A stretch of DNA of 64,000 nucleotides, taken from positions 434,001 through 498,000 of the forward strand of contig NZ_JABWDU010000003.1 in the NCBI RefSeq assembly GCF_013371465.1, given 5' to 3'. The notes under the pieces are model-generated. The model was not told the origin of the DNA. It did not search any database and saw nothing but the letters and a program-made list of their open reading frames with translations. This document shows positions 1 through 64,000 of this stretch, in pieces; within the stretch, counting starts at the first letter, position 1, and the number at the start of each line of letters is the position of its first letter. The position numbers were made by a program, and so were the translations under genes. The stretch is from Ensifer oleiphilus (lineage in GTDB: Bacteria > Pseudomonadota > Alphaproteobacteria > Rhizobiales > Rhizobiaceae).

Positions 1-364
1 AGTCGCCGGCGCAGGTCCACTTGGTGTCTGCGGCCATGTAGCGGTTCCAGTTCCAGACGACGTCGTCGGCCGTGACCGCATTGCCATTGTGGAACTTCAC
101 GTCGTCCCGCAGCTTGAAGGTATAGGTCAGGCCATCCGGCGACACTTCAAAACCCTTGGCGACGAGTGGCTTGACCTCGCCGTTTTCGGCGTAGCCGACA
201 AGGCCTTCGACGATGTGAAAGATCACGGAATCGGTGTTGCCATCACGGTTGACACCCGGGACGTTGCTGCGGATATCGGAGCTCTGCGCGACGACCAGGT
301 CACGCGCCTCGGCAAAGCCGATGGCACTCATCAGCATGGTGCCGGCAAGGAAAATGTTCTTCAT
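1..364 (-). CDS. ABC transporter periplasmic substrate-binding protein (peptide/SBP family 5), N-terminal part
   Basis: Only the first ~121 codons are inside the window; the rest lies before base 1. The start at 364 gives an N-terminus MKNIFLAGTMLMSAIGFAEA, a typical Sec signal peptide, followed by a family-5 binding-protein beginning: an IFHIVEGLVGY segment, then GLTYTFKLRDDVKFHNG and TADDVVWNWNR, which are hallmarks of dipeptide/oligopeptide/nickel binding proteins. It is the last gene seen in a minus-strand ABC operon, 53 bases after the beta-lactamase-like gene. It should deliver a peptide-like substrate to the permeases encoded at 2902-4661. The substrate cannot be read from this fragment. 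Confidence 0.9.
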   Translation of the reverse strand, partial: MKNIFLAGTMLMSAIGFAEARDLVVAQSSDIRSNVPGVNRDGNTDSVIFHIVEGLVGYAENGEVKPLVAKGFEVSPDGLTYTFKLRDDVKFHNGNAVTADDVVWNWNRYMAADTKWTCAGD

Positions 365-417
365 GGTTCCACTCTTCTCCAGTTGTTTCTTGTTGGATTG
401 TTGCGGTTGATTTCGGC

Positions 418-1275
418 TCAGAACGCGTCCCAGCAGGCCTTGGACAATAGGCCGATGGTTTCGAGCGCAATGGTGTAGCCGGGCGTGCCGTCGGCCATCA
501 CCTGCGGCACGGCGTCGGTGAAGACGGCGATGCAGTAGAGCGGCCTGTTGTCGCGATAGACGAGGCCGGCATCCATGCGCCCGCGCTTGCCGCGCCCGGA
601 CTTGCTGGCGACGACAGCCTCAAAAGGCAGGCGCGAGCGGATACCGTAGCGCAAGATCTGGTTTTTCAGCGTCTGCAGCGCAAAGCGGCAGAGCTCGACC
701 GATGTGCCGAGACGGGCGGCGGCAGCTTCGTCATCCTGCGCAGCAAGAATGGCTTCGAGCAGCAGGATCTGGTCGGCCGCCGTCGTCGTCGTAACTTCGC
801 CGAGCGAATGGTCCGGCTTCAGCCCGAGCGGCGGGATCAGGAAGCGATGGTGGGTTCCGGCCATCCCGATCGCCTTGCAGTAGCTGTCGACTTCTTCCAG
901 CGTCAGCCGCTCCAACACCATCTTGGTGCAGACGTTGTCGCTCAAGACCATCATGCCGACGATGGCATCACGCAGCGAAATGACGATGCCCGGCGTCATG
1001 TAACGGAACATGCCGCTCGCGACCTCGTGCTTCAGCCGCTCTTCGTAGGTGATGGCTGAATCAAGATCGAGCCGGCCCTCGTGCGCCGCCTTCAGCGCCG
1101 CCATCATGATCGAGGTCTTGCGGGTGCTCGCCGACGGCGTCTCTTCGTTTTCGCCCCGCCCGATCGTCTCGCCGGTGTGGAGATTGCGGACGAGGAAGCG
1201 CGTGATGAACGGCTGGGCGTCGGCGATCGCATGAAGCTGTTCGGAGATGGTGGCGGTCGTGATCGCGATGGTCAT
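418..1275 (-). CDS. class A beta-lactamase-related serine hydrolase
   Basis: 285 residues. The three catalytic-motif positions of the class A beta-lactamase/PBP fold are visible: S50-T-R-K53 (SxxK), S112-D-N114 (SDN) and K225-S-G227 (the KTG box variant). I see no clear class A omega-loop ExxLN motif and no Sec signal peptide, so a classical periplasmic resistance enzyme is unlikely. The gene starts one base after the stop of the double ATPase gene and is followed by the binding protein, so it belongs to the peptide ABC operon. A peptidase, amidase or esterase acting on the imported compound is a reasonable inference. Family assignment is firm, substrate unknown. Confidence 0.8.
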   Translation of the reverse strand: MTIAITTATISEQLHAIADAQPFITRFLVRNLHTGETIGRGENEETPSASTRKTSIMMAALKAAHEGRLDLDSAITYEERLKHEVASGMFRYMTPGIVISLRDAIVGMMVLSDNVCTKMVLERLTLEEVDSYCKAIGMAGTHHRFLIPPLGLKPDHSLGEVTTTTAADQILLLEAILAAQDDEAAAARLGTSVELCRFALQTLKNQILRYGIRSRLPFEAVVASKSGRGKRGRMDAGLVYRDNRPLYCIAVFTDAVPQVMADGTPGYTIALETIGLLSKACWDAF

Positions 1276-1276
1276 G

Positions 1277-2905
1277 TCAGGCCTCCAGGCGCCATTTGAG
1301 GGTTACGCCGCCCGTCTGGTTGAGGTCGAGCGCCGGGATCGCCGACAGCAGCTTGCGCGTATAGGCCTCCTGGGGCTGGTCGAAGATGCGGTCGCGATCG
1401 CCCTGTTCGACGATGCGGCCGTCCTGCATGACGATCACCCGGTCTGCGACCTGCTCGACAACGCCGAGGTCGTGACTGATGAACAGGCAGGAAAAGCCGT
1501 AGCGCTTCTGCAGGTCGGAAAAGAGTTCGAGCACCTGCGCCCGCACCGTCACGTCGAGTGCCGAGACCGGTTCGTCGGCGATCAGGAACTTCGGCCGTCG
1601 GGCAATCGCCCGGGCAATGGCGACGCGCTGGCGCTGGCCGCCGGAAAGCTCATGCGGATAGCGGCTGGAAAAATCGCCACCGAGCCCGACCTCATCCAGC
1701 GTTTCCAGCGCCCGCTTGCGCTTGGCCGCGCCATCGAGATCGGGCACCAGCCGCAGCGCCTCTTCGACCAGCGCCTGAATGGTCATGCGTGGGTCGAGCG
1801 AGGAATAGGGGTCCTGGAAGACCATCTGGCAATTCAGCCGGTAATCGCGCCAGTCGGCGCTGCGCTCGCGGCCCTGGAAGAGGATCTCGCCTTCGCTCTC
1901 ATTGACGAGACCGGCGATCGTGCGCCCGAGCGTCGTCTTGCCCGAACCGGAGCCGCCGACGAGGGCAACGACTTCGCCGACGTGAATGTCGACACTAACG
2001 CCGTGCAGCGCGCGCTTCGGCGCCTGCTTGCGGAAGAGCCCTTTGCGGCCTGGATATTCAACGACTATATCGCGCGCCGACACCATCGGCGTCCGGGACA
2101 TGTCGAGCTTGCGCGGCGCCGCGCGAAACGGCAGCGAAGACAGGAGCTTGCGGGTGTAGGGATGCTCAGGCGCGCTGAGGATATCCTCGGTCGTGCCCTG
2201 CTCGACGATCACGCCCTTTTCCATGACGACGAAGCGGTTGGTGTAGCGCGCCACCATCGGCAGATCGTGGCTAATGAGAAGAACGGCCGTGCCTTCGGCT
2301 TGCGTCAGTTCGACCATCAGCTCCATGACGTCGCGCTGCACCACGGCGTCGAGCGCCGTCGTCGGCTCATCGGCAATCAGCAGAGCCGGCTTCAAGAGCA
2401 TGACGGAGGCGAGCATGATGCGCTGGCGCATGCCGCCGGAAAACTCGTGCGGATAGGCGGCAAGCGCCCGCTCCGGTTCCCGCAGGCCGACGCGCTTCAG
2501 CATGTCCAGAATGGCGGCCCGACGTTCGTCGGCGCTCTTCTTCGTGTGCAGGATCAGGCCTTCTTCCAGTTGCCTGCCGATGGTCATCGACGGGTTGAGC
2601 GAAGTCATCGGTTCCTGGAAAACGACGCCGATCTCGCCGCCGCGCAGATGCCGGAGATCGCGATCCTTCAGGGACAACACATCGCGTCCGCGGTAGCTGA
2701 TGGTGCCGCCGACATGGCGCACGGCAGGCGGTATCAGCCCGATGATGGCGCGGGTGGCGAGCGTCTTGCCAGAACCGGATTCGCCGACGATGCCGACGAT
2801 TTCACCCGCGCCGACGTCGAAGCTGACGTTCTTCACCACCTGGTTGCCGTTATGGGCGACGGCAAGTGACAGATCGCGAACGCTGAGGAGGGAATTTCCG
2901 GTCAT
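1277..2905 (-). CDS. fused double-domain peptide ABC transporter ATP-binding protein (DppD-DppF type)
   Basis: 542 residues holding two complete nucleotide-binding domains. The first has Walker A GESGSGKT, signature SGGMRQR and Walker B LLIADEPTTALD; the second has GGSGSGKTT, SGGQRQR and FLIADEPVSALD. In many Gram-negatives these are two genes (dppD, dppF); the rhizobial fused form is common. It powers uptake through the two permeases upstream. The start codon overlaps the stop of the preceding permease gene (ATGA at 2902-2905), which indicates translational coupling. Confidence 0.95.
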   Translation of the reverse strand: MTGNSLLSVRDLSLAVAHNGNQVVKNVSFDVGAGEIVGIVGESGSGKTLATRAIIGLIPPAVRHVGGTISYRGRDVLSLKDRDLRHLRGGEIGVVFQEPMTSLNPSMTIGRQLEEGLILHTKKSADERRAAILDMLKRVGLREPERALAAYPHEFSGGMRQRIMLASVMLLKPALLIADEPTTALDAVVQRDVMELMVELTQAEGTAVLLISHDLPMVARYTNRFVVMEKGVIVEQGTTEDILSAPEHPYTRKLLSSLPFRAAPRKLDMSRTPMVSARDIVVEYPGRKGLFRKQAPKRALHGVSVDIHVGEVVALVGGSGSGKTTLGRTIAGLVNESEGEILFQGRERSADWRDYRLNCQMVFQDPYSSLDPRMTIQALVEEALRLVPDLDGAAKRKRALETLDEVGLGGDFSSRYPHELSGGQRQRVAIARAIARRPKFLIADEPVSALDVTVRAQVLELFSDLQKRYGFSCLFISHDLGVVEQVADRVIVMQDGRIVEQGDRDRIFDQPQEAYTRKLLSAIPALDLNQTGGVTLKWRLEA

Positions 2906-3720
2906 TTCAGGCCTCGCATGCGGGGGTCGAGCTTGTCGCGGAGCGCGTCGCCGAGAAGGTTAATGCCGAGCAGCGTCAGCGCGATGCAAAGGCCGGGGAA
3001 GAAGCCGAGCCAGACGGCCTGCTCGATGAACGGGCGGCCGGCGGCCAGCATGTTGCCCCAGGTCGGCGCCGGTGGCGGCACGCCGAGGCCAAGGAACGAC
3101 AGCGCGCTCTCCGACAGGATCGCCCAGCCGAACATCGAGGTCGCAAGCACGGTAATCGGCGCAAGGCAGTTCGGCAGGATGTGGCGCAGCATGGTGTAGA
3201 TCTCGCCATTGCCCATGACGCGCGAGGCCTCGATGAACTCCCGTTCGCGCAGCGACAGGACGGCGCCGCGCACGACCCGCGCCATCGACGGCGTATAGGC
3301 GATGCCGAGCGCGAAGATGATGCCGTACTGGTTTGCCCCGAAGACAGCGAGCAAGCCGAGCGCCAGAAGGATGCCGGGGAAGGCGAGCAGCGCGTTGTTG
3401 ACCGCCATGATGACGCCATCGACCCAGCCGCGGGCATAGCCGCTGACAAGGCCGATCAGCGTGCCGCAGACTACTGCGAAGGCAACCGTGAGACAGCCGA
3501 TCCAGACGCTGGCGCGGGCGCCGATCATCAGCCGGCTGGCAACGTCGCGTCCGAACTCGTCTGTGCCGAGCCAATGGGCGGCACCGGGGGCTGCCAGACG
3601 AGAGGTGAAGCCGAGTGCCGAGGGATCGTAGGGCGTCCAGAACACCCCGATCAGCGCGGTAATGACGAGCACGGCGATGAGACCGCCGCCGATGACGCCG
3701 TTGAACGTGAACTTTCTCAT
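2902..3720 (-). CDS. peptide ABC transporter permease (DppC type)
   Basis: 272 residues from the ATG at 3720, which begins MRKFTFNGVIGGG. A longer reading upstream to 3810 exists but runs into the previous gene; the ATG at 3720 overlaps the previous stop (ATGA, 3717-3720) and fits the family length. The protein has an N-terminal membrane helix, a short DppC N-terminal domain with a LGTDEFGRD motif, and the binding-protein-dependent permease domain with an EAA-type loop (ASRVMGNGEIYTMLRHILPN). It pairs with the permease encoded at 3717-4661. Confidence 0.93.
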   Translation of the reverse strand: MRKFTFNGVIGGGLIAVLVITALIGVFWTPYDPSALGFTSRLAAPGAAHWLGTDEFGRDVASRLMIGARASVWIGCLTVAFAVVCGTLIGLVSGYARGWVDGVIMAVNNALLAFPGILLALGLLAVFGANQYGIIFALGIAYTPSMARVVRGAVLSLREREFIEASRVMGNGEIYTMLRHILPNCLAPITVLATSMFGWAILSESALSFLGLGVPPPAPTWGNMLAAGRPFIEQAVWLGFFPGLCIALTLLGINLLGDALRDKLDPRMRGLK

Positions 3721-4661
3721 TCTGCCACCACCCGCGGATCGAAGAGAGGATAGAGAAGGTCGACCACCAGGTTGACGACGACATAGGAGAAGGCGACGAG
3801 CAGCAGGCAACCCTGGATCACCGGGTAATCGCGCTGGAAGATGCTGTCGACCATCAGGCGACCGAGGCCCGGGATGGTGAACACCGTCTCGATCACGGCG
3901 ATGCCGCCGAGCAGATTGCCGAGGATCAGGCCGATCATCGTCCAGGTTGGGCCGAAGGCATTCTTGAAGGCGTGCTTCCAGAGCACGGCACTTTCCGACA
4001 GACCCTTGGCGCGGGCGTGGGTGATGTAGTCGAGGCGGAGAACCTCGAGCGTCGAGGCGCGTGCCATGCGGATGATCACGCCCATTTCGTGGATGACCAG
4101 CGTCATGACAGGAAGCACGAGGTAGAGCAGGCCCGCCTTCCAGTTTTCAGAGATCGGCACGTAGCCGAGTACCGGCAGCCAGCCTAGCTTGAGGCCGAAG
4201 GCAAGCAGCAACAGCAGGCCGAGCCAGAAGGTCGGTATCGACAGAAGTACGGTCGCCGTGCCGACCAGCGCCAAATCCGTCAGGCTGTTCTGCCGCCAGG
4301 CGGCAATGACGCCGGCGGGAACGGCAATCAGGCTCGCCAGGAACACGGCGATGACGACGATCTCGGCGCTGACCATGAAGCGGCTCAGCACCAGGTGCAG
4401 AACCGGTTCGTCAGTGACGATAGAACGGCCGAAGTCGCCGGACAGGATATTGCCGGCCCAGATGACGAACTGCTCTGGAATGCTGCGGTCGAGGCCGAGC
4501 ACGCTGCGCATTTCGGCGATCTGCTGCGGCTCGGCCATATCGCCGAGCATCAGCGCCGCCGGATCGCCGGGAATGAGACGGATGAGCGTGAAGACGGCAA
4601 CCGAGACGATGACGATCGTCGGTATCGCCATCACGAGACGATTGAGTATGAACTTGATCAT
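3717..4661 (-). CDS. peptide ABC transporter permease (DppB type)
   Basis: 314 residues. The protein begins MIKFILNRLVMAIPTIVIVS, the standard DppB/OppB first helix, followed by RLIPGDPAALMLG and GLDRSIPEQFVIW, typical of the family N-terminus. The EAA-like loop is HARAKGLSESAVLWKHAFKN. It is the first gene of the minus-strand operon that continues through 2902-3720, 1277-2905, 418-1275 and 1-364. A strong dyad at 4775-4792 lies about 115-130 bases upstream of its start. Confidence 0.93.
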   Translation of the reverse strand: MIKFILNRLVMAIPTIVIVSVAVFTLIRLIPGDPAALMLGDMAEPQQIAEMRSVLGLDRSIPEQFVIWAGNILSGDFGRSIVTDEPVLHLVLSRFMVSAEIVVIAVFLASLIAVPAGVIAAWRQNSLTDLALVGTATVLLSIPTFWLGLLLLLAFGLKLGWLPVLGYVPISENWKAGLLYLVLPVMTLVIHEMGVIIRMARASTLEVLRLDYITHARAKGLSESAVLWKHAFKNAFGPTWTMIGLILGNLLGGIAVIETVFTIPGLGRLMVDSIFQRDYPVIQGCLLLVAFSYVVVNLVVDLLYPLFDPRVVAE

Positions 4662-4774
4662 GGGTTCCCCGTACTGAGAACAGCCTGGCGCGACATCGCG
4701 ATTCGGCCTTCCTGTCGGCTTTTGTTGACGTAACTATGATTGAATGGAAAAAATCACGCAATATTATGAGTAAT

Positions 4775-4792
4775 CGTCATAGCTCTATGACG
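4775..4792. promoter_or_regulatory. operator-like palindrome upstream of the peptide ABC operon
   Basis: CGTCATAGCTCTATGACG: two perfect 8-base arms around a two-base centre. It lies in the non-coding stretch upstream of the first permease gene of the operon. A further CTATGA half-site is present near 4731-4738. Size and position suit a dimeric regulator, but none of the regulators in the window can be assigned to it. Confidence 0.45.
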
Positions 4793-5530
4793 AAGGGGTG
4801 ACATAAGAGCTGCCACCTGACCTGATCAAGTGGGGCGATGCACGCTCCCAAAGTTCGGCTACGCCAAGCCACGACGGACTCAATTCAGCAGAACGGACAG
4901 CGGGTGAAGGTGAGCCACCGGCAGAAAAGCAGGAGCTCACTGGGAAGCCCCCTATCGCCTTGCGTCGAATGGACGTGCGAAGGGCTGCCGAGGATAGGCC
5001 TCCGGTCACCAGCGGATGCTGAAACCTATCTTGAGATCAGGAAGCAGACGGCCGTCGTGCGCGGCTTTGCCGTTGACGGCAACTGCAATGGCGAGCGTAA
5101 CCAAGCCAAAGACGATGCCGGCAACGACAAATCGAAGTGTTATGACGGCCGCTTGGCGCTTCTTTGGCATTGCCTGCAACATCATCCACAACCATGTCCT
5201 ACGGCGTCACCTTCGAGCGCGCCCAGAGAAAGACCTCTGGTAGTGCGGTAAGATCGAGTGAACGCCATGAGCATCGACAGTTGCCGTACCGGGATACGTC
5301 CCCGCACCTCTACCGCCTTCGCTCAGCGCCTGGCTCTTCAAAGCGCCTTCGGGAATCATGCTTAAGGTATGACGCAACGTTCGGCTCAAGCGGAATTTTG
5401 AGGCGATAGCGCGGATCGTAACCATCGGCCGCGTGCCCGGAGTTAGCTCGATGGCAGGCCAAGGTACGCGCCTGACACACTCTGCGTGTCCCTCGACCAT
5501 CAACTCCGAAACGATCGCAATGGTCCGCGA
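4793..5530. other. gene-poor interval between the peptide operon and the FAD monooxygenase
   Basis: About 740 bases with no convincing gene. Short open frames on both strands show no family resemblance. The only one with native-looking codon use is the small minus-strand frame listed separately at 5006-5170. The interval may hold decayed coding sequence, but I cannot name a parent gene. Confidence 0.5.
5006..5170 (-). CDS. possible small single-pass membrane protein
   Basis: About 54 residues from the ATG at 5170 (MPKKRQAAVITLRFVVAG). A positively charged start is followed by a ~22-residue hydrophobic helix (FVVAGIVFGLVTLAIAVAV) and a short polar tail. Third codon positions are mostly G or C, like real genes nearby. 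A further upstream ATG would add seven residues. There is no recognisable family and no operon partner, so it may be a real small protein or a gene remnant. Confidence 0.3.
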   Translation of the reverse strand: MPKKRQAAVITLRFVVAGIVFGLVTLAIAVAVNGKAAHDGRLLPDLKIGFSIRW

Positions 5531-6661
5531 TCAAAGCAGGTGAAGGTGTTCGGCGAGCTCACGGGCGGCAGCACCGCCTGCGCGGTTTGCACCGATGGTG
5601 GACGCCGACGGGCCATAACCGACGAGATGAAGTCTCGGATCCCTGGCCACCTGTGTCGCAAGCCGACCTGTCATCAGGATGCCGCCATCGGCATTGCGCA
5701 ATTGCAGCGGCGCCAGGTGATCGAGCGCGCTTCGAAAGCCGGTGCTCCAGAGAATGACGTCGACGTCTTGCTCCCGGCCATCCGGCCAGCGCACACCATG
5801 CTCGATTAGCTCGGCAAACATCGGCTGACGATCGAGCGCACCGCGGGCGCGGGCAGCGAGGATCGCCGGCGTCACCGGAATGCCGGTGACGGAGACGACC
5901 GAGCCCGGCGGCAGGCCACGTCGGACGCGATCTTCGACCATGGCGACGGCCGCGCGCCCGACCTCCGGTGTAAACGGCGCGTCACGAAAGGCCGGCGCCT
6001 CGCGCGTTACCCAAGTCGTCGATGTCACCTGCGATATTTCATCCAGCAGCTGGATTGCCGAGATACCGCCACCAACGATCAGCACGTGCTGGCCGGCAAA
6101 TTCACCGGCCGTCTGATAGTCCTTCGTATGCAGCTGGCGACCCTTGAAAAGGTCGGCCCCCGGATAGGACGGAATATAGGGCGCTTCCCAGGTGCCGGTG
6201 GCGTTGATGATGCCGCGCGCGGCATAGACGCCGGCGTCGGTCTCCACCCTGAAACGTTCGCCCCGCTCGCACACCACCTTGACGACAACCGGCCGGCGAA
6301 CGGGTAGGCCGAATGCCTTCTCGTAGGCGCCGTAATATTGCGGCACGGCAACTGCGGCGTGGACCTCGCCCTTGCTCGTGTCGACGGCTTCGGCAAACTT
6401 CATGCCGGGAAGATCGTGAATGCCGTTGACGGTGCTCAGCGTCAGCGACGGCCAGCGGAACTGCCAGGCACCGCCCGGCTGCGGCGACCGGTCTATGACG
6501 ACGTACTGCATCTGGGGCGAAAGGCCGAGCCGGCTCAGATGGTAGGCAGACGACAGGCCCGCCTGTCCGGCACCGATGACGACGATATCGATTTTGCGGG
6601 CCACGCGCGCATGCGTCTCGGCCTCGGCGGTGGGCGCGACGGCGTCCTGGATATCTGTCAT
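5531..6661 (-). CDS. FAD-dependent NAD(P)-binding oxidoreductase (flavin-containing monooxygenase-like)
   Basis: 376 residues. The N-terminal dinucleotide fold carries GAGQAG at residues 30-35 (FAD site). A second Rossmann glycine motif, GGGISA, lies at about 197-202 (NAD(P)H site), preceded by the ATG-type motif INATGTWEAPYIP near 152-164. This two-site layout belongs to class B flavin monooxygenases and the related CzcO-like oxidoreductases. It lies with a methionine-sulfoxide reductase and two DszC/SfnB-like flavoenzymes, so oxidation of an organosulfur or similar heteroatom compound is a reasonable inference. No substrate can be read from the sequence. Confidence 0.85.
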   Translation of the reverse strand: MTDIQDAVAPTAEAETHARVARKIDIVVIGAGQAGLSSAYHLSRLGLSPQMQYVVIDRSPQPGGAWQFRWPSLTLSTVNGIHDLPGMKFAEAVDTSKGEVHAAVAVPQYYGAYEKAFGLPVRRPVVVKVVCERGERFRVETDAGVYAARGIINATGTWEAPYIPSYPGADLFKGRQLHTKDYQTAGEFAGQHVLIVGGGISAIQLLDEISQVTSTTWVTREAPAFRDAPFTPEVGRAAVAMVEDRVRRGLPPGSVVSVTGIPVTPAILAARARGALDRQPMFAELIEHGVRWPDGREQDVDVILWSTGFRSALDHLAPLQLRNADGGILMTGRLATQVARDPRLHLVGYGPSASTIGANRAGGAAARELAEHLHLL

Positions 6662-6718
6662 GGCGCGATCAACACCGATAGCCGGTTAGTTGCTGACACA
6701 TCATGGCGGCCAATGCCT

Positions 6719-7207
6719 TCAGCCGATCGCCGCGGCGAAGATCGCGGCCAGCTTTTCGATACCGGCCTGGTCGTCACGATCGAAACGTGCAGGTTCGGGG
6801 CTATCGAGGTCGATGACGCCAATCACCCGGCCATGACGCCTGACGGGAACGACGAGTTCGGAGCGCGACGCAGCATCGCAGGCGATATGCCCCGGAAAGG
6901 CGTGCACATCCTCGACGAGGATCGACTGTCCTTCCTTCACGGCCGTGCCGCAGACGCCGCGGCCGACAGGAATGCGCACGCAGGCGGGCTTGCCCTGGAA
7001 TGGTCCGAGCACCAGCTCGTCATCTGTGTCGAGGAAATAAAAGCCGGCCCAATTCAGATCGGGCATCGTCTGGAACATCAGCGCCGAGGTGTTGGCGGCG
7101 TTGGCGATCATGTTGGGCTCACCCTGCAGCAGGGCTTCGAGTTGCTGCGCCAATTCCCTGTAGAATTCGGTCTTGTCGCCTGTGTCGATTGCGGCTGCCT
7201 GGAACAT
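6719..7207 (-). CDS. msrC: GAF-domain free methionine-(R)-sulfoxide reductase (fRMsr)
   Basis: 162 residues forming a single GAF domain. The three cysteines that define the fRMsr family are all present: C76 and C86 in CVRIPVGRGVCG, and C110 in HIACD. In characterised E. coli and yeast enzymes the corresponding cysteines reduce free, not protein-bound, methionine-(R)-sulfoxide. The length is normal for the family. Its position next to flavin-dependent oxygenases suggests a role in recycling oxidised sulfur amino acids. Cytosolic; no signal peptide. Confidence 0.9.
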   Translation of the reverse strand: MFQAAAIDTGDKTEFYRELAQQLEALLQGEPNMIANAANTSALMFQTMPDLNWAGFYFLDTDDELVLGPFQGKPACVRIPVGRGVCGTAVKEGQSILVEDVHAFPGHIACDAASRSELVVPVRRHGRVIGVIDLDSPEPARFDRDDQAGIEKLAAIFAAAIG

Positions 7208-7303
7208 GGTCTCTTAACTCTCCCAACGCATGGACCGGCAATGTAGTGTCGCGCTCGACGTTTGCCAATTGCAACACGGACGCGCCGGCGGCGTGCAAGG
7301 CTC

Positions 7304-8206
7304 TCACGGCTGCTGCGAAACGGCGATCTGCCGCTTCAGGCAATCGATCATCGCCTGGGCGGCGATCGACAACGGCACGCCCGCGGCGGTCGCGACGCCG
7401 AAATCCTGCGTCAGGTGCGGCGAAAAACTCCTGATCTCGATCGGCAGATGCCGATGCAGATTGGCGAAAAAACTGCTGATGATCGCAACGCCGAGATCAT
7501 GGGCTGCATAGGCGCAAGCCGAACTGTTGCTGTGCGTCTCTATCTTGACCTTCTGCGGCACGCCTGCCTTTCGAAAGATCTCGTCGAGCATGACCCGTGT
7601 CGGTCGCCGGCGGCCGATCAGGATCAGCGGTATTCCTCTGAGTTCCTTCGGCGTCACATGGTCGAGCGCCGTCAGCGGGTGGCTTTTCGCCATCACACAG
7701 ACGCTGACACCGCCGGCCACCGGCTGCATGTCGAGGCTGGCGCTCAGTTGCCCCTCATAGCGCAGAAAACCAAAATCGATGACGCGCTGCTCCACCAGGC
7801 GGGCAATTGCCACGGTCGTGTCGAAGAAGGTTTCCACCCGCACGCCCGGAAAGTCCTTGGCATAGTCGGCGAGCATCGCAGGCGCAAAGCTTTCCGACAT
7901 GCTGTTCGGTAGGCCGATCCGCACGACCTCAGGGCCAACGGCGCCGCTGCGAAGATCCTGGGCGAGATTGGTGAAACGATCGATCCCGAGCAGAATATGC
8001 TCGGCATCCTCCGACAGCTTGAGCGCCTCCGGCGTCGGGATCAGTCGGCCCTTGTCGCGCGCAAACAACGTCAGCGACAGATCCTCTTCCAGTTGCTGAA
8101 GAAGGCGGCTGACACCGGACTGGCTAAGCCCCATGGTCTTTGCCGCCGCAATCGTGGAGCCGGTGGCAAGCAGCGTGCGCAGCACTTCCAATTGTCGAAA
8201 ATTCAT
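7304..8206 (-). CDS. LysR-family transcriptional regulator
   Basis: 300 residues from the ATG at 8206 (MNFRQLEVLRTLLATGS), the normal LysR start; a frame reaching 8227 would add seven atypical residues. The N-terminal winged helix-turn-helix spans about residues 1-60 (TIAAAKTMGLSQSGVSRLLQQLEEDLSLTLFARD), followed by the periplasmic-binding-protein-like effector domain with HPLTALDHV in the expected central region. It probably controls neighbouring sulfur/redox genes, but which ones cannot be read from the sequence. Confidence 0.9.
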   Translation of the reverse strand: MNFRQLEVLRTLLATGSTIAAAKTMGLSQSGVSRLLQQLEEDLSLTLFARDKGRLIPTPEALKLSEDAEHILLGIDRFTNLAQDLRSGAVGPEVVRIGLPNSMSESFAPAMLADYAKDFPGVRVETFFDTTVAIARLVEQRVIDFGFLRYEGQLSASLDMQPVAGGVSVCVMAKSHPLTALDHVTPKELRGIPLILIGRRRPTRVMLDEIFRKAGVPQKVKIETHSNSSACAYAAHDLGVAIISSFFANLHRHLPIEIRSFSPHLTQDFGVATAAGVPLSIAAQAMIDCLKRQIAVSQQP

Positions 8207-8424
8207 GGCCGCGCCCACCGTCCCCATCGCCGTCGTCTCTGCTGTGTTTACGAAAAGGCGGAGGAACTAGGAAGCGGGATTCGGCGGCATCGGTTTGCCG
8301 GCGGGCAGCGGCGGCGCTGAGATACCGCCAAGCGGGCGCGCGGCCCGGATGAAGAGGAAAGGGATCCATGCGGGTGCCGAAGAGCACGCTTGCGCTCTCC
8401 GGTCTGTTTGGAATGCTCCGCCGA

Positions 8425-8811
8425 TCAGACGTCGACGTGAAGCGATGGCTTGAAACGTTCGGCAAAGACCTCGATCGAGCCACGGCCGTAGCGACGCAAC
8501 TGCCGCCTGGTCAGAACGGACATGACACGCGCGGCCGTCGAAAACGTCATTTCATCGAGCGGCCCGTCGCCACTCCAGGGTTTGCTCAACCCGTCTGTGA
8601 CGATACCGATCATGTTGGCAGGCATGATATCCGTGCAAGGTTTCATCGCGTCGAAGACCATACTGATCGGCAACAACGTGCCTTCGAACGAAACCACCGG
8701 TTCAGGCATCCCCTCGCCCCAATCATCATAAGCCTCAAGGGCATCTCTAAAGAGATTGTGCAGGATGATGGAGGCATGCCCTTCGTGAAGAGCGGGCAGC
8801 AAATTCGTCAT
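8425..8811 (-). CDS. conserved-looking hypothetical protein
   Basis: 128 residues beginning MTNLLPALHEGHASIILHNL. Strong GC bias at third codon positions and no competing frame support a real gene. The composition is that of a soluble cytosolic protein, with no signal peptide, membrane helix or motif I recognise. It stands alone between the LysR gene and a ~390-base intergenic stretch. Function unknown. Confidence 0.6.
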   Translation of the reverse strand: MTNLLPALHEGHASIILHNLFRDALEAYDDWGEGMPEPVVSFEGTLLPISMVFDAMKPCTDIMPANMIGIVTDGLSKPWSGDGPLDEMTFSTAARVMSVLTRRQLRRYGRGSIEVFAERFKPSLHVDV

Positions 8812-9203
8812 TAGTGTCTCCTTCAGTGGTTAAGGCCGGGAAACGCGAATGGCCAATACTGTCAGCATGTATTTGTCATCGTGCCGTGTGGCCGGTACTT
8901 TGACGGCCACACAATCGGTAGACTGCAGGCCATGGCAAAATGCAAAAGTGAGGCAATGGTTCCGAGCGACCGCCAACTTTTTCGGCGTTTGTTGCGGATG
9001 CGGCTTTCGGACGGAACGGACGCCGCGCTCGATCGGCAGCCATTTCGCGCCTGGTTTTCCGCTACCGACTTGAAAACGCCGGCCATTCGCCAAAGCATGA
9101 GGAACGAAAAACTAATATCCACATATTCCATAGAATATACGATCTTACCTGACGACGCCAGATAATTCACAGATATGCGCCACTATCGACATGGAGCAAT
9201 CAC
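8812..9203. promoter_or_regulatory. intergenic region upstream of the SfnB-like gene
   Basis: 392 bases between divergently transcribed genes, so it should hold promoters in both directions. I see no gene. A perfect 6-base-arm dyad ATATTC-CATA-GAATAT lies at 9123-9138, about 65-80 bases upstream of the plus-strand start. A related string (ATTCTATAG) occurs upstream of the second SfnB-like gene near 11830, so it is a candidate shared operator. A ribosome-binding GGAG precedes the ATG at 9204. Confidence 0.4.
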
Positions 9204-10421
9204 ATGGGGACGATCTCGCAGCTTTCCGAGAAGACAAAGCTCTCGGCACACCGGATCGCAAGCGAGGAAGAGGCGCTGGAGATCGCCCGGGACCTCGCGG
9301 GCGAATTTGCCAAACGCTCGAACGAGCGGGATACCGACCGGATCCTGCCCTTCGAGGAACTCGATACCCTCGCTCAATCAGGGCTGCTCGCAATCACCGT
9401 GCCATCCGATTATGACGGCATCGACGTTTCCAATGTGGTACTGGCTGAAATCATCGCCATCCTGTCCTCGGCCGATAGCTCGATCGGCCAGATCCCGCAG
9501 AACCATTTCTATATTCTCGAGGCGTTGCGCACCGACGGCACGGAGGAACAGAAGAAGTTCTTCTTCGGCCGCGCGCTCGCCGGCGACCGCTTCGGCAACG
9601 CGCTTTCCGAGAAGGACACGAAAACAGTCGGCGACTATGCGACCCGCCTGACGCCCGACGGTCTCGGACACCGCCTCAACGGCCGCAAGTTCTATTCGAC
9701 CGGGGTGCTCTTTGCCGAATGGGTCGTGGTGTTCGCGCTCGATCCGGACGAGAAACTCACGATGTCCTTCGTGCCGCGCGGCGCGGAGGGCCTGCAAGTC
9801 ATCGATGACTGGGACGGCTTTGGCCAGCGCACCACAGGCAGCGGCACCACGGTGCTGCAGAACGTCTACGTCACCGCCGACGCGGTCGTGCGTCACCACC
9901 GTGGCTTCGAACGCCCGACGACGATCGGCTCGGTCGGCCAGATCATCCATGCCGGCATCGACCTCGGCATCGCGCGCGCCGCCTTTGCCGAAACGCTCGA
10001 CTTCGTCCGCAATCGCGCTCGCCCCTGGATGGATAGCGGCGTCGAGCGTGCGGCGGACGACCCGCTAACAATCGCCCGCATCGGACAGCTCGCGATCCGT
10101 CTCGAGGCGGCAACCGCCATTGTCGAGCGCGCCGGCAAGAAGGTCGATATCGCCCAGATCAACGGCACCGAGGAAAGCGTCATCGAGGCAACTCTGGCCG
10201 TCGCCGCCGCCAAGGTCCTGACGACGGAAATCGCGCTTGAAGCCAGCAACACCCTGTTCGAGCTCGCAGGCACGTCGTCGACCCGCATCGGCCTCAATCT
10301 CGACCGGCACTGGCGCAACGCCCGCACTCACACGCTGCACGACCCGGTGCGCTGGAAGTATCACGTCGTCGGCAACTACCACCTCAACGGCGCCACGCCG
10401 CCGAAGAACGGCTCGCTCTAA
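9204..10421 (+). CDS. SfnB-like acyl-CoA-dehydrogenase-fold flavin oxidoreductase
   Basis: 405 residues with the complete acyl-CoA dehydrogenase fold. There is an N-terminal helical domain to about 125, a beta domain with a GRKFYSTGVLFAEWVVVFAL segment, and a C-terminal helical domain ending in HWRNARTHTLHDPVRWKYH. That closing motif is characteristic of the SfnB/DszC group, flavin-dependent enzymes of sulfone and organosulfur use (SfnB, DszC) rather than true fatty-acyl-CoA dehydrogenases. It is convergent with a paralogue at 10564-11790, and a bidirectional terminator separates them. Role in alternative sulfur-source use is inferred from family and context. Confidence 0.85.
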   Translation: MGTISQLSEKTKLSAHRIASEEEALEIARDLAGEFAKRSNERDTDRILPFEELDTLAQSGLLAITVPSDYDGIDVSNVVLAEIIAILSSADSSIGQIPQNHFYILEALRTDGTEEQKKFFFGRALAGDRFGNALSEKDTKTVGDYATRLTPDGLGHRLNGRKFYSTGVLFAEWVVVFALDPDEKLTMSFVPRGAEGLQVIDDWDGFGQRTTGSGTTVLQNVYVTADAVVRHHRGFERPTTIGSVGQIIHAGIDLGIARAAFAETLDFVRNRARPWMDSGVERAADDPLTIARIGQLAIRLEAATAIVERAGKKVDIAQINGTEESVIEATLAVAAAKVLTTEIALEASNTLFELAGTSSTRIGLNLDRHWRNARTHTLHDPVRWKYHVVGNYHLNGATPPKNGSL

Positions 10422-10482
10422 CACCGTGACCTGACAACATCATTATCATTGCCTTTGGATCCGCCAAATCCACAGCCAAACG

Positions 10483-10518
10483 AAAAGGACCGCCCGGAAA
10501 GCCAGGGCGGTCCTTTTC
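10483..10518. terminator. bidirectional rho-independent terminator
   Basis: An A-run is followed by GGACCGCCC, a nine-base loop, GGGCGGTCC and TTTT. The perfect 9-base arms are flanked by A residues on one side and T residues on the other, so the element can terminate transcripts of both convergent SfnB-like genes. Confidence 0.9.
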
Positions 10519-10563
10519 ATTTCGCAAAGCCCGATATTTGCAATCCGGCCGCACTGCTTTCGA

Positions 10564-11790
10564 TCAGCTATAGAGGCTGACCACCGGGATACGGTCGTTT
10601 AGAGCAAAGTCGGCGACCTCGCGTGCCTTGTAGAAGACCGGGTCGTGCAGGGTGTGGGTGCGGACGTTGCGCCAAAATCGGTCGAAACCATAATGGGCCG
10701 CCGTGGCGCGCGCGCCCATCAGTTCGAAGACCTTCGCCGTCACATCGAGCGCCACATGGGTGGCGTTGACCTTGGCGGCGTAGGCTTCGATCGCGGCGTC
10801 CCCACGTTCACGCTCGGTCACGGACCTGCCCTTCGACAGTGCGGCCTCGACTGCACTTGCTGCCACGTCAGCCAGAGCCACGGACGCTTTCAAAGCGGCC
10901 TGCAATTCACCGACACGTTCGAGAATGTGGGGGTCCTCGCTCGCGCGTGACACACCTGACGTGATCCAGGGGCGCGTCGTGGTTCTGATATAGTCGAGTG
11001 CCGCGGCCAGCGCGCCTTCTGCCGTGCCGAGATAGAAGTTGACGAAGACCAGCTGGATCAGCGGCGTGTTGAACGTCGCCTGAACCTGCGGCGGATCGAA
11101 CGGTTCGGCAAGCGGCAGAATGAAATCGCGCTCGTAGACGGGAAAGTCGCGAAACTCGACGCTGCCGCTATCGGACAGGCGCTGGCCGATATTGTCCCAA
11201 TCGTCATGGGCGACGTAACCCGGACGATCCGTCGGCACGACGAAATTGGCGATCTTGCCCTCGAGCGTCGCGTTAACGTTGATGCGATCGGAGACATGCG
11301 CGCCGGTCGAAAACGTCTTGCGTCCGTTGAGCACAAAATGGCCGCCGCGCCGCTCGAGCACCAGTCCGGGATCCCGCGGGTTGACCGCTGCCCCCCAGTA
11401 AAGCTGCCGCTCGACGGTCTCGGCACCAAGCACCCAGGCCTGCCTCGCATCGGCAGCCGCCCAGTAGACATACTGGCTGTTGACATAGTGATAGCCGAGC
11501 AACTGGCCGATGGAGCTTTCGCCACGCGAGATGATCCGGACAAGACGCAACCCATCAAGCCAGCTCAGGCCTGCACCACCGACTTCAGTGGCATGCAGCG
11601 CCGACAGCAGCCCCGCTTGGCGCAGCGCTTCGATTTCATCGCGTGGCGGCAAGCCCAGCCGATCAAGCTCGGCGCCGCGTCGCGCAAACTGACTGGAAAG
11701 CTCGCTCGCCTGCGCAAACAGATGCTGGCGCATTTGTTCCTGTTCGGTACTGGCCGGTCCGGGTTCCCGGAGGAAATGCACGTTGCTCAT
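10564..11790 (-). CDS. DszC/SfnB-like acyl-CoA-dehydrogenase-fold monooxygenase
   Basis: 408 residues, a paralogue of the product of 9204-10421. It has the same domain order, with an NGRKTFSTGAHVSD central motif and the closing signature RFWRNVRTHTLHDPVFYKA of the DszC/SfnB group. DszC oxygenates a thioether or sulfoxide using externally supplied reduced flavin; the same chemistry is plausible here but not shown. The start is preceded by a strong GGAGAGAGG ribosome-binding site. No flavin reductase gene is visible nearby, so reduced flavin would have to come from elsewhere. Confidence 0.85.
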   Translation of the reverse strand: MSNVHFLREPGPASTEQEQMRQHLFAQASELSSQFARRGAELDRLGLPPRDEIEALRQAGLLSALHATEVGGAGLSWLDGLRLVRIISRGESSIGQLLGYHYVNSQYVYWAAADARQAWVLGAETVERQLYWGAAVNPRDPGLVLERRGGHFVLNGRKTFSTGAHVSDRINVNATLEGKIANFVVPTDRPGYVAHDDWDNIGQRLSDSGSVEFRDFPVYERDFILPLAEPFDPPQVQATFNTPLIQLVFVNFYLGTAEGALAAALDYIRTTTRPWITSGVSRASEDPHILERVGELQAALKASVALADVAASAVEAALSKGRSVTERERGDAAIEAYAAKVNATHVALDVTAKVFELMGARATAAHYGFDRFWRNVRTHTLHDPVFYKAREVADFALNDRIPVVSLYS

Positions 11791-11930
11791 TCGCCTCTCT
11801 CCATGTGATTGAGGCGAGATAGTGCATTCATTCTATAGACAATAACAGCAAACGATTTTCAACTCGGGATCACGAACCGGAAAGTCCTACCCCTGACCAT
11901 CTGCAAGATAGTCGTGGATCTCGACAAGGA

Positions 11931-12389
11931 TCAGCCGACTTCGGCGTCCCTGAGCGCGACGATCTCGGTGCCGTTGTCGTTGGCGGCAAACTGTTCAAGC
12001 GTCATGTTGTCGAGGATTGACGCCACCGCATCGCGCACGTCGCTCATCGATTTGCGAACATGACAGTTGACCGGATCGGAACAGTCGTCGCAGGCTTCGA
12101 ACGCGGTGCGGCTTGCGCAACGGATCGGGGCCAGCGGCCCGTCCAGCGTGCGGATGACCTGACCGATGCGGATATCGGATGCGGGCCTCGAAAGCGAATA
12201 GCCGCCGCCAGGCCCTTTTTTCGAGCGCAGGATTCCGGCGTTGCGAAGCTCAAGAAGGATCGCGTCGAGGAACTTCTTCGGAATATTGTTGCGGGTGGCG
12301 ATCTCGGTGATGAAGGCGGTTTCGCCGGGCTCCAGTTGAGCCAGGTCGACAAGAGCCTTCAGCCCGTATTTACCCTTCTTGGTCAACAT
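11931..12389 (-). CDS. Rrf2-family transcriptional regulator
   Basis: 152 residues from the ATG at 12389 (MLTKKGKYGLKALVDLAQ), the normal Rrf2 start; the upstream extension to 12425 is not family-like. The winged helix domain includes NNIPKKFLDAILLELRNAGI and the GPGGGYSL wing. Cysteines at 91, 100, 103 and 109 (CASRTAFEAC-DDC-NC) resemble the Fe-S-ligating cysteines of IscR/RirA-type members, so an Fe-S-bound sensor is plausible. Context with sulfur-compound enzymes suggests CymR/IscR-like control of sulfur supply. The target is not known. Confidence 0.85.
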   Translation of the reverse strand: MLTKKGKYGLKALVDLAQLEPGETAFITEIATRNNIPKKFLDAILLELRNAGILRSKKGPGGGYSLSRPASDIRIGQVIRTLDGPLAPIRCASRTAFEACDDCSDPVNCHVRKSMSDVRDAVASILDNMTLEQFAANDNGTEIVALRDAEVG

Positions 12390-12693
12390 TGCACTTCGCT
12401 TTCCTGAACACAAAGGCCGCCACAACTGCGTTCCGCACCGACGTTGGTATCACCGGAGGCAACGGGTTGTGACGGCCGCACTGTTTCACTTAAGATGCCA
12501 TACACCCAAAACGGGTTATTCTCAAGAAATTACGTAAGTTTCTGCATAGATTTTGTGAATTTTATTGTCGAATTCAAGGCAGGACAGCAAAGAATTGCTC
12601 CAAGGCCAGCTGTTTCTTCAAACCCGAAGATGCGAAGCCGTCAAAAAAGCTTCGCAGGGATCCAATCGGCGGTAACGGCGTCACTGGCACTGA
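12390..12693. other. intergenic region upstream of the Rrf2 gene
   Basis: About 300 bases with no gene I can support. An AT-rich stretch at about 12520-12575 probably contains the Rrf2 promoter on the minus strand. Toward 12690 it merges into the decayed LVIVD-repeat gene. Confidence 0.4.
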
Positions 12694-13017
12694 GAGCCGG
12701 AACTTTCCCCGCCAGATCCTCGATCGTCTTCCTTCGGGCCACACAACCTGCACGAAAACCGGCCAGGCTCGTTCGTCTCGGAAACATTGATCTTCGCCAC
12801 CTGGCAGAACGCCGGCATCCGCGCCTTCGATATCAGCGACCCTTACCGTCCGCGCGAAACCGGTGCACTTGTTCCGGCCGGCCCGACCGAAATGACCGAC
12901 CGGCGCGCGGGCCGCCCCCGCATCATCCAGTCCGCCGACGTCTTCGTCGATGCTACCGGTATCATCTATGCGACCGACTACAATGCCGGGCTCGCGATCA
13001 TCGAATACGGCGGTTAG
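12694..13017 (+). pseudogene. relic of an LVIVD-repeat protein (C-terminal end only)
   Basis: In one open frame from about 12694 to the stop at 13015-13017 the translation contains FGPHNLHENRPGSF, LIFATWQNAGIRAFDISDP, YRPRET, RIIQSADVFVDATGIIYATD and NAGLAIIEY. These are the consecutive C-terminal signatures of LVIVD-repeat (beta-propeller-like) proteins, which are usually several hundred residues long. Only about 105 residues remain, a stop lies directly upstream in frame (12691-12693), and there is no start or ribosome-binding site. I read it as the remnant of a deleted gene. A short expressed fragment is a less likely alternative. Confidence 0.65.
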
Positions 13018-13018
13018 G

Positions 13019-13067
13019 GCATTTCCGGACAAAGTGCGAAGCGGTTTTCCGTTAGGAAATGCGCAAA
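13019..13067. repeat. dispersed palindromic intergenic repeat, copy 1
   Basis: A 49-base element that begins GCATTTCC, has a CGGTTTTCCG core and ends GGAAATGCGCAAA; the outer ends are inverted complements. A second copy at 59977-60025 matches at most positions with no gap. Both begin within a few bases of a stop codon. It resembles the very common rhizobial intergenic palindromes. Confidence 0.75.
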
Positions 13068-13079
13068 TGAGCATTTCTA

Positions 13080-13775
13080 CTAGACGGTGAGATGCCGCCG
13101 GGCCTCGACTGTGTCCAGCGTCTCCGGCGGCCCTTCATGCACCACCGCGCCGCGGTCCATGATGTAGACATGGTCGGCAAGTTCGCGGCAGAAATCGAGA
13201 TATTGCTCGACCAGCAGGATCGCCATGCCCGTGGAATCCCGGAGATAGCGGATCGCGCGCCCGATATCCTTGATGATCGATGGCTGGATGCCCTCGGTGG
13301 GCTCGTCGAGCACAAGGATGCGCGGACGGGTGACGAGCGCCCGGCCGATCGCCAGTTGCTGCTGCTGGCCGCCGGAAAGATCGCCGCCCCGCCGCCCCAG
13401 CATTGTGCGAAGTACGGGAAAAAGGTTGAAGACATCCTCAGGTATCGAGCGGTCGCCGCGCTTGACCGGCGCGTAACCGGTTTCCAAGTTCTCCTTGACG
13501 GTGAGCAGCGGAAAGATCTCGCGGCCCTGCGGCACATAACCGATGCCCTCCTTGGCGCGGCGATAGGGCGCCATGCCGCCGAGGATCACGCCATTGAAGG
13601 CGATCGCCCCGGCGCTCACCGGGTGCTGGCCGGTGATGGCCCGAAGTAGGCTCGACTTGCCGACACCATTGCGGCCGAGCACGCAGGTGATCTTGCCCAT
13701 CTTTGCTTCGATCGAGACGCTGCGCAGCGCCTGAGCGGCGCCATAGTGGAGATTGACGTTTTCGACGCTCAGCAT
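13080..13775 (-). CDS. urtE: urea ABC transporter ATP-binding subunit UrtE
   Basis: 231 residues, a LivF-type ABC ATPase. Walker A is GRNGVGKSS at 34-42, the signature is LSGGQ at about 134-138, and Walker B ends ILVLDEPTEGIQ. The TEGIQPSI string after Walker B is typical of UrtE. It is the last gene of the urtABCDE operon and works with UrtD to energise urea import through UrtBC. Normal length. Confidence 0.93.
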   Translation of the reverse strand: MLSVENVNLHYGAAQALRSVSIEAKMGKITCVLGRNGVGKSSLLRAITGQHPVSAGAIAFNGVILGGMAPYRRAKEGIGYVPQGREIFPLLTVKENLETGYAPVKRGDRSIPEDVFNLFPVLRTMLGRRGGDLSGGQQQQLAIGRALVTRPRILVLDEPTEGIQPSIIKDIGRAIRYLRDSTGMAILLVEQYLDFCRELADHVYIMDRGAVVHEGPPETLDTVEARRHLTV

Positions 13776-13816
13776 GAAGGCGTCCTTTCCCTCTAGTGTT
13801 TATCGTGTGGCCGCTG

Positions 13817-14581
13817 TCAGCGGCCGAGATAGTTTTCGATCACCTTCGGATCGCTGCTGACGAAATCGATGGAACCTTCGGCAAGCACCGACCCTTCGGC
13901 CAGACACGTCACCTTGACGCCGAGCTCGCGGATGAAGCCCATGTCGTGTTCGACGACGACGACTGACCGGGTCTTGGCGATTTCCTTGAGCAGGATCGCC
14001 GTTTCAGCCGTCTCGGCATCGGTCATGCCGGCCACCGGCTCATCGACCAGCAGCAGTTCCGGCTCCTGCGCCAACAGCATGCCGATCTCCAGCCATTGTT
14101 TCTGTCCATGCGAAAGGTTGGCGGCAAGATCGTCGCGGCGCGCACTGAGCCGCACTGTCGACAGGATCTCCTCGATTCGCGCCTTGTCGTCCGCCGTCAG
14201 GCGATAGAAAAGCGTCGGGAAGACGCCGCGACGGCGATTGAGCGCCAGCTCCAGATTGTCCCAGACGGTGTGGCTCTCAAACACCGTCGGTTTCTGGAAC
14301 TTGCGGCCGATACCGAGATTGGCGATTTCGGCTTCATCGCGTTGGGTGAGGTCGATGTCACCCTTAAAGAACACCTGCCCCTCGTCGGGTCGCGTTTTCC
14401 CGGTGATGATATCCATCATCGTGGTCTTGCCGGCACCGTTCGGGCCGATGATGGCGCGAAGCTCGCCCGGCTCGACGACGAAGGAGAGTGAGTTCAACGC
14501 CTTGAAGCCGTCGAAGGAGACGGAGACGCCATCGAGGTAGAGAAGGCTTTTCGGCTTGGTCTGGTTGATCGTCTGGTTCAT
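13817..14581 (-). CDS. urtD: urea ABC transporter ATP-binding subunit UrtD
   Basis: 254 residues from the ATG at 14581 (MNQTINQTK); an ATG three codons upstream (14590), overlapping the urtC stop, is equally possible. It is a LivG-type ATPase with Walker A GPNGAGKTT, signature LSHGQKQWLEIG and Walker B LLLVDEPVAGMTD. LSHGQ rather than LSGGQ is a UrtD hallmark. It sits between urtC and urtE in the operon and pairs with UrtE. Confidence 0.93.
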   Translation of the reverse strand: MNQTINQTKPKSLLYLDGVSVSFDGFKALNSLSFVVEPGELRAIIGPNGAGKTTMMDIITGKTRPDEGQVFFKGDIDLTQRDEAEIANLGIGRKFQKPTVFESHTVWDNLELALNRRRGVFPTLFYRLTADDKARIEEILSTVRLSARRDDLAANLSHGQKQWLEIGMLLAQEPELLLVDEPVAGMTDAETAETAILLKEIAKTRSVVVVEHDMGFIRELGVKVTCLAEGSVLAEGSIDFVSSDPKVIENYLGR

Positions 14582-14586
14582 GGCAA

Positions 14587-15750
14587 TCACTCCGCCGCCA
14601 TGGGTTTAGCGACAAGCGCGTCGCGCGCGTTGTCGGCGTCGGCCGCCCGACGGTGCGCCTTGCGACGGGCGAGATAGGCGCTCACGGTGCCGACCACGCC
14701 TTTCGGCAGGAAGAGCGTGACGAAGACAAACAGCCCCCCGAGCGCAAACAGCCAGAACTCCGGAAAGGCGGCGGTGAAGATGCTCTTGCCGCCATTGACG
14801 AGGATCGCGCCGACGATCGGGCCGATCAGCGTGCCGCGCCCACCGACCGCCGTCCAGATGACCACCTCGATGGAGTTGCCGGGCTCGAACTCGCCGGGAT
14901 TGATGATGCCGACCTGCGGCACGTAGAGCGCCCCGGCAACGCCCGCCATCATCGCCGAGACGGTAAAGGCAAAGAGCTTGATGTGCTCAACACGGTAGCC
15001 GAGAAAGCGCGTGCGGCTTTCCGCGTCGCGCACGGCCACCAGCACCTTGCCGTATTTCGAGCGCACGATAGCCGTAGTCAGCACCAGACACAGGGCAAGC
15101 GTCACGGCGGAGGCGGCAAAAAGGGCTGCGCGCGTGCCGGGCGCCTGGATGTTGAAGCCCAATACATCCTTGAAATCGGTCAGGCCGTTGTTGCCGCCAA
15201 AGCCCATGTCGTTGCGGAAGAAGGCAAGCAGCAGCGCATAGGTCATCGCCTGGGTGATGATCGAGAGGTAGACGCCGTTGACCCGCGAGCGGAAGGCGAA
15301 CCAGCCGAAGACAAAGGCAAGCAGCCCAGGCACCAGCACCACCATCAGCGCCGCAAACCAGAACATGTCGAAGCCCTGCCAGAACCAGGGCAGTTCCTTC
15401 CAGTTGAGAAACACCATGAAATCCGGCAGCAACGGATTGCCGTAGGAGCCGCGCGCGCCGATCTGGCGCATCAGATACATGCCCATGGCGTAGCCGCCGA
15501 GCGCGAAAAACGCGGCATGGCCGAGCGAGAGGATGCCACAGAAGCCCCAGACGAGATCGAGCGCCAACGCAAGAAGCGCATAGGTCAGGTATTTGCCAAA
15601 CAGCGACACCAGATAGGTCGGCACATGCAGCGGATGATCCGGTGCCGTCAGCAGATTGAGGGCCGGAACGGCGATTGAAAGCCCCAGCAATATGGCAACG
15701 ACCGCGATGATGCTGCGATCGAGCGACTTGAGCAGAAACGAGGTGATCAT
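14587..15750 (-). CDS. urtC: urea ABC transporter permease UrtC
   Basis: 387 residues from the ATG at 15750 (MITSFLLKSLDRS); a longer open frame up to 16254 overlaps urtB and is not real. It is a LivM-type permease with about ten membrane helices. The segment DLVWGFCGILSLGHAAFFALGG, split over two helices, is the conserved UrtC/LivM motif, and AVGGRGTLIGPIVGA lies near the end. The start overlaps the urtB stop (ATGA at 15747-15750). Confidence 0.93.
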   Translation of the reverse strand: MITSFLLKSLDRSIIAVVAILLGLSIAVPALNLLTAPDHPLHVPTYLVSLFGKYLTYALLALALDLVWGFCGILSLGHAAFFALGGYAMGMYLMRQIGARGSYGNPLLPDFMVFLNWKELPWFWQGFDMFWFAALMVVLVPGLLAFVFGWFAFRSRVNGVYLSIITQAMTYALLLAFFRNDMGFGGNNGLTDFKDVLGFNIQAPGTRAALFAASAVTLALCLVLTTAIVRSKYGKVLVAVRDAESRTRFLGYRVEHIKLFAFTVSAMMAGVAGALYVPQVGIINPGEFEPGNSIEVVIWTAVGGRGTLIGPIVGAILVNGGKSIFTAAFPEFWLFALGGLFVFVTLFLPKGVVGTVSAYLARRKAHRRAADADNARDALVAKPMAAE

Positions 15751-17363
15751 GCCTCCACCGCCCTTCCCTTGAGTGCGAAGAGGCCGCGCGGCTTCTTCTG
15801 GATGAAGAGGATGATGAGCACCAGGACGAGGATCTTGCCGAGAACGGCACCCGCATAGGGCTCGAGGAACTTGTTGAGAATGCCGAGCGAGAAGGCGCCG
15901 ACCAGCGTCCCCCAGAGATTGCCCACGCCGCCGAAGACCACGACCATGAAGCTGTCGATAATGTAGCCCTGGCCGAGATTGGGCGAGACGTTGTCGATCT
16001 GCGACAGCGCCACGCCGGCCATGCCGGCGATGCCGGATCCAAGCGCAAAAGTCAGAGCGTCGACCAAGGGGGTGCGGATGCCCATGGATGATGCCATCCG
16101 ACGGTTCTGCGTCACGGCCCGCATCCGCAGCCCCATGGACGTCCTTTTCAGCAGGAACAGAAGGGCGGCAAATACGGCGAGTGCAAAAACGATGATCCAC
16201 AAGCGATTCCAGGTGATCGTGAGACCGCCGAGTTCGAAGGCACCCGCCATCCACGAGGGATTGCCGACCTCACGGTTGGTCGGCCCAAAGATCGAGCGCA
16301 CCGATTGCTGCAGGATCAGCGAGATCCCCCAGGTGGCCAGCAGCGTTTCGAGCGGCCGGCCATAGAGAAATCGGATGACGCTGCGCTCGATGGCAAGACC
16401 GATGACCCCGGTGGCGAGAAAGGCAAGCGGCAAGGCGATCGCCAGCGACCAGTCGAAGAGATCAGGATAGGACGTGCGAATGACATCCTGGACCAGGAAT
16501 GTCGTATAGGCGCCGAGCATGACCATCTCGCCATGCGCCATGTTGATGATGCCCATCACGCCGAAGGTGATGGCAAGACCGATCGCCGCGAGCAGCAGCA
16601 CCGACCCGAGCGACAAACCGTACCAGACGTTCTGGCCGGCGTTCCAGAATGCCTGCGCCTGCTCAATGCGCTGAAGCGCGGCTTCGATATCCGGTTTCAG
16701 GCTCGAATCCGCCGATGAGAGCGCCGAGGTCAACGCGCCAAGCGCCTCGCGACCGCCGCCTTCCGCCAGCGTCTTGATCGCCGCGCGCTTGTCGTCGTCG
16801 GAGCGGTCGGACACCAGAAGGCTCACGGCGCGTGCCTCGTCGAGCGTCTTGCGCACCGCCCCGTCCTTCTCGGTGGAAAGTGCCGTCTCAATGGCCCCGA
16901 GCGCATCGGCATTCGGCGTCTGGCGCATGGATTGCGCCGCCTTCAGCCTTGCATCCGTATCGGCACTGAAAAGCGTCAGGCCGCCGAGCGCACTTCGAAC
17001 GGCGCGGCGGACTGAATTGTTGACCTTGATCTTCTGCAATTCGCTTTTCGGCACTTCTCCGATATTCGCGCCATCAAGCGGATCGACGAGCATAAGGCTC
17101 GCGCCCTTCTCGGTGGCGAGGTACACGCTGCCATCGGCTTTTCGTGCGTAGAGATTGCCCTCGCCGAGCGCCTCGAGCACCGGGATGACACGTGGATCGC
17201 CGCTCTTGGCAAGCGCTTCAATGCGATCGTCGAGCTCCGCCAGCTTGGCCGTTCCGAGCGCGCTGACCAACGCGCCGATGTCATCAGCGGCGCGCGAAGC
17301 CGTGATATCAGCTGAAACCAGCAGGCAAAAGGTGATCAACAGGGTTTGCAGAATGCGGTACAT
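15747..17363 (-). CDS. urtB: urea ABC transporter permease UrtB
   Basis: 538 residues. A signal peptide (MYRILQTLLITFCLLVSAD...) leads a ~230-residue periplasmic, HEAT-like alpha-helical extension with repeated ALGAIETALS/ALGALTSALS segments. The LivH-type permease domain then starts near residue 245 (WYGLSLGSVLLLAAIGLAI) and includes GVMGIINMAHGE and VVFGGVGNLWGTLVGA. The long N-terminal extension is normal for proteobacterial UrtB. It lies 186 bases after urtA, with a strong hairpin in that gap. Confidence 0.94.
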   Translation of the reverse strand: MYRILQTLLITFCLLVSADITASRAADDIGALVSALGTAKLAELDDRIEALAKSGDPRVIPVLEALGEGNLYARKADGSVYLATEKGASLMLVDPLDGANIGEVPKSELQKIKVNNSVRRAVRSALGGLTLFSADTDARLKAAQSMRQTPNADALGAIETALSTEKDGAVRKTLDEARAVSLLVSDRSDDDKRAAIKTLAEGGGREALGALTSALSSADSSLKPDIEAALQRIEQAQAFWNAGQNVWYGLSLGSVLLLAAIGLAITFGVMGIINMAHGEMVMLGAYTTFLVQDVIRTSYPDLFDWSLAIALPLAFLATGVIGLAIERSVIRFLYGRPLETLLATWGISLILQQSVRSIFGPTNREVGNPSWMAGAFELGGLTITWNRLWIIVFALAVFAALLFLLKRTSMGLRMRAVTQNRRMASSMGIRTPLVDALTFALGSGIAGMAGVALSQIDNVSPNLGQGYIIDSFMVVVFGGVGNLWGTLVGAFSLGILNKFLEPYAGAVLGKILVLVLIILFIQKKPRGLFALKGRAVEA

Positions 17364-17440
17364 CGCCCTCTCGCTTGGGTCTCGCTCGCCCGCGGCAAGC
17401 GCAAGGCAGGCGCCGCAACAGCGGCATGGGGTTTCAAGGT

Positions 17441-17472
17441 CCCTTCGCCCGACGGGAGCGTCGGGCGAAGGG
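17441..17472. other. intercistronic hairpin between urtA and urtB
   Basis: The strands CCCTTCGCCCGACG and CGTCGGGCGAAGGG form perfect 14-base arms around a 4-base loop. It lies after the urtA stop in the direction of transcription and has no following T-run, so it looks like an mRNA-stabilising or processing element, or partial attenuator. That would allow more binding protein than permease to be made. Function is inferred from position. Confidence 0.7.
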
Positions 17473-17549
17473 TCTGCCCGCCTATGGATTCGTCATGCAA
17501 ACGTTGTCCGGGCAGCAGCGCCACCCGGCAATATCGCTAGGTGATGAAA

Positions 17550-18842
17550 TCAGGAGCCCTTGCCGCCGCACTTGCCGGTGGCGACATTGAAGTTGCCGCA
17601 CGACATCGGCGCGCGCCAATCGGCGATCAGGTCCTTGGAATCGGGCAGGTAGTCGGACCATTCGTCGCCAACCACGAGGCCGGGCGTTTCCCAGACCGTC
17701 TCGAACTGGCCGTCGCTCTGGATTTCACCGATCAGCACCGGCTTGGTGATGTGGTGGTTCGGCATCATCGTCGAATAGCCGCCGGAAAGATTGGGCACCG
17801 AGACCCCGATCATCGCATCAAGCACGGCGTCCGTATCTGTGCTTCCGGCCTTCTCGACCGCCTTCAGCCACATGTTGAAGCCGATGTAATGGGCTTCCAT
17901 CGGGTCGTTGGTCACGCGTTTGTCGTTTTTGGTGTAGGCCTTCCAGGTCTTGATGAACTCGGCATTGGCAGGGGTATCGACCGACTGGAAATAGTTCCAG
18001 GCGGCGAGATGGCCCACGAGCGGCGACGTGTCGAGACCGGCGAGTTCCTCTTCACCGACGGAGAAGGCGACCACTGGGATATCTTCGGCCTTGACGCCCT
18101 GGTTCGCCAGCTCCTTGTAGAACGGCACGTTCGCGTCGCCGTTGATCGTCGAGACGACGGCCGTCTTCTTGCCGGCGGAACCGAACTTCTTGATGTCGGA
18201 GACGATCGTCTGCCAATCGGAATGACCGAAGGGCGTGTAGTTGATCATGATATCCTCGGGCTTCACGCCCTTGGAGATGAGATAGGCTTCGAGGATCTTG
18301 TTGGTCGTGCGCGGATAGACGTAGTCGGTGCCGGCCAGAACCCAGCGCTCGACGCTCTCGTTTTCCATCAGATAGTCGACGGCCGGGACAGCCTGCTGGT
18401 TCGGTGCGGCACCGGTGTAGAAGACGTTGCGCTGACTTTCCTCACCCTCGTATTGCACCGGATAGAAGAGGATCGAATTCAGTTCCTCGAAAACAGGCAG
18501 GACGGACTTGCGCGACACCGATGTCCAGCAGCCGAAGACGGCCGAAACCTTGTCCACGGAAACCAGCTCGCGCGCCTTTTCAGCAAAGAGCGGCCAGTCG
18601 GAGGCCGGATCGACGACGACTGCTTCCAACTTCTTGCCGAGCAGTCCGCCCTTCTTGTTCTGCTCGTCGATGAGCATGAGCATGGCGTCCTTGAGCGTTG
18701 TCTCGGAGATCGCCATGGTGCCCGACAGTGAATGCAGAATGCCGACCTTGATCGTGTCGTCAGCCGCAAAGGCGCCGTTGAACGCCGTCGTCGACAGGAC
18801 CGTTGCCAGGAATGCACCGGTGACGCGTGCCTTGATATTCAT
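17550..18842 (-). CDS. urtA: urea ABC transporter substrate-binding protein UrtA
   Basis: 430 residues from the ATG at 18842, preceded by GAGGGG; an upstream extension to 18932 is not supported. A signal peptide (MNIKARVTGAFLATVLSTTAFNGAFA) precedes IKVGILHSLSGTMAISE, the UrtA start motif. VYPRTTNKILEAYL and PVQYEGEESQRNVFYTGA are also characteristic, and CGNFNVATGKCGG closes the protein. It is the periplasmic urea receptor and first gene of urtABCDE. A symmetrical TACGT element lies about 97-112 bases upstream of the start. Confidence 0.95.
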   Translation of the reverse strand: MNIKARVTGAFLATVLSTTAFNGAFAADDTIKVGILHSLSGTMAISETTLKDAMLMLIDEQNKKGGLLGKKLEAVVVDPASDWPLFAEKARELVSVDKVSAVFGCWTSVSRKSVLPVFEELNSILFYPVQYEGEESQRNVFYTGAAPNQQAVPAVDYLMENESVERWVLAGTDYVYPRTTNKILEAYLISKGVKPEDIMINYTPFGHSDWQTIVSDIKKFGSAGKKTAVVSTINGDANVPFYKELANQGVKAEDIPVVAFSVGEEELAGLDTSPLVGHLAAWNYFQSVDTPANAEFIKTWKAYTKNDKRVTNDPMEAHYIGFNMWLKAVEKAGSTDTDAVLDAMIGVSVPNLSGGYSTMMPNHHITKPVLIGEIQSDGQFETVWETPGLVVGDEWSDYLPDSKDLIADWRAPMSCGNFNVATGKCGGKGS

Positions 18843-18938
18843 CTGATTGAACCCCTCTCGTTCTGATCGCCGCAACGAGGCTTCGTTCCTTTTGACCGTT
18901 GCTTGAGGGATCATCCGCCAGTCGTGCTGCACTGCACA

Positions 18939-18954
18939 TACGTCATTCTACGTA
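18939..18954. promoter_or_regulatory. candidate activator site upstream of urtA
   Basis: TACGTCATTCTACGTA: inverted TACGT arms with a six-base spacer. The second arm also lies inside a perfect CTACGTAG palindrome (18948-18955). Located about 100 bases before the urtA start on the minus strand. It could be a site for the LuxR-type response regulator encoded at 23067-23987, but that link is inferred from proximity only. Confidence 0.35.
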
Positions 18955-19142
18955 GGTCGAGGGGGCAAAGAGGAAGCGGCCGCGATAAGACGATCCGGAG
19001 TTCACGGCGCGGTGCGGGAATTGTGCAAAGGCCACGACGTCGAAATCAACGCGCCTGTCTGGCCGCCGGATGACTTTTCCGGCTATTGAAGACACCGAGG
19101 GCCGAACGGCCATCGATAGCATCTCAACACAGGTGAAAGATC

Positions 19143-19574
19143 ATGAAAGCACGTATCAAGTGGGTTGAAGAGCGGACATTCGTCGGTGAATCCGGAAGCG
19201 GTCACAAGATCGTGCTGGGGACGGCATCCGGTCCGGAAGGGCGCACGCCTGGCCCAAGCCCGATGGAGCTGATGTTGATCGGCGCCGGCGGTTGCTCGGC
19301 CTACGATGTGGTTCATATTCTGGAAAAGGGCCGCGATCCGGTCGAAGATTGTTCCGTGGAGCTCGACGCCGACCGCGCCGAAGAAGACCCGCGCGTCTTT
19401 ACCCGCATCCACATGCACTTCGTGGTGAAAGGGCGTGGCCTCTCTGAAAAGAAGGTCGAGCGCGCGGTCGCCCTGTCGCTTGAAAAATACTGCTCGGCAT
19501 CGGCGATGCTCGCCAAGTCCGCGACGATCACACATGATTTTGTCGTCGTCGACACGTCAGCTGCGAGCGCCTGA
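19143..19574 (+). CDS. OsmC-family protein (YhfA-like)
   Basis: 143 residues. The two reactive cysteines of the OsmC/Ohr fold are present: C51 in the GAGGCSAYD motif and C117 in EKYCSASAML. These residues reduce organic hydroperoxides in characterised members. The sequence pattern (PGPSPMELML and GGCSAYDVV) resembles the YhfA-like subgroup, whose role is less clear than that of Ohr. It stands just before the sensor kinase gene, separated by a nested inverted repeat, and is probably an independent unit. Confidence 0.88.
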   Translation: MKARIKWVEERTFVGESGSGHKIVLGTASGPEGRTPGPSPMELMLIGAGGCSAYDVVHILEKGRDPVEDCSVELDADRAEEDPRVFTRIHMHFVVKGRGLSEKKVERAVALSLEKYCSASAMLAKSATITHDFVVVDTSAASA

Positions 19575-19612
19575 GCCTTTCACGCTTGCTTTCGCCCTCT
19601 CCGCATTGCATA

Positions 19613-19646
19613 AATTTCACGCATAGAATTTGCGTGCCGTGAAATT
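19613..19646. repeat. nested inverted repeat between osmC-like gene and sensor kinase gene
   Basis: The outer arms AATTTCACG and CGTGAAATT (9 bases each, perfect) enclose a second perfect inverted repeat, CACGCA and TGCGTG, at 19618-19623 and 19631-19636. The arms share bases, so two alternative pairings are possible. There is no T-run to suggest a simple terminator. It lies 42-75 bases before the kinase start, so an operator or leader structure is likely. Confidence 0.55.
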
Positions 19647-19687
19647 AGGCATTAACCTGCCAGCAATGCGAGAGATAACGAGGCAAC

Positions 19688-22600
19688 ATGGCGGCACGCC
19701 AGCGCATCATTCCGGTTCGACGGGAATACAATCGCTGGGTCGCCGACCAGACGCTCGAAGACTATGCGCTGCGCTTCACCGCCAAGAGCGCGAGGCGCTT
19801 CTCCTCCGAGCGCATTTCCCAAACCGCGATCGGCGCAATCTCGTTTCTGGCGCTGGAGGCGATCGGTGGTGCGATCACCATGTCCTACGGCACCACCAAC
19901 GCCGTCGTTGCCATCCTGATCGCTAGCGTGATGATCCTGACAGTCGGCCTGCCGATCAGCCGCTACGCCATCCGCCACGGCGTCGATATCGACCTTCTGA
20001 CCCGGGGCGCAAGCTTCGGCTACATCGGCTCGACGCTGACCTCGCTGATCTATGCCAGCTTCACCTTCATCCTGTTTGCCATCGAAGCGTCGATCATGTC
20101 GGGCGCACTCGAGCTTGCGCTCGGCATCCCGCTCTGGGTCGGTTACATCGTCAGCGCCGTCGTCGTCATCCCGCTCGTTACGCATGGCGTACGCCTCATC
20201 AGCAAATTCCAGTTGGTCACCCAACCCTTCTGGATCGTGCTCAATATCCTGCCCTTCGTCTTCATCGCTTTTGCCGATTGGGAGAAGGTCGGCATCTGGC
20301 TCGCCTATGCCGGCATCCATCACGCCTCCGGACCGCCGGGCACACTCGCCCCCTTCGATCTGATCGAGTTCGGCGCAGCCTCCGCGGTGATCTTCGCGCT
20401 GATGGCGCAGATCGGCGAGCAGGTCGACTTTCTGCGCTTTCTGCCGCCGGACGGCCAGCGCAAGCTGCATCACCGTGTTGCTATCTTCCTGGCTGGCTCC
20501 GGTTGGGTACTCGTCGGCGCCCCGAAGCTTCTGGCTGGCTCGTTTCTCGTCGTGCTGGCGCTTTCCTCCGGCATTCCCTCGACCCGGGCCGCGGACCCGG
20601 CGCAGATGTACTACACCGCCTTCGGCTACATGATCCCGTCGCAGACGGCCGCCCTCCTCATGATGGTCGCCTTTGTCGTCGTGTCGCAGTTGAAGATCAA
20701 CGTCATGAACGCCTATGCCGGGTCGCTCGCCTGGTCCAACTTCTTCTCGCGCCTCACTCACAGCCACCCCGGCCGCGTGGTCTGGCTGGTGTTCAATGTG
20801 GCGATCGCGCTGCTTCTGATGGAACTTGGCATCTATCGGCTGCTCGAAGAGACGCTCGGCGTGTTCTCGATCGTTGCGATGGCCTGGCTCTGCACCATCT
20901 CGGCAGACCTCTTCGTCAACAAGCCGCTCGGCCTTTCTCCGCCGGGCATCGAATTCAAGCGCGCCCATCTCTACGACATCAACCCGGTCGGCCTCGGCGC
21001 CATGGCGCTTTCGGCAACAATCGCACTGACCGCGCATTTCGGCGCCTTCGGCGCCATCGCCGCATCGCTTGCGCCCTACATCGCCCTGATCGTCGCCTTC
21101 ATCGCATCGCCCCTGATCGCATGGGCGACGGGCGGAAAATACTATCTCGCCCGCAAGCCGAGAAAGAGTTGGGCGGCCAAGAGCGAGATCACCTGCTCAA
21201 TCTGCGAGCACCCCTTCGAACCGGAGGACATGGCCTGGTGTCCGGCCTATGCCGCCCCCATCTGTTCGCTCTGCTGTTCGCTCGACAGCCGCTGCCATGA
21301 CATGTGCAAGCCCAAGGCCCGGTTCAATGCCCAGGTGGCAACGGTCACGCACGCCCTTCTGCCGGAAGCCATAACGGCGAAGCTGACGACGCGCCTCGGC
21401 CGCTACGCCATTTCGGCGGTGCTCTCGATCGCCGGCATCGGCCTGATCCTGGCGATGATCGCACATCAGACCGGCAACGCGTCGCCGGAGACGGCGACGG
21501 TCGTCGAGCGCACGATTGCCGTCGTCTTCTTCGTCTTTGCCGTGCTCGCCGGCGTCGTCTGCTGGTTCTATGTGCTCGCCCATGACAGCCGTGTCGTCGC
21601 CGAGGAAGAATCATCGCGGCAGAACACCCTGTTGCTGAAGGAGATTGCGGCACACAAGAAGACCGACGCGGCCCTGCAGCAGGCAAAGGAGACCGCCGAG
21701 GCGGCCAATCGTGCCAAGAGCCGCTATGTCGTCGGGCTCAGCCACGAACTGCGCACGCCGCTCAACGCGGTACTCGGTTACGCACAGGTGCTTGAGCGCG
21801 ATGAAACGATCCCGCCGGCGCGACAGGGCGCGATCAAGGTGATCAAACGCAGCGCCGACCATCTCTCCGGTCTCATCGACGGGCTTCTCGACATTTCCAA
21901 GATCGAGGCGGGCAAGCTGCAGGTCTATTCCAATGAAATCAACGTTTACGACTTCCTCGACCAGGTCGTCGAGATGTTCCGGCCGCAGGCGCAGGCTAAA
22001 GGCATCGCCTTCGAACATCGGCGCGCCTCCAGCCTGCCACGCTACGTCAAGACAGACGAAAAGCGGCTACGGCAGATCCTGGTCAACCTGCTCTCGAACG
22101 CCTTGAAATTCACCGAGCGCGGCGAGATCCGCTTCGATATCGATTATCGCAGCCAGGTTGCGACATTTACAATCAGCGACAGCGGCCGGGGCATCGCCGA
22201 GAAGGATTTGCCTCGCATCTTCGACCCCTTTCAGCGCGGTGAGGCGGAGCATCTCGGCAGCATGCCAGGTCTCGGCCTGGGGCTGACCATCACCCGATTG
22301 CTGACACAGACGCTCGGCGGCGAGATATCCGTCGTCAGCGAACCGAACAAGGGCACGACCTTCAAGGTCCGGCTGATGCTCTCCGCCGTCGACCGGCCGG
22401 CGCCGCTTGTGGCCGTGCGCCGGATCACCTCCTATCTCGGCCCGCGGCGGACAATCATGGTGGTCGACGATAACGCCGATCACCGCGACCTGATGCGCGA
22501 AATTCTCACGCCGATGGATTTCACCGTGCTGACGGCCGACAGCGGCAAGCAATGCATCGCCATGCTTGAAGCGCTCACCCCGGATATCTTTCTCGTCGAT

Positions 22601-23074
22601 ATCTCCATGCCCGATATGAGCGGCTGGGATCTCGTTGATCGACTGCGACACGACGGCCAGGTGGCGCCGATCATCATGCTGTCCGCCAATATCGGCGACG
22701 GATCGACCAGAGGCGCCTTTGTCGGCCACAATGATACACTCACCAAGCCCTTTGGCGTCGGACAACTCGCGGACAAACTCGCCGTGCAACTCGGCCTCAA
22801 CTGGATCCATGAGGGCGAAGCATCCGAAGAACCGGTTGCCGTAAGCGCGGATGCGATGACGCTGCCCGGTCAGCACCATGTGGAGGAACTGATCCGGCTC
22901 GGCGAGATCGGCTATGTCAGAGGCATCGAGGCCAAGCTTGCCGAGATCGGCCTGCGACCGGAACATCAGCTCTTCGTCAAGGCAGCGCGGGCTTATGTGC
23001 AGGCCTTCGACCTCTCCGGTTACGATGCCTTCTTGAAGGAAAAAGCGACGATTGGAGCCATCACACGTGGTTGA
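19688..23074 (+). CDS. hybrid sensor kinase with NCS1-permease-like sensor, Cys-rich module, histidine kinase and receiver
   Basis: 1128 residues. Residues ~1-490 resemble NCS1 nucleobase/allantoin permeases, with about twelve membrane helices (TAIGAISFLALEAIGGAI, LTRGASFGYIGSTLT). A cysteine cluster follows, with C503, C506, C518, C526, C529, C530, C536 and C540, probably a zinc-binding module. Two more helices precede a coiled linker, the HisKA phosphoacceptor H686 in SHELRTPLN, the HATPase (NLLSNALKFT, DSGRGI, GLGLGLTI) and a receiver domain with phosphoacceptor D971. A short C-terminal tail remains. It is a transporter-shaped receptor that probably senses or co-transports a nitrogen compound and signals to the response regulator overlapping its 3' end. 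Confidence 0.9.
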   Translation: MAARQRIIPVRREYNRWVADQTLEDYALRFTAKSARRFSSERISQTAIGAISFLALEAIGGAITMSYGTTNAVVAILIASVMILTVGLPISRYAIRHGVDIDLLTRGASFGYIGSTLTSLIYASFTFILFAIEASIMSGALELALGIPLWVGYIVSAVVVIPLVTHGVRLISKFQLVTQPFWIVLNILPFVFIAFADWEKVGIWLAYAGIHHASGPPGTLAPFDLIEFGAASAVIFALMAQIGEQVDFLRFLPPDGQRKLHHRVAIFLAGSGWVLVGAPKLLAGSFLVVLALSSGIPSTRAADPAQMYYTAFGYMIPSQTAALLMMVAFVVVSQLKINVMNAYAGSLAWSNFFSRLTHSHPGRVVWLVFNVAIALLLMELGIYRLLEETLGVFSIVAMAWLCTISADLFVNKPLGLSPPGIEFKRAHLYDINPVGLGAMALSATIALTAHFGAFGAIAASLAPYIALIVAFIASPLIAWATGGKYYLARKPRKSWAAKSEITCSICEHPFEPEDMAWCPAYAAPICSLCCSLDSRCHDMCKPKARFNAQVATVTHALLPEAITAKLTTRLGRYAISAVLSIAGIGLILAMIAHQTGNASPETATVVERTIAVVFFVFAVLAGVVCWFYVLAHDSRVVAEEESSRQNTLLLKEIAAHKKTDAALQQAKETAEAANRAKSRYVVGLSHELRTPLNAVLGYAQVLERDETIPPARQGAIKVIKRSADHLSGLIDGLLDISKIEAGKLQVYSNEINVYDFLDQVVEMFRPQAQAKGIAFEHRRASSLPRYVKTDEKRLRQILVNLLSNALKFTERGEIRFDIDYRSQVATFTISDSGRGIAEKDLPRIFDPFQRGEAEHLGSMPGLGLGLTITRLLTQTLGGEISVVSEPNKGTTFKVRLMLSAVDRPAPLVAVRRITSYLGPRRTIMVVDDNADHRDLMREILTPMDFTVLTADSGKQCIAMLEALTPDIFLVDISMPDMSGWDLVDRLRHDGQVAPIIMLSANIGDGSTRGAFVGHNDTLTKPFGVGQLADKLAVQLGLNWIHEGEASEEPVAVSADAMTLPGQHHVEELIRLGEIGYVRGIEAKLAEIGLRPEHQLFVKAARAYVQAFDLSGYDAFLKEKATIGAITRG

Positions 23075-23987
23075 GACTTATGATCGTCGCGACATCGTCC
23101 TCCTGGTGGACGATTCCCCCGAAGCGCTCGGTTTTCTGACCGAAGCTTTGGAGCAATCCGGCTTTTCCGTGCTGATCGCCACCTCCGGCAATGCCGCCTT
23201 GTCGATTGCCGACCGGATCACCCCCGACGTCATTCTCCTGGATGCGGTCATGCCCGGCATGGACGGGTTCGAAACCTGCCTCAGACTGAAGGCCAACGCC
23301 TCCGTTGGCCAGACGCCGGTGCTGTTCATGACAGGGCTCACCGAAACCGAGCATGTGGTCCATGCGCTCGAAGCCGGCGGTGTCGACTATCTGACGAAAC
23401 CCATCAACATCGATGAGCTGAGGGCGCGCATCCGCGTTCATCTCTCCAATGCCCGCTCAGCGCAAAGCGCCCGCGTCGCGCTCGATGCCGCCGGTCGCCA
23501 TCTGCTCGCCGTTCGCTCTGATGGCAGCGTTCGCTGGTCGACACCGCAGGCCAACCGCCTGGTCAACGCGGCAACCGGCAGCGATGAGGGCCTGGCAACG
23601 ATCGCCAGACGCATTGCAGCTTGGATGGAAAAAACCGAGGCCGGCGGAAAGCGGGAAAACAGTTTTACGCTCGAAGAGCCCGGGCAATCCGGCCTGCAGG
23701 TCTCGTTTCTCGGCGCGATCGGCGCCAACGAATACCTATTCAGGCTGACGGCCGAAAGCCGACGCAGCGACGACGAGATGCTGCGCCAGCACTTCCTCCT
23801 GACCCAACGCGAGTCCGAGGTGCTGCTCTGGATTGCCAAGGGGAAATCCAACCGCGACATCGGCGAGATCCTCGGCTTGAGTTCACGCACCGTCACCAAA
23901 CATCTCGAGCAGATCTACGTGAAGCTGGGCGTCGAAAACCGCGCCTCGGCCGCTGTCAAGGCGACACAGGTCCTGCACGGGATTTAG
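23067..23987 (+). CDS. LuxR-type response regulator
   Basis: About 306 residues from the GTG at 23067, which overlaps the kinase stop; a TTG at 23052 would add five residues. The receiver domain (IVLLVDDSPEAL, DVILLDAVMPGMDGFE, YLTKPINIDELRARI) fills the first ~125 residues. A ~110-residue linker follows, then a C-terminal GerE/LuxR helix-turn-helix (LTQRESEVLLWIAKGKSNRDIGEILGLSSRTVTKHLEQIY, quoted here only as a whole domain at about 245-285). Translational coupling to the permease-like kinase makes it the cognate regulator. Likely targets are the urt genes, by inference. Confidence 0.9.
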   Translation: MVETYDRRDIVLLVDDSPEALGFLTEALEQSGFSVLIATSGNAALSIADRITPDVILLDAVMPGMDGFETCLRLKANASVGQTPVLFMTGLTETEHVVHALEAGGVDYLTKPINIDELRARIRVHLSNARSAQSARVALDAAGRHLLAVRSDGSVRWSTPQANRLVNAATGSDEGLATIARRIAAWMEKTEAGGKRENSFTLEEPGQSGLQVSFLGAIGANEYLFRLTAESRRSDDEMLRQHFLLTQRESEVLLWIAKGKSNRDIGEILGLSSRTVTKHLEQIYVKLGVENRASAAVKATQVLHGI

Positions 23988-24423
23988 CCGATCAAGCCCT
24001 CTCTCATGCCCCGGGGATGATACCGGTTGGCGCCGGTTTCCACGCTGTGATGACGGTGACGCCCCGCAACGATCATCTTCATGGATCCGCACCACCTTGA
24101 AGGCGCTTCTTGATGTTGCGAATCGGTTGCCGGATTTGGCCCGCTGATCCGGGCAGTTGATGTATGCGGCGCGGAACCTTGCGCCAACCGTCTGCATTTG
24201 ACGTCATGGACATTGTTCGGAACGGGAGATAGTACGAACAGAATTTTCCGGGCGGCGATCTGGAACTCACACGCTCCCACGAACATTGAGGCAGACAATA
24301 TGCCGTTTTGGTGCATTACCTTGTGCATTCTGAGCTGTGCATAAAGTTGTAGATAGTTAGGAAAGGGAATATCCATAAAACCGCACTAAACCGATCATTG
24401 TCAGTGAATCGGGAGCTGGATGC
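23988..24423. promoter_or_regulatory. intergenic region with three spaced GTGCAT repeats
   Basis: 436 bases with no gene I can support. It holds three GTGCAT copies at 24312, 24324 and 24338 (12- and 14-base spacing), about 80-110 bases upstream of the degenerate GGDEF gene, with a TGCATGC near 24422. The spacing close to a helical turn suits a regulator-binding array. A weak 5-base hairpin at 24022-24037 may mark the end of the two-component transcript. Confidence 0.35.
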
Positions 24424-25185
24424 ATGCAGAGAGACGTACCCTTCAACGGGCAGAAGGACTGGCGGATCGTACGATATGTCCTCGCCGGCATCGTTGGCTT
24501 CGCCGTCCTCGCCCAGGTCTTGGTGTATTTCAGCCTGGTTGCTCTCGTCGATCGCCCCTATGCGGCGGCCGTTGTAGGGGCGGCTCTGATTTCGCTGCTG
24601 ATGGGCGTGCCGCTGATCGTCATCGCGGCCATGCAGTTTCGCCGGGCCCAGCGCCTCCGCAACCAAATCAACCACGTCGCGGCACATGACACAACAACCG
24701 GCTGCGTTACCGGCCGCGGGCTCGTCCAGTATGTCAATGGTCTTGAGCGGCGCCGTCAACGCTCTGTCGAGGCGCTTCAAGGGGCGCTCATCCATCTGCG
24801 TATCAACAATCTCGACGATGTCGGCGCCGCCTTCGGCCCGGAATGGAGCGAGGAACTGCTGCAATTCGTCGCCTCGACCATCAGCACCTCCGTGCGGCGC
24901 GATGATATCGTCGCGCGAACCGGCCCAGCGAGTTTCGACGTCCTGTTGGTCGGTGCTACCGAAACCGATGCCGAGCAGGTTTGTGCTCGCCTGACGACAA
25001 CACTCACATCTTCGCATTTCTCTGCCGATGGCCGTAAGGTCGATCTCGCACTCAGCGTCGGCGGTGCGTTGTTCGAGGGCAGCGTCGATCTGGAACGTTT
25101 GCGCCGCGCCGCAGCGTCGGAGAGCATTGCGGTTGCGGCGGGGGCGTCTGAGAGCGTAGGTTTCGTCCGCCTTCCTTCGGCCTGA
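24424..25185 (+). CDS. membrane protein with degenerate GGDEF domain
   Basis: 253 residues. Two membrane helices (about 17-40 and 48-72) are followed by a GGDEF-like fold that starts HDTTTGCVTGRGL, matching the family's HDxLTGLxNR motif. The catalytic GGDEF loop reads GPASF (RTGPASFDVLLVG), and the metal-binding aspartate of the DIDHFK motif is replaced (HLRINNLDDVG), so diguanylate cyclase activity is very unlikely. There is no EAL domain. It heads the type I secretion/adhesin locus, so it may act as a c-di-GMP-related or purely structural regulator of adhesin display, but no LapD architecture is present. Confidence 0.75.
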   Translation: MQRDVPFNGQKDWRIVRYVLAGIVGFAVLAQVLVYFSLVALVDRPYAAAVVGAALISLLMGVPLIVIAAMQFRRAQRLRNQINHVAAHDTTTGCVTGRGLVQYVNGLERRRQRSVEALQGALIHLRINNLDDVGAAFGPEWSEELLQFVASTISTSVRRDDIVARTGPASFDVLLVGATETDAEQVCARLTTTLTSSHFSADGRKVDLALSVGGALFEGSVDLERLRRAAASESIAVAAGASESVGFVRLPSA

Positions 25186-25548
25186 TTGTATGCGGCCGGT
25201 GGCGCCACATCAGTTTTAGTCCACGGCCTTTTCTGTCGGTGGCTGCAGTGAAACTGCCGCATTCGCGTCGGCGTTGAAATGTGGGCAATTCGCCAATCGG
25301 GCCGAACCGGCCTGCACCCTGGACCAGGGGAAAAAATCATTTTATTTCAATAGGTTAAAAGACCAACCAACACTGGGAGGGCTGTTCCATTTTTGCAACA
25401 TAACCGTGCAAAACCTTGCGGCGGTTTGGAACCACCCAAATTTGGTGAGCGCGTTTTATTTCGGCTGTATTATTTAGCGGTAGGTTTCTGCAGTTTAAAC
25501 GCCTTCCTGGATTTGCTGGCGTGACGAACTGATTACGAGGGGGTAGTA
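25186..25548. promoter_or_regulatory. AT-richer intergenic region upstream of the TolC-like gene
   Basis: 363 bases without a gene. It is clearly more AT-rich than its surroundings and holds the palindrome CCAAATTTGG at 25436-25445, overlapping a TTTGG...CCAAA inverted repeat that begins about 25425. It probably contains the promoter of the secretion genes. A strong GAGGGGG lies just before the TTG start at 25549. Confidence 0.4.
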
Positions 25549-26994
25549 TTGAACGTGGGGAAAACCTTAAAAAGCGGATTGTTTTCCATTCTGCTCGCTT
25601 CAACCGTGTTCGCGGGGAGTGCCGCCCAAGCGATGACGCTCAGGGAAGCGCTTCAAATCGCAATGGAATCGAACCCTGAAATCGGGCAGTCGATGGAGAA
25701 CCGCGAGGCGATCGAGTTCGAACTTCGCCAAGCCCGCGGCCTCTATCTACCGAGCGTCGATCTGGAGGCTTCGACGGGCGCGCGCCATCTCGAGGACAAT
25801 GGGCGCCGGCTCGCCTCCATCGAAAACGATCCGCTCTATCCTTCCGATGTTGGTTTGACCGTAACGCAGAAATTGTTCGATGGCGGTGCCCGACGGGCGG
25901 AGTTGGAGCGGCAGGCTGCACGCGTCGATAGCGCCTCCTTCCGTGTCCTGGAGCGCTCCGAAACGATCGGCTTGCAGATTGTACGCGAATACTTCGAATA
26001 CATTCTCCAGCAGCAGATCGTAGCGGAGGCTCGCAAAAACGTCGGCGTGCATCAGTCGATCCTGTCGGACATCAGCTCGCTGATATCGGGCGGCGCTTTG
26101 ACCGATGCCGATCGCCAGCAAGCAAGTGAACGGCTACTTGCCGCAAAGGCTCGCCTGCAGGAGGCAGAAGAATCCCTCGACACCGTCAAAATCAGCTTCA
26201 ATCGCCTTGTCGGACAGCCGCTGACCAAGCCGTCCATGCCCAAGTCGGTTGCTGGCGTCCTGCCCAACACGCTGGAGACGGCGATCGGGATCGCCCGCTC
26301 GAACAATCCACGCATCAAGGCCGCTGATGCCGACATCAGTGTCGCCGATTCGCAGGTCAAGGCCGCGCGCTCGACCATGCTTCCCGAGGTCTTTGCCGAA
26401 GGGCGCGTGCGCACAGGCAATGATATTGACGGCTCGACTGGCAATACCTGGGACGCGCAGGCGCGGATCGTCGCGAAGTGGAATCTGTACCGCGGCGGCA
26501 TCGACATCGCCAACGAACAGGAACAGATGCGTCGATCGAGCGAGCAGCGGCTGGTGTTTCACCAGGCGCATCGCGACGTCGAGGAAGCAGTTCGCATTTC
26601 TTGGGAACGCCGCACAAGCCAATACGACATCGCGCGCACACTGAATGCACAAACTCAGATGAACGTGCAACTCGTCGAGTCTTATCGTGAACAGCTCAAA
26701 GTCGGCCAGCGCTCGTTGCTCGACGTGCTGGGCGCGCAGAATGCGCGCTTCAACACCAGTATCCTGGCGAAGACCGCGCAGTACGCAGCCTTGTTTGCCG
26801 AATATCGCCTGCTGGCCGCGACTGGACAACTTTTGTCGACGATGCAGATCAAGGCACCGGCTCAATCCGAAGCCTACGCGCGCGCCGAGTTCAATGTGCC
26901 AGCCACGCCAGCTACAGAAACCTATCGCCGTGTCCCGTCGCGCCAGACAAACGACTTGCCTCTCGACTTGTTGGCGCCGATTCGGCAAAAATAA
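25549..26994 (+). CDS. TolC-family outer membrane efflux/secretion channel (LapE-like)
   Basis: 481 residues from a TTG start (GTG at 25555 is an alternative). A signal peptide ends near SAAQA, followed by the TolC opening MTLREALQIAMESNPEIGQSM. The two repeated coiled-coil halves are present: helix motifs DLEASTGARH, VTQKLFDGGARRAELERQAAR and, in the second half, WNLYRGGIDIANEQEQ. The segment VGQRSLLDVLGAQN near the end is typical of type I secretion channels. It forms the outer-membrane pore for the RTX adhesin exporter with the ABC protein and adaptor encoded just downstream. Confidence 0.92.
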   Translation: MNVGKTLKSGLFSILLASTVFAGSAAQAMTLREALQIAMESNPEIGQSMENREAIEFELRQARGLYLPSVDLEASTGARHLEDNGRRLASIENDPLYPSDVGLTVTQKLFDGGARRAELERQAARVDSASFRVLERSETIGLQIVREYFEYILQQQIVAEARKNVGVHQSILSDISSLISGGALTDADRQQASERLLAAKARLQEAEESLDTVKISFNRLVGQPLTKPSMPKSVAGVLPNTLETAIGIARSNNPRIKAADADISVADSQVKAARSTMLPEVFAEGRVRTGNDIDGSTGNTWDAQARIVAKWNLYRGGIDIANEQEQMRRSSEQRLVFHQAHRDVEEAVRISWERRTSQYDIARTLNAQTQMNVQLVESYREQLKVGQRSLLDVLGAQNARFNTSILAKTAQYAALFAEYRLLAATGQLLSTMQIKAPAQSEAYARAEFNVPATPATETYRRVPSRQTNDLPLDLLAPIRQK

Positions 26995-27021
26995 TAGTTG
27001 TCGTGAGGGCGGGCACAACCG

Positions 27022-29205
27022 GTGGTAATGCAAGGTATCGACAGGCATGCGCAGATTGGCCCGACCCTGACCGGCTTTTCCGAGGCGTTCAAGGAGATTT
27101 GCATCTTCTTGAACCGTCCCTCGTCAGACAGTGTGCTCTATTCCGACGTCCCGTTCGACGCACGGTCGCCGAGCGTTGAAGACGTGTCTCGCATAGCCGA
27201 ACGGGTGGGCCTGGAGACGGAACTCGTCTCGAAGCGCGCGCTTGCCAATCGCGATTTCGTATTCCCGCTGCTGCTCATCTTTCGCGACGGCAGCGCCAGG
27301 GCGTTGCTGGAAGAGGCTCTGGACGGCACGCTCAGCCTTTCGAACAGGGTGGGCAGGCCCGACGAACCGGCGATCAAATTGTCTGATCTACAACTCGGCG
27401 GGCTCGCCTATGCCGTGTCGTTCTCTGCCACCTATTTGAATGCGGCGGCCGGCCGGGGTGTGGGCGAGGCGCGCAGCATCGACCGCCGGCACTGGTTGAC
27501 CTCGACGATCAAGCCCTTCTGGCAAGCCTATGTGCAGGTGGCGATCGCGGCATTTTTCATCAACGTCCTGGCGCTAGCGGCACCCCTTTTCACGATGAAC
27601 GTCTACGATCGCATCCTGCCGAACAAGGCGATCGCGACGCTCTGGGTTCTGGCGCTGGGCATCAGCGCCGCCATCGTCTTCGACTTCCTGTTGAAGACTG
27701 TGCGCGCCGCGCTGATCGACTACGCCGGCCGCAAGGCCGACCTGAAACTCTCCTACATGCTGTTCGAAAAGATCCTGCATGCAACAATGGCCTCGCGGCC
27801 GCCGTCCACCGGAGAATATGCCAACCGGGCGATGCAGTACGAATTCGTGCGCGAGTTTTTCACGTCGAATACGCTCAGCACGATCATCGACAGTCTTTTC
27901 GTTTTCGTCTTCATCGCCGCCATCTATGCGGTCGCGGGCTGGATCGCGCTCATTCCGACGATCGCTTTTATCTTGAGCCTACTGATCGGCTACGTCGCGC
28001 AATATAGGATCGGCCAACGCGTCGCTGCGGCTTCGAACGAATCCGCCCAGCGCCAGGCCCTGCTGGTCGAGACGATCAGCGCGATCGAGACCGTGAAAAC
28101 GCTGCAATCGGAAAAGCAGCTCCTTCGCCGCTGGAACGAACTGGCCAAGCATTCCTCGAACACTTCCGAGCAGATCAAGGAAATCTCCTCCTGGGCGTCG
28201 CACGCAACGCAGTTCGTGCAGCAATTGGTGACGGTCTGTATTGTCGTGGCCGGCGCCTATGAATTCACGGAGGGAAAGATCTCCTCCGGCGCGATCATAG
28301 CCGCGAGCATGTTGGCCGGCCGCGCTGTCGCACCGCTCGGCCAAATTGCCATGACGCTGGCGCGACTGCGCCAGGCGCTGCTGTCGCTGCGGATCCTGAA
28401 TGCGGTGATGGAGCAGCCGGAGGATCGACCCGATACCATCGGTTTCGTCAATCGCGAGATCCGCAACGGCAGCATTACCTTCGTCAATCTCGAATTCGCC
28501 TATCCCGGCAACGACCACAAGGTCGTCAGCGGTATGAACGTATCGATCAAGGCGGGGGAGCGGGTCGGCATCATCGGTCGCATCGGTTCCGGAAAGACGA
28601 CGATCGGCCGCCTCCTGGCCGGTCTCTATCCGCCAAGCGCCGGACGCATCCTGCTCGATGGCGTCGATATCCGGCAACTGCACCCCTCCGTCGTTCGCTC
28701 GGCGGTCTCGTTCGTGTCGCAGAATTCCGACCTTTTCTCGGGCACCATCAAGGAAAACCTCCTGATGGCGAATCCAACCGCGAGCGATGAAGAAGTGGTC
28801 GCGGCGGCGCGACTTGCCGGGGTCGACGAATTCGTTTCCTACCATCCGCTCGGCTACGACATGCCTGTGGGAGAGCGCGGTTCGCAGCTTTCCGGCGGGC
28901 AGCGGCAGGCGGTTGCCATCGCCCGGCTGCTGTTGCGAAAGCCGAAGATCGTTTTTCTCGATGAACCCTCCGGGGCAATGGACCTCGCCAGCGAACGCGA
29001 GCTGATCAACAAACTCTCCAATGTTTTCAGCAGCGATGTCACGCTTGTGATCTCGACGCATCGCCACAGCATGTTGAGCCTCGTCGATCGGCTACTCGTC
29101 CTTGACCGCGGGCGCGTCGTGGCCGATGGTCCGAAGGCCGAGGTGATCGAGCAGTTGCAAAGGCGGCCCGGTCCTTCCGCCCCACCTTCGGGAGCCGGCC
29201 TATGA
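27022..29205 (+). CDS. type I secretion system permease/ATPase (LapB-like)
   Basis: 727 residues (GTG at 27022; ATG at 27028 is an alternative). The first ~130 residues form a peptidase-C39-like domain lacking the catalytic Cys (a CLD). Next come five to six membrane helices in the ABC-transmembrane region (about 160-450) and a C-terminal ATPase with Walker A GRIGSGKTT, signature LSGGQRQAVAIARLL and Walker B IVFLDEPSGAMD. The C39-like N-terminus is typical of exporters of giant RTX adhesins (LapB, HlyB). It sits directly after the TolC gene and before the HlyD-type adaptor. The probable cargo is the 1920-residue adhesin. Confidence 0.93.
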   Translation: MVMQGIDRHAQIGPTLTGFSEAFKEICIFLNRPSSDSVLYSDVPFDARSPSVEDVSRIAERVGLETELVSKRALANRDFVFPLLLIFRDGSARALLEEALDGTLSLSNRVGRPDEPAIKLSDLQLGGLAYAVSFSATYLNAAAGRGVGEARSIDRRHWLTSTIKPFWQAYVQVAIAAFFINVLALAAPLFTMNVYDRILPNKAIATLWVLALGISAAIVFDFLLKTVRAALIDYAGRKADLKLSYMLFEKILHATMASRPPSTGEYANRAMQYEFVREFFTSNTLSTIIDSLFVFVFIAAIYAVAGWIALIPTIAFILSLLIGYVAQYRIGQRVAAASNESAQRQALLVETISAIETVKTLQSEKQLLRRWNELAKHSSNTSEQIKEISSWASHATQFVQQLVTVCIVVAGAYEFTEGKISSGAIIAASMLAGRAVAPLGQIAMTLARLRQALLSLRILNAVMEQPEDRPDTIGFVNREIRNGSITFVNLEFAYPGNDHKVVSGMNVSIKAGERVGIIGRIGSGKTTIGRLLAGLYPPSAGRILLDGVDIRQLHPSVVRSAVSFVSQNSDLFSGTIKENLLMANPTASDEEVVAAARLAGVDEFVSYHPLGYDMPVGERGSQLSGGQRQAVAIARLLLRKPKIVFLDEPSGAMDLASERELINKLSNVFSSDVTLVISTHRHSMLSLVDRLLVLDRGRVVADGPKAEVIEQLQRRPGPSAPPSGAGL

Positions 29206-29265
29206 TGCACGTCATCTGCACAAGCGCGAGACGAAGCCAGTCGACACGTGGCGGAAGGTGCCAGC

Positions 29266-30546
29266 ATGACTGAGAAACCGCCGCTTGCCGCACGCGCGGG
29301 GCTGCTTGTCGTAGGCTTGCTGATCAGTTCCTTTGTCGCCTGGGCAGCGATCGCCGAGGTGGATGAGATCGCGCGAGGAGAAGGCAAGGTCATCCCGGTC
29401 TCAAAGACGCAGATCATCCAGTCCAGTGAACCGGGCATCGTGCGCGAGATCGCGGTGCAGCCCGGACAGGTCGTTCGCCGCGGCGATCTGATCCTGCGGC
29501 TTGACGACACTGCGAGCGGCTCCTCGCTTGGCGAACTTGAGGCGAAGGCGCGATCATTGCGTGCGCAAATCGCGCGGCTGGAGCTCGAGGAGACCGGTGC
29601 CTACGACGCAAAATACGAATGTCCTGAGGAAATCACCAAGGTAGCACCGGCCATATGCACCAACGAAGAGCAGCTGCTTAAAGCCAAAGCCGGGAATTTC
29701 AACAACAAGCTGTCGGTCATGCAGGCACGTGAAGGCCAGCGCCAGAAGGAATTGGCCGAAGCACAGGCGAATATCAATCGGCTGGGCGAGAGCTTGCAGT
29801 TAACCGAGCGCGAGCAGGAACTGCTCGCGCCGATGGTAAAGCGTAAGCTCGTCGCGCAGACCGAGTCGCTCAGGGTTGAGAAGGAGCTGACCGATACTCG
29901 GGGTCAGCTCGCCCTCTGGAAGGAGTCGGTCGGAAAGCTGGAGGAGGCAGTCAGGGAAGCAACCCTGCAAGTGTCGGAGCTTTCGCTGCAACTGAAGCAG
30001 GAAGCCCTGGCGGAGAAAACCGAGGCACTTTCACAACTTTCCGTCATCGATGAAACCATCCGCGGCGCCAGCAGCCGGGTCGCAAACACCGACATTCGTT
30101 CGCCGGTCGACGGCATCATCAACACGCTTGATGTCAACACGGTCGGCGCCTATGTGACGCCCGGCGGCGTAATTGCCGGCGTCGTCCCGACGTCGGAGAT
30201 TTTGCTTGTCGAGGCACGGCTTTCTCCGCGGGATGTTGCCTTCGTGCGCCCCGGTCAGCCGGCGCTGATCAAGATATCGGCCTATGATTTCTCGATCTAT
30301 GGCGGCCTCGGCGGTGTCGTCGAGACCGTCAGCGCAGACAGCCTTGTCGATCAGAACAACGGCGAAACCTACTACCTCGTACGCGTCAAGACCGACACGG
30401 CCGCGCTCATGAAGGATGGCCGCGAATATGCTATCATGCCCGGCATGATTGCATCGGTGGATATCATGACGGGCAAGAAGACGATCCTTGCGTATCTGAT
30501 GAAACCGATCAACAAGGCGCGCGAGGAAGCTCTGCGGGAGCGTTGA
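29266..30546 (+). CDS. HlyD-family type I secretion membrane fusion protein (LapC-like)
   Basis: About 426 residues from the ATG at 29266, preceded by GGAAGGTG; a GTG at 29248 would add six residues. One N-terminal membrane helix (GLLVVGLLISSFVAWAAIAE) precedes the HlyD start motif GEGKVIPVSKTQIIQSSEPG. A long periplasmic coiled-coil hairpin (about 85-260) and a barrel domain with IRSPVDGIINTL follow. It joins the inner-membrane ABC exporter to the TolC-type channel. Only three bases separate its stop from the next gene. Confidence 0.92.
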   Translation: MTEKPPLAARAGLLVVGLLISSFVAWAAIAEVDEIARGEGKVIPVSKTQIIQSSEPGIVREIAVQPGQVVRRGDLILRLDDTASGSSLGELEAKARSLRAQIARLELEETGAYDAKYECPEEITKVAPAICTNEEQLLKAKAGNFNNKLSVMQAREGQRQKELAEAQANINRLGESLQLTEREQELLAPMVKRKLVAQTESLRVEKELTDTRGQLALWKESVGKLEEAVREATLQVSELSLQLKQEALAEKTEALSQLSVIDETIRGASSRVANTDIRSPVDGIINTLDVNTVGAYVTPGGVIAGVVPTSEILLVEARLSPRDVAFVRPGQPALIKISAYDFSIYGGLGGVVETVSADSLVDQNNGETYYLVRVKTDTAALMKDGREYAIMPGMIASVDIMTGKKTILAYLMKPINKAREEALRER

Positions 30547-30549
30547 CCA

Positions 30550-31158
30550 ATGAACGAGACGCCGCCTCCCCCGTCCGAAAAGGACTTGAGTGCGCTGCGG
30601 TTTCGCGTCGTCAACGTCGGCGGTCAGCGCCACGGAATTAAGCTTGAGGAGATCTATTGGCAGAGTCTTGGCGAGCTTGCCGCGCGACATGGCCGCAAGC
30701 TCGCCGATATCGTTGCCGCCTGCGAAAGTGAACTTGAGGGCGCAGGCAACCTGACGGCGCGGCTACGCTATATCGCCACCCGTCACCTGCGCGACGAGCT
30801 TTCGTCGGCCAAGTCACGCAGCAATCTGGCTGTTGTCACGAGCCAGGTCCGTGCGAGCCCATCGCCAGCCTTTGCGCTTACTGGGAATAAGCATATCATT
30901 GCCTACAACCCCGCATTCCTCTCCTTCGTCCAATCTCGCGTCTTCGGCGCGCAGCAACCTCAGGCCGCCCGGAGCTTAAAGCTCTCCTTCGACGTTCAGT
31001 TTGTCGATCTCGTCAGCCGCCTGAAATCGTCTCCCGGCGAGCCGCAATCGGCAGGCTTCACGATAGGCGTCCAGGGGCAGGTTACGCGGGGTAAGCTCAA
31101 CGCCGCCCTGGCCCCACTCTCCGACCAGGACGTGATCATCGGCTTTATCCTGACCTGA
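30550..31158 (+). CDS. ribbon-helix-helix protein with a PAS-like C-terminal part
   Basis: 202 residues. The N-terminal ~85 residues resemble the RHH_4 family: FRVVNVGGQRHGIKLEEIYW, then LGELAARHGRKLADIVA, and NLTARLRYIATRHLRDEL. The C-terminal ~100 residues (AFALTGNKHIIAYNPAFLSF ... GKLNAALAPLSDQDVIIGFI) have the look of a PAS-type sensor fold. The start lies three bases after the HlyD-adaptor stop, so the gene is almost certainly co-expressed with the exporter. A DNA-binding or sensory regulator of the adhesin locus is an inference; its target is unknown. Confidence 0.7.
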   Translation: MNETPPPPSEKDLSALRFRVVNVGGQRHGIKLEEIYWQSLGELAARHGRKLADIVAACESELEGAGNLTARLRYIATRHLRDELSSAKSRSNLAVVTSQVRASPSPAFALTGNKHIIAYNPAFLSFVQSRVFGAQQPQAARSLKLSFDVQFVDLVSRLKSSPGEPQSAGFTIGVQGQVTRGKLNAALAPLSDQDVIIGFILT

Positions 31159-31257
31159 TGACGCGGGACCATCGCCGCCGCAGCGCGTGTTGAGACTAAA
31201 GCGGTGATTTCGAGCGGCCACCGGTGGGGCGAAAGGTTCAGCGTTTATCGATGAGGT

Positions 31258-32187
31258 TCAGCGAAGCGCGATACCCTCGCCGGGCATGACATCGAGCATT
31301 GGCGCCGTCGACGCGACCTTGTCGCCGGCCGACTTGACACCGTGGATCCAGGAACGGTCGGCGCTGACAGAAAAGAGCGGCTGGTAGTTGGGCAGCGCGC
31401 TGTCGAGCTTCACCTCGTCGCTCAGATTGTCGAGGATGAAGTGGCCCTGGCTGGTCGTGATCGCGAGCACGGCGTGATAGAAATTGCGTTTGACATCGCG
31501 GAGAACGACGATCGCCATGGCTTCCGACGGGAGGCCGGCCGCTTTCAGAGCGGCCATCTTCAGGATCGCATAGTCCTCACAATCCCCCTTGCCGCGGCCG
31601 AGAATTTCGTCCGGGGTCGCCCAATAGTCCTTGGAGCCGTAGTTTTCGGCGTCTGGCTGGTAGCGAATGAGCCGGTTGACGGTCCGGTTGATGCCGCTGA
31701 TCTTGTGCCTGAAGGCGAGATTTTCAGCGTTTTCGACCGCTTTGCCGAGGATGTCGCGGGCGGCACAACCGCTCTGTTGTGCGCAGTGGCTAAAATCAGC
31801 CGCGGCAACCGTCGGAAAGACAGTCTTCCATTTGCGGGCGATAGGGATCGAAGCGACGCGAAAGGCGACGGAGTGAAAGACTGCGGAGGGGACCGACCGC
31901 GCCGGAGTCCGGTTGCCAATGTTGGCTCGCGTCGTTATCGCCACATTCTGGACCTGTTGGCGCTTGAACGCTTCGGACGCTTGGTTCGACAAGGCGCCGA
32001 TGACCTGCGTGGCCACAGCAGCCAACGGGCTTGCAAGACTCATCATATGCTGGACAAGAGCGGGCTGAGGCATGCCGCCTTGTCCGGCCTGCACGGGCGA
32101 TGTTGCAAAAAGCGACCCCAGGACGATCGCAATCGCCGTAGACTTCAGGTATTTCGCGCAGTGGTTCCAGCTCTTTTTGTTCATCAC
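31258..32187 (-). CDS. lapG: LapG-like periplasmic transglutaminase-type cysteine protease
   Basis: 309 residues (ATG at 32187; the second Met at 32184 is equally possible). A signal peptide ends near PVQA-G. The bacterial transglutaminase-like cysteine protease fold carries the triad C203 (GKGDCEDYAILK), H238 (FYHAVLA) and D253 (FILDNLSD), with spacings like those of P. fluorescens LapG. The ~95 residues between the signal peptide and this domain are longer than usual. LapG cleaves the N-terminal retention module of LapA adhesins and releases them. Here the adhesin gene is divergent, and an AAG-type site exists in it at residues 144-146. Confidence 0.9.
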   Translation of the reverse strand: MMNKKSWNHCAKYLKSTAIAIVLGSLFATSPVQAGQGGMPQPALVQHMMSLASPLAAVATQVIGALSNQASEAFKRQQVQNVAITTRANIGNRTPARSVPSAVFHSVAFRVASIPIARKWKTVFPTVAAADFSHCAQQSGCAARDILGKAVENAENLAFRHKISGINRTVNRLIRYQPDAENYGSKDYWATPDEILGRGKGDCEDYAILKMAALKAAGLPSEAMAIVVLRDVKRNFYHAVLAITTSQGHFILDNLSDEVKLDSALPNYQPLFSVSADRSWIHGVKSAGDKVASTAPMLDVMPGEGIALR

Positions 32188-32555
32188 CGTGCCTCTCGTT
32201 GCATGAAGGCACTCTACGAATGAAAAGAAAAACTCCGGTAAAGCGGCATGGACTATATAGTATGTCCCGTAACAATACGTATTTCATAAAATTTTATTCA
32301 AATTTTATACTTGTGTATTGCTTTGGATCACTAGGGGATTTTCGTCAAACTCCAGACTTCGCCCCCATGAGGCCTTGCAACAGCCGGCACCAGGCCGCTC
32401 GCGGCTTGCCTGGCGGAAACGCTTTCATCGAGGAGGAAGTCCGGGACAACCCGGTTCGGTCGATCGCGTGAATTCCGGTACTGCTCCGTCGGGACGGCAG
32501 CACTTGCTTGGTCGAACTCTGACGCGCCGTCCGGACACTGGTTTCGCACCCATGA

Positions 32556-32594
32556 CCAAAATTGTTAAGATTGAATCAATCTAACCAATTTTGG
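32556..32594. repeat. 39-base imperfect palindrome upstream of the adhesin gene
   Basis: The outer arms CCAAAATTG and CAATTTTGG match perfectly; the inner arms AGATTGA and TCAATCT also match, with two mismatched positions between outer and inner arms. The total span of 39 bases is large for a single dimer site and could bind a tetramer or two dimers. Confidence 0.6.
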
Positions 32595-32600
32595 GTATTA

Positions 32601-32616
32601 GCATAACATATTATGC
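32601..32616. repeat. second dyad upstream of the adhesin gene
   Basis: GCATAACATATTATGC: perfect 6-base arms around a CATA centre, seven bases after the larger palindrome. AT-rich and close to where a promoter would be expected. Confidence 0.55.
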
Positions 32617-32700
32617 GATTTCTCGATAACTCCTCGGGCACCGATTGCGACCGCACCGGCTTGGTGTTTTCTTGCCCGCAAAGGTCGAGGGGTATTTGTT

Positions 32701-35700
32701 ATGGCAACCGAAGGCACCGCAATTTCGAACGAAGCCGCCGCAACTCCGGCAGAGGCAATCGAGCATCACGAAGCAGCAGATGGCAAGGTAGGTCGTCTGG
32801 TGGCGCAGGCCGGCGCTGGCGCGGCGGAAGAGCCACAACTCCTGGACCCGGCAACCGGCACTCCGGCGAAGGGCGCCGAGCCCTCCCTGCAGACGCCACC
32901 GATGCCGGCGACGATCAGCGCTGATGCTTCGAATATCGTGCACTTGCCTGCAGGCGCATCGATCGAAAAGATCAAGGTCGTCGTCGCGGATATCGTTTTG
33001 GAACAGCCTGACGGCTCCACGATCACGGTACAGAACGCCGCATTGAAGGTTCCGACTTTCGTGATTGGAGACGCGGAAATCCCGCGCGAAACTCTCGTGG
33101 CGGTGCTCGGAGAAAACGGCATCAACGTCGCCGCAGGCCCGGATGGCAGCATCAGCGTCGTATCGAACCAGAGCAGCGGCGGCGACTTTTCTGACGCAGA
33201 CGGCGACATTGGCCAGGCCGGCCCGGTCATCGATCTGCTGGCGCCCACTGCGCTACAGTTTCCGGCGCTTGAGGCCACCGAGCTTCTACCCTTCGCGGCC
33301 GACCTGAATGACACCCCCTCGATCATCCCCGATTCCAGCGGCGATCCAAGCGGCATTTTCGTGAGCGACAGGCAGGTCGATGAGGCCGGCGTCGTCGGGG
33401 GATCGCGTGCCGGTGATGGCAGCGCGTCTGTCAGCGGCGTCTTTACCATTTCCGATCCGAATGGCCTCGGCGACATCGCCAGCCTGACCATCAACGGTCA
33501 GACTTTCGCAATTGGTGGTCTCGTCGGCCAGAGCGTTATTGGCCAGTTCGGTACATTGACCATCACCGCCTACGATCCGGTGACCGGCGTGGCGCAATAC
33601 ACCTTCGATCTGGCGAGCCCCGTCTCCAGCTCCGGCATTATCCCCGGCACGAATGTCGAGCAGGACCGCGACATCTTCAACCTGACGGTCACCGATGTTG
33701 ACGGTGCGACCGGCTCCGCCACACTGCGCATCGATGTTGTCGACGACGTGCCGGTGATCGGGATCACCGATCCGGAATCGGCACAAATTGTCGAAGGCCA
33801 GACGCTTTCCGGCAACTGGACGCTTTCGGCCGGTGCCGACGGTGTCAGCACGGTCGACGTGAAGGTCGGCGAGACGACGCAGACGCTGACCTTGACGGCA
33901 GGACAGTCGGTGGCCTTCACGCTTGCCCAGGGCACGCTGACGGTCAATGCCGACAAGACCTGGTCGTTTGCTGCCAACAGCAACCTCAACAATGCGGGCG
34001 GCACCAACGTCACCTTCTCGCTGTCGGCCAAGGATGGTGACAACGACACCACCACCGACAGCCAGACGATCACCATCACCGATGGCGCCGGTCCGACGGT
34101 CGGACCAGAATCGGGAAGCGTCTCGCTCACACTCGACGACCAGAACCTTGTCGACGGCTCGACGCCGGCGGGAGCGGACACGAGCAGCGGCACGATCGGC
34201 TTTGCGGCCGGTTCTGATGCGATCGCCACGATCGTATTCGGCAACACCAGCACCCTCACCGGTGCGCTGACCTGGGAACGGGTCTCCGACACCCAGATCG
34301 TCGGCCGGGCCGGCGGCGTGACCATCGTCACACTCGACCTGGTGCGCAGCGGCGACAGCGCGACGGTGACGGCGACACTTTCCGACAATTACGCCAGCCA
34401 TCCCGGCATCAACGCCGACGACCTGGCCAGCCTCGGCTCGGTCAAGGTCATCGCCTCCGACACCGACGGCGACCAGGCAGAAGGCACCGTCACCGTCTCG
34501 GTCTCCGACGATCTTCCGAAGATCGACATCACCAACCCGACCTCGTCGAGCATTGTCGAGGGACAGTCGCTTTCCGGCAACTGGACGCTTTCGGCCGGTG
34601 CGGACGGCGTCAGCACCGTCGACGTGAAGGTCGGCGACACCACAAAGACGTTGACGCTTGCCGCGAACCAGAAGGTGGAGTTCGTCCTTGCCGAAGGCAA
34701 GCTGACGGTCAACGCAGACAAAACCTGGTCGTTTGCGTCCAACGGCAACCTCAACAATGCCAATGGCGCCAACGTCACCTTCTCGCTGTCGGCCAAGGAT
34801 GGCGACAACGACACCACCAGCGACAGCCAGACGATCACCATCACCGATGGCGCCGGCCCGACGGTCGCACCGGGATCGGCAAACGTCTCGCTGACGCTCG
34901 ACGACCAGAACCTCTCGGACGGCTCGACGCCTTCAGGTCCCGACACCAGCAGCAGCACGATCACCTTCACCCCCGGTTCGGACGCGATCGCCACGAGCGC
35001 GTTCGGCACCGACATCAGCGGCCTGATCGGCGGATTGACCTGGCAGCGCGTCTCCGCCACCCAGATCGTCGGCCGCGTCGGCGGGATCGCCATCGTCACC
35101 CTCGACCTGGTGCCCGGCGCAAACAGCGCGACGGTAAAGGCGACGCTCAACGACAACTACGCCAGCCATCCCGGCGTCAATGTCGACGACCTGGCAAGCC
35201 TCGGCTCGGTCAAGGTCATCGCCTCCGACACCGACGGCGACACCGCCGAAAGCACGGTCAACCTGTCGGTCTCCGACGATCTTCCGAAGATCGACATCAC
35301 CAACCCGGCCTCGTCGAGCATTGTCGAGGGACAGTCGCTTTCCGGCAACTGGACGCTTTCGGCCGGTGCGGACGGTGTCAGCACCGTGGACGTGAAGGTC
35401 GGCGACACCACAAAGACGTTGACGCTTGCCGCGAACCAGAAGGTGGAGTTCGTCCTTGCCGAAGGCAAGCTGACGGTCAACGCAGACAAAACCTGGTCGT
35501 TTACGTCCAACGGCAACCTCAACAATGCCAACGGTGCCAACGTGACCTTCTCGCTGTCGGCCAAGGACGGCGACAACGACACCACCAGCGACAGCCAGAC
35601 GATCACCATCACCGATGGCGCCGGACCGACGGCGACGGACAACAGCGCCTTGATCACTGTTCACGAGAAGGGTCTCGACAACGCCAACGCCCTGGGCAGC

Positions 35701-38463
35701 GCCGAAGGTGCTGCAGGTGGGGCTGAACTGTCCACCACCGAGCGCGGCTCGGACACGGTGAGCTTCACGGCCGGTTCGGACGCCATCACCGGCATGGTGT
35801 TCGGAACGACCACTGGCGTAACCGCCGATGTCAACGGCATCAACGGCGCCGACATCGTGTGGAGTGGTACGGGCACCTCGGTTCTGACCGGCACGATCAA
35901 CGGCATTGCGGCAATCACGGTGACACTTGTGCCGCCGACACTGCCGATCGCGGCAGGGGCAAGCGGTCAGGCGACGATCAATGTCCAGCTGACCGACAAC
36001 TTCCCGCACCCAGCCGGACTGTCGCAGAACACGATCAACCTGGCCGGCATCACCGTCGTTGCCTCCGATACGGACGGCAGCACCGCGACCGCAACGGTCG
36101 GCATCAACGTCGTCGACGACATTCCGACGGCAAACGAAATCAACAAGTCGCTGACCGAAACGGGTGGTGGGGATACCAACATCACGCTCGTGCTCGACGT
36201 CTCCGGTAGCATGGACTATGCTTCGGGCCTGACAGGTCTTACGCGACTTGAAGTTATGAAGGCGTCGGTCATCGAGTTGATCGAGCGATACGACAACGTC
36301 GGCAATGTAAAGATCGCAATCGCGACTTTCTCGTCTGACGCAAGCGCTGCTCCCGGCGGGTGGATGACCGTGGATCAGGCGAAGGCCTTTGTGAACGGCT
36401 TAACTGCTGATGGTGGCACCAACTACGATGCTGCTGTGGCGGCTGCACAAGCTGCCTTTAATGCGGCAGGCAAAATTTCCGGCGCCTCAAACGTGCTGTA
36501 TTTCCTGTCAGATGGAGATCCAACTGATGGCGCAATTACAGGGAGCGAGATCACTGCCTGGCAGAATTTCCTCAATACGAATGACATCAATTCCTACGCG
36601 TTCGGCATGGGGAGCGCCGCAGTCCAGGGGCCACTCGATCCGCTGGCCTACGACGGAAGGGGAGCTGGCACCGATCGCGATGCCCAGGTGATAACGGACC
36701 TCAGCCAGCTCACGACCTCGCTGAGCGGCTCTGTGTTCCAGCCGGCGTCGGGCAACATCATGACCGACCCCAATCCCGACAATGCATTTGGCGCGGACGG
36801 CGGATATGTGCGTGCCATCACCTATGCCGGCAAAGTGTTTACCTATGACCGAGCGACAGACGCGGTCACCATGGCCGGCAGCGGGAGTGCAACTTATTCG
36901 TTCAATACCGCAACGAACGAACTAACGATCAACACGTCCCAAGGTACGCTGAAGATCGACATGGATGACGGAAGCTACACCTACACTCCGCCGTCCAGCG
37001 TCACATCAACTCAGGTGGCATCGTTTGGCTACACATTGATAGATGGCGATGGCGACACCGCATCAAACACGATCAACTTCAATCTCAGCAACGCTGCCCT
37101 CCCGCCAATTGTGCGAGACGACAATGTCATCACGAATATATCGGGTAATGCCGCGGCAATTGTCATTCCGCATGCTGCGTTGCTGTACAACGACAGCAAC
37201 GCCGATGGACTTCCTATCAGCGTCACCTCTGTAAGCGGGGCAGACAGCGGGTCCGTCAGCAACGGAAGCGGCACCGTTACGTTCACCGATGGTTCCGGAA
37301 GCTCGAATGGTGGCTCGTTCATTTATACGGGTAACGCGGGAGGCATGACTGACACGGGTTCTGTCAATGTCGATCGCGACCAGAGAGGCGACAGTGAATT
37401 GTGGGGCACCGGTCTCGGCGAAATCCTGCTCGGTCGCAACAACGCCGCCGACACGATTTACGGCTACGAAGGCAACGATGTCTTGATTGGGGGCGACTCG
37501 ACGAGCGAACGCGTCAAGTTCACCCTGACAGTGGATGGTGCAAACACGTCCACCAACGGCTCCTTCCTGCAATTTGTCTTCAACGAAGGCAGCAGCGTCG
37601 ATCGCATAGAGAGCATTTCTATAAATCTTCGAGGTGGAACGGATACAGACGCCATTTTCGACGGAACCGCCAGTAGCTCGAAAAATGGTGATGGTGAGTG
37701 GGGGCCAACTCTCTCGGGCTTAAGCGGCCTGTCTGCTGGAGACGTGTCCTATTCTGACACTGACGATGTCGGCAGTTTGACCCTTACCTTCGATCAAGGC
37801 ACGTTCGGCAAAGGCGACAGCCTGAATCTGAACATAGACATTGATCGTCTCGGACCAAATATCGGCGACGGCTATGCGGCTCTGTTCGCCAGCAAGGGCG
37901 TCACGGCTACCATCACGATGGAAGACGGTCGCACTCAGACACTTACATTTGCAAGTCTTGACGCCGACACTGGTCGCATCGTTTTCGAACTCGCAGCACC
38001 GGTCGACGACAAGCTCTATGGCGGAGCCGGCAACGATTGGCTGCTTGGGGGTGACGGCAACGACATCCTGGACGGTGGCACCGGCAACGACCTGCTCTAT
38101 GGCGGCACCGGTTCGGACACAATGACCGGGGGCGCTGGCGCCGATACCTTCAAGATCGACGCGGACTCGCTGCAGCTCAGCATCGATGACGTGATCACCG
38201 ACTACAACTACGCCGAGGGCGATAGCGTCGACCTGACGGCTCTTCTCGGCAATCTGCCCACGGGAACGACCCTGGACGGTAACTTTGTCAAGGTGGTCCA
38301 AAACGGTCAGGACGCCAATCTTCAGGTGGACACCGACGGCAGTGCCGGCAACGGTTCGGGTTGGCACACGGTCGCGGTGCTCGAAGACTTCCAGGTTTCG
38401 ACCGAGGTGGTGAAGATCCTCTTCACCGAAAACGGTGCGCCAAAGACACAGGACGTTTCATAA
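32701..38463 (+). CDS. giant RTX adhesin with N-terminal retention module, tandem repeats and vWA domain
   Basis: 1920 residues without a Sec signal, as expected for type I secretion. Residues 1 to ~150 form a module ending in INVAAGPDG (AAG at 144-146), the likely LapG cut site. A linker follows. Repeated domains occupy 350-604, 605-860 and 861 to ~977 (partial), and a diverged copy runs to about 1140. A vWA domain (MIDAS DVSGS at about 1167) covers about 1160-1350. Calcium-binding RTX nonapeptides ([17 protein letters not shown]) span ~1774-1815, and a C-terminal secretion-signal region ends the protein. It is expected to be exported by the 25549-30546 machinery and anchored at the outer membrane to mediate attachment or biofilm. 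Exact adhesive target unknown. Confidence 0.92.
33748..34512 (+). repeat. adhesin tandem repeat, unit 1 (255 codons)
   Basis: Begins [17 protein letters not shown] and ends ahead of the next LPKIDI start. It has the same domain order as unit 2, from [20 protein letters not shown] through the [16 protein letters not shown] end, but is visibly more diverged in DNA and protein. Confidence 0.9.
34513..35280 (+). repeat. adhesin tandem repeat, unit 2 (256 codons)
   Basis: A full 768-base unit beginning [17 protein letters not shown]. Its first ~350 bases are nearly identical to those of unit 3, while the last half aligns with unit 1. Confidence 0.9.
35281..35632 (+). repeat. adhesin tandem repeat, unit 3 (first half only)
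   Basis: About 350 bases matching the first half of unit 2 with only about ten differences by eye. After GAGPTA the sequence switches to a different, diverged domain ([18 protein letters not shown]). This points to a recent duplication or gene conversion confined to the half unit. Confidence 0.85.
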
Positions 38464-38537
38464 ACGCAACATCGATCTCGACAGTTCAGCGGTTCTCGGC
38501 AATCATCCGGGAACCGCATTTCCAGGGGGAGCTTTTC

Positions 38538-38903
38538 ATGATCAGAAGCATGCTGGCGGGGGCGATGGTCGCTCTGATGCCCTTATCAGGTTTCGCAGCC
38601 GATCTCATTGTCGACTATGCGCCGGCCACCAGGCAGTGCACGGAGCTCAGCCAGTCCTCGTTGACGGTCGAGCAGGATGTCAGCACTCTCACGAAGGAAG
38701 TCGTATCGCGCATGGACGAGGCGATCGCCGTTGCCGATGATCCGCGCTGGATCTATTCGACGCGACCGGCGTTCGTCTGGGCTTCCGAGACCAAGGTTGC
38801 TTGCGGAAAGGCCTACGGCTACCTTCAATCCAATTGGCGCGACGAGGACTATCTCGCCAAGTGTGATTGCTTCTACGCCAAAATGCATCACTTCATGAAC
38901 TGA
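38538..38903 (+). CDS. small secreted hypothetical protein
   Basis: 121 residues from the ATG at 38538, preceded by an AGGGGGA ribosome-binding site. A signal peptide (MIRSMLAGAMVALMPLSGFA) leads a ~100-residue mature protein with four cysteines (at about 33, 89, 108 and 110) and a KCDCF motif near the end. No family recognised. It lies 75 bases after the adhesin and 19 bases before a lipoprotein gene, so the three may be co-transcribed and it may serve the adhesin system in the periplasm. Confidence 0.7.
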   Translation: MIRSMLAGAMVALMPLSGFAADLIVDYAPATRQCTELSQSSLTVEQDVSTLTKEVVSRMDEAIAVADDPRWIYSTRPAFVWASETKVACGKAYGYLQSNWRDEDYLAKCDCFYAKMHHFMN

Positions 38904-38922
38904 TACAGGCTTTCTGATCGCC

Positions 38923-40131
38923 ATGTCTCGCGCTGTCGTTTCACCGGCTAAGTGTGTGTCGTTTCGCGGGAAATGGCTGACCCTCGGCATGTTCGCGCTC
39001 GGTATGCTCGCGGGCTGCCAGGGTGCCCCCACCCCTCAAGACGTGCTCGACGTGGAATCGCCGCAGGCGATGCATGCCCGGCGCGCAGCCGAGCGTGCGG
39101 TCAAACCGCAGGAAACGTTCGGCAATGGGTCGACGCGGATCGCGATCATCACGGCCCTCATGGCGCCGACGGGCGAAACCGTGCGCGAACGGGATATCCG
39201 GGATGGCGCTTCGCTCGCAGTCGACGAACTTGGTGGCGGTCAGCTCTCGCTTCTGGTAGAAAATACCGACGGCTCGCCACAACAGGTCAAGGACGCGGCA
39301 AAGAGGCTCGCCGATCAGAATGTCGCGCTTGTCGCCGTGTCCGCCGCCGACGTACCTGTCGGCACCGTCCGTGACGGACTTGGCTCCGCCCGCACGCCGG
39401 TGCTGACGCTTCGCGGCAACGGCGCCGAGCGACCAGCCGGCACCTTCGCTTTCGTGTCCGATCGTGTCGATAGCACAGTCGAGGGTGCATCCTATGCGGC
39501 GGCGTCCGGCCGTACGCGGTTCGTCGCGCTCTTGCCCGGCGATGTCTCCGCCAATGAACGGCAGAGGCTTGAGCGTGGGCTTGCCGACTACGGCATCAAG
39601 CCGGCTCTCCTTGCTGTGACCGGCTCCACCGCATTTTCCGGTGACGCCGCGTCGAAGGCCAAACTCAAGGATGTAGACGCGGTGCTCTTGGTTGGCGCGG
39701 GAGATCCCGACGTCGCCGCTCTGTCTCAGCTTAGGGCCAATGGCTATCTGAAGCAGAATGCGATGGTCGTTGGAAGTTCCGGTTGGACCGCCGCCGCCTA
39801 CAAACGTCCGGAGCTTTCCGGAAGTCATCTTTGTGTGTTTGGTCCGGAGAACGGTTCGCGCATGACCTCGCGTTACCTCGATCGCTATGAGCGCGCCGCC
39901 GCTGCCGATGCGGCCTATGGCTTCGATGTCATTGCGCTTGCGGCAGGTCTGGTACGCACCAAGGGCGAAAACGCCATCAACCAGGAAAGCATTCGGTCGC
40001 CGAGCGGCTTCATCGGCGCGGCGGCGGCATTCCGGTTCGAAGAAAACGGCGCTGTAAGACGGACCTGCGCAATCCATCAAGTTACCGGCGGGAAATTGAA
40101 GCTCCTTGATCCAGCTCCCCGCTCGTTTTAA
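38923..40131 (+). CDS. lipoprotein with periplasmic binding-protein fold (penicillin-binding protein activator/LivJ-like)
   Basis: 402 residues. A lipobox LAGC places the acylated cysteine at residue 32. The mature part has the two-lobed LivJ-type binding-protein pattern: IAIITALMAPTGETVRERDIRDGASLAVDEL (split over two elements), then VLTLRGNGAERPAGTFAF, and DAVLLVGAGDPDVAALSQLRA in the C-terminal lobe. This combination is typical of proteins annotated as penicillin-binding-protein activators or amino-acid-binding lipoproteins. It follows the adhesin and the small secreted protein. Whether it binds a ligand or helps envelope assembly is unknown. Confidence 0.8.
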   Translation: MSRAVVSPAKCVSFRGKWLTLGMFALGMLAGCQGAPTPQDVLDVESPQAMHARRAAERAVKPQETFGNGSTRIAIITALMAPTGETVRERDIRDGASLAVDELGGGQLSLLVENTDGSPQQVKDAAKRLADQNVALVAVSAADVPVGTVRDGLGSARTPVLTLRGNGAERPAGTFAFVSDRVDSTVEGASYAAASGRTRFVALLPGDVSANERQRLERGLADYGIKPALLAVTGSTAFSGDAASKAKLKDVDAVLLVGAGDPDVAALSQLRANGYLKQNAMVVGSSGWTAAAYKRPELSGSHLCVFGPENGSRMTSRYLDRYERAAAADAAYGFDVIALAAGLVRTKGENAINQESIRSPSGFIGAAAAFRFEENGAVRRTCAIHQVTGGKLKLLDPAPRSF

Positions 40132-40188
40132 CGCGAGTGACCGGGCTCGCAATGTCGGTTTGCGACCAAGGTCGAAGCGTCCAACTAC

Positions 40189-40208
40189 AGCCGGCGCTAT
40201 GGCCGGCT
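40189..40208. terminator. hairpin downstream of the lipoprotein gene
   Basis: AGCCGGC, loop GCTATG, GCCGGCT: perfect 7-base arms 58 bases after the stop. There is no clear T-run, so it may be a weak terminator or an RNA 3'-end stabiliser. Confidence 0.4.
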
Positions 40209-40414
40209 GCGCCGATCCGGAAGCACAGGACGATCCTGACAACCATCAGGGATGATGGGTGAACAGGCTGTGATAACCGCAAACTCGGTCGTCCGTTTCT
40301 CATTACGCGGCAAAGCGCCTGTACATTCGCCCGGTGGCTTCCCTCGACTGACACACCCGACCTGATCGTGCGCGCCTCTGTTCAGGGACTTTCAACCCTG
40401 GAGGCGCCGCGCGG

Positions 40415-41383
40415 TCAGATGGTCCGCGCAACGGCCCAATCGAACGCCTCTTCAAGTGCGGCAAACTTGACCGCCTGCCAGCGGCGATAATCCGACACGA
40501 GTTGCGATGACACCCACAGGTCGCCGCGGTTTCCCGGCCTTTGCCAGCCAACGACGGCAAGGTCGCGCGCCCGTGCAAAAACCCGTTGGGCGTGACTATT
40601 CGAGATGATGTAGCGGCTGGTGATCTCACTGATGCGCAAGGGGCCGATCGTTATCTGGCCTTGCGGCAGCTCGCCCTTCGGCAGGCGCGCGATCAGATCA
40701 TGCAGAATATTGCTGCCGGACTCCGTCCGCACAAAGGAGGCAACACTTTCAGGTGGCGAACACCAGCCCGGCTCCCCGAACAGGCGACGCGTTGCCCTCG
40801 GGTGCGCGAAAAACAGCAATGACGGCTCGGCCATGGACAGGTGGTGACGCCGGCCCCCATCCAACCTGTCGAGCGATTTGAGATGGCCATCGAACCACTG
40901 GCGTATGAGATCCTCAGCGGTTTCCGATACGATCAGCGGGCGCAAGCGCTTGTCGCCCGACCATTCGGCGTCGAGCAGCAACTTGTAACTGCGCATTTCC
41001 GCCAGGTGCGCGACGGCCGTATTTCTGCTCGCAATCTTGCTCGCGACGAAAAAATCCACGAGCTTTGCCGCTGTCAGGCCCGGGCGGGTGCCATCGATCT
41101 TGTGCTCGAAACAGAGGGTCAGGATTGCCTGGGTCAGCAGCCACTTCTGAAGGTTGGCCGTGTAGCGCACGATCCTCGGGGCAATGTCGTGCATGGCGAC
41201 GAGCCTCAGCGCCAGATCACGTAAGGCCTCCCCGAACTGCTCCCGCTCAAGGATCGCCTCGACCCGTGGCAGGAGAGGTCGCTCGAAAGCACCGCGAAGT
41301 GAAGGATGAACGGTCACGATCTCAAGCCCATGCGACCCAAGGACTTGACGTACCTTGAACGACGCCGGTCGCTCCTCTTGCAC
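40415..41383 (-). CDS. hypothetical protein, possible DNA-binding regulator
   Basis: 322 residues, soluble, without a signal peptide or membrane helix. Third-position GC bias supports a real gene. The middle segment KIASRNTAVAHLAEMRSYKLL and the C-terminal segment LRISEITSRYIISNSHAQRVFARAR (both quoted in part) each look like helix-turn-helix stretches of winged-helix proteins, followed by GDLWVSSQLVSDYRRWQA. I cannot place it in a named family. It points toward the adhesin cluster but is separated from it, with its own ~450-base upstream region. Confidence 0.6.
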   Translation of the reverse strand: MQEERPASFKVRQVLGSHGLEIVTVHPSLRGAFERPLLPRVEAILEREQFGEALRDLALRLVAMHDIAPRIVRYTANLQKWLLTQAILTLCFEHKIDGTRPGLTAAKLVDFFVASKIASRNTAVAHLAEMRSYKLLLDAEWSGDKRLRPLIVSETAEDLIRQWFDGHLKSLDRLDGGRRHHLSMAEPSLLFFAHPRATRRLFGEPGWCSPPESVASFVRTESGSNILHDLIARLPKGELPQGQITIGPLRISEITSRYIISNSHAQRVFARARDLAVVGWQRPGNRGDLWVSSQLVSDYRRWQAVKFAALEEAFDWAVARTI

Positions 41384-41835
41384 CGGGCCCGCGCCAGGCG
41401 ACGTTTTGTATAGACAGGTCGAAGCGGAGAAGAAATTCCAATGAAACAGACACTAACATCGATCCAAAAATATCAAAATGGCGATAAATAAACCGGGGTG
41501 GCGTCCACACCCACTACATATACTAGGATATTAACAGTTTCCTTACCGTCTTTTAGTGCAAAGGGCCATCTTGCCGGCAAGATTTTCGAGCGATGAGGTT
41601 AACGGCGAGCCGGCGTTGCTCGCGCCCTTCCGGGGCGGTTGACTGCACAGGCTGAAACCTCTCTTCGCCCGGACACAGGCAACGCTCCGTCAGCGCCAGC
41701 GGTGCGATGCAGCCGGGCAAGCTTCGCGATAAGGAAGCGCAGTGCGCGGAACATCCGCCGCCGTTGCGCGTTGCGGCTGGTGATCTGGGCCTTGGCTGGT
41801 GTACCATGCCAAGCCTCTGAACGGAGGATTGCGAT
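41384..41835. other. intergenic region between two hypothetical genes
   Basis: 452 bases between divergent genes. The part from about 41440 to 41560 is AT-rich and probably contains promoters. The rest (41580-41800) is GC-rich and carries overlapping open frames without family resemblance. Nothing else is seen. Confidence 0.4.
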
Positions 41836-42336
41836 ATGCTGCGTTGGCTCGTGTTTGCCGCCATGACAACATCGCTTGCCGGCGCCGCCCAGGCGGACGA
41901 AGGTGCGTTCCTGAAGTCGCTGCAGGGCAGTTGGACGGGCGCCGGGACAGTTAGAATCCGAACGCATATGTCGCCCATCAACGTTTCCTGCAACTTCGAT
42001 TCTCAATCGCGGGGTTTGGCGCTTTCGATGGAAGGCGTCTGCCGCGGGTTGATCCTGATTTCAAAATCGATCGATGCCCAACTGAAATTCAGCGGCACGA
42101 AATACAGCGGGTCGTATCTCGGACCGCGTGGCGGACGTGCGGGCCTGAGCGGCAGCCGTCGCGGTGATGCCATCAACCTCACCATTCGCTGGGCGAAGGA
42201 AGTCAACGGCGACCGCAGCGCAGATCTGACGCTGCAGAAAGTTGGCGCCAACGGCATGCGGATGACGACGGTCGATGTCGACCCGGCATCCGGCGACAGG
42301 GTCGTTACCAGCGAGATCAACCTGCACCGAAAGTGA
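41836..42336 (+). CDS. secreted hypothetical protein
   Basis: 166 residues starting with a clear signal peptide (MLRWLVFAAMTTSLAGAAQA). The mature part begins DEGAFLKSLQGSWTGAGTVR, a beta-rich, lipocalin-like opening (short helix, then GSWxGxG), and contains two cysteines in VSCNF and GVCRG that could form a disulfide. GGAGGATT at 41822-41829 is the ribosome-binding site. Function unknown; probably periplasmic. Confidence 0.7.
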   Translation: MLRWLVFAAMTTSLAGAAQADEGAFLKSLQGSWTGAGTVRIRTHMSPINVSCNFDSQSRGLALSMEGVCRGLILISKSIDAQLKFSGTKYSGSYLGPRGGRAGLSGSRRGDAINLTIRWAKEVNGDRSADLTLQKVGANGMRMTTVDVDPASGDRVVTSEINLHRK

Positions 42337-42354
42337 TGCTGTGGCTGGTCCTGG

Positions 42355-43065
42355 CTACAGCTGCGCGGATAAGAAATTGCGCTGGTAGGTCGCGTTCAAC
42401 AGCGTTTGCGCCGCCGTCTCTGCCAATGCCGCATTGCGCGCTTCAATGGCTTCGACGATCGCTTCGTGCATCTTGAGAGAGTGCTGCAATCCACCGAACG
42501 TCCTGAGCGTGCGGGGAATGCTGATCGTCAGTGCCGTGCGAATGACGGCCGAGACGGGCAGAAGAAAGCGATTGTGCGCCGCCTGGATGATTTCCAGGTG
42601 GAAATCGATGTCGGCCTCAATCGCGGAAGAAACCGTTGCATGGTCTTCCGTCATCCGGGCATAGGCCGCGCGGATGCGCACAAGCTCGTCCGCCGATCCG
42701 CGGCGGGCGGCAAGGCCCGCTGCCATCGGCTCTATCGCCAGACGGATTTCGAACAGTTCTTCGGCCAGTTGCTGCTGGTCTTGCGCGCCTTCGTGCCAGG
42801 AGAGCACCACCGGATCGAGCGTGTTCCAATGCTCCGGCGCGCGGACACGGGTGCCCAGCCGCGGCTTGGCTTCGATGAAGCCCTTGGTCGACAGGATCTT
42901 CAGCGCCTCGCGCAAGGTCGTCCGGCTGACGCGCAGATTGCCCAGCATCTCGGATTCTTTGGGCAGGATCTCGCCGGGCTTGAGTTCGCCGAGCGCGATG
43001 CGGCGGCCGATCTCCGCCGCGATCTGCGCGGGCAGCCCGCGGTCACCGATCGTAAATGTCGTCAT
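42355..43065 (-). CDS. FadR-type GntR transcriptional regulator
   Basis: 236 residues. The N-terminal winged helix (RRIALGELKPGEILPKESEM, LRVSRTTLREALKILSTKG) is followed by an all-helical FCD effector domain with metal-ligand-type histidines (DFHLEIIQAAHN, MHEAIVEAI). It sits at the end of the minus-strand unit IlvD/Edd dehydratase, DapA-family lyase and regulator, so it probably represses that unit in response to a sugar acid. Confidence 0.9.
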   Translation of the reverse strand: MTTFTIGDRGLPAQIAAEIGRRIALGELKPGEILPKESEMLGNLRVSRTTLREALKILSTKGFIEAKPRLGTRVRAPEHWNTLDPVVLSWHEGAQDQQQLAEELFEIRLAIEPMAAGLAARRGSADELVRIRAAYARMTEDHATVSSAIEADIDFHLEIIQAAHNRFLLPVSAVIRTALTISIPRTLRTFGGLQHSLKMHEAIVEAIEARNAALAETAAQTLLNATYQRNFLSAQL

Positions 43066-43179
43066 CAGCCGTCCGTTTCCGAAATCCCGGCGCGCATTCT
43101 GGCGCGATTCGAGCCCTTGCTACCATAGCCGTCGCCACGCCCCAAACGGTCAAGCCAGCTTGAGCCTGAGCGAAGGCGC

Positions 43180-44088
43180 TTACTCTTCGCCAAGACGACC
43201 AAGCTCGGCCGCAAAACGCCGAACCATCGCAAGTCCTGTCTCGGTCGGTCGCAGCGCAGGCGCGCGATCGAAGACGGGCATACCGGCCCGTTCACCGAAG
43301 AGACGTTTGCCGTAGCACATCAGGTTTTCGATCCCCTGCATGGTGAACACCACCGCCGGCAACATATCCCGATAGGCCGCTTCCGCCTCCTCGTCCCAGC
43401 CGTCGCGATAGAACTCGTAGGCCCTGACCGCATGGTCGATGCAATCGGGCGCAAGAATGAAGCCACGGCATCCGGCCCTCAGGTTGTCGATAAGCTCGAG
43501 GCCGGCGCGACCGTTGAAAACAGGCAGCTGGCCTTCGGTCACCTCGATCAGCGCGGCGATATCGACCACCGGCCCCTCGCCCTTGATAAGGGTAATGTTG
43601 GGGTGCTGGCGGACGAGTTCGGCGATATCGCTCGCCGTCAACCCTCTCCCCATGAACGCAGGCGCATTCTGGATGGCGACGGGTACGTCGATCGCATCGG
43701 CGACCCGGCCGAAGAAGCGAATGTATTCCTGTGCGGAGAACTGGCCGACGATCGGCGGCTGCAGGATCAGCCAGTCGGCACCGGCGCCAACGGCATGGCG
43801 CGCTTGGCGCACCTGCTCTTCGACGGAAGGCCCGAAGATGGTCAGTGCCACCGGCACATGGCCGGCGGTGTCCTCGACCAGCCATTCCATCACGGCCATG
43901 CGCTCGGCCTCGCTCAATTTCGAGGCTTCGGTCGCAAGGCCGAGTGCCGCCATGCCATGCACGCCGGCATCAAGACAGACTTCCGTCTGCCGGCGCATGG
44001 CTTCGCGATCGAGCTTTTCGTTGCCATCAAACAGCGCATAGAGGATGGCGTGGATGCCGTGAAGATCGGCGGGATCGAACCGGGACAT
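43180..44088 (-). CDS. DapA-family (dihydrodipicolinate synthase/KDG-type) aldolase or dehydratase
   Basis: 302 residues, TIM-barrel class I lyase. The Schiff-base lysine is K169 in LIKGEG. At the position of the usual YN motif there is Q140-N141 (VAIQNAP), so the tyrosine used by DHDPS and most aldolases of the family is replaced by glutamine. GLATEASKLSEAE replaces the standard TGE substrate loop. It lies 13 bases after the IlvD/Edd sugar-acid dehydratase, so it probably acts on the 2-keto-3-deoxy acid, either by aldol cleavage or dehydration (as for L-KDA). True DapA function in lysine synthesis is unlikely. Confidence 0.85.
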   Translation of the reverse strand: MSRFDPADLHGIHAILYALFDGNEKLDREAMRRQTEVCLDAGVHGMAALGLATEASKLSEAERMAVMEWLVEDTAGHVPVALTIFGPSVEEQVRQARHAVGAGADWLILQPPIVGQFSAQEYIRFFGRVADAIDVPVAIQNAPAFMGRGLTASDIAELVRQHPNITLIKGEGPVVDIAALIEVTEGQLPVFNGRAGLELIDNLRAGCRGFILAPDCIDHAVRAYEFYRDGWDEEAEAAYRDMLPAVVFTMQGIENLMCYGKRLFGERAGMPVFDRAPALRPTETGLAMVRRFAAELGRLGEE

Positions 44089-44100
44089 CGCCGCTCCTCC

Positions 44101-45816
44101 TCAATGGCTCTCGCGGGGCACGGCGTGCCCGCGACAACCGACAAGGAAATCGAGATCGGCGCCACGATCGGCCTGCATCACTCGCTCGACATAGAGACCC
44201 TGGTAACCGCCGGGCATGGCGATCTCCGGCGGCGTCCATTCCTGCCGGCGGCGGGCAAGTTCCGCCTCGTCGACATCGAGGTGCAGCCGGCGTCCGGCGA
44301 CGTCGAGCTCGATCCAGTCCCCATCCCTGACCAGCGCCAACGCACCGCCGACGGCCGCCTCCGGCGCGACATGCAGCACGACAGTGCCAAAGGCCGTGCC
44401 CGACATGCGGGCGTCGGAAATGCGCACCATATCGCGCACGCCCTTCTTCAGGAGCTTCTGCGGCAGCGCCATGTTACCGACCTCGGCCATCCCGGGATAA
44501 CCCTTGGGACCGCAGTTTTTCAGAACCATGATCGAGCTCTCGTCGATATCGAGGTCGGGATCGTCGATGCGCTGCTTGTAGTGATCGATCGTTTCGAAGA
44601 CGACAGCGCGGCCCCGGTGCTGCATCAACGCGGGTGTCGCAGCAGAGGGTTTCAGGATCGCACCTTGAGGCGCGAGATTGCCCTTGAGGACAGCGATGCC
44701 CCCTTGCTGTGTCAGCGCCACATCGCGTGGCAGGATCACATCCGGATTGTAATTTTCGGCATCCGCGATGTTTTCGCCGACGCTTTTGCCTGTCACCGTC
44801 GGGTTGTCGAGATCAAGCAGATCGGCGATTTCCTTCATGACCGCCGGAAGGCCGCCGGCATAACAGAAATCCTCCATCAGGAAGGTGCCCGACGGCATGA
44901 GGTTGAGGATCGTCGGGATGTCGCGACCGAACCGGTCCCAATCCTCTAGCGTCAGTTCCGTGCCCACTCGTCCGGCAATCGCCAGCAGATGAACAACGGC
45001 GTTGGTCGAGCCGCCGATGGCGCCGTTGACGCGGATGGCATTGGCGAAGGCTTCCCGCGTCAGGATATGCGATGGCCGCAGGTCCTCAGCGACCATGGCG
45101 ACGATCCGCCTGCCGGAGAGCCGTGCCAGGCGCGCACGGTGGGCATCGACGGCGGGGTAAGCCGCATTGCCGGGCAATGCCAGCCCCAAGGCTTCGGCCA
45201 TCGACGCCATGGTCGAGGCGGTGCCCATGGTCATGCAATGGCCTGGAGAACGCGACATGGCGCTTTCCGCGGCCATGAACTCGGCTGGCGTCATGACGCC
45301 CGCGCGCACATCCTCGGAAAACTTCCAGACATCAGTACCCGATCCAATGGTCCTGCCCTTCAGCCGACCATTCAGCATCGGCCCGCCGGAAACGACGATT
45401 GCCGGCAGATCGCAGGATGCCGCCCCCATGACGAGGGATGGCGTGGTCTTGTCGCAACCGGCCATCAGCACGACGCCATCGATCGGGTTGCCGCGGATCG
45501 CCTCTTCCACATCCATGGAGGCGAGATTACGAAACAGCATGGCGGTGGGACGCAGATTGGACTCGCCGCAGGAAAAGACCGGAAATTCCAGCGGCAGACC
45601 GCCCGCCTCCAGCACACCCGCCTTGATATGTTCAATCAGGCCACGAAAATGGGCGTTGCAAGGCGTGAGTTCGGAGAAGGTGTTGCAGATGCCAATGACC
45701 GGACGCCCGTCGAAGGCGTCATCCGGCAGGCCATTGTTCTTCATCCAGCTGCGATGAATGAAGGCATCCTTGTCGAGCCCTCCGAACCAATGCTGCGATC
45801 TCAGTTTTCTCGACAC
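44101..45816 (-). CDS. IlvD/Edd-family sugar-acid dehydratase (arabinonate/related aldonate dehydratase type)
   Basis: 571 residues from a GTG at 45816 with GGAGGG upstream; a longer frame to 45837 is less likely. The Fe-S ligand cysteines of the family appear in GICNTFSELTPCN, MAGCDKTTPS and SPGHCMTMGTAS. The N-terminal LRSQHWFGG ... RSWMKNNG and the C-terminal GADLDFLVGCRG resemble the aldonate dehydratases of rhizobia (L-arabinonate, D-fuconate, D-xylonate) rather than IlvD of branched-chain amino-acid synthesis. Operon partner of the DapA-family lyase. Exact aldonate not decidable here. Confidence 0.88.
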   Translation of the reverse strand: MSRKLRSQHWFGGLDKDAFIHRSWMKNNGLPDDAFDGRPVIGICNTFSELTPCNAHFRGLIEHIKAGVLEAGGLPLEFPVFSCGESNLRPTAMLFRNLASMDVEEAIRGNPIDGVVLMAGCDKTTPSLVMGAASCDLPAIVVSGGPMLNGRLKGRTIGSGTDVWKFSEDVRAGVMTPAEFMAAESAMSRSPGHCMTMGTASTMASMAEALGLALPGNAAYPAVDAHRARLARLSGRRIVAMVAEDLRPSHILTREAFANAIRVNGAIGGSTNAVVHLLAIAGRVGTELTLEDWDRFGRDIPTILNLMPSGTFLMEDFCYAGGLPAVMKEIADLLDLDNPTVTGKSVGENIADAENYNPDVILPRDVALTQQGGIAVLKGNLAPQGAILKPSAATPALMQHRGRAVVFETIDHYKQRIDDPDLDIDESSIMVLKNCGPKGYPGMAEVGNMALPQKLLKKGVRDMVRISDARMSGTAFGTVVLHVAPEAAVGGALALVRDGDWIELDVAGRRLHLDVDEAELARRRQEWTPPEIAMPGGYQGLYVERVMQADRGADLDFLVGCRGHAVPRESH

Positions 45817-46109
45817 GTTCGGCCCTCCGCTGTGCACTCGCCTGACCTTGCATCCAGGCGCATTTATTTCTCATATAATCGGAGTTATTGGCGGTCAAGT
45901 GTCAGACACGCGCAATCGGGCGGACTTGCGCGGTCATGGGGCAGCTAGAGAAACGATCGGAAGCTGGATGAAACTGCTGGCTGAGCAGGAGAAAAGTCGC
46001 GATCCGGACGCAGGACATCCCCGCGCGCTGCAACAATCGGCAGGCGCGGCAACAACAGCCACGTCAGTGACTGAAGGGGGAACTTGAGACCAAGCCATGT
46101 GGCTTGGTT
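45817..46109. promoter_or_regulatory. region between the SDR gene and the IlvD/Edd dehydratase operon
   Basis: About 290 bases. The segment near 45868-45895 is AT-rich and probably holds the minus-strand promoter of the dehydratase operon. A perfect hairpin (ACCAAGCC, loop ATGT, GGCTTGGT, then TTTT) at 46089-46108 lies directly after the SDR stop codon. Its T-run is on the plus strand, so it is a good structural terminator only in that direction. Confidence 0.45.
46089..46108. terminator. hairpin directly after the SDR stop codon
   Basis: Perfect 8-base arms with a 4-base loop. On the minus strand it follows the SDR stop by one base, without a T-run; on the plus strand TTTT follows. It probably protects or ends the dgoD-SDR transcript. 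Confidence 0.55.
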
Positions 46110-46886
46110 TTAGGGATGATGCAGGACGCTCAATCCGCCGTCGACCGTCAGGCAGGTGGCGTTGATGAAGGTGCATTCGTCCGACACCAGGAAGAGTGCG
46201 GCACGGGCGATTTCATCGGCGGTGGCGATACGGCCGCCTGGGTGTAGTTTCATCGTTTCGGCTTCGGCAGCGACCGGGTCCGGAAAGCTGTTCCAGTATT
46301 CGACGGCCTTCTGCGTCAACACGTATCCAGGCGCCAGGGCATTCACCCGGATCCCCTTTGAAGCGTATTCGATGCCGAGCGATTTGGTCATGCCGAGAAG
46401 CGCATGTTTCGCGACGGGATAGGGAAAGGTATGCGGGATGATCGTGAAGGCATGGGTCGACGCGATGTTGAGGATGACGCCGCCGCCATCCTCGATCATG
46501 CCCGGGAGAACCGCGCGGCTGCAGTTCCAAGCCCCCTTGAGATTGACGTCGAAGCAGCGCTGCCAGTCGGCATCGCTCGATGCCAGCGGCTCGGAGAAGA
46601 CGTTGATGCCGGCATTGTTGACCAGCGCATTCGGCCGACCGATTGTCTGTTCCGCCTGGCGGATCGCTTCGGCAATCCCATCGGCATCGGTGATATCGGC
46701 CGTCGTCGCGGCAACCTTGCCGCCGTCGGCGGCAAGGCGTGCCGCCTCCTTGTCGAGCAGCGGCCCGTCCCGATCGATCAGAAAGAGACTGGCGCCCTCC
46801 TTCAGGAAGGCTTCCGCCATCGCCAGACCAATACCCTGGGCAGCGCCTGTAATGACGATGCGCTTTCCGGAAAGCCGCTTGCTCAT
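46110..46886 (-). CDS. SDR-family sugar dehydrogenase/oxidoreductase
   Basis: 258 residues with a classical short-chain dehydrogenase layout: the NAD(P) motif GAAQGIG near residue 14-20, NNAG at about 90, the catalytic serine in NIASTHAF and the catalytic YPVAK. D38 in FLIDRDG follows the second beta strand, which favours NAD over NADP. It lies 36 bases after the galactonate dehydratase gene on the same strand. A role in oxidising an aldose to its lactone is likely from context, not proven. Confidence 0.87.
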   Translation of the reverse strand: MSKRLSGKRIVITGAAQGIGLAMAEAFLKEGASLFLIDRDGPLLDKEAARLAADGGKVAATTADITDADGIAEAIRQAEQTIGRPNALVNNAGINVFSEPLASSDADWQRCFDVNLKGAWNCSRAVLPGMIEDGGGVILNIASTHAFTIIPHTFPYPVAKHALLGMTKSLGIEYASKGIRVNALAPGYVLTQKAVEYWNSFPDPVAAEAETMKLHPGGRIATADEIARAALFLVSDECTFINATCLTVDGGLSVLHHP

Positions 46887-46922
46887 GTTCTCTCTCCCTC
46901 GCCTATTGAAGCCGCGCAGCGG

Positions 46923-48071
46923 TCACCACTCGGCGACGCTGCCGTCCTCATGGCGCCAGATCGGGTTGCGCCAGCGGTGGCCTTCCTTGGCCCGCTCGAT
47001 GACATAGGCCTCGTCGACTTCGACGCCGAGGCCCGGTCCCTGCGGGATCGAGACGAAACCGTCCTCGTAGTGGAAGACGTCCTTGTTGGAGACATAGTCG
47101 AGAATGTCGTTGGCCTCGTTGTAGTGAATGCCGAGGCTCTGTTCCTGGATGAAGGCGTTGTAGCTGACGGCGTCGATCTGCAGGCAGGCGGCAAGCGCGA
47201 TCGGTCCGAGCGGGCAATGCGGCGCCAGCGCCACGTCATAGGCCTCGGCCATCGCAGCGATCTTGCGGCATTCGGTGATCCCGCCGGCATGGGAGAGGTC
47301 AGGCTGGATGATGTCGACATAACCGTCTGAAAGCACCGACTTGAAATCCCAGCGCGAATAGAGCCGCTCGCCGAGCGCGATCGGGGTCGAGCAATGGTTG
47401 GCGATTTCCTTCAGCGCCTCGCGGTTTTCCGACAGCACCGGCTCCTCGATGAACATCAACTTGAACTGCTCGAGTTCCTTGGCCAGCACCTTGGCCATCG
47501 GCCGGTGCACCCGGCCGTGGAAATCGACGCCGATACCGATGTTCGGGCCGATGGCATCGCGGATGATGCCGATGGTCTCGACCGCCTTGTCGATCTTCTC
47601 GTTGGTGTCGACGATCTGCAGCTCCTCGCAGCCGTTGAGCTTGATCGCCTTGAAGCCGCGGGCCACCACGTCCTTGGCATTGCGGGCGACATCGCTCGGG
47701 CGGTCGCCGCCGATCCAGGAATAGACCTTGATCTTGTCGCGGCATTGGCCGCCGAGCAGCGAATGCACCGGCTGGCCCAGTGCCTTGCCCTTGATGTCCC
47801 AGAGAGCCTGGTCGATGCCGGCAAGCGCGCTCATATGGATGGCACCACCGCGGTAGAAGCCGCCGCGATACATCACGTTCCAATGGTCCTCGATCAGGAA
47901 AGGATCCTTGCCGACGAGATAATCGGCAAGCTCGTGCACGGCCGCCTCTACCGTCAGGGCCCGGCCCTCGACAACGGGCTCGCCCCAGCCGACGATGCCC
48001 TCGTCGGTCTCCACCTTGAGAAACAGCCAGCGCGGCGGGACGATATAGGTCGTGAGCTTGGTGATCTTCAT
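46923..48071 (-). CDS. dgoD: D-galactonate dehydratase (DgoD-like, enolase superfamily)
   Basis: 382 residues from the ATG at 48071, the same length as E. coli DgoD; an open frame running further upstream to 48536 overlaps the regulator and is not used. The catalytic and metal positions match DgoD numbering: D183 and H185 (VDFHGRVH), E209 (FIEEPV), E235 (LGERLY) and H285 (APHCPLG). It converts D-galactonate, or a close aldonate, to 2-keto-3-deoxygalactonate. The gene follows a FadR-type regulator and precedes an SDR gene on the minus strand. Confidence 0.9.
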
Positions 48072-48141
48072 GGAATGATGTCCGGTTCGGTGGGGATAAC
48101 GTGTCGTGACCGGCCGTGCGAGCACACGCCGGCGGGCATTT

Positions 48142-48915
48142 TCAGAGGACGGGTTTCGCAGGACTGTGTTGCTTGACCGCCGTTGCCAGATCGCGCGCGG
48201 CAAGATCGAGCATGCGGATCGAGCAGTCGCGCGCCGCCGCCTTGTCGCGCATGCGCAGCGCTTCGACCAGTTCGCGATGGACGTCGATCGCTTCGTCGCG
48301 CCGCTCGGCGGCCTCGTTCGAAGCATGCAGCGAAAACTTGAGCGCCGCCTGGATGATGCCGACCAACTGCAGGAAGACCTGATTATGACTGGCCTTGAGC
48401 AGGCAGGTGTGGAAGGCGACGTCGGCATCGGTGAAGCCGGCGATATCGCGCTCACCGTCACGCATCGCCTGCCAGGCCCGCTCGAGATCGGCGATTTCCT
48501 GCACGGTCGCACGCTCGGCGGCGAATTCTGCGGCAACCGGCTCGATCGCCCGGCGCGCTTCCAGAATGCAATTCAACAGGTCGAACTCGAAGATGCGCTC
48601 TCCGATCCATTCGAGCACCTGGGCATCGAGGATGTTCCACTCGTCCTTACCACAAACGACGGTACCGACCCGCGAGCGGCCACGCACCATGCCCTTCGAT
48701 TCCAGGATTTTCAGCGATTCGCGAATGACGGTGCGGCTGACGCCGTAACGCTCGCAGAGATCGTTTTCTCGCGGCAGATAGGAGCCGACAGGAAAGATAT
48801 CGGCGCAGATATCGGAGGCGATGGCCCGCGTCACGTTCTTCTGGACGCGCGGCCGGCGCTGTACCTGCTCGCCTGCCACGGCCTGCGGTTCCTGACCTTC
48901 CATCTGCATCTCCAC
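48142..48915 (-). CDS. FadR-type GntR regulator, probably of the galactonate/sugar ABC genes
   Basis: 257 residues with the winged helix region around [32 protein letters not shown] (given as a region, about 43-75) and an FCD domain with [14 protein letters not shown]. It resembles DgoR-type regulators. It lies between the divergent sugar ABC operon and dgoD-SDR, with a perfect 17-base palindrome (49040-49056) and a further half-site in the divergent region, which suit a FadR-type dimer. Confidence 0.9.
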
Positions 48916-49012
48916 CCATCCCTTCAGTTCCGCCGACGCTTTTATCCCAGATCACCTTTCCTCGCGACAGGGATCAGAGAGCACTTCAGCAATAGTTATA
49001 CATCACTATCTC

Positions 49013-49056
49013 AATCATCATACAAAGGCAATTGACGGATATGATGATTCATCATA
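49013..49056. promoter_or_regulatory. GntR operator: palindrome plus half-site
   Basis: TATGATGATTCATCATA at 49040-49056 is a perfect palindrome (8-base arms, single central T). A matching half-site, ATCATCATACAA, lies at 49014-49025. FadR-type sugar-acid regulators commonly bind TGTATGAT...ATCATACA-like sites. The location between the divergent regulator/dgoD unit and the ABC operon fits control of both. Confidence 0.65.
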
Positions 49057-49100
49057 CACAAATGGCAACTGCAGGAGGCAGTTCACCAGGGAGAGAAATC

Positions 49101-50084
49101 ATGCGCTTCTTCAAAGCCGCCATTCTGGCCGGCACCGTCGCCGTATTTGCCGCAACCTCGGCCTTCGCCGCCGACGTCAAGATCGGCTTCATCGTCAAGC
49201 AGCCCGAGGAGCCCTGGTTCCAGGACGAATGGAAGTTCGCCGACGTCGCTGCCAAGGAAAAAGGCTTCACGCTGGTCAAGATCGGCGCGGAAGATGGCGA
49301 AAAGGTTCAGTCGGCGATCGACAACCTCGGCGCACAGGGCGCTCAGGGCTTCATCATCTGCACGCCCGACGTCAAGCTCGGCCCGGGCATCATTGCCAAG
49401 GCTGCCGCCAACGATCTCAAAATGATGACGGTCGACGACCGCCTGGTCAACGCTGACGGGAGCCCGATCGAAGACGTGCCGCACATGGGCATCTCGGCCA
49501 CCAAGATCGGCGAAGCCGTCGGCCAGTCGATCGTCGACGAGATCAAGAAGCGCGGCTGGGACATGAAGGAGGTCGGTGCGATCCGCGTCTCCTACGACCA
49601 GTTGCCGACCGCCGTCGACCGTGTCGAAGGCGCGCTCTCGGTGCTGAAGGCAAACGGCTTCCCGGAAGCCAACATCTTCGACGCGCCGCAGGCAAAGACC
49701 GACACGGAAGCAGCCCTCAACGCCTCGACCGTCGTTCTCAACAAGAATGCCGGCATCAAGAAGTGGGTCGCCGTCGGCCTCAACGACGAAGCGGTGCTCG
49801 GCGCGGTACGCGCCACCGAAACCGTCGGCATCGCGCCCGACAGCATGATCGGCGTCGGCATCGGCGGCGCGGACTCGGCCATCAACGAGTTCAAGAAGCC
49901 CACGGCTACCGGCTTCTTCGGCACAGTGATCATCTCGCCGAAGCGCCACGGCTACGAGACCGCGCTCAACATGTACGAGTGGGTCGCCAACGGCAAGGAG
50001 CCGGAAAAGCTGACGCTGACCGCCGGCCAGATCGCACTGCGCGATACCTACGAGGCCGTTCGCAAGGACCTCGGCATCGAATAA
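49101..50084 (+). CDS. sugar ABC transporter substrate-binding protein (AraF-like)
   Basis: 327 residues from the ATG at 49101 after GGGAGAG. A signal peptide (MRFFKAAILAGTVAVFAATSAFA) precedes a type I periplasmic sugar-binding fold: VKIGFIVKQPEEPWFQDEW, LGAQGAQGFIICTPDVKLG, DDRLVNADGSPIEDVPHMG. These strings are very close to arabinose-binding AraF. First gene of a binding protein, ATPase, permease and aldose-epimerase operon; the following gap carries a small hairpin. Confidence 0.88.
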   Translation: MRFFKAAILAGTVAVFAATSAFAADVKIGFIVKQPEEPWFQDEWKFADVAAKEKGFTLVKIGAEDGEKVQSAIDNLGAQGAQGFIICTPDVKLGPGIIAKAAANDLKMMTVDDRLVNADGSPIEDVPHMGISATKIGEAVGQSIVDEIKKRGWDMKEVGAIRVSYDQLPTAVDRVEGALSVLKANGFPEANIFDAPQAKTDTEAALNASTVVLNKNAGIKKWVAVGLNDEAVLGAVRATETVGIAPDSMIGVGIGGADSAINEFKKPTATGFFGTVIISPKRHGYETALNMYEWVANGKEPEKLTLTAGQIALRDTYEAVRKDLGIE

Positions 50085-50107
50085 TCGTCGTCTTCGATGA
50101 CTTTGAG

Positions 50108-50130
50108 CCCGGCGGTTTATCATCGCCGGG
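50108..50130. other. intercistronic hairpin after the binding-protein gene
   Basis: CCCGGCG, nine-base loop, CGCCGGG. It lies between the binding-protein stop and the ATPase start, without a T-run, like the larger hairpin between urtA and urtB. Probably stabilises or processes the binding-protein mRNA. Confidence 0.5.
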
Positions 50131-50153
50131 CGCCCCATTCCGGAGCGTCGCAG

Positions 50154-51680
50154 ATGCAAGACTTCCTTGAATTCCGAACCATCTCCAAGGGCTATCCCGG
50201 CGTCCAGGCACTGTCGAACGTCTCGTTCTCGGTCAGAAAAGGCGCAGTCCACGGCCTGATGGGCGAAAACGGCGCCGGCAAGTCGACGCTGATCCGCGTT
50301 CTCTCGGGTGATCAGTCGGCCGATACCGGCGAAATCCTGATCGACGGTGCGCAACAGCACTACCGTTCGGTGCGCGACGCCTTCCATGCCGGCGTCATCG
50401 TCATTCATCAGGAACTGCAGCTCGTCCCGGAACTGACGGTTGCGGAAAACCTCTGGCTCGGTCGCTTTCCGGGCAAGGCCGGCGTCATCGATCGCCAGCA
50501 ACTGACCGGGGTCGTCTCGAAGAAGCTTGCCGAGATCGGCATCGACGTCGATCCTTCCGTCAAGGTGGCTTCGCTGTCGATCGGTGAGCGGCAGATGGTC
50601 GAAATCGCCAAGGCGGTCATGCTCGACGCGCGCGTGATTGCGCTCGACGAGCCGACGTCGTCGCTCTCCTCCAGGGAAAGCGAGATCCTCTTTTCTCTCA
50701 TCGACCGTCTGCGCGCCAACGGCACCGTCATCCTTTATGTTTCCCATCGTCTCGACGAGATCTTCCGCCTCTGCGACAGCCTGACTGTGCTGCGTGACGG
50801 AAAACTCGCCGCCCATCACCCCGACATTTCGAAGGTTACACGGGACCAGATCATCTCGGAAATGGTCGGCCGCGAAATCGCCAACATCTGGGGCTGGCGC
50901 GAGCGCAGCCTCGGGCAAGAGCGGCTGCGCGTCGAGAATATTTCGGGAGCGAAACTTCGCCACCCAATAAGCTTTTCCGTCCGGCGCGGCGAGATTCTTG
51001 GCTTCTTCGGCCTGATCGGCGCCGGCCGCAGCGAGATGGCGCGCCTCGTCTATGGCGCCGATGCCCGCAATGGCGGCACCGTGTCGGTCGACGGCGTCAC
51101 CATCACGGCGGACAGCCCGCCGCATTCGATCCGCTCCGGCATCGTGCTATGCCCGGAGGACCGCAAGTTTGACGGCATCGTCCAGGGACGTTCGATCGAG
51201 GAGAACATGACGATCTCCTCGCGTCGCCACTTTTCACCCTTCGGCATCATCAACCCGAAGAAAGAGGGTGCGCTTGCCGACAAGTTCATCGCCAAGCTGC
51301 GCGTACGCACGCCCTCGCGCCGCCAGGACATCATCAATCTCTCGGGCGGTAACCAGCAGAAGGTGATCCTTGGCCGCTGGCTGTCCGAAGAGGGCGTCAA
51401 GGTCCTGATGATTGACGAGCCGACGCGCGGCATCGATGTCGGCGCCAAGTCGGAAATCTACGAAATCCTCTACGAACTGGCCGCGGACGGCATGGCGATC
51501 GTGGTGATTTCCAGCGAACTGCCCGAAGTCATGGGCATCGCCGACCGCATCATGGTGATGTGCGAAGGCCGCATCGCTGCCGATATTCCAAGGGCGGAAT
51601 TCGACGAGCGGCGCATTCTCGCCGCCGCACTGCCGGACGTTCAAAACGCCAATACTCTTTCTCACGCACAGGTACGCTGA
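50154..51680 (+). CDS. sugar ABC transporter ATP-binding protein (AraG/monosaccharide type)
   Basis: 508 residues from the ATG at 50154. It has two ATPase halves, as in all monosaccharide (CUT2) transporters. The first has GENGAGKST, SLSIGERQ and VIALDEPTSSLS. The second has the usual degenerate Walker A (GLIGAGRSEM), with LSGGNQQKV and LMIDEPTRGIDVG. Middle gene of the importer operon. The substrate is set by the binding protein, probably L-arabinose, D-galactose or a similar sugar. Confidence 0.92.
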   Translation: MQDFLEFRTISKGYPGVQALSNVSFSVRKGAVHGLMGENGAGKSTLIRVLSGDQSADTGEILIDGAQQHYRSVRDAFHAGVIVIHQELQLVPELTVAENLWLGRFPGKAGVIDRQQLTGVVSKKLAEIGIDVDPSVKVASLSIGERQMVEIAKAVMLDARVIALDEPTSSLSSRESEILFSLIDRLRANGTVILYVSHRLDEIFRLCDSLTVLRDGKLAAHHPDISKVTRDQIISEMVGREIANIWGWRERSLGQERLRVENISGAKLRHPISFSVRRGEILGFFGLIGAGRSEMARLVYGADARNGGTVSVDGVTITADSPPHSIRSGIVLCPEDRKFDGIVQGRSIEENMTISSRRHFSPFGIINPKKEGALADKFIAKLRVRTPSRRQDIINLSGGNQQKVILGRWLSEEGVKVLMIDEPTRGIDVGAKSEIYEILYELAADGMAIVVISSELPEVMGIADRIMVMCEGRIAADIPRAEFDERRILAAALPDVQNANTLSHAQVR

Positions 51681-51682
51681 CG

Positions 51683-52633
51683 ATGACCTCCTTGAAAAAA
51701 CTTCTTCTCGGCGAACAGGGCCTCGTCGTCATCTTCGCGCTGGCCTTTCTCGTCGTCTCGCTGACGGTGCCCAACTTCCTGACCGAGCGTAACATGCTCG
51801 GTCTGCTGCAGTCGGTCGTTACCATCGGCATCGTCGCCTGCACCATGATGTTCTGCCTCGCCTCGCGCGACTTCGACCTTTCCGTCGGCTCGACGGTTGC
51901 CTTTTCCGGCATGGTCGCGGTCATGGCGTCGAATGCCACCGGCTCGATCCTGCTTGGCCTAGTCGCCGCCCTCATCTGCGGCGGCCTCGTCGGCACGGTC
52001 AACGGCGTCGTCATCGCCCGTTTCCGCATCAACGCGCTGATCACCACGCTTGCGACGATGCAGATCGTGCGCGGCCTGGCGCTGATCGCGTCGGACGGTC
52101 GCGCCGTCGGCATCAACGATCCGAGCTTCTACCAGTTGGCGCTGTCGCGCTTCCTCGGCATCCCGACACCGATCTGGGTCATGGCGCTGTTCTTCGTCGC
52201 CTTTGGCTTCCTCCTGAACCGCACCGTCTTCGGCAAGAACACGCTGGCGATCGGCGGCAATCCGGAGGCCTCGCGCCTTGCCGGCGTCGACGTTGCGCGC
52301 ATGCGCATCTGGATTTTCGCGTTACAGGGCCTCGTCTGCGCCGTTGCCGGCGTGCTGCTCGCCTCGCGCATCACCTCCGGTCAGCCGAACGCGGCGACGG
52401 GCCTCGAGCTCTCGGTCATCTCTGCCTGCGTGCTCGGCGGCGTGTCGCTTGCCGGTGGCCGTGCGGCGATGACCGGCGTGATCGTCGGCGTGCTGATCAT
52501 GGGCATCGCCGAAAACGTCATGAACCTGCTGAACATCCAGGCCTTCTACCAATATGTCGTGCGCGGCCTCATCCTGCTGATGGCCGTGCTGCTCGACAAT
52601 CTTCGCTCGTCAGCTGCCGGGCGCCGGGCATAG
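51683..52633 (+). CDS. sugar ABC transporter permease (AraH/CUT2 type)
   Basis: 316 residues from the ATG at 51683, overlapping or abutting the ATPase stop. About eight to ten membrane helices and the CUT2 signatures FDLSVGSTVAFSGM, INALITTLATMQIVRGLALI (in part), GGNPEASRLAGV and CVLGGVSLAGGRA are present. Forms the homodimeric membrane channel of the importer. Followed seven bases later by an aldose epimerase. Confidence 0.92.
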   Translation: MTSLKKLLLGEQGLVVIFALAFLVVSLTVPNFLTERNMLGLLQSVVTIGIVACTMMFCLASRDFDLSVGSTVAFSGMVAVMASNATGSILLGLVAALICGGLVGTVNGVVIARFRINALITTLATMQIVRGLALIASDGRAVGINDPSFYQLALSRFLGIPTPIWVMALFFVAFGFLLNRTVFGKNTLAIGGNPEASRLAGVDVARMRIWIFALQGLVCAVAGVLLASRITSGQPNAATGLELSVISACVLGGVSLAGGRAAMTGVIVGVLIMGIAENVMNLLNIQAFYQYVVRGLILLMAVLLDNLRSSAAGRRA

Positions 52634-52640
52634 CTGCCGC

Positions 52641-53525
52641 ATGACTGCGGACGTCCTGCAACTCGGCAACGGGGCTCTGTCAATCGAATTGAGCCGCTTC
52701 GGCGGCTCAATCCTCTCCGGCTCCTATTGCGGGATCCCGCTCTTTCGACCCGCACGGACCGATGGCCTCGCCTCTCGGCGACACGGGGCCGAAGCCAGCT
52801 TTCCGCTCGTTCCCTTCGGCAACCGGCTGGAGGGTAACAGCTTCATCCTTTCCGGCCATCGCTTCGCACTCGCGCCCAATGCCAGCGACCCCTGTTACCT
52901 GCACGGCGACGGCTGGCTGGCGGCATGGGAGGTGGTTTCGCACAGCGAAACCGAAGCATGCCTGCGCTACGAACACGGCGCGGTCGCGCCGGGTCCCTAC
53001 GCCTATGACGCCGTTCAGCACTTCCGTGTTGCAGCCGATCGCCTGTCCCTCACGCTTTCGGTCACCAACAGGTCGGCCTTCGCTCTGCCGATGGGGCTCG
53101 GGCACCATCCCTTCTTCCCGAAACCCGCAGGCACCCGACTGACGGCGAAGGCCGATCGTTTCTGGACCGAGCGAGCCGGACACCTGCCCGATCAGTCCGG
53201 CCCCATCCCGGGTGACCTGGATTTCGCGGGAGGCAATCGGATCCCGCCGCACTGGCTGAACAATGCCTATGAGGGGTGGGACGGCAAGGCGATCGTCGAG
53301 TGGCCGGAGCTCGATCTCTGCCTGGAGATCGCAGCGCCAGCGCCTTTCCGTCACTTCATGCTCTACGCGCCGGAAGACGCCGATTTCCTCTGTTTCGAGC
53401 CGATGACGCATCTGCCGAATGGGCATCATCTTCCCCACCTCGGGGGGCTATCCGTTCTCGATAACGGTCAAAGCCTTGTCGCTACGATGACGCTTTCGCC
53501 GCGCCTGATCTCGCAAGAGCGTTGA
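52641..53525 (+). CDS. aldose 1-epimerase (mutarotase)
   Basis: 294 residues of the galactose-mutarotase fold. Catalytic-type histidines are H88 (LHGDGW) and H155/H156 (GLGHHPFF), and the general-base glutamate is likely in LCFEPMTH. It interconverts alpha and beta anomers of the imported sugar before oxidation. Last gene of the importer operon, seven bases after the permease. A long hairpin follows at 53576-53605. Confidence 0.88.
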   Translation: MTADVLQLGNGALSIELSRFGGSILSGSYCGIPLFRPARTDGLASRRHGAEASFPLVPFGNRLEGNSFILSGHRFALAPNASDPCYLHGDGWLAAWEVVSHSETEACLRYEHGAVAPGPYAYDAVQHFRVAADRLSLTLSVTNRSAFALPMGLGHHPFFPKPAGTRLTAKADRFWTERAGHLPDQSGPIPGDLDFAGGNRIPPHWLNNAYEGWDGKAIVEWPELDLCLEIAAPAPFRHFMLYAPEDADFLCFEPMTHLPNGHHLPHLGGLSVLDNGQSLVATMTLSPRLISQER

Positions 53526-53575
53526 AGGCGAACGGAACGAAGCGAGGAGACCGACCAACCGGCGCATACAACAGT

Positions 53576-53605
53576 GCACCGCGCGCCCAATCGGGCGCGC
53601 GGTGC
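53576..53605. terminator. strong hairpin between aldose epimerase and GST genes
   Basis: GCACCGCGCGCCC, loop AATC, GGGCGCGCGGTGC: perfect 13-base arms in the gap between two convergent genes. The T-run is poor, but strength and position suggest a shared transcription end. Confidence 0.65.
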
Positions 53606-53638
53606 TTCAATGGACCGTGGCTTGGAACGATCTGGCAG

Positions 53639-54250
53639 TTACGCGGCAACCTGCTGCGCCGCATCGTACTCCGCCGCCCATTGTACCGATGGTCGCGCGG
53701 CGCAGCGCTCGATCCAGGCCTTGACTGCAGGCACGTCCGGCGTCGCTTCCGGGAACCATGCAAATGGCGAATAGAGCAGCAAGTCGGCAGCGGAGAATTC
53801 ATCGCCCATCAGATAGGGGCTTGCCGTCAGCGCCGTCTCCAACTGTTGTGCCATCTCCTTGGGTCCGCGGAACGTGGCCTGCAGATAGGGATGCGAAATC
53901 CCGGCCGCTTCGACGATCAGCACCGGTTCGACCACGCCGGCATACCAGGCAAGCCAGCTCAGATAGCGGCCGCGCTTGGGGTCGCCTGCAACCGGCGCCA
54001 GCTTCTTTTCCGGGAACAGATCGGTCAAATACTGGATGATGGCGATGCTTTCCCAGATGACGACGCCATCATGCACGAGCAGCGGCACCTTGCCATCCGG
54101 GTGTGGGTTCTTGGGATCCTTGGCGCCACTACCGTCGCCGCGGGTGATGTCGACGATGACGATGTTCACCTTGTCAAGCGCATCCAGTTCGCGAAGCAAA
54201 GTGATGATGCGCGAAGAGCGGGAGCGCGGGGCGTGATAGAGCGTCAGCAT
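53639..54250 (-). CDS. glutathione S-transferase family protein
   Basis: 203 residues. The N-terminal thioredoxin-like domain starts MLTLYHAPRSRSSRIITLLREL; serines at 10, 12 and 13 are candidates for the catalytic residue. The conserved cis-proline motif is GKVPLLVHDG, and ESIAIIQYL binds the glutathione gamma-Glu. The all-helical C-terminal domain contains FSAADLLLYSPF. It is divergent to a WYL regulator, with start codons 76 bases apart, which suggests that the regulator controls it. Confidence 0.87.
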   Translation of the reverse strand: MLTLYHAPRSRSSRIITLLRELDALDKVNIVIVDITRGDGSGAKDPKNPHPDGKVPLLVHDGVVIWESIAIIQYLTDLFPEKKLAPVAGDPKRGRYLSWLAWYAGVVEPVLIVEAAGISHPYLQATFRGPKEMAQQLETALTASPYLMGDEFSAADLLLYSPFAWFPEATPDVPAVKAWIERCAARPSVQWAAEYDAAQQVAA

Positions 54251-54326
54251 GGAAAGGTCCTCGATTGCGGTTTCTGTCTGGCCTCTTTATAAAACGGCCC
54301 AACTGTCAATTTCCGTCAGTAGGGTC

Positions 54327-55046
54327 ATGGCACGCAGCGATCGTTTGTTTCGTCTTCTCCAGGCGCTTCGCAGCCTGCCCCAGCCGGTGACTGCCGCGCG
54401 ACTGGCAGAGGAAACCGGCGTATCGCTGCGCTCGCTCTACCGCGACATCGACAGCCTGCGCGCCGCGGGTGCGGTCATCGACGGCGAACGCGGCTTCGGC
54501 TACCGCCTGACCGAAGACATCGCGCTTCCACCCCAGACCTTCACCCGGCTCGAGATCGAAGCCCTGGTGCTGGGGCTCGGCGAAGTTCGCCACATGGGCG
54601 AGCCCGAGCTTGCCCGCGCCGCGGAAGCCGTGCTTTCGAAAATCACGGCCACCCTGCCCGACCGGTTGCAGCAGCAGACGATCCATGCGGTCTCACAGGT
54701 TCATCGCTTCGAGCAGCGGTCGGCGCCTAATATCGACGTCGCGCTGCTTCGCGAAGCCTGCTGGCAGGAGCGAGCCGTCGTCATCGACTATGTCGACGCC
54801 GATGGCCGGCACTCGGAGAGGCGCGTTCTGCCGCTCGGCATCGTCTACCTCGAGCGCGTGCTCGTGCTTTTGGCCTGGTGCAGCCTGAGGCAGGGATATC
54901 GCAAGTTCAGGATCGATCGCATGACCAGCCTCGAACTGATCGAGGAAAGCTTCCGTCCACGTCGCGTTCCCATGCTTCGAGAATACATCGCCCAGTTGAA
55001 CGCAGGAGCGGAGAAGGCAACGGCGCAAAATGCTTTGCGGCGGTAG
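54327..55046 (+). CDS. YafY/DeoR-type WYL-domain transcriptional regulator
   Basis: 239 residues from the ATG at 54327 (MARSDRLFRLLQALRSLPQP). The N-terminal winged helix is VTAARLAEETGVSLRSLYRDIDSL; the WYL domain includes QERAVVIDYVDADG and VLVLLAWCSLRQGYRKFRIDRM. WYL domains bind nucleic acid or nucleotide-type ligands. The start lies head to head with the GST gene, so it probably regulates it. Confidence 0.88.
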   Translation: MARSDRLFRLLQALRSLPQPVTAARLAEETGVSLRSLYRDIDSLRAAGAVIDGERGFGYRLTEDIALPPQTFTRLEIEALVLGLGEVRHMGEPELARAAEAVLSKITATLPDRLQQQTIHAVSQVHRFEQRSAPNIDVALLREACWQERAVVIDYVDADGRHSERRVLPLGIVYLERVLVLLAWCSLRQGYRKFRIDRMTSLELIEESFRPRRVPMLREYIAQLNAGAEKATAQNALRR

Positions 55047-55116
55047 AAGCGCGTCTCATCCGTTCAACGAAACAATCGGAACGAGCCTGAGCGAAACCTG
55101 CAGCCAGTCGTGAGAA

Positions 55117-55148
55117 GGGCGCGGCCCACCGGGAAGTGGACCGCGCCC
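55117..55148. terminator. hairpin downstream of dctA
   Basis: GGGCGCGG and CCGCGCCC arms, extended by CCAC/GTGG with one mismatch and a six-base loop. It lies 39-70 bases past the dctA stop on the minus strand and after the plus-strand WYL gene. Probably a shared end for both transcripts; T-run short. Confidence 0.55.
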
Positions 55149-55186
55149 CGCCGCATCATGATGCGGTCTTGCCCTGGGAGGCAGCT

Positions 55187-56512
55187 CTATTCGGCAGGCT
55201 GCAGGCCTTGGACCGGGCTCTCCGGCAACGCCTGGCCGCCAAGGGTCGCGGCAAGCTGGGTCTCGTCCAGTTCGCCTTCCCATTTTGCCACGACGATGGT
55301 CGCAACGGCATTGCCGACGAAGTTGGTCAGTGCACGGCATTCCGACATGAAGCGGTCGATGCCGAGGATCAGCGCCATGCCGGCGACCGGAACCGCCGGA
55401 ACCACCGAAAGCGTGGCCGCAAGGGTGATGAAGCCGGCGCCGGTGATCCCGGCCGCCCCCTTGGAGCTCAGCATCGCCACCAGCAACAGCAGCACCTGAT
55501 CGCCGAGCGACAGCGGAATGTCGGTCGCCTGGGCGATGAAGAGAGCGGCGAGCGTCATGTAGATATTGGTGCCGTCGAGGTTGAAGGAGTAGCCGGTCGG
55601 GATCACCAGGCCGACGACCGAGCGCTTGCAGCCGGCCTTCTCCATCTTGTTCATCAGGCCCGGGAGGGCCGCTTCCGAAGAGGACGTACCGAGAACCAGC
55701 AGCAGCTCTTCCTTGATGTAGCGGATAAGGGAGACGATAGAGAAACCGTTATAGCGGGCGACCGCGCCGAGCACGACGAAGACGAAGAGCAGCGAGGTCA
55801 CGTAAAACGTGCCGATCAGCATCGCGAGATTGGCGATCGAGCCGACGCCGTATTTGCCGATGGTAAATGCCATGGCGCCGAAGGCACCGATGGGGGCTGC
55901 CTTCATCAGGATCGCGACCAGCTTGAAGATCGGCAGCGTCAGCGCATGCAGGAAGTCGACGACCGGCTCGGCCTTTTTGCCGACCATCGCGAGTGCCAGG
56001 CCGAACAGCACGGAGATGAACAGCACCTGCAGGATGTCACCCTCGGCGAATGCACCGACGAGCGTCGTCGGGATGATGTTCATCAAGAAGCCGGTGATCG
56101 ACTGCTCGTGCGCCTTTTCGGCGAAGGAACTGACCGCCTTGACGTCGAGCGAGGCCGGGTCGATGTGCATGCCGGCGCCCGGCTGCACGACATTGGCGAC
56201 GATCAGGCCGATAATCAACGCCAGCGTCGAGAAGGTCAGGAAGTAGATCATTGCCTTGCCGGCGACGCGGCCGACCTTGGCGAGATCGGTCATGCCGGCA
56301 ATGCCGGTGGCAACCGTCAGGAAGATGACGGGGGCGATGATCATCTTCACCAGCCGGATGAAGGCGTCGCCGAGCGGCTTCAGCTGCGTGCCGATCTCAG
56401 GATAGAAATGGCCGAGCAGGATGCCCGCGGCGATCGCCGCTAGAACCTGGACATAGAGATGGCGATAGAAAGGTGTCTTGCCGCGCGGTTCCGCGGATTG
56501 GTCGATAATCAT
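55187..56512 (-). CDS. dctA: C4-dicarboxylate transporter DctA
   Basis: 441 residues from the ATG at 56512, with GGAGG nine bases upstream. It is a DAACS-family secondary transporter: [25 protein letters not shown] and [19 protein letters not shown] at the N-terminus, then the [11 protein letters not shown] hairpin tip, [20 protein letters not shown] and [17 protein letters not shown]. It imports succinate, malate and fumarate with protons or sodium; in rhizobia it is required for symbiotic nitrogen fixation. Transcribed from a sigma-54 promoter at 56608-56622. Confidence 0.96.
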
Positions 56513-56607
56513 GATATCCTCCACTTGGCCCAGTCCGGCGTCATGCCGGGCCTCCCGGGCCCTATTTCCGAAGCGCGACAGCTCGGGCTGTCATGAGGAT
56601 GTCATTT

Positions 56608-56622
56608 GCAATGGGCGTGCCA
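56608..56622 (-). promoter_or_regulatory. sigma-54 (-24/-12) promoter of dctA
   Basis: TGGCACGCCCATTGC on the minus strand has invariant GG and GC ten bases apart and full agreement with TGGCAC-N5-TTGC. The predicted transcript start is about 12 bases downstream, leaving an ~85-base leader before dctA. Confidence 0.92.
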
Positions 56623-56637
56623 GATTGCAGGCAGACC

Positions 56638-56650
56638 AATCAGGCTGTTG
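56638..56650 (+). promoter_or_regulatory. candidate IHF site in the dctA promoter
   Basis: AATCAGGCTGTTG matches the IHF consensus WATCAANNNNTTR with one mismatch. It lies between the sigma-54 promoter and the upstream activator palindrome, where IHF bending is expected for this class of promoter. Confidence 0.45.
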
Positions 56651-56700
56651 AATTATAGAGGTATTTTGTTGGCTCTCGAATTGGGTACACAAATATTTGA

Positions 56701-56712
56701 GCGGATATCCGC
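56701..56712. promoter_or_regulatory. candidate DctD upstream activating sequence
   Basis: GCGGATATCCGC is a perfect palindrome about 80 bases upstream of the -24 element. DctD is known to bind upstream activator sites of the dctA promoter in rhizobia. A second, tandem site is not clear to me. Confidence 0.6.
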
Positions 56713-56729
56713 ACAGGTGATCTGGAAAT

Positions 56730-58610
56730 ATGAGCGGAATAATGCACAATTCCGCCATGTCGATGCCTGCCCCGCCCACCGTAAAACCAGCCGATCTTGA
56801 CCGGCACATGCGCCGTGCCTGGCTGATTTTCGCTGCGGTGGCTTTCGCCCTCTTGGCAGCGGGACTTTATGTCGCCGGCGAGTATGGGCGAAACAAGGCG
56901 CTCGAAACAGTCGACATCCAGAGCCGCATCGACGCCAACCTCAAAGCGTCGCTACTGCGCGCCGTGCTTGAGCGGCAGCGCGCTCTGCCGCTGGTTCTGG
57001 CCGATGATGTCGAGGTGAAGGCCGCCCTCGAAAAAGGTGGCGAGCAATCGTTGCAGCGCCTCGATCAAAAGCTGGAGGCGCTGGCCGCCAATACCGATGC
57101 GGCGGTGATCTATGCGATCGGTCTCGACGGCGTGGCCATTGCGGCCAGCAACTGGCGCGAGCCGACCAGTTTCGTCGGCAATGACTATGCCTTCCGCGAG
57201 TATTTCCGGATGGCGATGCGCGACGGCAAGGCCGAGCATTTCGCCATGGGTACAGTCAGCAAACGGCCGGGCCTTTACATTTCGAGGCGGGTCGACGGGC
57301 CAGGAGGCCCGATCGGCGTCGTGGTCGCCAAGCTCGAATTCGACGGGGTCGAAGCCGATTGGCTTGCCTCCGGCAAGCCTGTCTACGTCACCGACCGTCG
57401 CGGCATCGTGCTGATCACCAGCTTCCCGTCCTGGAGGTTCATGACGACCCGCAATATCCCGGCGGATCGGCTCGCCGCGATCCGCGACAGCCTGCAGTTC
57501 GGCGACGCCTCGCTGCTGCCTTTGCCGTTTCGCCGGATCGAACCGACGAGCGATGGGTCGAGCATGCTCACAGCCCTTCTGCCCGGCAGCAGCGAGAAGC
57601 AATATCTCAGGGTTGAGACGATGGTTCCATCGACCAGCTGGCGGCTGGAACAACTGGCGCCGCTCGATGCCGCTTTGAGCGCGGCGAGCCGCGAGGCACG
57701 GCTGCTGGCGATTGCCGTGCTTGCACCGCTCCTGGCGCTTGCCGCATTCCTCCTTCGCCGACGTCAGTCTTTGACGCTGATTGCAGCCAACGAACGCGCC
57801 GCACGCGATGAATTGGAGCGCCGGGTGACCGAGCGGACACACGATCTCAGCCTCGCCCGCGATCACCTCGAAATCGAGATCGCCGACCACCGGCGCACCG
57901 GAGAAAAATTGCAAGCCGTGCAGCAGGAGCTCGTGCAGGCCAACCGACTGGCGATCCTCGGCCAAGTGGCGGCCGGCGTTGCCCACGAGATCAACCAGCC
58001 GGTCGCCACCATCCGCGCCTATGCCGACAACGCCCGCACATTCCTCGATCGCGGCCAGAAGGAAACCGCGGTCGAAAACCTCGAAAGCATCGCCGCGCTC
58101 ACCGAGCGGGTCGGCACCATCACCGATGAGCTGCGCAGCTTTGCAAGAAAGGGCCGCTTCGTCGCCGAGCCGACGGCCCTGCGCGAGGTGATCGAAGGCG
58201 CGCGGATGCTGCTGCGCAGCCGCTTTGCCGGCCACATGGATGCGATCATCATCGACCTGCCTGATAACGGCCTCAACGTTCTCGGCAATCGCATCCGCCT
58301 GGAACAGGTGCTGATCAACCTGTTGCAGAATGCCTTGGAGGCTCTTGGCGATCAGCCGGATGCAGAGATCCATGTGCGTTGCGAAATCGGTCCCAACGAT
58401 AGTGTTTTGCTCGTTGTTGCCGACAATGGTCCGGGCATAAGGCCCGATATCCTCGAAGACCTTTTCACGCCGTTCAACACCTCCAAGGACCAGGGTCTCG
58501 GCCTCGGCCTTGCCATCTCCAAGGAGATCGTCGTCGACTATGGCGGCGACATTGACGTCAAGACCGGGCCTGACGGCACCGTCTTCACCGTGCGCCTGAA
58601 GAGGGCCTGA
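56730..58610 (+). CDS. dctB: DctB sensor histidine kinase
   Basis: 626 residues (ATG at 56730; in-frame Met codons at 56742, 56757 and 56763 are alternatives). A first helix lies near residues 30-52, followed by a ~280-residue periplasmic double-PAS sensor ([43 protein letters not shown]) and a second helix near 332-352. The cytosolic kinase has H419 (VAHEINQP), an N-box [18 protein letters not shown] and GLGLGLAIS. It senses C4-dicarboxylates in the periplasm and phosphorylates DctD. Divergent from dctA, and dctD follows after three bases. Confidence 0.94.
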
Positions 58611-58613
58611 GCG

Positions 58614-59975
58614 ATGCAGCAATCCGTATGCCTTGTCGATGACGACAGCGACCTCCGGAAGGCAATGAAGCAGACGCTGGAGCTTGCCGGCTTCACCGTT
58701 TCCACCTTTCCCAGTGCGACAGAGGCGCTCGCAACTCTTGTCCCAGATTTTGGCGGCATCGTCATCAGCGATATCCGCATGCCGGGGATCGACGGCCTGA
58801 CGCTGTTTCGCCGCATCGCCACTTTCGATCCGGATCTTCCGGTTATCCTGGTCACCGGCCACGGCGATATTCCTATGGCCGTCCAGGCCCTGCAGGATGG
58901 CGTCTATGATTTCATCCCGAAACCCTTTGCTGCCGACCGTCTCGTCCAAAGCGCGCGCCGCGCGCTGGAAAAGCGCCGGCTGGTGATGGAGAACCGCGCA
59001 CTGAAGCGCGCGGCGGAAACAGCCGGCGAAAGCCTGCCGCTGATTGGCCAGACGCCGGTCATGGAACGGCTGCGCCAGACCCTGCGGCATATCGCCGACA
59101 CCGACGTCGATGTGCTCGTTGCCGGCGAGACCGGCAGCGGCAAGGAAGTGGTGGCAACGCTGCTGCACAATTGGAGCCAGCGCCGGGACGGGAATTTCGT
59201 GGCGCTGAACTGCGGCGCGCTGCCGGAAACGGTGATCGAGAGCGAGCTTTTCGGCCACGAACAGGGCGCCTTTACCGGCGCCTTGAAGAAGCGCATCGGC
59301 CGTATCGAGCATGCCAGCGGCGGCACGCTCTTCCTCGACGAGATCGAGGCGATGCCGCCGGCAACGCAGGTGAAAATGCTGCGCGTCCTTGAAGCCCGCG
59401 AAGTCACACCACTCGGCACCAACCTCGTGCGCCCGGTCGATATCCGCGTGATTGCCGCCGCCAAGATCGATCTCGGCGATCCGGCCCAGCGCGGCGACTT
59501 TCGCGAGGATCTCTATTTCCGGCTCAATGTCGTCACCCTTTCGATCCCGCCGCTGCGCGAGCGCCGCGACGACATTCCGCTGCTCTTCTCGCATTTCCTG
59601 ACGCGGGCGGCGGAGCGGTTCAAGCGCGATGTGCCGGATGTCTCGCCGGCCGTGCGCCACCACCTGATGTCGCACTCCTGGCCGGGCAATGTGCGCGAAC
59701 TCTCGCATTTCGCCGAACGGGTCGCCCTGGGCGTCGAAGGATCACTCGGACAGGCAACTATCGCCGCACCGACCAGCGCCGCCTTGCCCGAACGGCTGGA
59801 GCGGTACGAAGCGCAAATTCTGAAAGAGGTGCTGCGGGCGCAGCGCGGCGACGTCAAGGCGACGATTAAGGCGCTCGGCATTCCGCGCAAGACCTTCTAC
59901 GACAAGCTGCAGCGGCATGGCATCAACCGCGCCGATTATGCAGAGCGCCCGGCCTCCGAAAAGCCTGGTCGCTAA
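58614..59975 (+). CDS. dctD: DctD sigma-54-dependent response regulator
   Basis: 453 residues. The receiver has D53 ([12 protein letters not shown]) and a K in the IPKPF motif. The AAA+ domain carries Walker A GETGSGKE at 171-178 and the sigma-54-contacting GAFTGA loop at 218-223. A C-terminal Fis-type helix-turn-helix ([20 protein letters not shown]) ends the protein. It activates the dctA sigma-54 promoter, expected at the palindrome 56701-56712. A repeat element begins one base after the stop codon. Confidence 0.95.
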
Positions 59976-59976
59976 A

Positions 59977-60025
59977 GCATTTCCAGGAAAACTGCGACGC
60001 GGTTTTCCGCCAGGAAATGCGCAAA
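59977..60025. repeat. dispersed palindromic intergenic repeat, copy 2
   Basis: A 49-base element beginning GCATTTCC and ending GGAAATGCGCAAA, directly after the dctD stop. It aligns without gaps to copy 1 at 13019-13067 (about ten differences by eye), including the CGGTTTTCCG core. Confidence 0.75.
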
Positions 60026-60134
60026 GGCAGCGTTCGAACCGGAAACAGCCCGCCGCACGATCAACAGGCGAGAGACACAGCCGCCAGATTAGCGCTTGAC
60101 GGCGCATCCGGATCGATGGCTATCTTTCGATATT
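60026..60134. promoter_or_regulatory. probable thiC promoter region
   Basis: About 110 bases between the palindromic repeat and the TPP riboswitch. The thiC promoter should lie here, but I cannot mark convincing -35 and -10 elements. Confidence 0.35.
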
Positions 60135-62176
<2,042 letters not shown>

Positions 62177-62188
62177 CGACGACGGCAA

Positions 62189-62217
62189 AAGGGTCGCCAA
62201 CGGCCCTTCTCGTTTTT
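62189..62217 (+). terminator. rho-independent terminator of thiC
   Basis: AAGGGTC, loop GCCAAC, GGCCCTT (7 pairs including one G-U) followed by CTCGTTTTT, 13 bases after the thiC stop. Confidence 0.8.
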
Positions 62218-62248
62218 GTCGGGCTTCGCTGCTGTTTGTCACCCGTGC

Positions 62249-62288
62249 GCCACCCCTCCGTCAAGCTCGGGCCTGACGGAGGGGTGGC
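62249..62288. repeat. long perfect inverted repeat between thiC and the amidase gene
   Basis: GCCACCCCTCCGTCA and its exact complement, with a ten-base loop: 15-base perfect arms in the gap between two convergent genes. Probably an RNA 3'-end structure for the minus-strand amidase operon or a REP-like palindrome; no T-run. Confidence 0.65.
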
Positions 62289-62326
62289 GGCGCAACTGCT
62301 CCCACCTGATCAATCCAACAGGACAA

Positions 62327-63634
62327 TCACGAATGCGGTTGCCCTACCTCGCGGCCACCAGCGATCCGGCTCACCACATCGAGCAGAACATTGGCGCCGG
62401 CGACGAGGTCCGCCGGATCCGTGTGCTCGCGCGGATTGTGGCTGATGCCGTCGCGGCTCGGGACGAAGATCATCGCCGCCGGCGCGATGCGCGCAATCAT
62501 CTGGGCGTCATGTCCGGCGCCCGAGGTCATGCGTCGGCTCTTGAACCCCCGGGCGCTCGCCGACACCTCGATCATCTCGACGATTGCCCGATCGAATGTC
62601 ACCGGTTCGAAGCGCGCCAGCCGCTCGACCGTGACCGTCACCCCTTCCTCCGCCATGATCACCCGCAATTGGGCGTCAAGCGCATTCTCAAGTGCCTGCA
62701 GACGCTCCTCGTCCGGGTCGCGCAGGTCGACGGTAAAGACGGCGCGTGAGGGAATGACGTTGATCGCGTCCGGCTCGAAGCGCATGGTTCCGATCGTCGC
62801 CACGCTCGGCGCGTTCGATCGCGCGATATGATCGCGCAGGAACAGGCCAACGCGGGCTGCCGCAAGACCTGCATCGCTACGCATTGCCATCGGCGTGGTG
62901 CCGGCATGATTGGCAACACCCTCTATGGTAACGCGCTGCCAGGAAATCCCTTGCAGGTTTTCGACGGCACCAATCGTTGTCGCCTCACGCTCCAGCACCG
63001 GCCCCTGTTCGATATGCAGCTCGACATAGGCGTGGGGCGTCAAGGCGCAAGGTTCGACAGTGCCGGCATAGCCGATGCGCGTCAGTTCCGATCCGAGCGT
63101 GGTGCCATCGGTTCCAACAGTCGCAAGCGCGGCCTCGATGTCGAGACCCCCGACATGCACCAGCGACCCCAGCATTTCGGGCGCGTAGCGCACGCCCTCT
63201 TCGTTGGTGAAGGCGGCGACGACGATCGGCCGGGCTGGCGTAACGCCCTGCTCCTTCAGCGTCTCAATGACTTCAAGCCCGGCCAGCACGCCATAGCAGC
63301 CATCGTAGATGCCGGCGTTGATGACGGTGTCGACATGCGATCCGAGCATCAGCGGCAATTGCTCGGCGTTTTCCTCACTCTGCCATATGCCGAAGATGTT
63401 GCCGATGCGATCGACGGCAACGTCGAGCCCCACGGCCTTCAGCCAATGGACGAGAAGGTCCCGGCCAAGTTTCTCGCTGTCGGACGCTGCCAGTCGCGTC
63501 AACTGACCCCGATCGTCGCGCCCGATTGCGCCGAGTTCATGAATGCGCGCCAGCAGACGCTCGGCATTGATGGAAGCATGAGGCATGACGGCATCGCTTT
63601 CGGCAGGACTGATATTGGGCATCACGACTGTCAT
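62327..63634 (-). CDS. M20-family hydantoinase/carbamoylase-type amidase
   Basis: 435 residues. Metal-binding and catalytic positions are H100 (LGSHVDTV), D111 (YDGCYG), E145/E146 (TNEEGVRY), H207 (VELHIEQGP) and a C-terminal histidine in GISHNPREHT; GAGHDAQM is also typical. This pattern is that of N-carbamoyl-L-amino-acid hydrolases and related allantoate/ureidoglycolate amidohydrolases. The start overlaps the stop of the upstream amidohydrolase gene (ATGA at 63631-63634). Substrate not determined; an N-carbamoyl amino acid is most likely. Confidence 0.87.
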   Translation of the reverse strand: MTVVMPNISPAESDAVMPHASINAERLLARIHELGAIGRDDRGQLTRLAASDSEKLGRDLLVHWLKAVGLDVAVDRIGNIFGIWQSEENAEQLPLMLGSHVDTVINAGIYDGCYGVLAGLEVIETLKEQGVTPARPIVVAAFTNEEGVRYAPEMLGSLVHVGGLDIEAALATVGTDGTTLGSELTRIGYAGTVEPCALTPHAYVELHIEQGPVLEREATTIGAVENLQGISWQRVTIEGVANHAGTTPMAMRSDAGLAAARVGLFLRDHIARSNAPSVATIGTMRFEPDAINVIPSRAVFTVDLRDPDEERLQALENALDAQLRVIMAEEGVTVTVERLARFEPVTFDRAIVEMIEVSASARGFKSRRMTSGAGHDAQMIARIAPAAMIFVPSRDGISHNPREHTDPADLVAGANVLLDVVSRIAGGREVGQPHS

Positions 63635-64000
63635 TGCACCACGCCCGGTGGCGCCAGTCGTTGCCGGGCAATTTCGGCGTGGAAGCGAGCGCCGTAGATC
63701 AGGGCATCGTCGTTGAAGTCATAGGTGGGATTGTGCAACGGCGCGGATTGCTGGCCGTTGCCGATAAAGACGAAGCAGCCCGGCACATGCGCAAGAAACT
63801 GCGCAAAATCCTCCGAGCCGGTCATCGGCTCGACGGCAACGCTGACATTTTCCGGCCCGAACACCACATTGGCCGCAGCGAATGCATGGTCGACGAGGGC
63901 GGGATCGTTGAGCAAGGGCACGAACTCGCGGGTGTAGTCCACCTCGACCTCACAGCCATAGGCGTCCGCTGTCCCCTTGGCGATCGTGCGCATCTGCTGC
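63631..64000 (-). CDS. M20-family amidohydrolase (hippurate/N-acyl-amino-acid hydrolase type), C-terminal part
   Basis: Only the last ~122 residues are in the window; the 5' part lies past base 64000. Visible are IAKGTADAYGCEVEVDYTREFVP, MTGSEDFAQFLAHVPGCFVFIGNG and PLHNPTYDFNDDALIYGA (each in part), the closing signatures of M20D amidohydrolases with a metal-ligand H in the PLHNP string. Upstream partner of the carbamoylase-type gene and translationally coupled to it. The pair probably hydrolyses related N-substituted amino acids. Confidence 0.88.
   Translation of the reverse strand, partial: QQMRTIAKGTADAYGCEVEVDYTREFVPLLNDPALVDHAFAAANVVFGPENVSVAVEPMTGSEDFAQFLAHVPGCFVFIGNGQQSAPLHNPTYDFNDDALIYGARFHAEIARQRLAPPGVVQ

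Follow-up and report, generated by a model that had tools for sequence, protein, structure and literature searches.

The histidine kinases CbrA, CrbS and RpuS are described as carrying an N-terminal transporter domain and a C-terminal kinase in one polypeptide, the transporter domain being of the SLC5 type and accompanied by a STAC four-helix bundle. RpuS/R of Sinorhizobium fredii is reported to upregulate a transporter operon and to need a conserved promoter motif (PMC9100948). In Ks-Amt5, a transporter domain of the Amt fold has been recruited as a receptor for a nitrogen compound, ammonium, and is fused to a kinase; the abstract and outline of that work mention no Cys module (PMC5764959). 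The system described here works like CbrA/RpuS and Ks-Amt5 but belongs to neither family. It appears to combine a domain like those of the NCS1 permeases CodB and Mhp1 (PF02133) with a Cys module and a helix pair, and both its putative operator and its linked operons differ from those of CbrA, CrbS and RpuS.

The locus lies in the window, the whole stretch of 64,000 nucleotides analysed here. The following features were assigned to the kinase and its regulator:

19688..23074, plus strand: hybrid sensor histidine kinase with an NCS1-like N-terminal domain, 1128 aa, ATG start (ORF, Pfam)
19688..21157, plus strand: NCS1-like permease domain, residues 1–490 (hhalign to a standalone NCS1 permease, Foldseek)
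21194..21307, plus strand: eight-cysteine module C503–C540, motif C-x2-C-x11-C-x7-C-x2-CC-x5-C-x3-C
21392..21733, plus strand: two further long helices, residues 569–682, the end overlapping HisKA (AlphaFold2 secondary structure)
21716..21913, plus strand: HisKA, residues 677–742, with His686 (Pfam)
22052..22381, plus strand: HATPase_c, residues 789–898 (Pfam)
22454..22780, plus strand: receiver domain (Response_reg), residues 923–1031, with Asp971 (Pfam)
23052..23987, plus strand: NarL/LuxR-type response regulator, REC 16–128 and GerE 250–304, TTG start (ORF, Pfam)

Pfam identified all three parts of a hybrid histidine kinase, HisKA, HATPase_c and receiver, with H686 and D971 as the expected phospho-sites, and no family above its cut-off before residue 677. 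The GC content of the ORF by codon position resembles that of other genes of the window. Judging from the model, helices 569–682 are likely a TM pair running into a signalling helix. The ORF, Pfam and AlphaFold2 confirm the original prediction of a single 1128-residue protein in which a permease-like domain, a Cys-rich module and two helices precede a histidine kinase and its receiver.

The downstream protein is of the NarL/LuxR type, as indicated by its REC and GerE helix-turn-helix domains. Its ORF overlaps that of the kinase by 23 nt, which is also the median estimated overlap across the window and 80 named relatives (the best 80 of at least 579 loci, mostly Rhizobiales, with L080 and L081 from one contig). 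The regulator begins within 150 nt of the kinase stop in the window and in 80 of the 80 relatives, and has an in-frame start at or before that stop in 74 of the 81 loci. The kinase had been proposed to be translationally coupled to a LuxR-type regulator; the overlap and the REC and GerE domains stand, and translational coupling itself is plausible from the reading frames. Because no HPt with a conserved His was found behind the kinase receiver, where the conserved tail is free of His, the regulator may obtain its phosphoryl group directly from the kinase, the receiver acting as a modulator, or by way of a separate HPt, the two routes being equally likely.

We assign a probability of about 75% to the reading that this pair is a two-component system in which an NCS1-derived receptor for urea or short-chain amides controls the importer of these compounds. 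The ligand would be urea in the window's branch and short-chain amides in sister branches. The NCS1-like domain would now serve mainly as a receptor rather than a transporter, and a ligand in its central site (or a slow transport cycle) would change its conformation. This change would be transmitted through the cytoplasmic, metal-binding Cys module and the TM pair to the kinase, which would in turn determine how far its own receiver and the co-encoded LuxR/NarL-type regulator are phosphorylated. A regulator dimer would bind an inverted repeat of 16 bp with a 7-2-7 layout, located some 95 bp ahead of urtA, and would activate the urtABCDE urea importer and, in some lineages, formamidase too. At the level of sequence, this reading is supported by the architecture, the invariant Cys motif, the conserved gene order, the repeat with its co-occurrence, and the repeats before formamidase in some relatives.

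The NCS1 ancestry of the N-terminal domain emerged through an intermediate sequence and the predicted fold. In a direct profile search with a 30-sequence alignment (residues 1–500), PF02133 (Transp_cyt_pur) matched none of the 30 members at E ≤ 1, and a PDB sequence-profile search with the permease-domain alignment gave no match. L166, a free-standing relative of 497 aa from another genome, matched PF02133 with 36.4 bits (E 3.6e-9, cut-off 23.5), and the kinase alignment matched L166 with E = 2e-32 over 435 columns (hhalign). The free-standing relatives L168 and L169 scored under the PF02133 cut-off. A phmmer search of L166 against the PDB returned one unrelated match, likely due to chance, and was discarded. 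The AlphaFold2 model of residues 1–683 (mean pLDDT 80.5) had only CodB and Mhp1 structures as its best five solved fold matches in Foldseek (8.9e-11 to 8.4e-7; CodB 8.9e-11, Mhp1 2.2e-9), and SLC5 structures ranked lower. The PF02133 match of L166, the hhalign match to L166 and the CodB/Mhp1 fold matches together indicate that the domain is NCS1-derived, though remote from the NCS1 profile. It shares its fold and a remote homology through L166 with CodB and Mhp1, and differs from them in lacking a direct PF02133 match and in being fused to a kinase. The original prediction had named the absence of NCS1 similarity in a profile search as evidence against its NCS1-like permease. A plain Pfam search does give this outcome, but the intermediate sequence and the structure overturn it, and the NCS1-like permease is borne out. 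No SLC5 (SSF) or STAC family was among the Pfam matches of the kinase, and its structure is nearest NCS1; the proposed analogy with CbrA is supported as a transporter domain joined to a kinase, though of a different class.

In 35 diverse sequences, 101 of about 490 permease columns are invariant, including E57, Q241, E244, Q245, D247, K336, N338, and N341. In the AlphaFold2 model, E57 directly follows a break in the first pair of long helices. D247, N338, and N341 are common to the kinases and the free-standing L166 and L168, Q241 is common to the kinases and L166, and K336 corresponds to Arg in L166 and L168. E57, E244, and Q245 are replaced in both free-standing proteins. Judged by their positions, E57 and E244 could be part of a small polar binding site. 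It is possible, though unlikely, that the NCS1 domain is instead an active urea/amide transporter whose flux is read by the kinase (a true transceptor). The permease core is intact and conserved, as this would require, and the SLC5 domain of CbrA can reportedly mediate histidine uptake while the whole protein signals (PMC13022988). However, the invariant E57, E244, and Q245 set the kinases apart from the free-standing L166 and L168, most loci already have an ABC importer, and Ks-Amt5 is described as binding ammonium without translocating it (PMC5764959). As for the specificity of the proposed urea or amide receptor, no residue separated all urea-linked from all amide-linked kinases in every clade. 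The best partial separator was position 393, which is Phe in 21 of 21 Rhizobiales-type rows and in L150 and L154, and Tyr in 24 of 24 amide-linked kinases and also in L157, L158, L165, and L160.

The module behind the permease domain contains C503, C506, C518, C526, C529, C530, C536, and C540. The Cys spacing is identical in all 110 kinases compared, in line with the earlier suggestion of an unusual Cys-rich element, and the module is missing from the three free-standing permeases. A module profile run over 398 genomes, with at most 15 first-look candidates scored per genome, yielded 57 matches, all in frames of 894–1365 aa, a span of lengths that this kinase family covers. Column by column, conservation is higher in the module than in the permease domain (15 of 38 columns invariant versus 101 of about 490). 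In the models, one CxxC is followed by a hairpin and then by another CxxC where a helix begins, an arrangement resembling that of treble-clef zinc fingers. RING, PHD, FYVE, LIM, and ZZ domains were among the fold matches, all at an insignificant E ≥ 0.9 (best 0.91). We consider zinc a likelier candidate than Fe-S for the presumed cofactor, and the module may couple the permease domain to the kinase.

Such conservation could also mean that the Cys module is the real sensor, of redox, nickel or zinc state, with the permease domain as a mere membrane anchor; urease is a nickel enzyme. We regard this as quite improbable, as the 101 invariant permease columns exceed the needs of an anchor, and the enzyme linked to the distant copies is in most cases formamidase or amidase rather than urease. 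The neighbouring genes in the window are as follows:

13080..13775, minus strand: urtE ATPase (ORF, comparison with the annotated Sinorhizobium medicae locus L173)
13817..14590, minus strand: urtD ATPase (ORF, comparison with L173)
14587..15753, minus strand: urtC permease, start deduced from urtC of L173, which is annotated with 1167 bp
15747..17363, minus strand: urtB permease, named from L173
17550..18842, minus strand: urtA, urea-type ABC substrate-binding protein (PF13433, Pfam), start taken at the MNIK codon
19143..19574, plus strand: OsmC-family gene (PF02566, Pfam), a non-conserved neighbour

The urt operon of the window is divergent from the kinase, and a divergent urtA was present upstream of the kinase in 78 of the 81 loci (the window and 80 named). 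Of the remaining three, the sequence of L075 begins 0.8 kb before the kinase and that of L102 within it, and L087 has no urtA within 10 kb. The spacer between kinase and urtA varies: it holds OsmC in the window and three other genes in S. medicae, and measures about 200–400 bp in many loci. An OsmC gene had been predicted between the kinase and the urt operon and is indeed present, with urtA beyond it; it is not a conserved neighbour, with no match of at least 80 bits in the 80 named loci and none of at least 60 bits in a second set of 34 loci. The proposed tie to the urt operon is strengthened by the 78 divergent urtA genes and by the repeat before urtA, and urea as a likely cue is supported as well. 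The nearest named UrtA and kinase rows to those of the window are from Sinorhizobium, and the sensor domain is 96.8% identical to an Ensifer canadensis plasmid copy, which marks the genome as Sinorhizobium/Ensifer-like. The window's genome carries urease on another contig and an FmdA/AmdA homologue; there was no indication that the system controls either of them in this genome. Between osmC and the kinase (19578–19646), TTTCACGC repeats and an inverted repeat were noted and then dropped as candidates, since no more than 13 of 111 kinases have TTTCAC/GTGAAA within the 260 bases upstream.

The original prediction had also considered purine-derived ureides such as allantoin or hydantoin as the ligand, citing a pair of M20 amidases in the window. 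The M20 hydrolase examined lies at 62327–63631, about 40 kb away, and the link is not supported. NCS1 permeases move such compounds, according to the Pfam family description, and the free-standing L168 adjoins hydantoinase-like ORFs (by eye, from ORF starts). A ureide ligand is nevertheless very unlikely, since the genes found to recur beside the kinase encode urt/fmd importers, formamidase, an AmiE-like amidase, and urease.

A recurrent palindrome was first noticed in the regions upstream of the kinases. It is a 16-bp inverted repeat with the consensus TACGTCAATTGACGTA in a NarL-like 7-2-7 layout, and its copy in the window is listed as:

18939..18954, no strand assigned: putative operator for the regulator, TACGTCATTCTACGTA, some 97 bp ahead of the urtA ATG

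NarL is reported to prefer inverted heptamers spaced by 2 bp (PMC4549865). The regulator here resembles NarL-type proteins in its REC and GerE domains and in this putative TAC..GTA site, and differs in its length of 311 aa, its long central region (129–249), and its heptamer TACGTCA. In 78 of 78 loci with kinase, regulator and urtA (the window and named loci, mainly Rhizobiales), a TACG-N8-CGTA site lies 76–127 bp (median 95) before the urtA start, which was estimated in the relatives by alignment to the window's UrtA. The repeat was found and then counted in these same loci with a pattern that fixes the outer TACG/CGTA, the controls being dinucleotide shuffles, in which it occurred 0 times in 100 rounds, and a kinase-less set. 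Together, 98 sites give a TACGTCA-WW-TGACGTA-like consensus, in which the search pattern dictates the outer four bases. The position before urtA is kept whether the kinase is 0.2 or 7.8 kb away (the latter in L070), indicating that the repeat belongs to urtA.

The kinase-less set was drawn from 32 genomes named as lacking the kinase (15 of 20 and 17 of 20 listed), 18 of which had UrtA at 1e-60. None of the 17 urtA genes counted (69–89% identical; one from a genome 85% complete) had a site within 400 bp. Three remote kinase-less rows were dropped; none had a site, and one had only 25 bases upstream. In the UrtA tree, the absence of the kinase and the absence of the site coincide. Tree-corrected co-occurrence gave 3 independent pairs on well-supported branches (8 on all branches), with on average 2.7 pairs changing the same way, 0 the opposite way, and 0.3 showing no difference; the median p of 0.25 is not significant, and the test is underpowered because only three well-supported pairs are available.

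The 7-2-7 repeat thus co-occurs with the kinase-regulator system, and the co-encoded regulator is the probable protein binding it. Control is presumably by activation rather than repression of the urt genes; in the 60% consensus built from 78 promoters, the operator is followed by a GATAGT-like element, which would fit activation from upstream, though this is suggestive only. In the window genome, no second copy of the urtA site was found within 2 mismatches (1 match for the reversed control), and the family consensus was not enriched, with 11 places within 3 mismatches versus 9 for the control. One place, C29:240429, is closer to the family consensus than the urtA site.

We also compared distant relatives. 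From a sample of 299 genomes of the phylum, with at most 4 candidates scored per genome, 38, including the window's own, had a kinase match below 1e-100, and 26 of these gave 30 distant loci, 19 of them outside the window's class. Urea or amide genes were present within 10 kb of the kinase in 30 of 30 loci (formamidase in 24, urease in 6). An Fmd-type ABC importer with about 40% identity to UrtA accompanies formamidase in 22 loci, and in two loci formamidase is located downstream of a shorter kinase. Among the six urease loci, two have UrtA in the stretch, two have urtB–E, and two have no urt gene in the stretch. Pfam identified FmdA (PF03069) in L138, a carbon-nitrogen hydrolase in L146, and a zinc ribbon in L151, the last presumably FmdB-like. 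The repeat is present in 18 of the 24 distant loci with UrtA/FmdD in the stretch. The strict repeat is absent before UrtA/FmdD in the other six, of which L145 and L147 have one before formamidase; such further sites were found 72–100 bp before formamidase in L145, L147, and L152, and 89 bp before it in L151.

Formamidase, amidase, and urease all release ammonium. The system could accordingly control the urt/fmd operons while sensing ammonium, the product, or general nitrogen status, much as the Amt-derived kinase Ks-Amt5 is described as sensing ammonium (PMC5764959). This seems improbable, as the sensor is NCS1-like, not Amt, and three genomes (G198, G265, and G286) have two kinases each, one adjoining formamidase and one adjoining urease, which suggests operon-specific cues. 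Mapped onto the kinase tree, partner type has switched 4 times, and well-supported branches back at least 3 of these switches. Because relatives in other bacteria adjoin such genes, the sensing of urea and small amides by these proteins is apparently widespread and little studied. With somewhat better than even odds, we propose that NCS1-derived receptor kinases for urea and short-chain amides form a class widespread in proteobacteria, with a dedicated metal-binding Cys module replacing STAC as the coupling element, a 7-2-7 operator marking the regulon, and a specificity that has switched between amide and urea several times. If this holds, the class would be a dedicated urea-sensing two-component system.

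Urea and small amides commonly serve as sources of nitrogen, and the system offers a candidate receptor, regulator and operator for sensing them. SLC5 shares its fold type with NCS1; through this class, NCS1 would become, after SLC5, the second such transporter family to be fused to kinases, its coupling element being a different one, and this would help to ask how the conformational change of a transporter drives a kinase. In the full-text literature searched, with most subscription journals outside it, we found no account of this kinase class and no two-component sensor dedicated to urea or small amides, and there is a good chance that it represents a new class of transceptor. New here are the repeat before urtA in 78 of 78 loci and the formamidase or urease linkage in 30 of 30 distant loci. 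Table 4 of a Dechloromonas aromatica study lists a histidine kinase of 1131 aa, a receiver protein of 308 aa, and UrtA (PMC2907700), and in E. guguanensis G3 urtABCDE is reported to adjoin a two-component pair of the LuxR type, fmdA having the next locus number (PMC13296017). Judged by size and gene order, both kinases probably belong to this family; the parts of the two accounts consulted describe neither the permease domain and Cys module nor an operator or a regulatory role. For Pseudomonas veronii, a study from 2026 suggests that formamide may be imported by urtABCDE, on the grounds that these genes are located together with formamidase (PMC13209695), which fits the amide-linked loci found here.

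The lineages carrying the kinase range from rhizobia to enterobacteria, the latter with plasmid copies. Klebsiella accounts for 342 of the 538 plasmid records with a match, and on a Klebsiella plasmid the same kinase is located beside both urtABCDE and formamidase.

Judged from its sequence, the hybrid kinase at locus L200 (G328:C6:505000-510000, positions 1857-3713; 618 aa) is a derivative of the permease-bearing kinase family that has no permease. This protein is kin to the NCS1-like kinases and lacks the permease domain, and its N-terminus carries an apparent, degenerate Cys remnant. The regulator gene at this locus is convergent with the kinase gene. A shorter branch of kinases, represented by L143 and L164, has frames of ~880-900 aa without the C-terminal receiver. 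Inspection of ORF starts by eye indicated a formamidase downstream in both loci, a small FmdB-like zinc-ribbon ORF near it, and, in L164, a gene following the kinase that begins like a separate response regulator. L166 and L168 encode free-standing NCS1-like proteins related to the kinase sensor domain; hydantoinase-like ORFs adjoin L168 (N-termini, by eye).

The Klebsiella conjugative plasmid NZ_CP034681.1 (L172) carries the kinase, urtABCDE, the formamidase, and a predicted operator (11879). Its annotation has no regulator gene behind the kinase, and transposases come after the kinase.

Residues 129-249 of the window's regulator (23052-23987), the ~120 residues between REC and GerE, gave no Pfam match; this region is possibly PAS-like. 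Elsewhere in the same genome, the predicted operator-like site G000:C29:240429-240444 (TACGACAATTGACGTG) differs from the family consensus operator by two mismatches and, on sequence grounds, is a possible second target of the regulator.

At window positions 25549-38463, a 1920-aa ORF comes after a group of ORFs similar to a type I secretion set. One member was assigned by Pfam, and its neighbours in this set by eye:

27022-29202, ABC transporter (Pfam)
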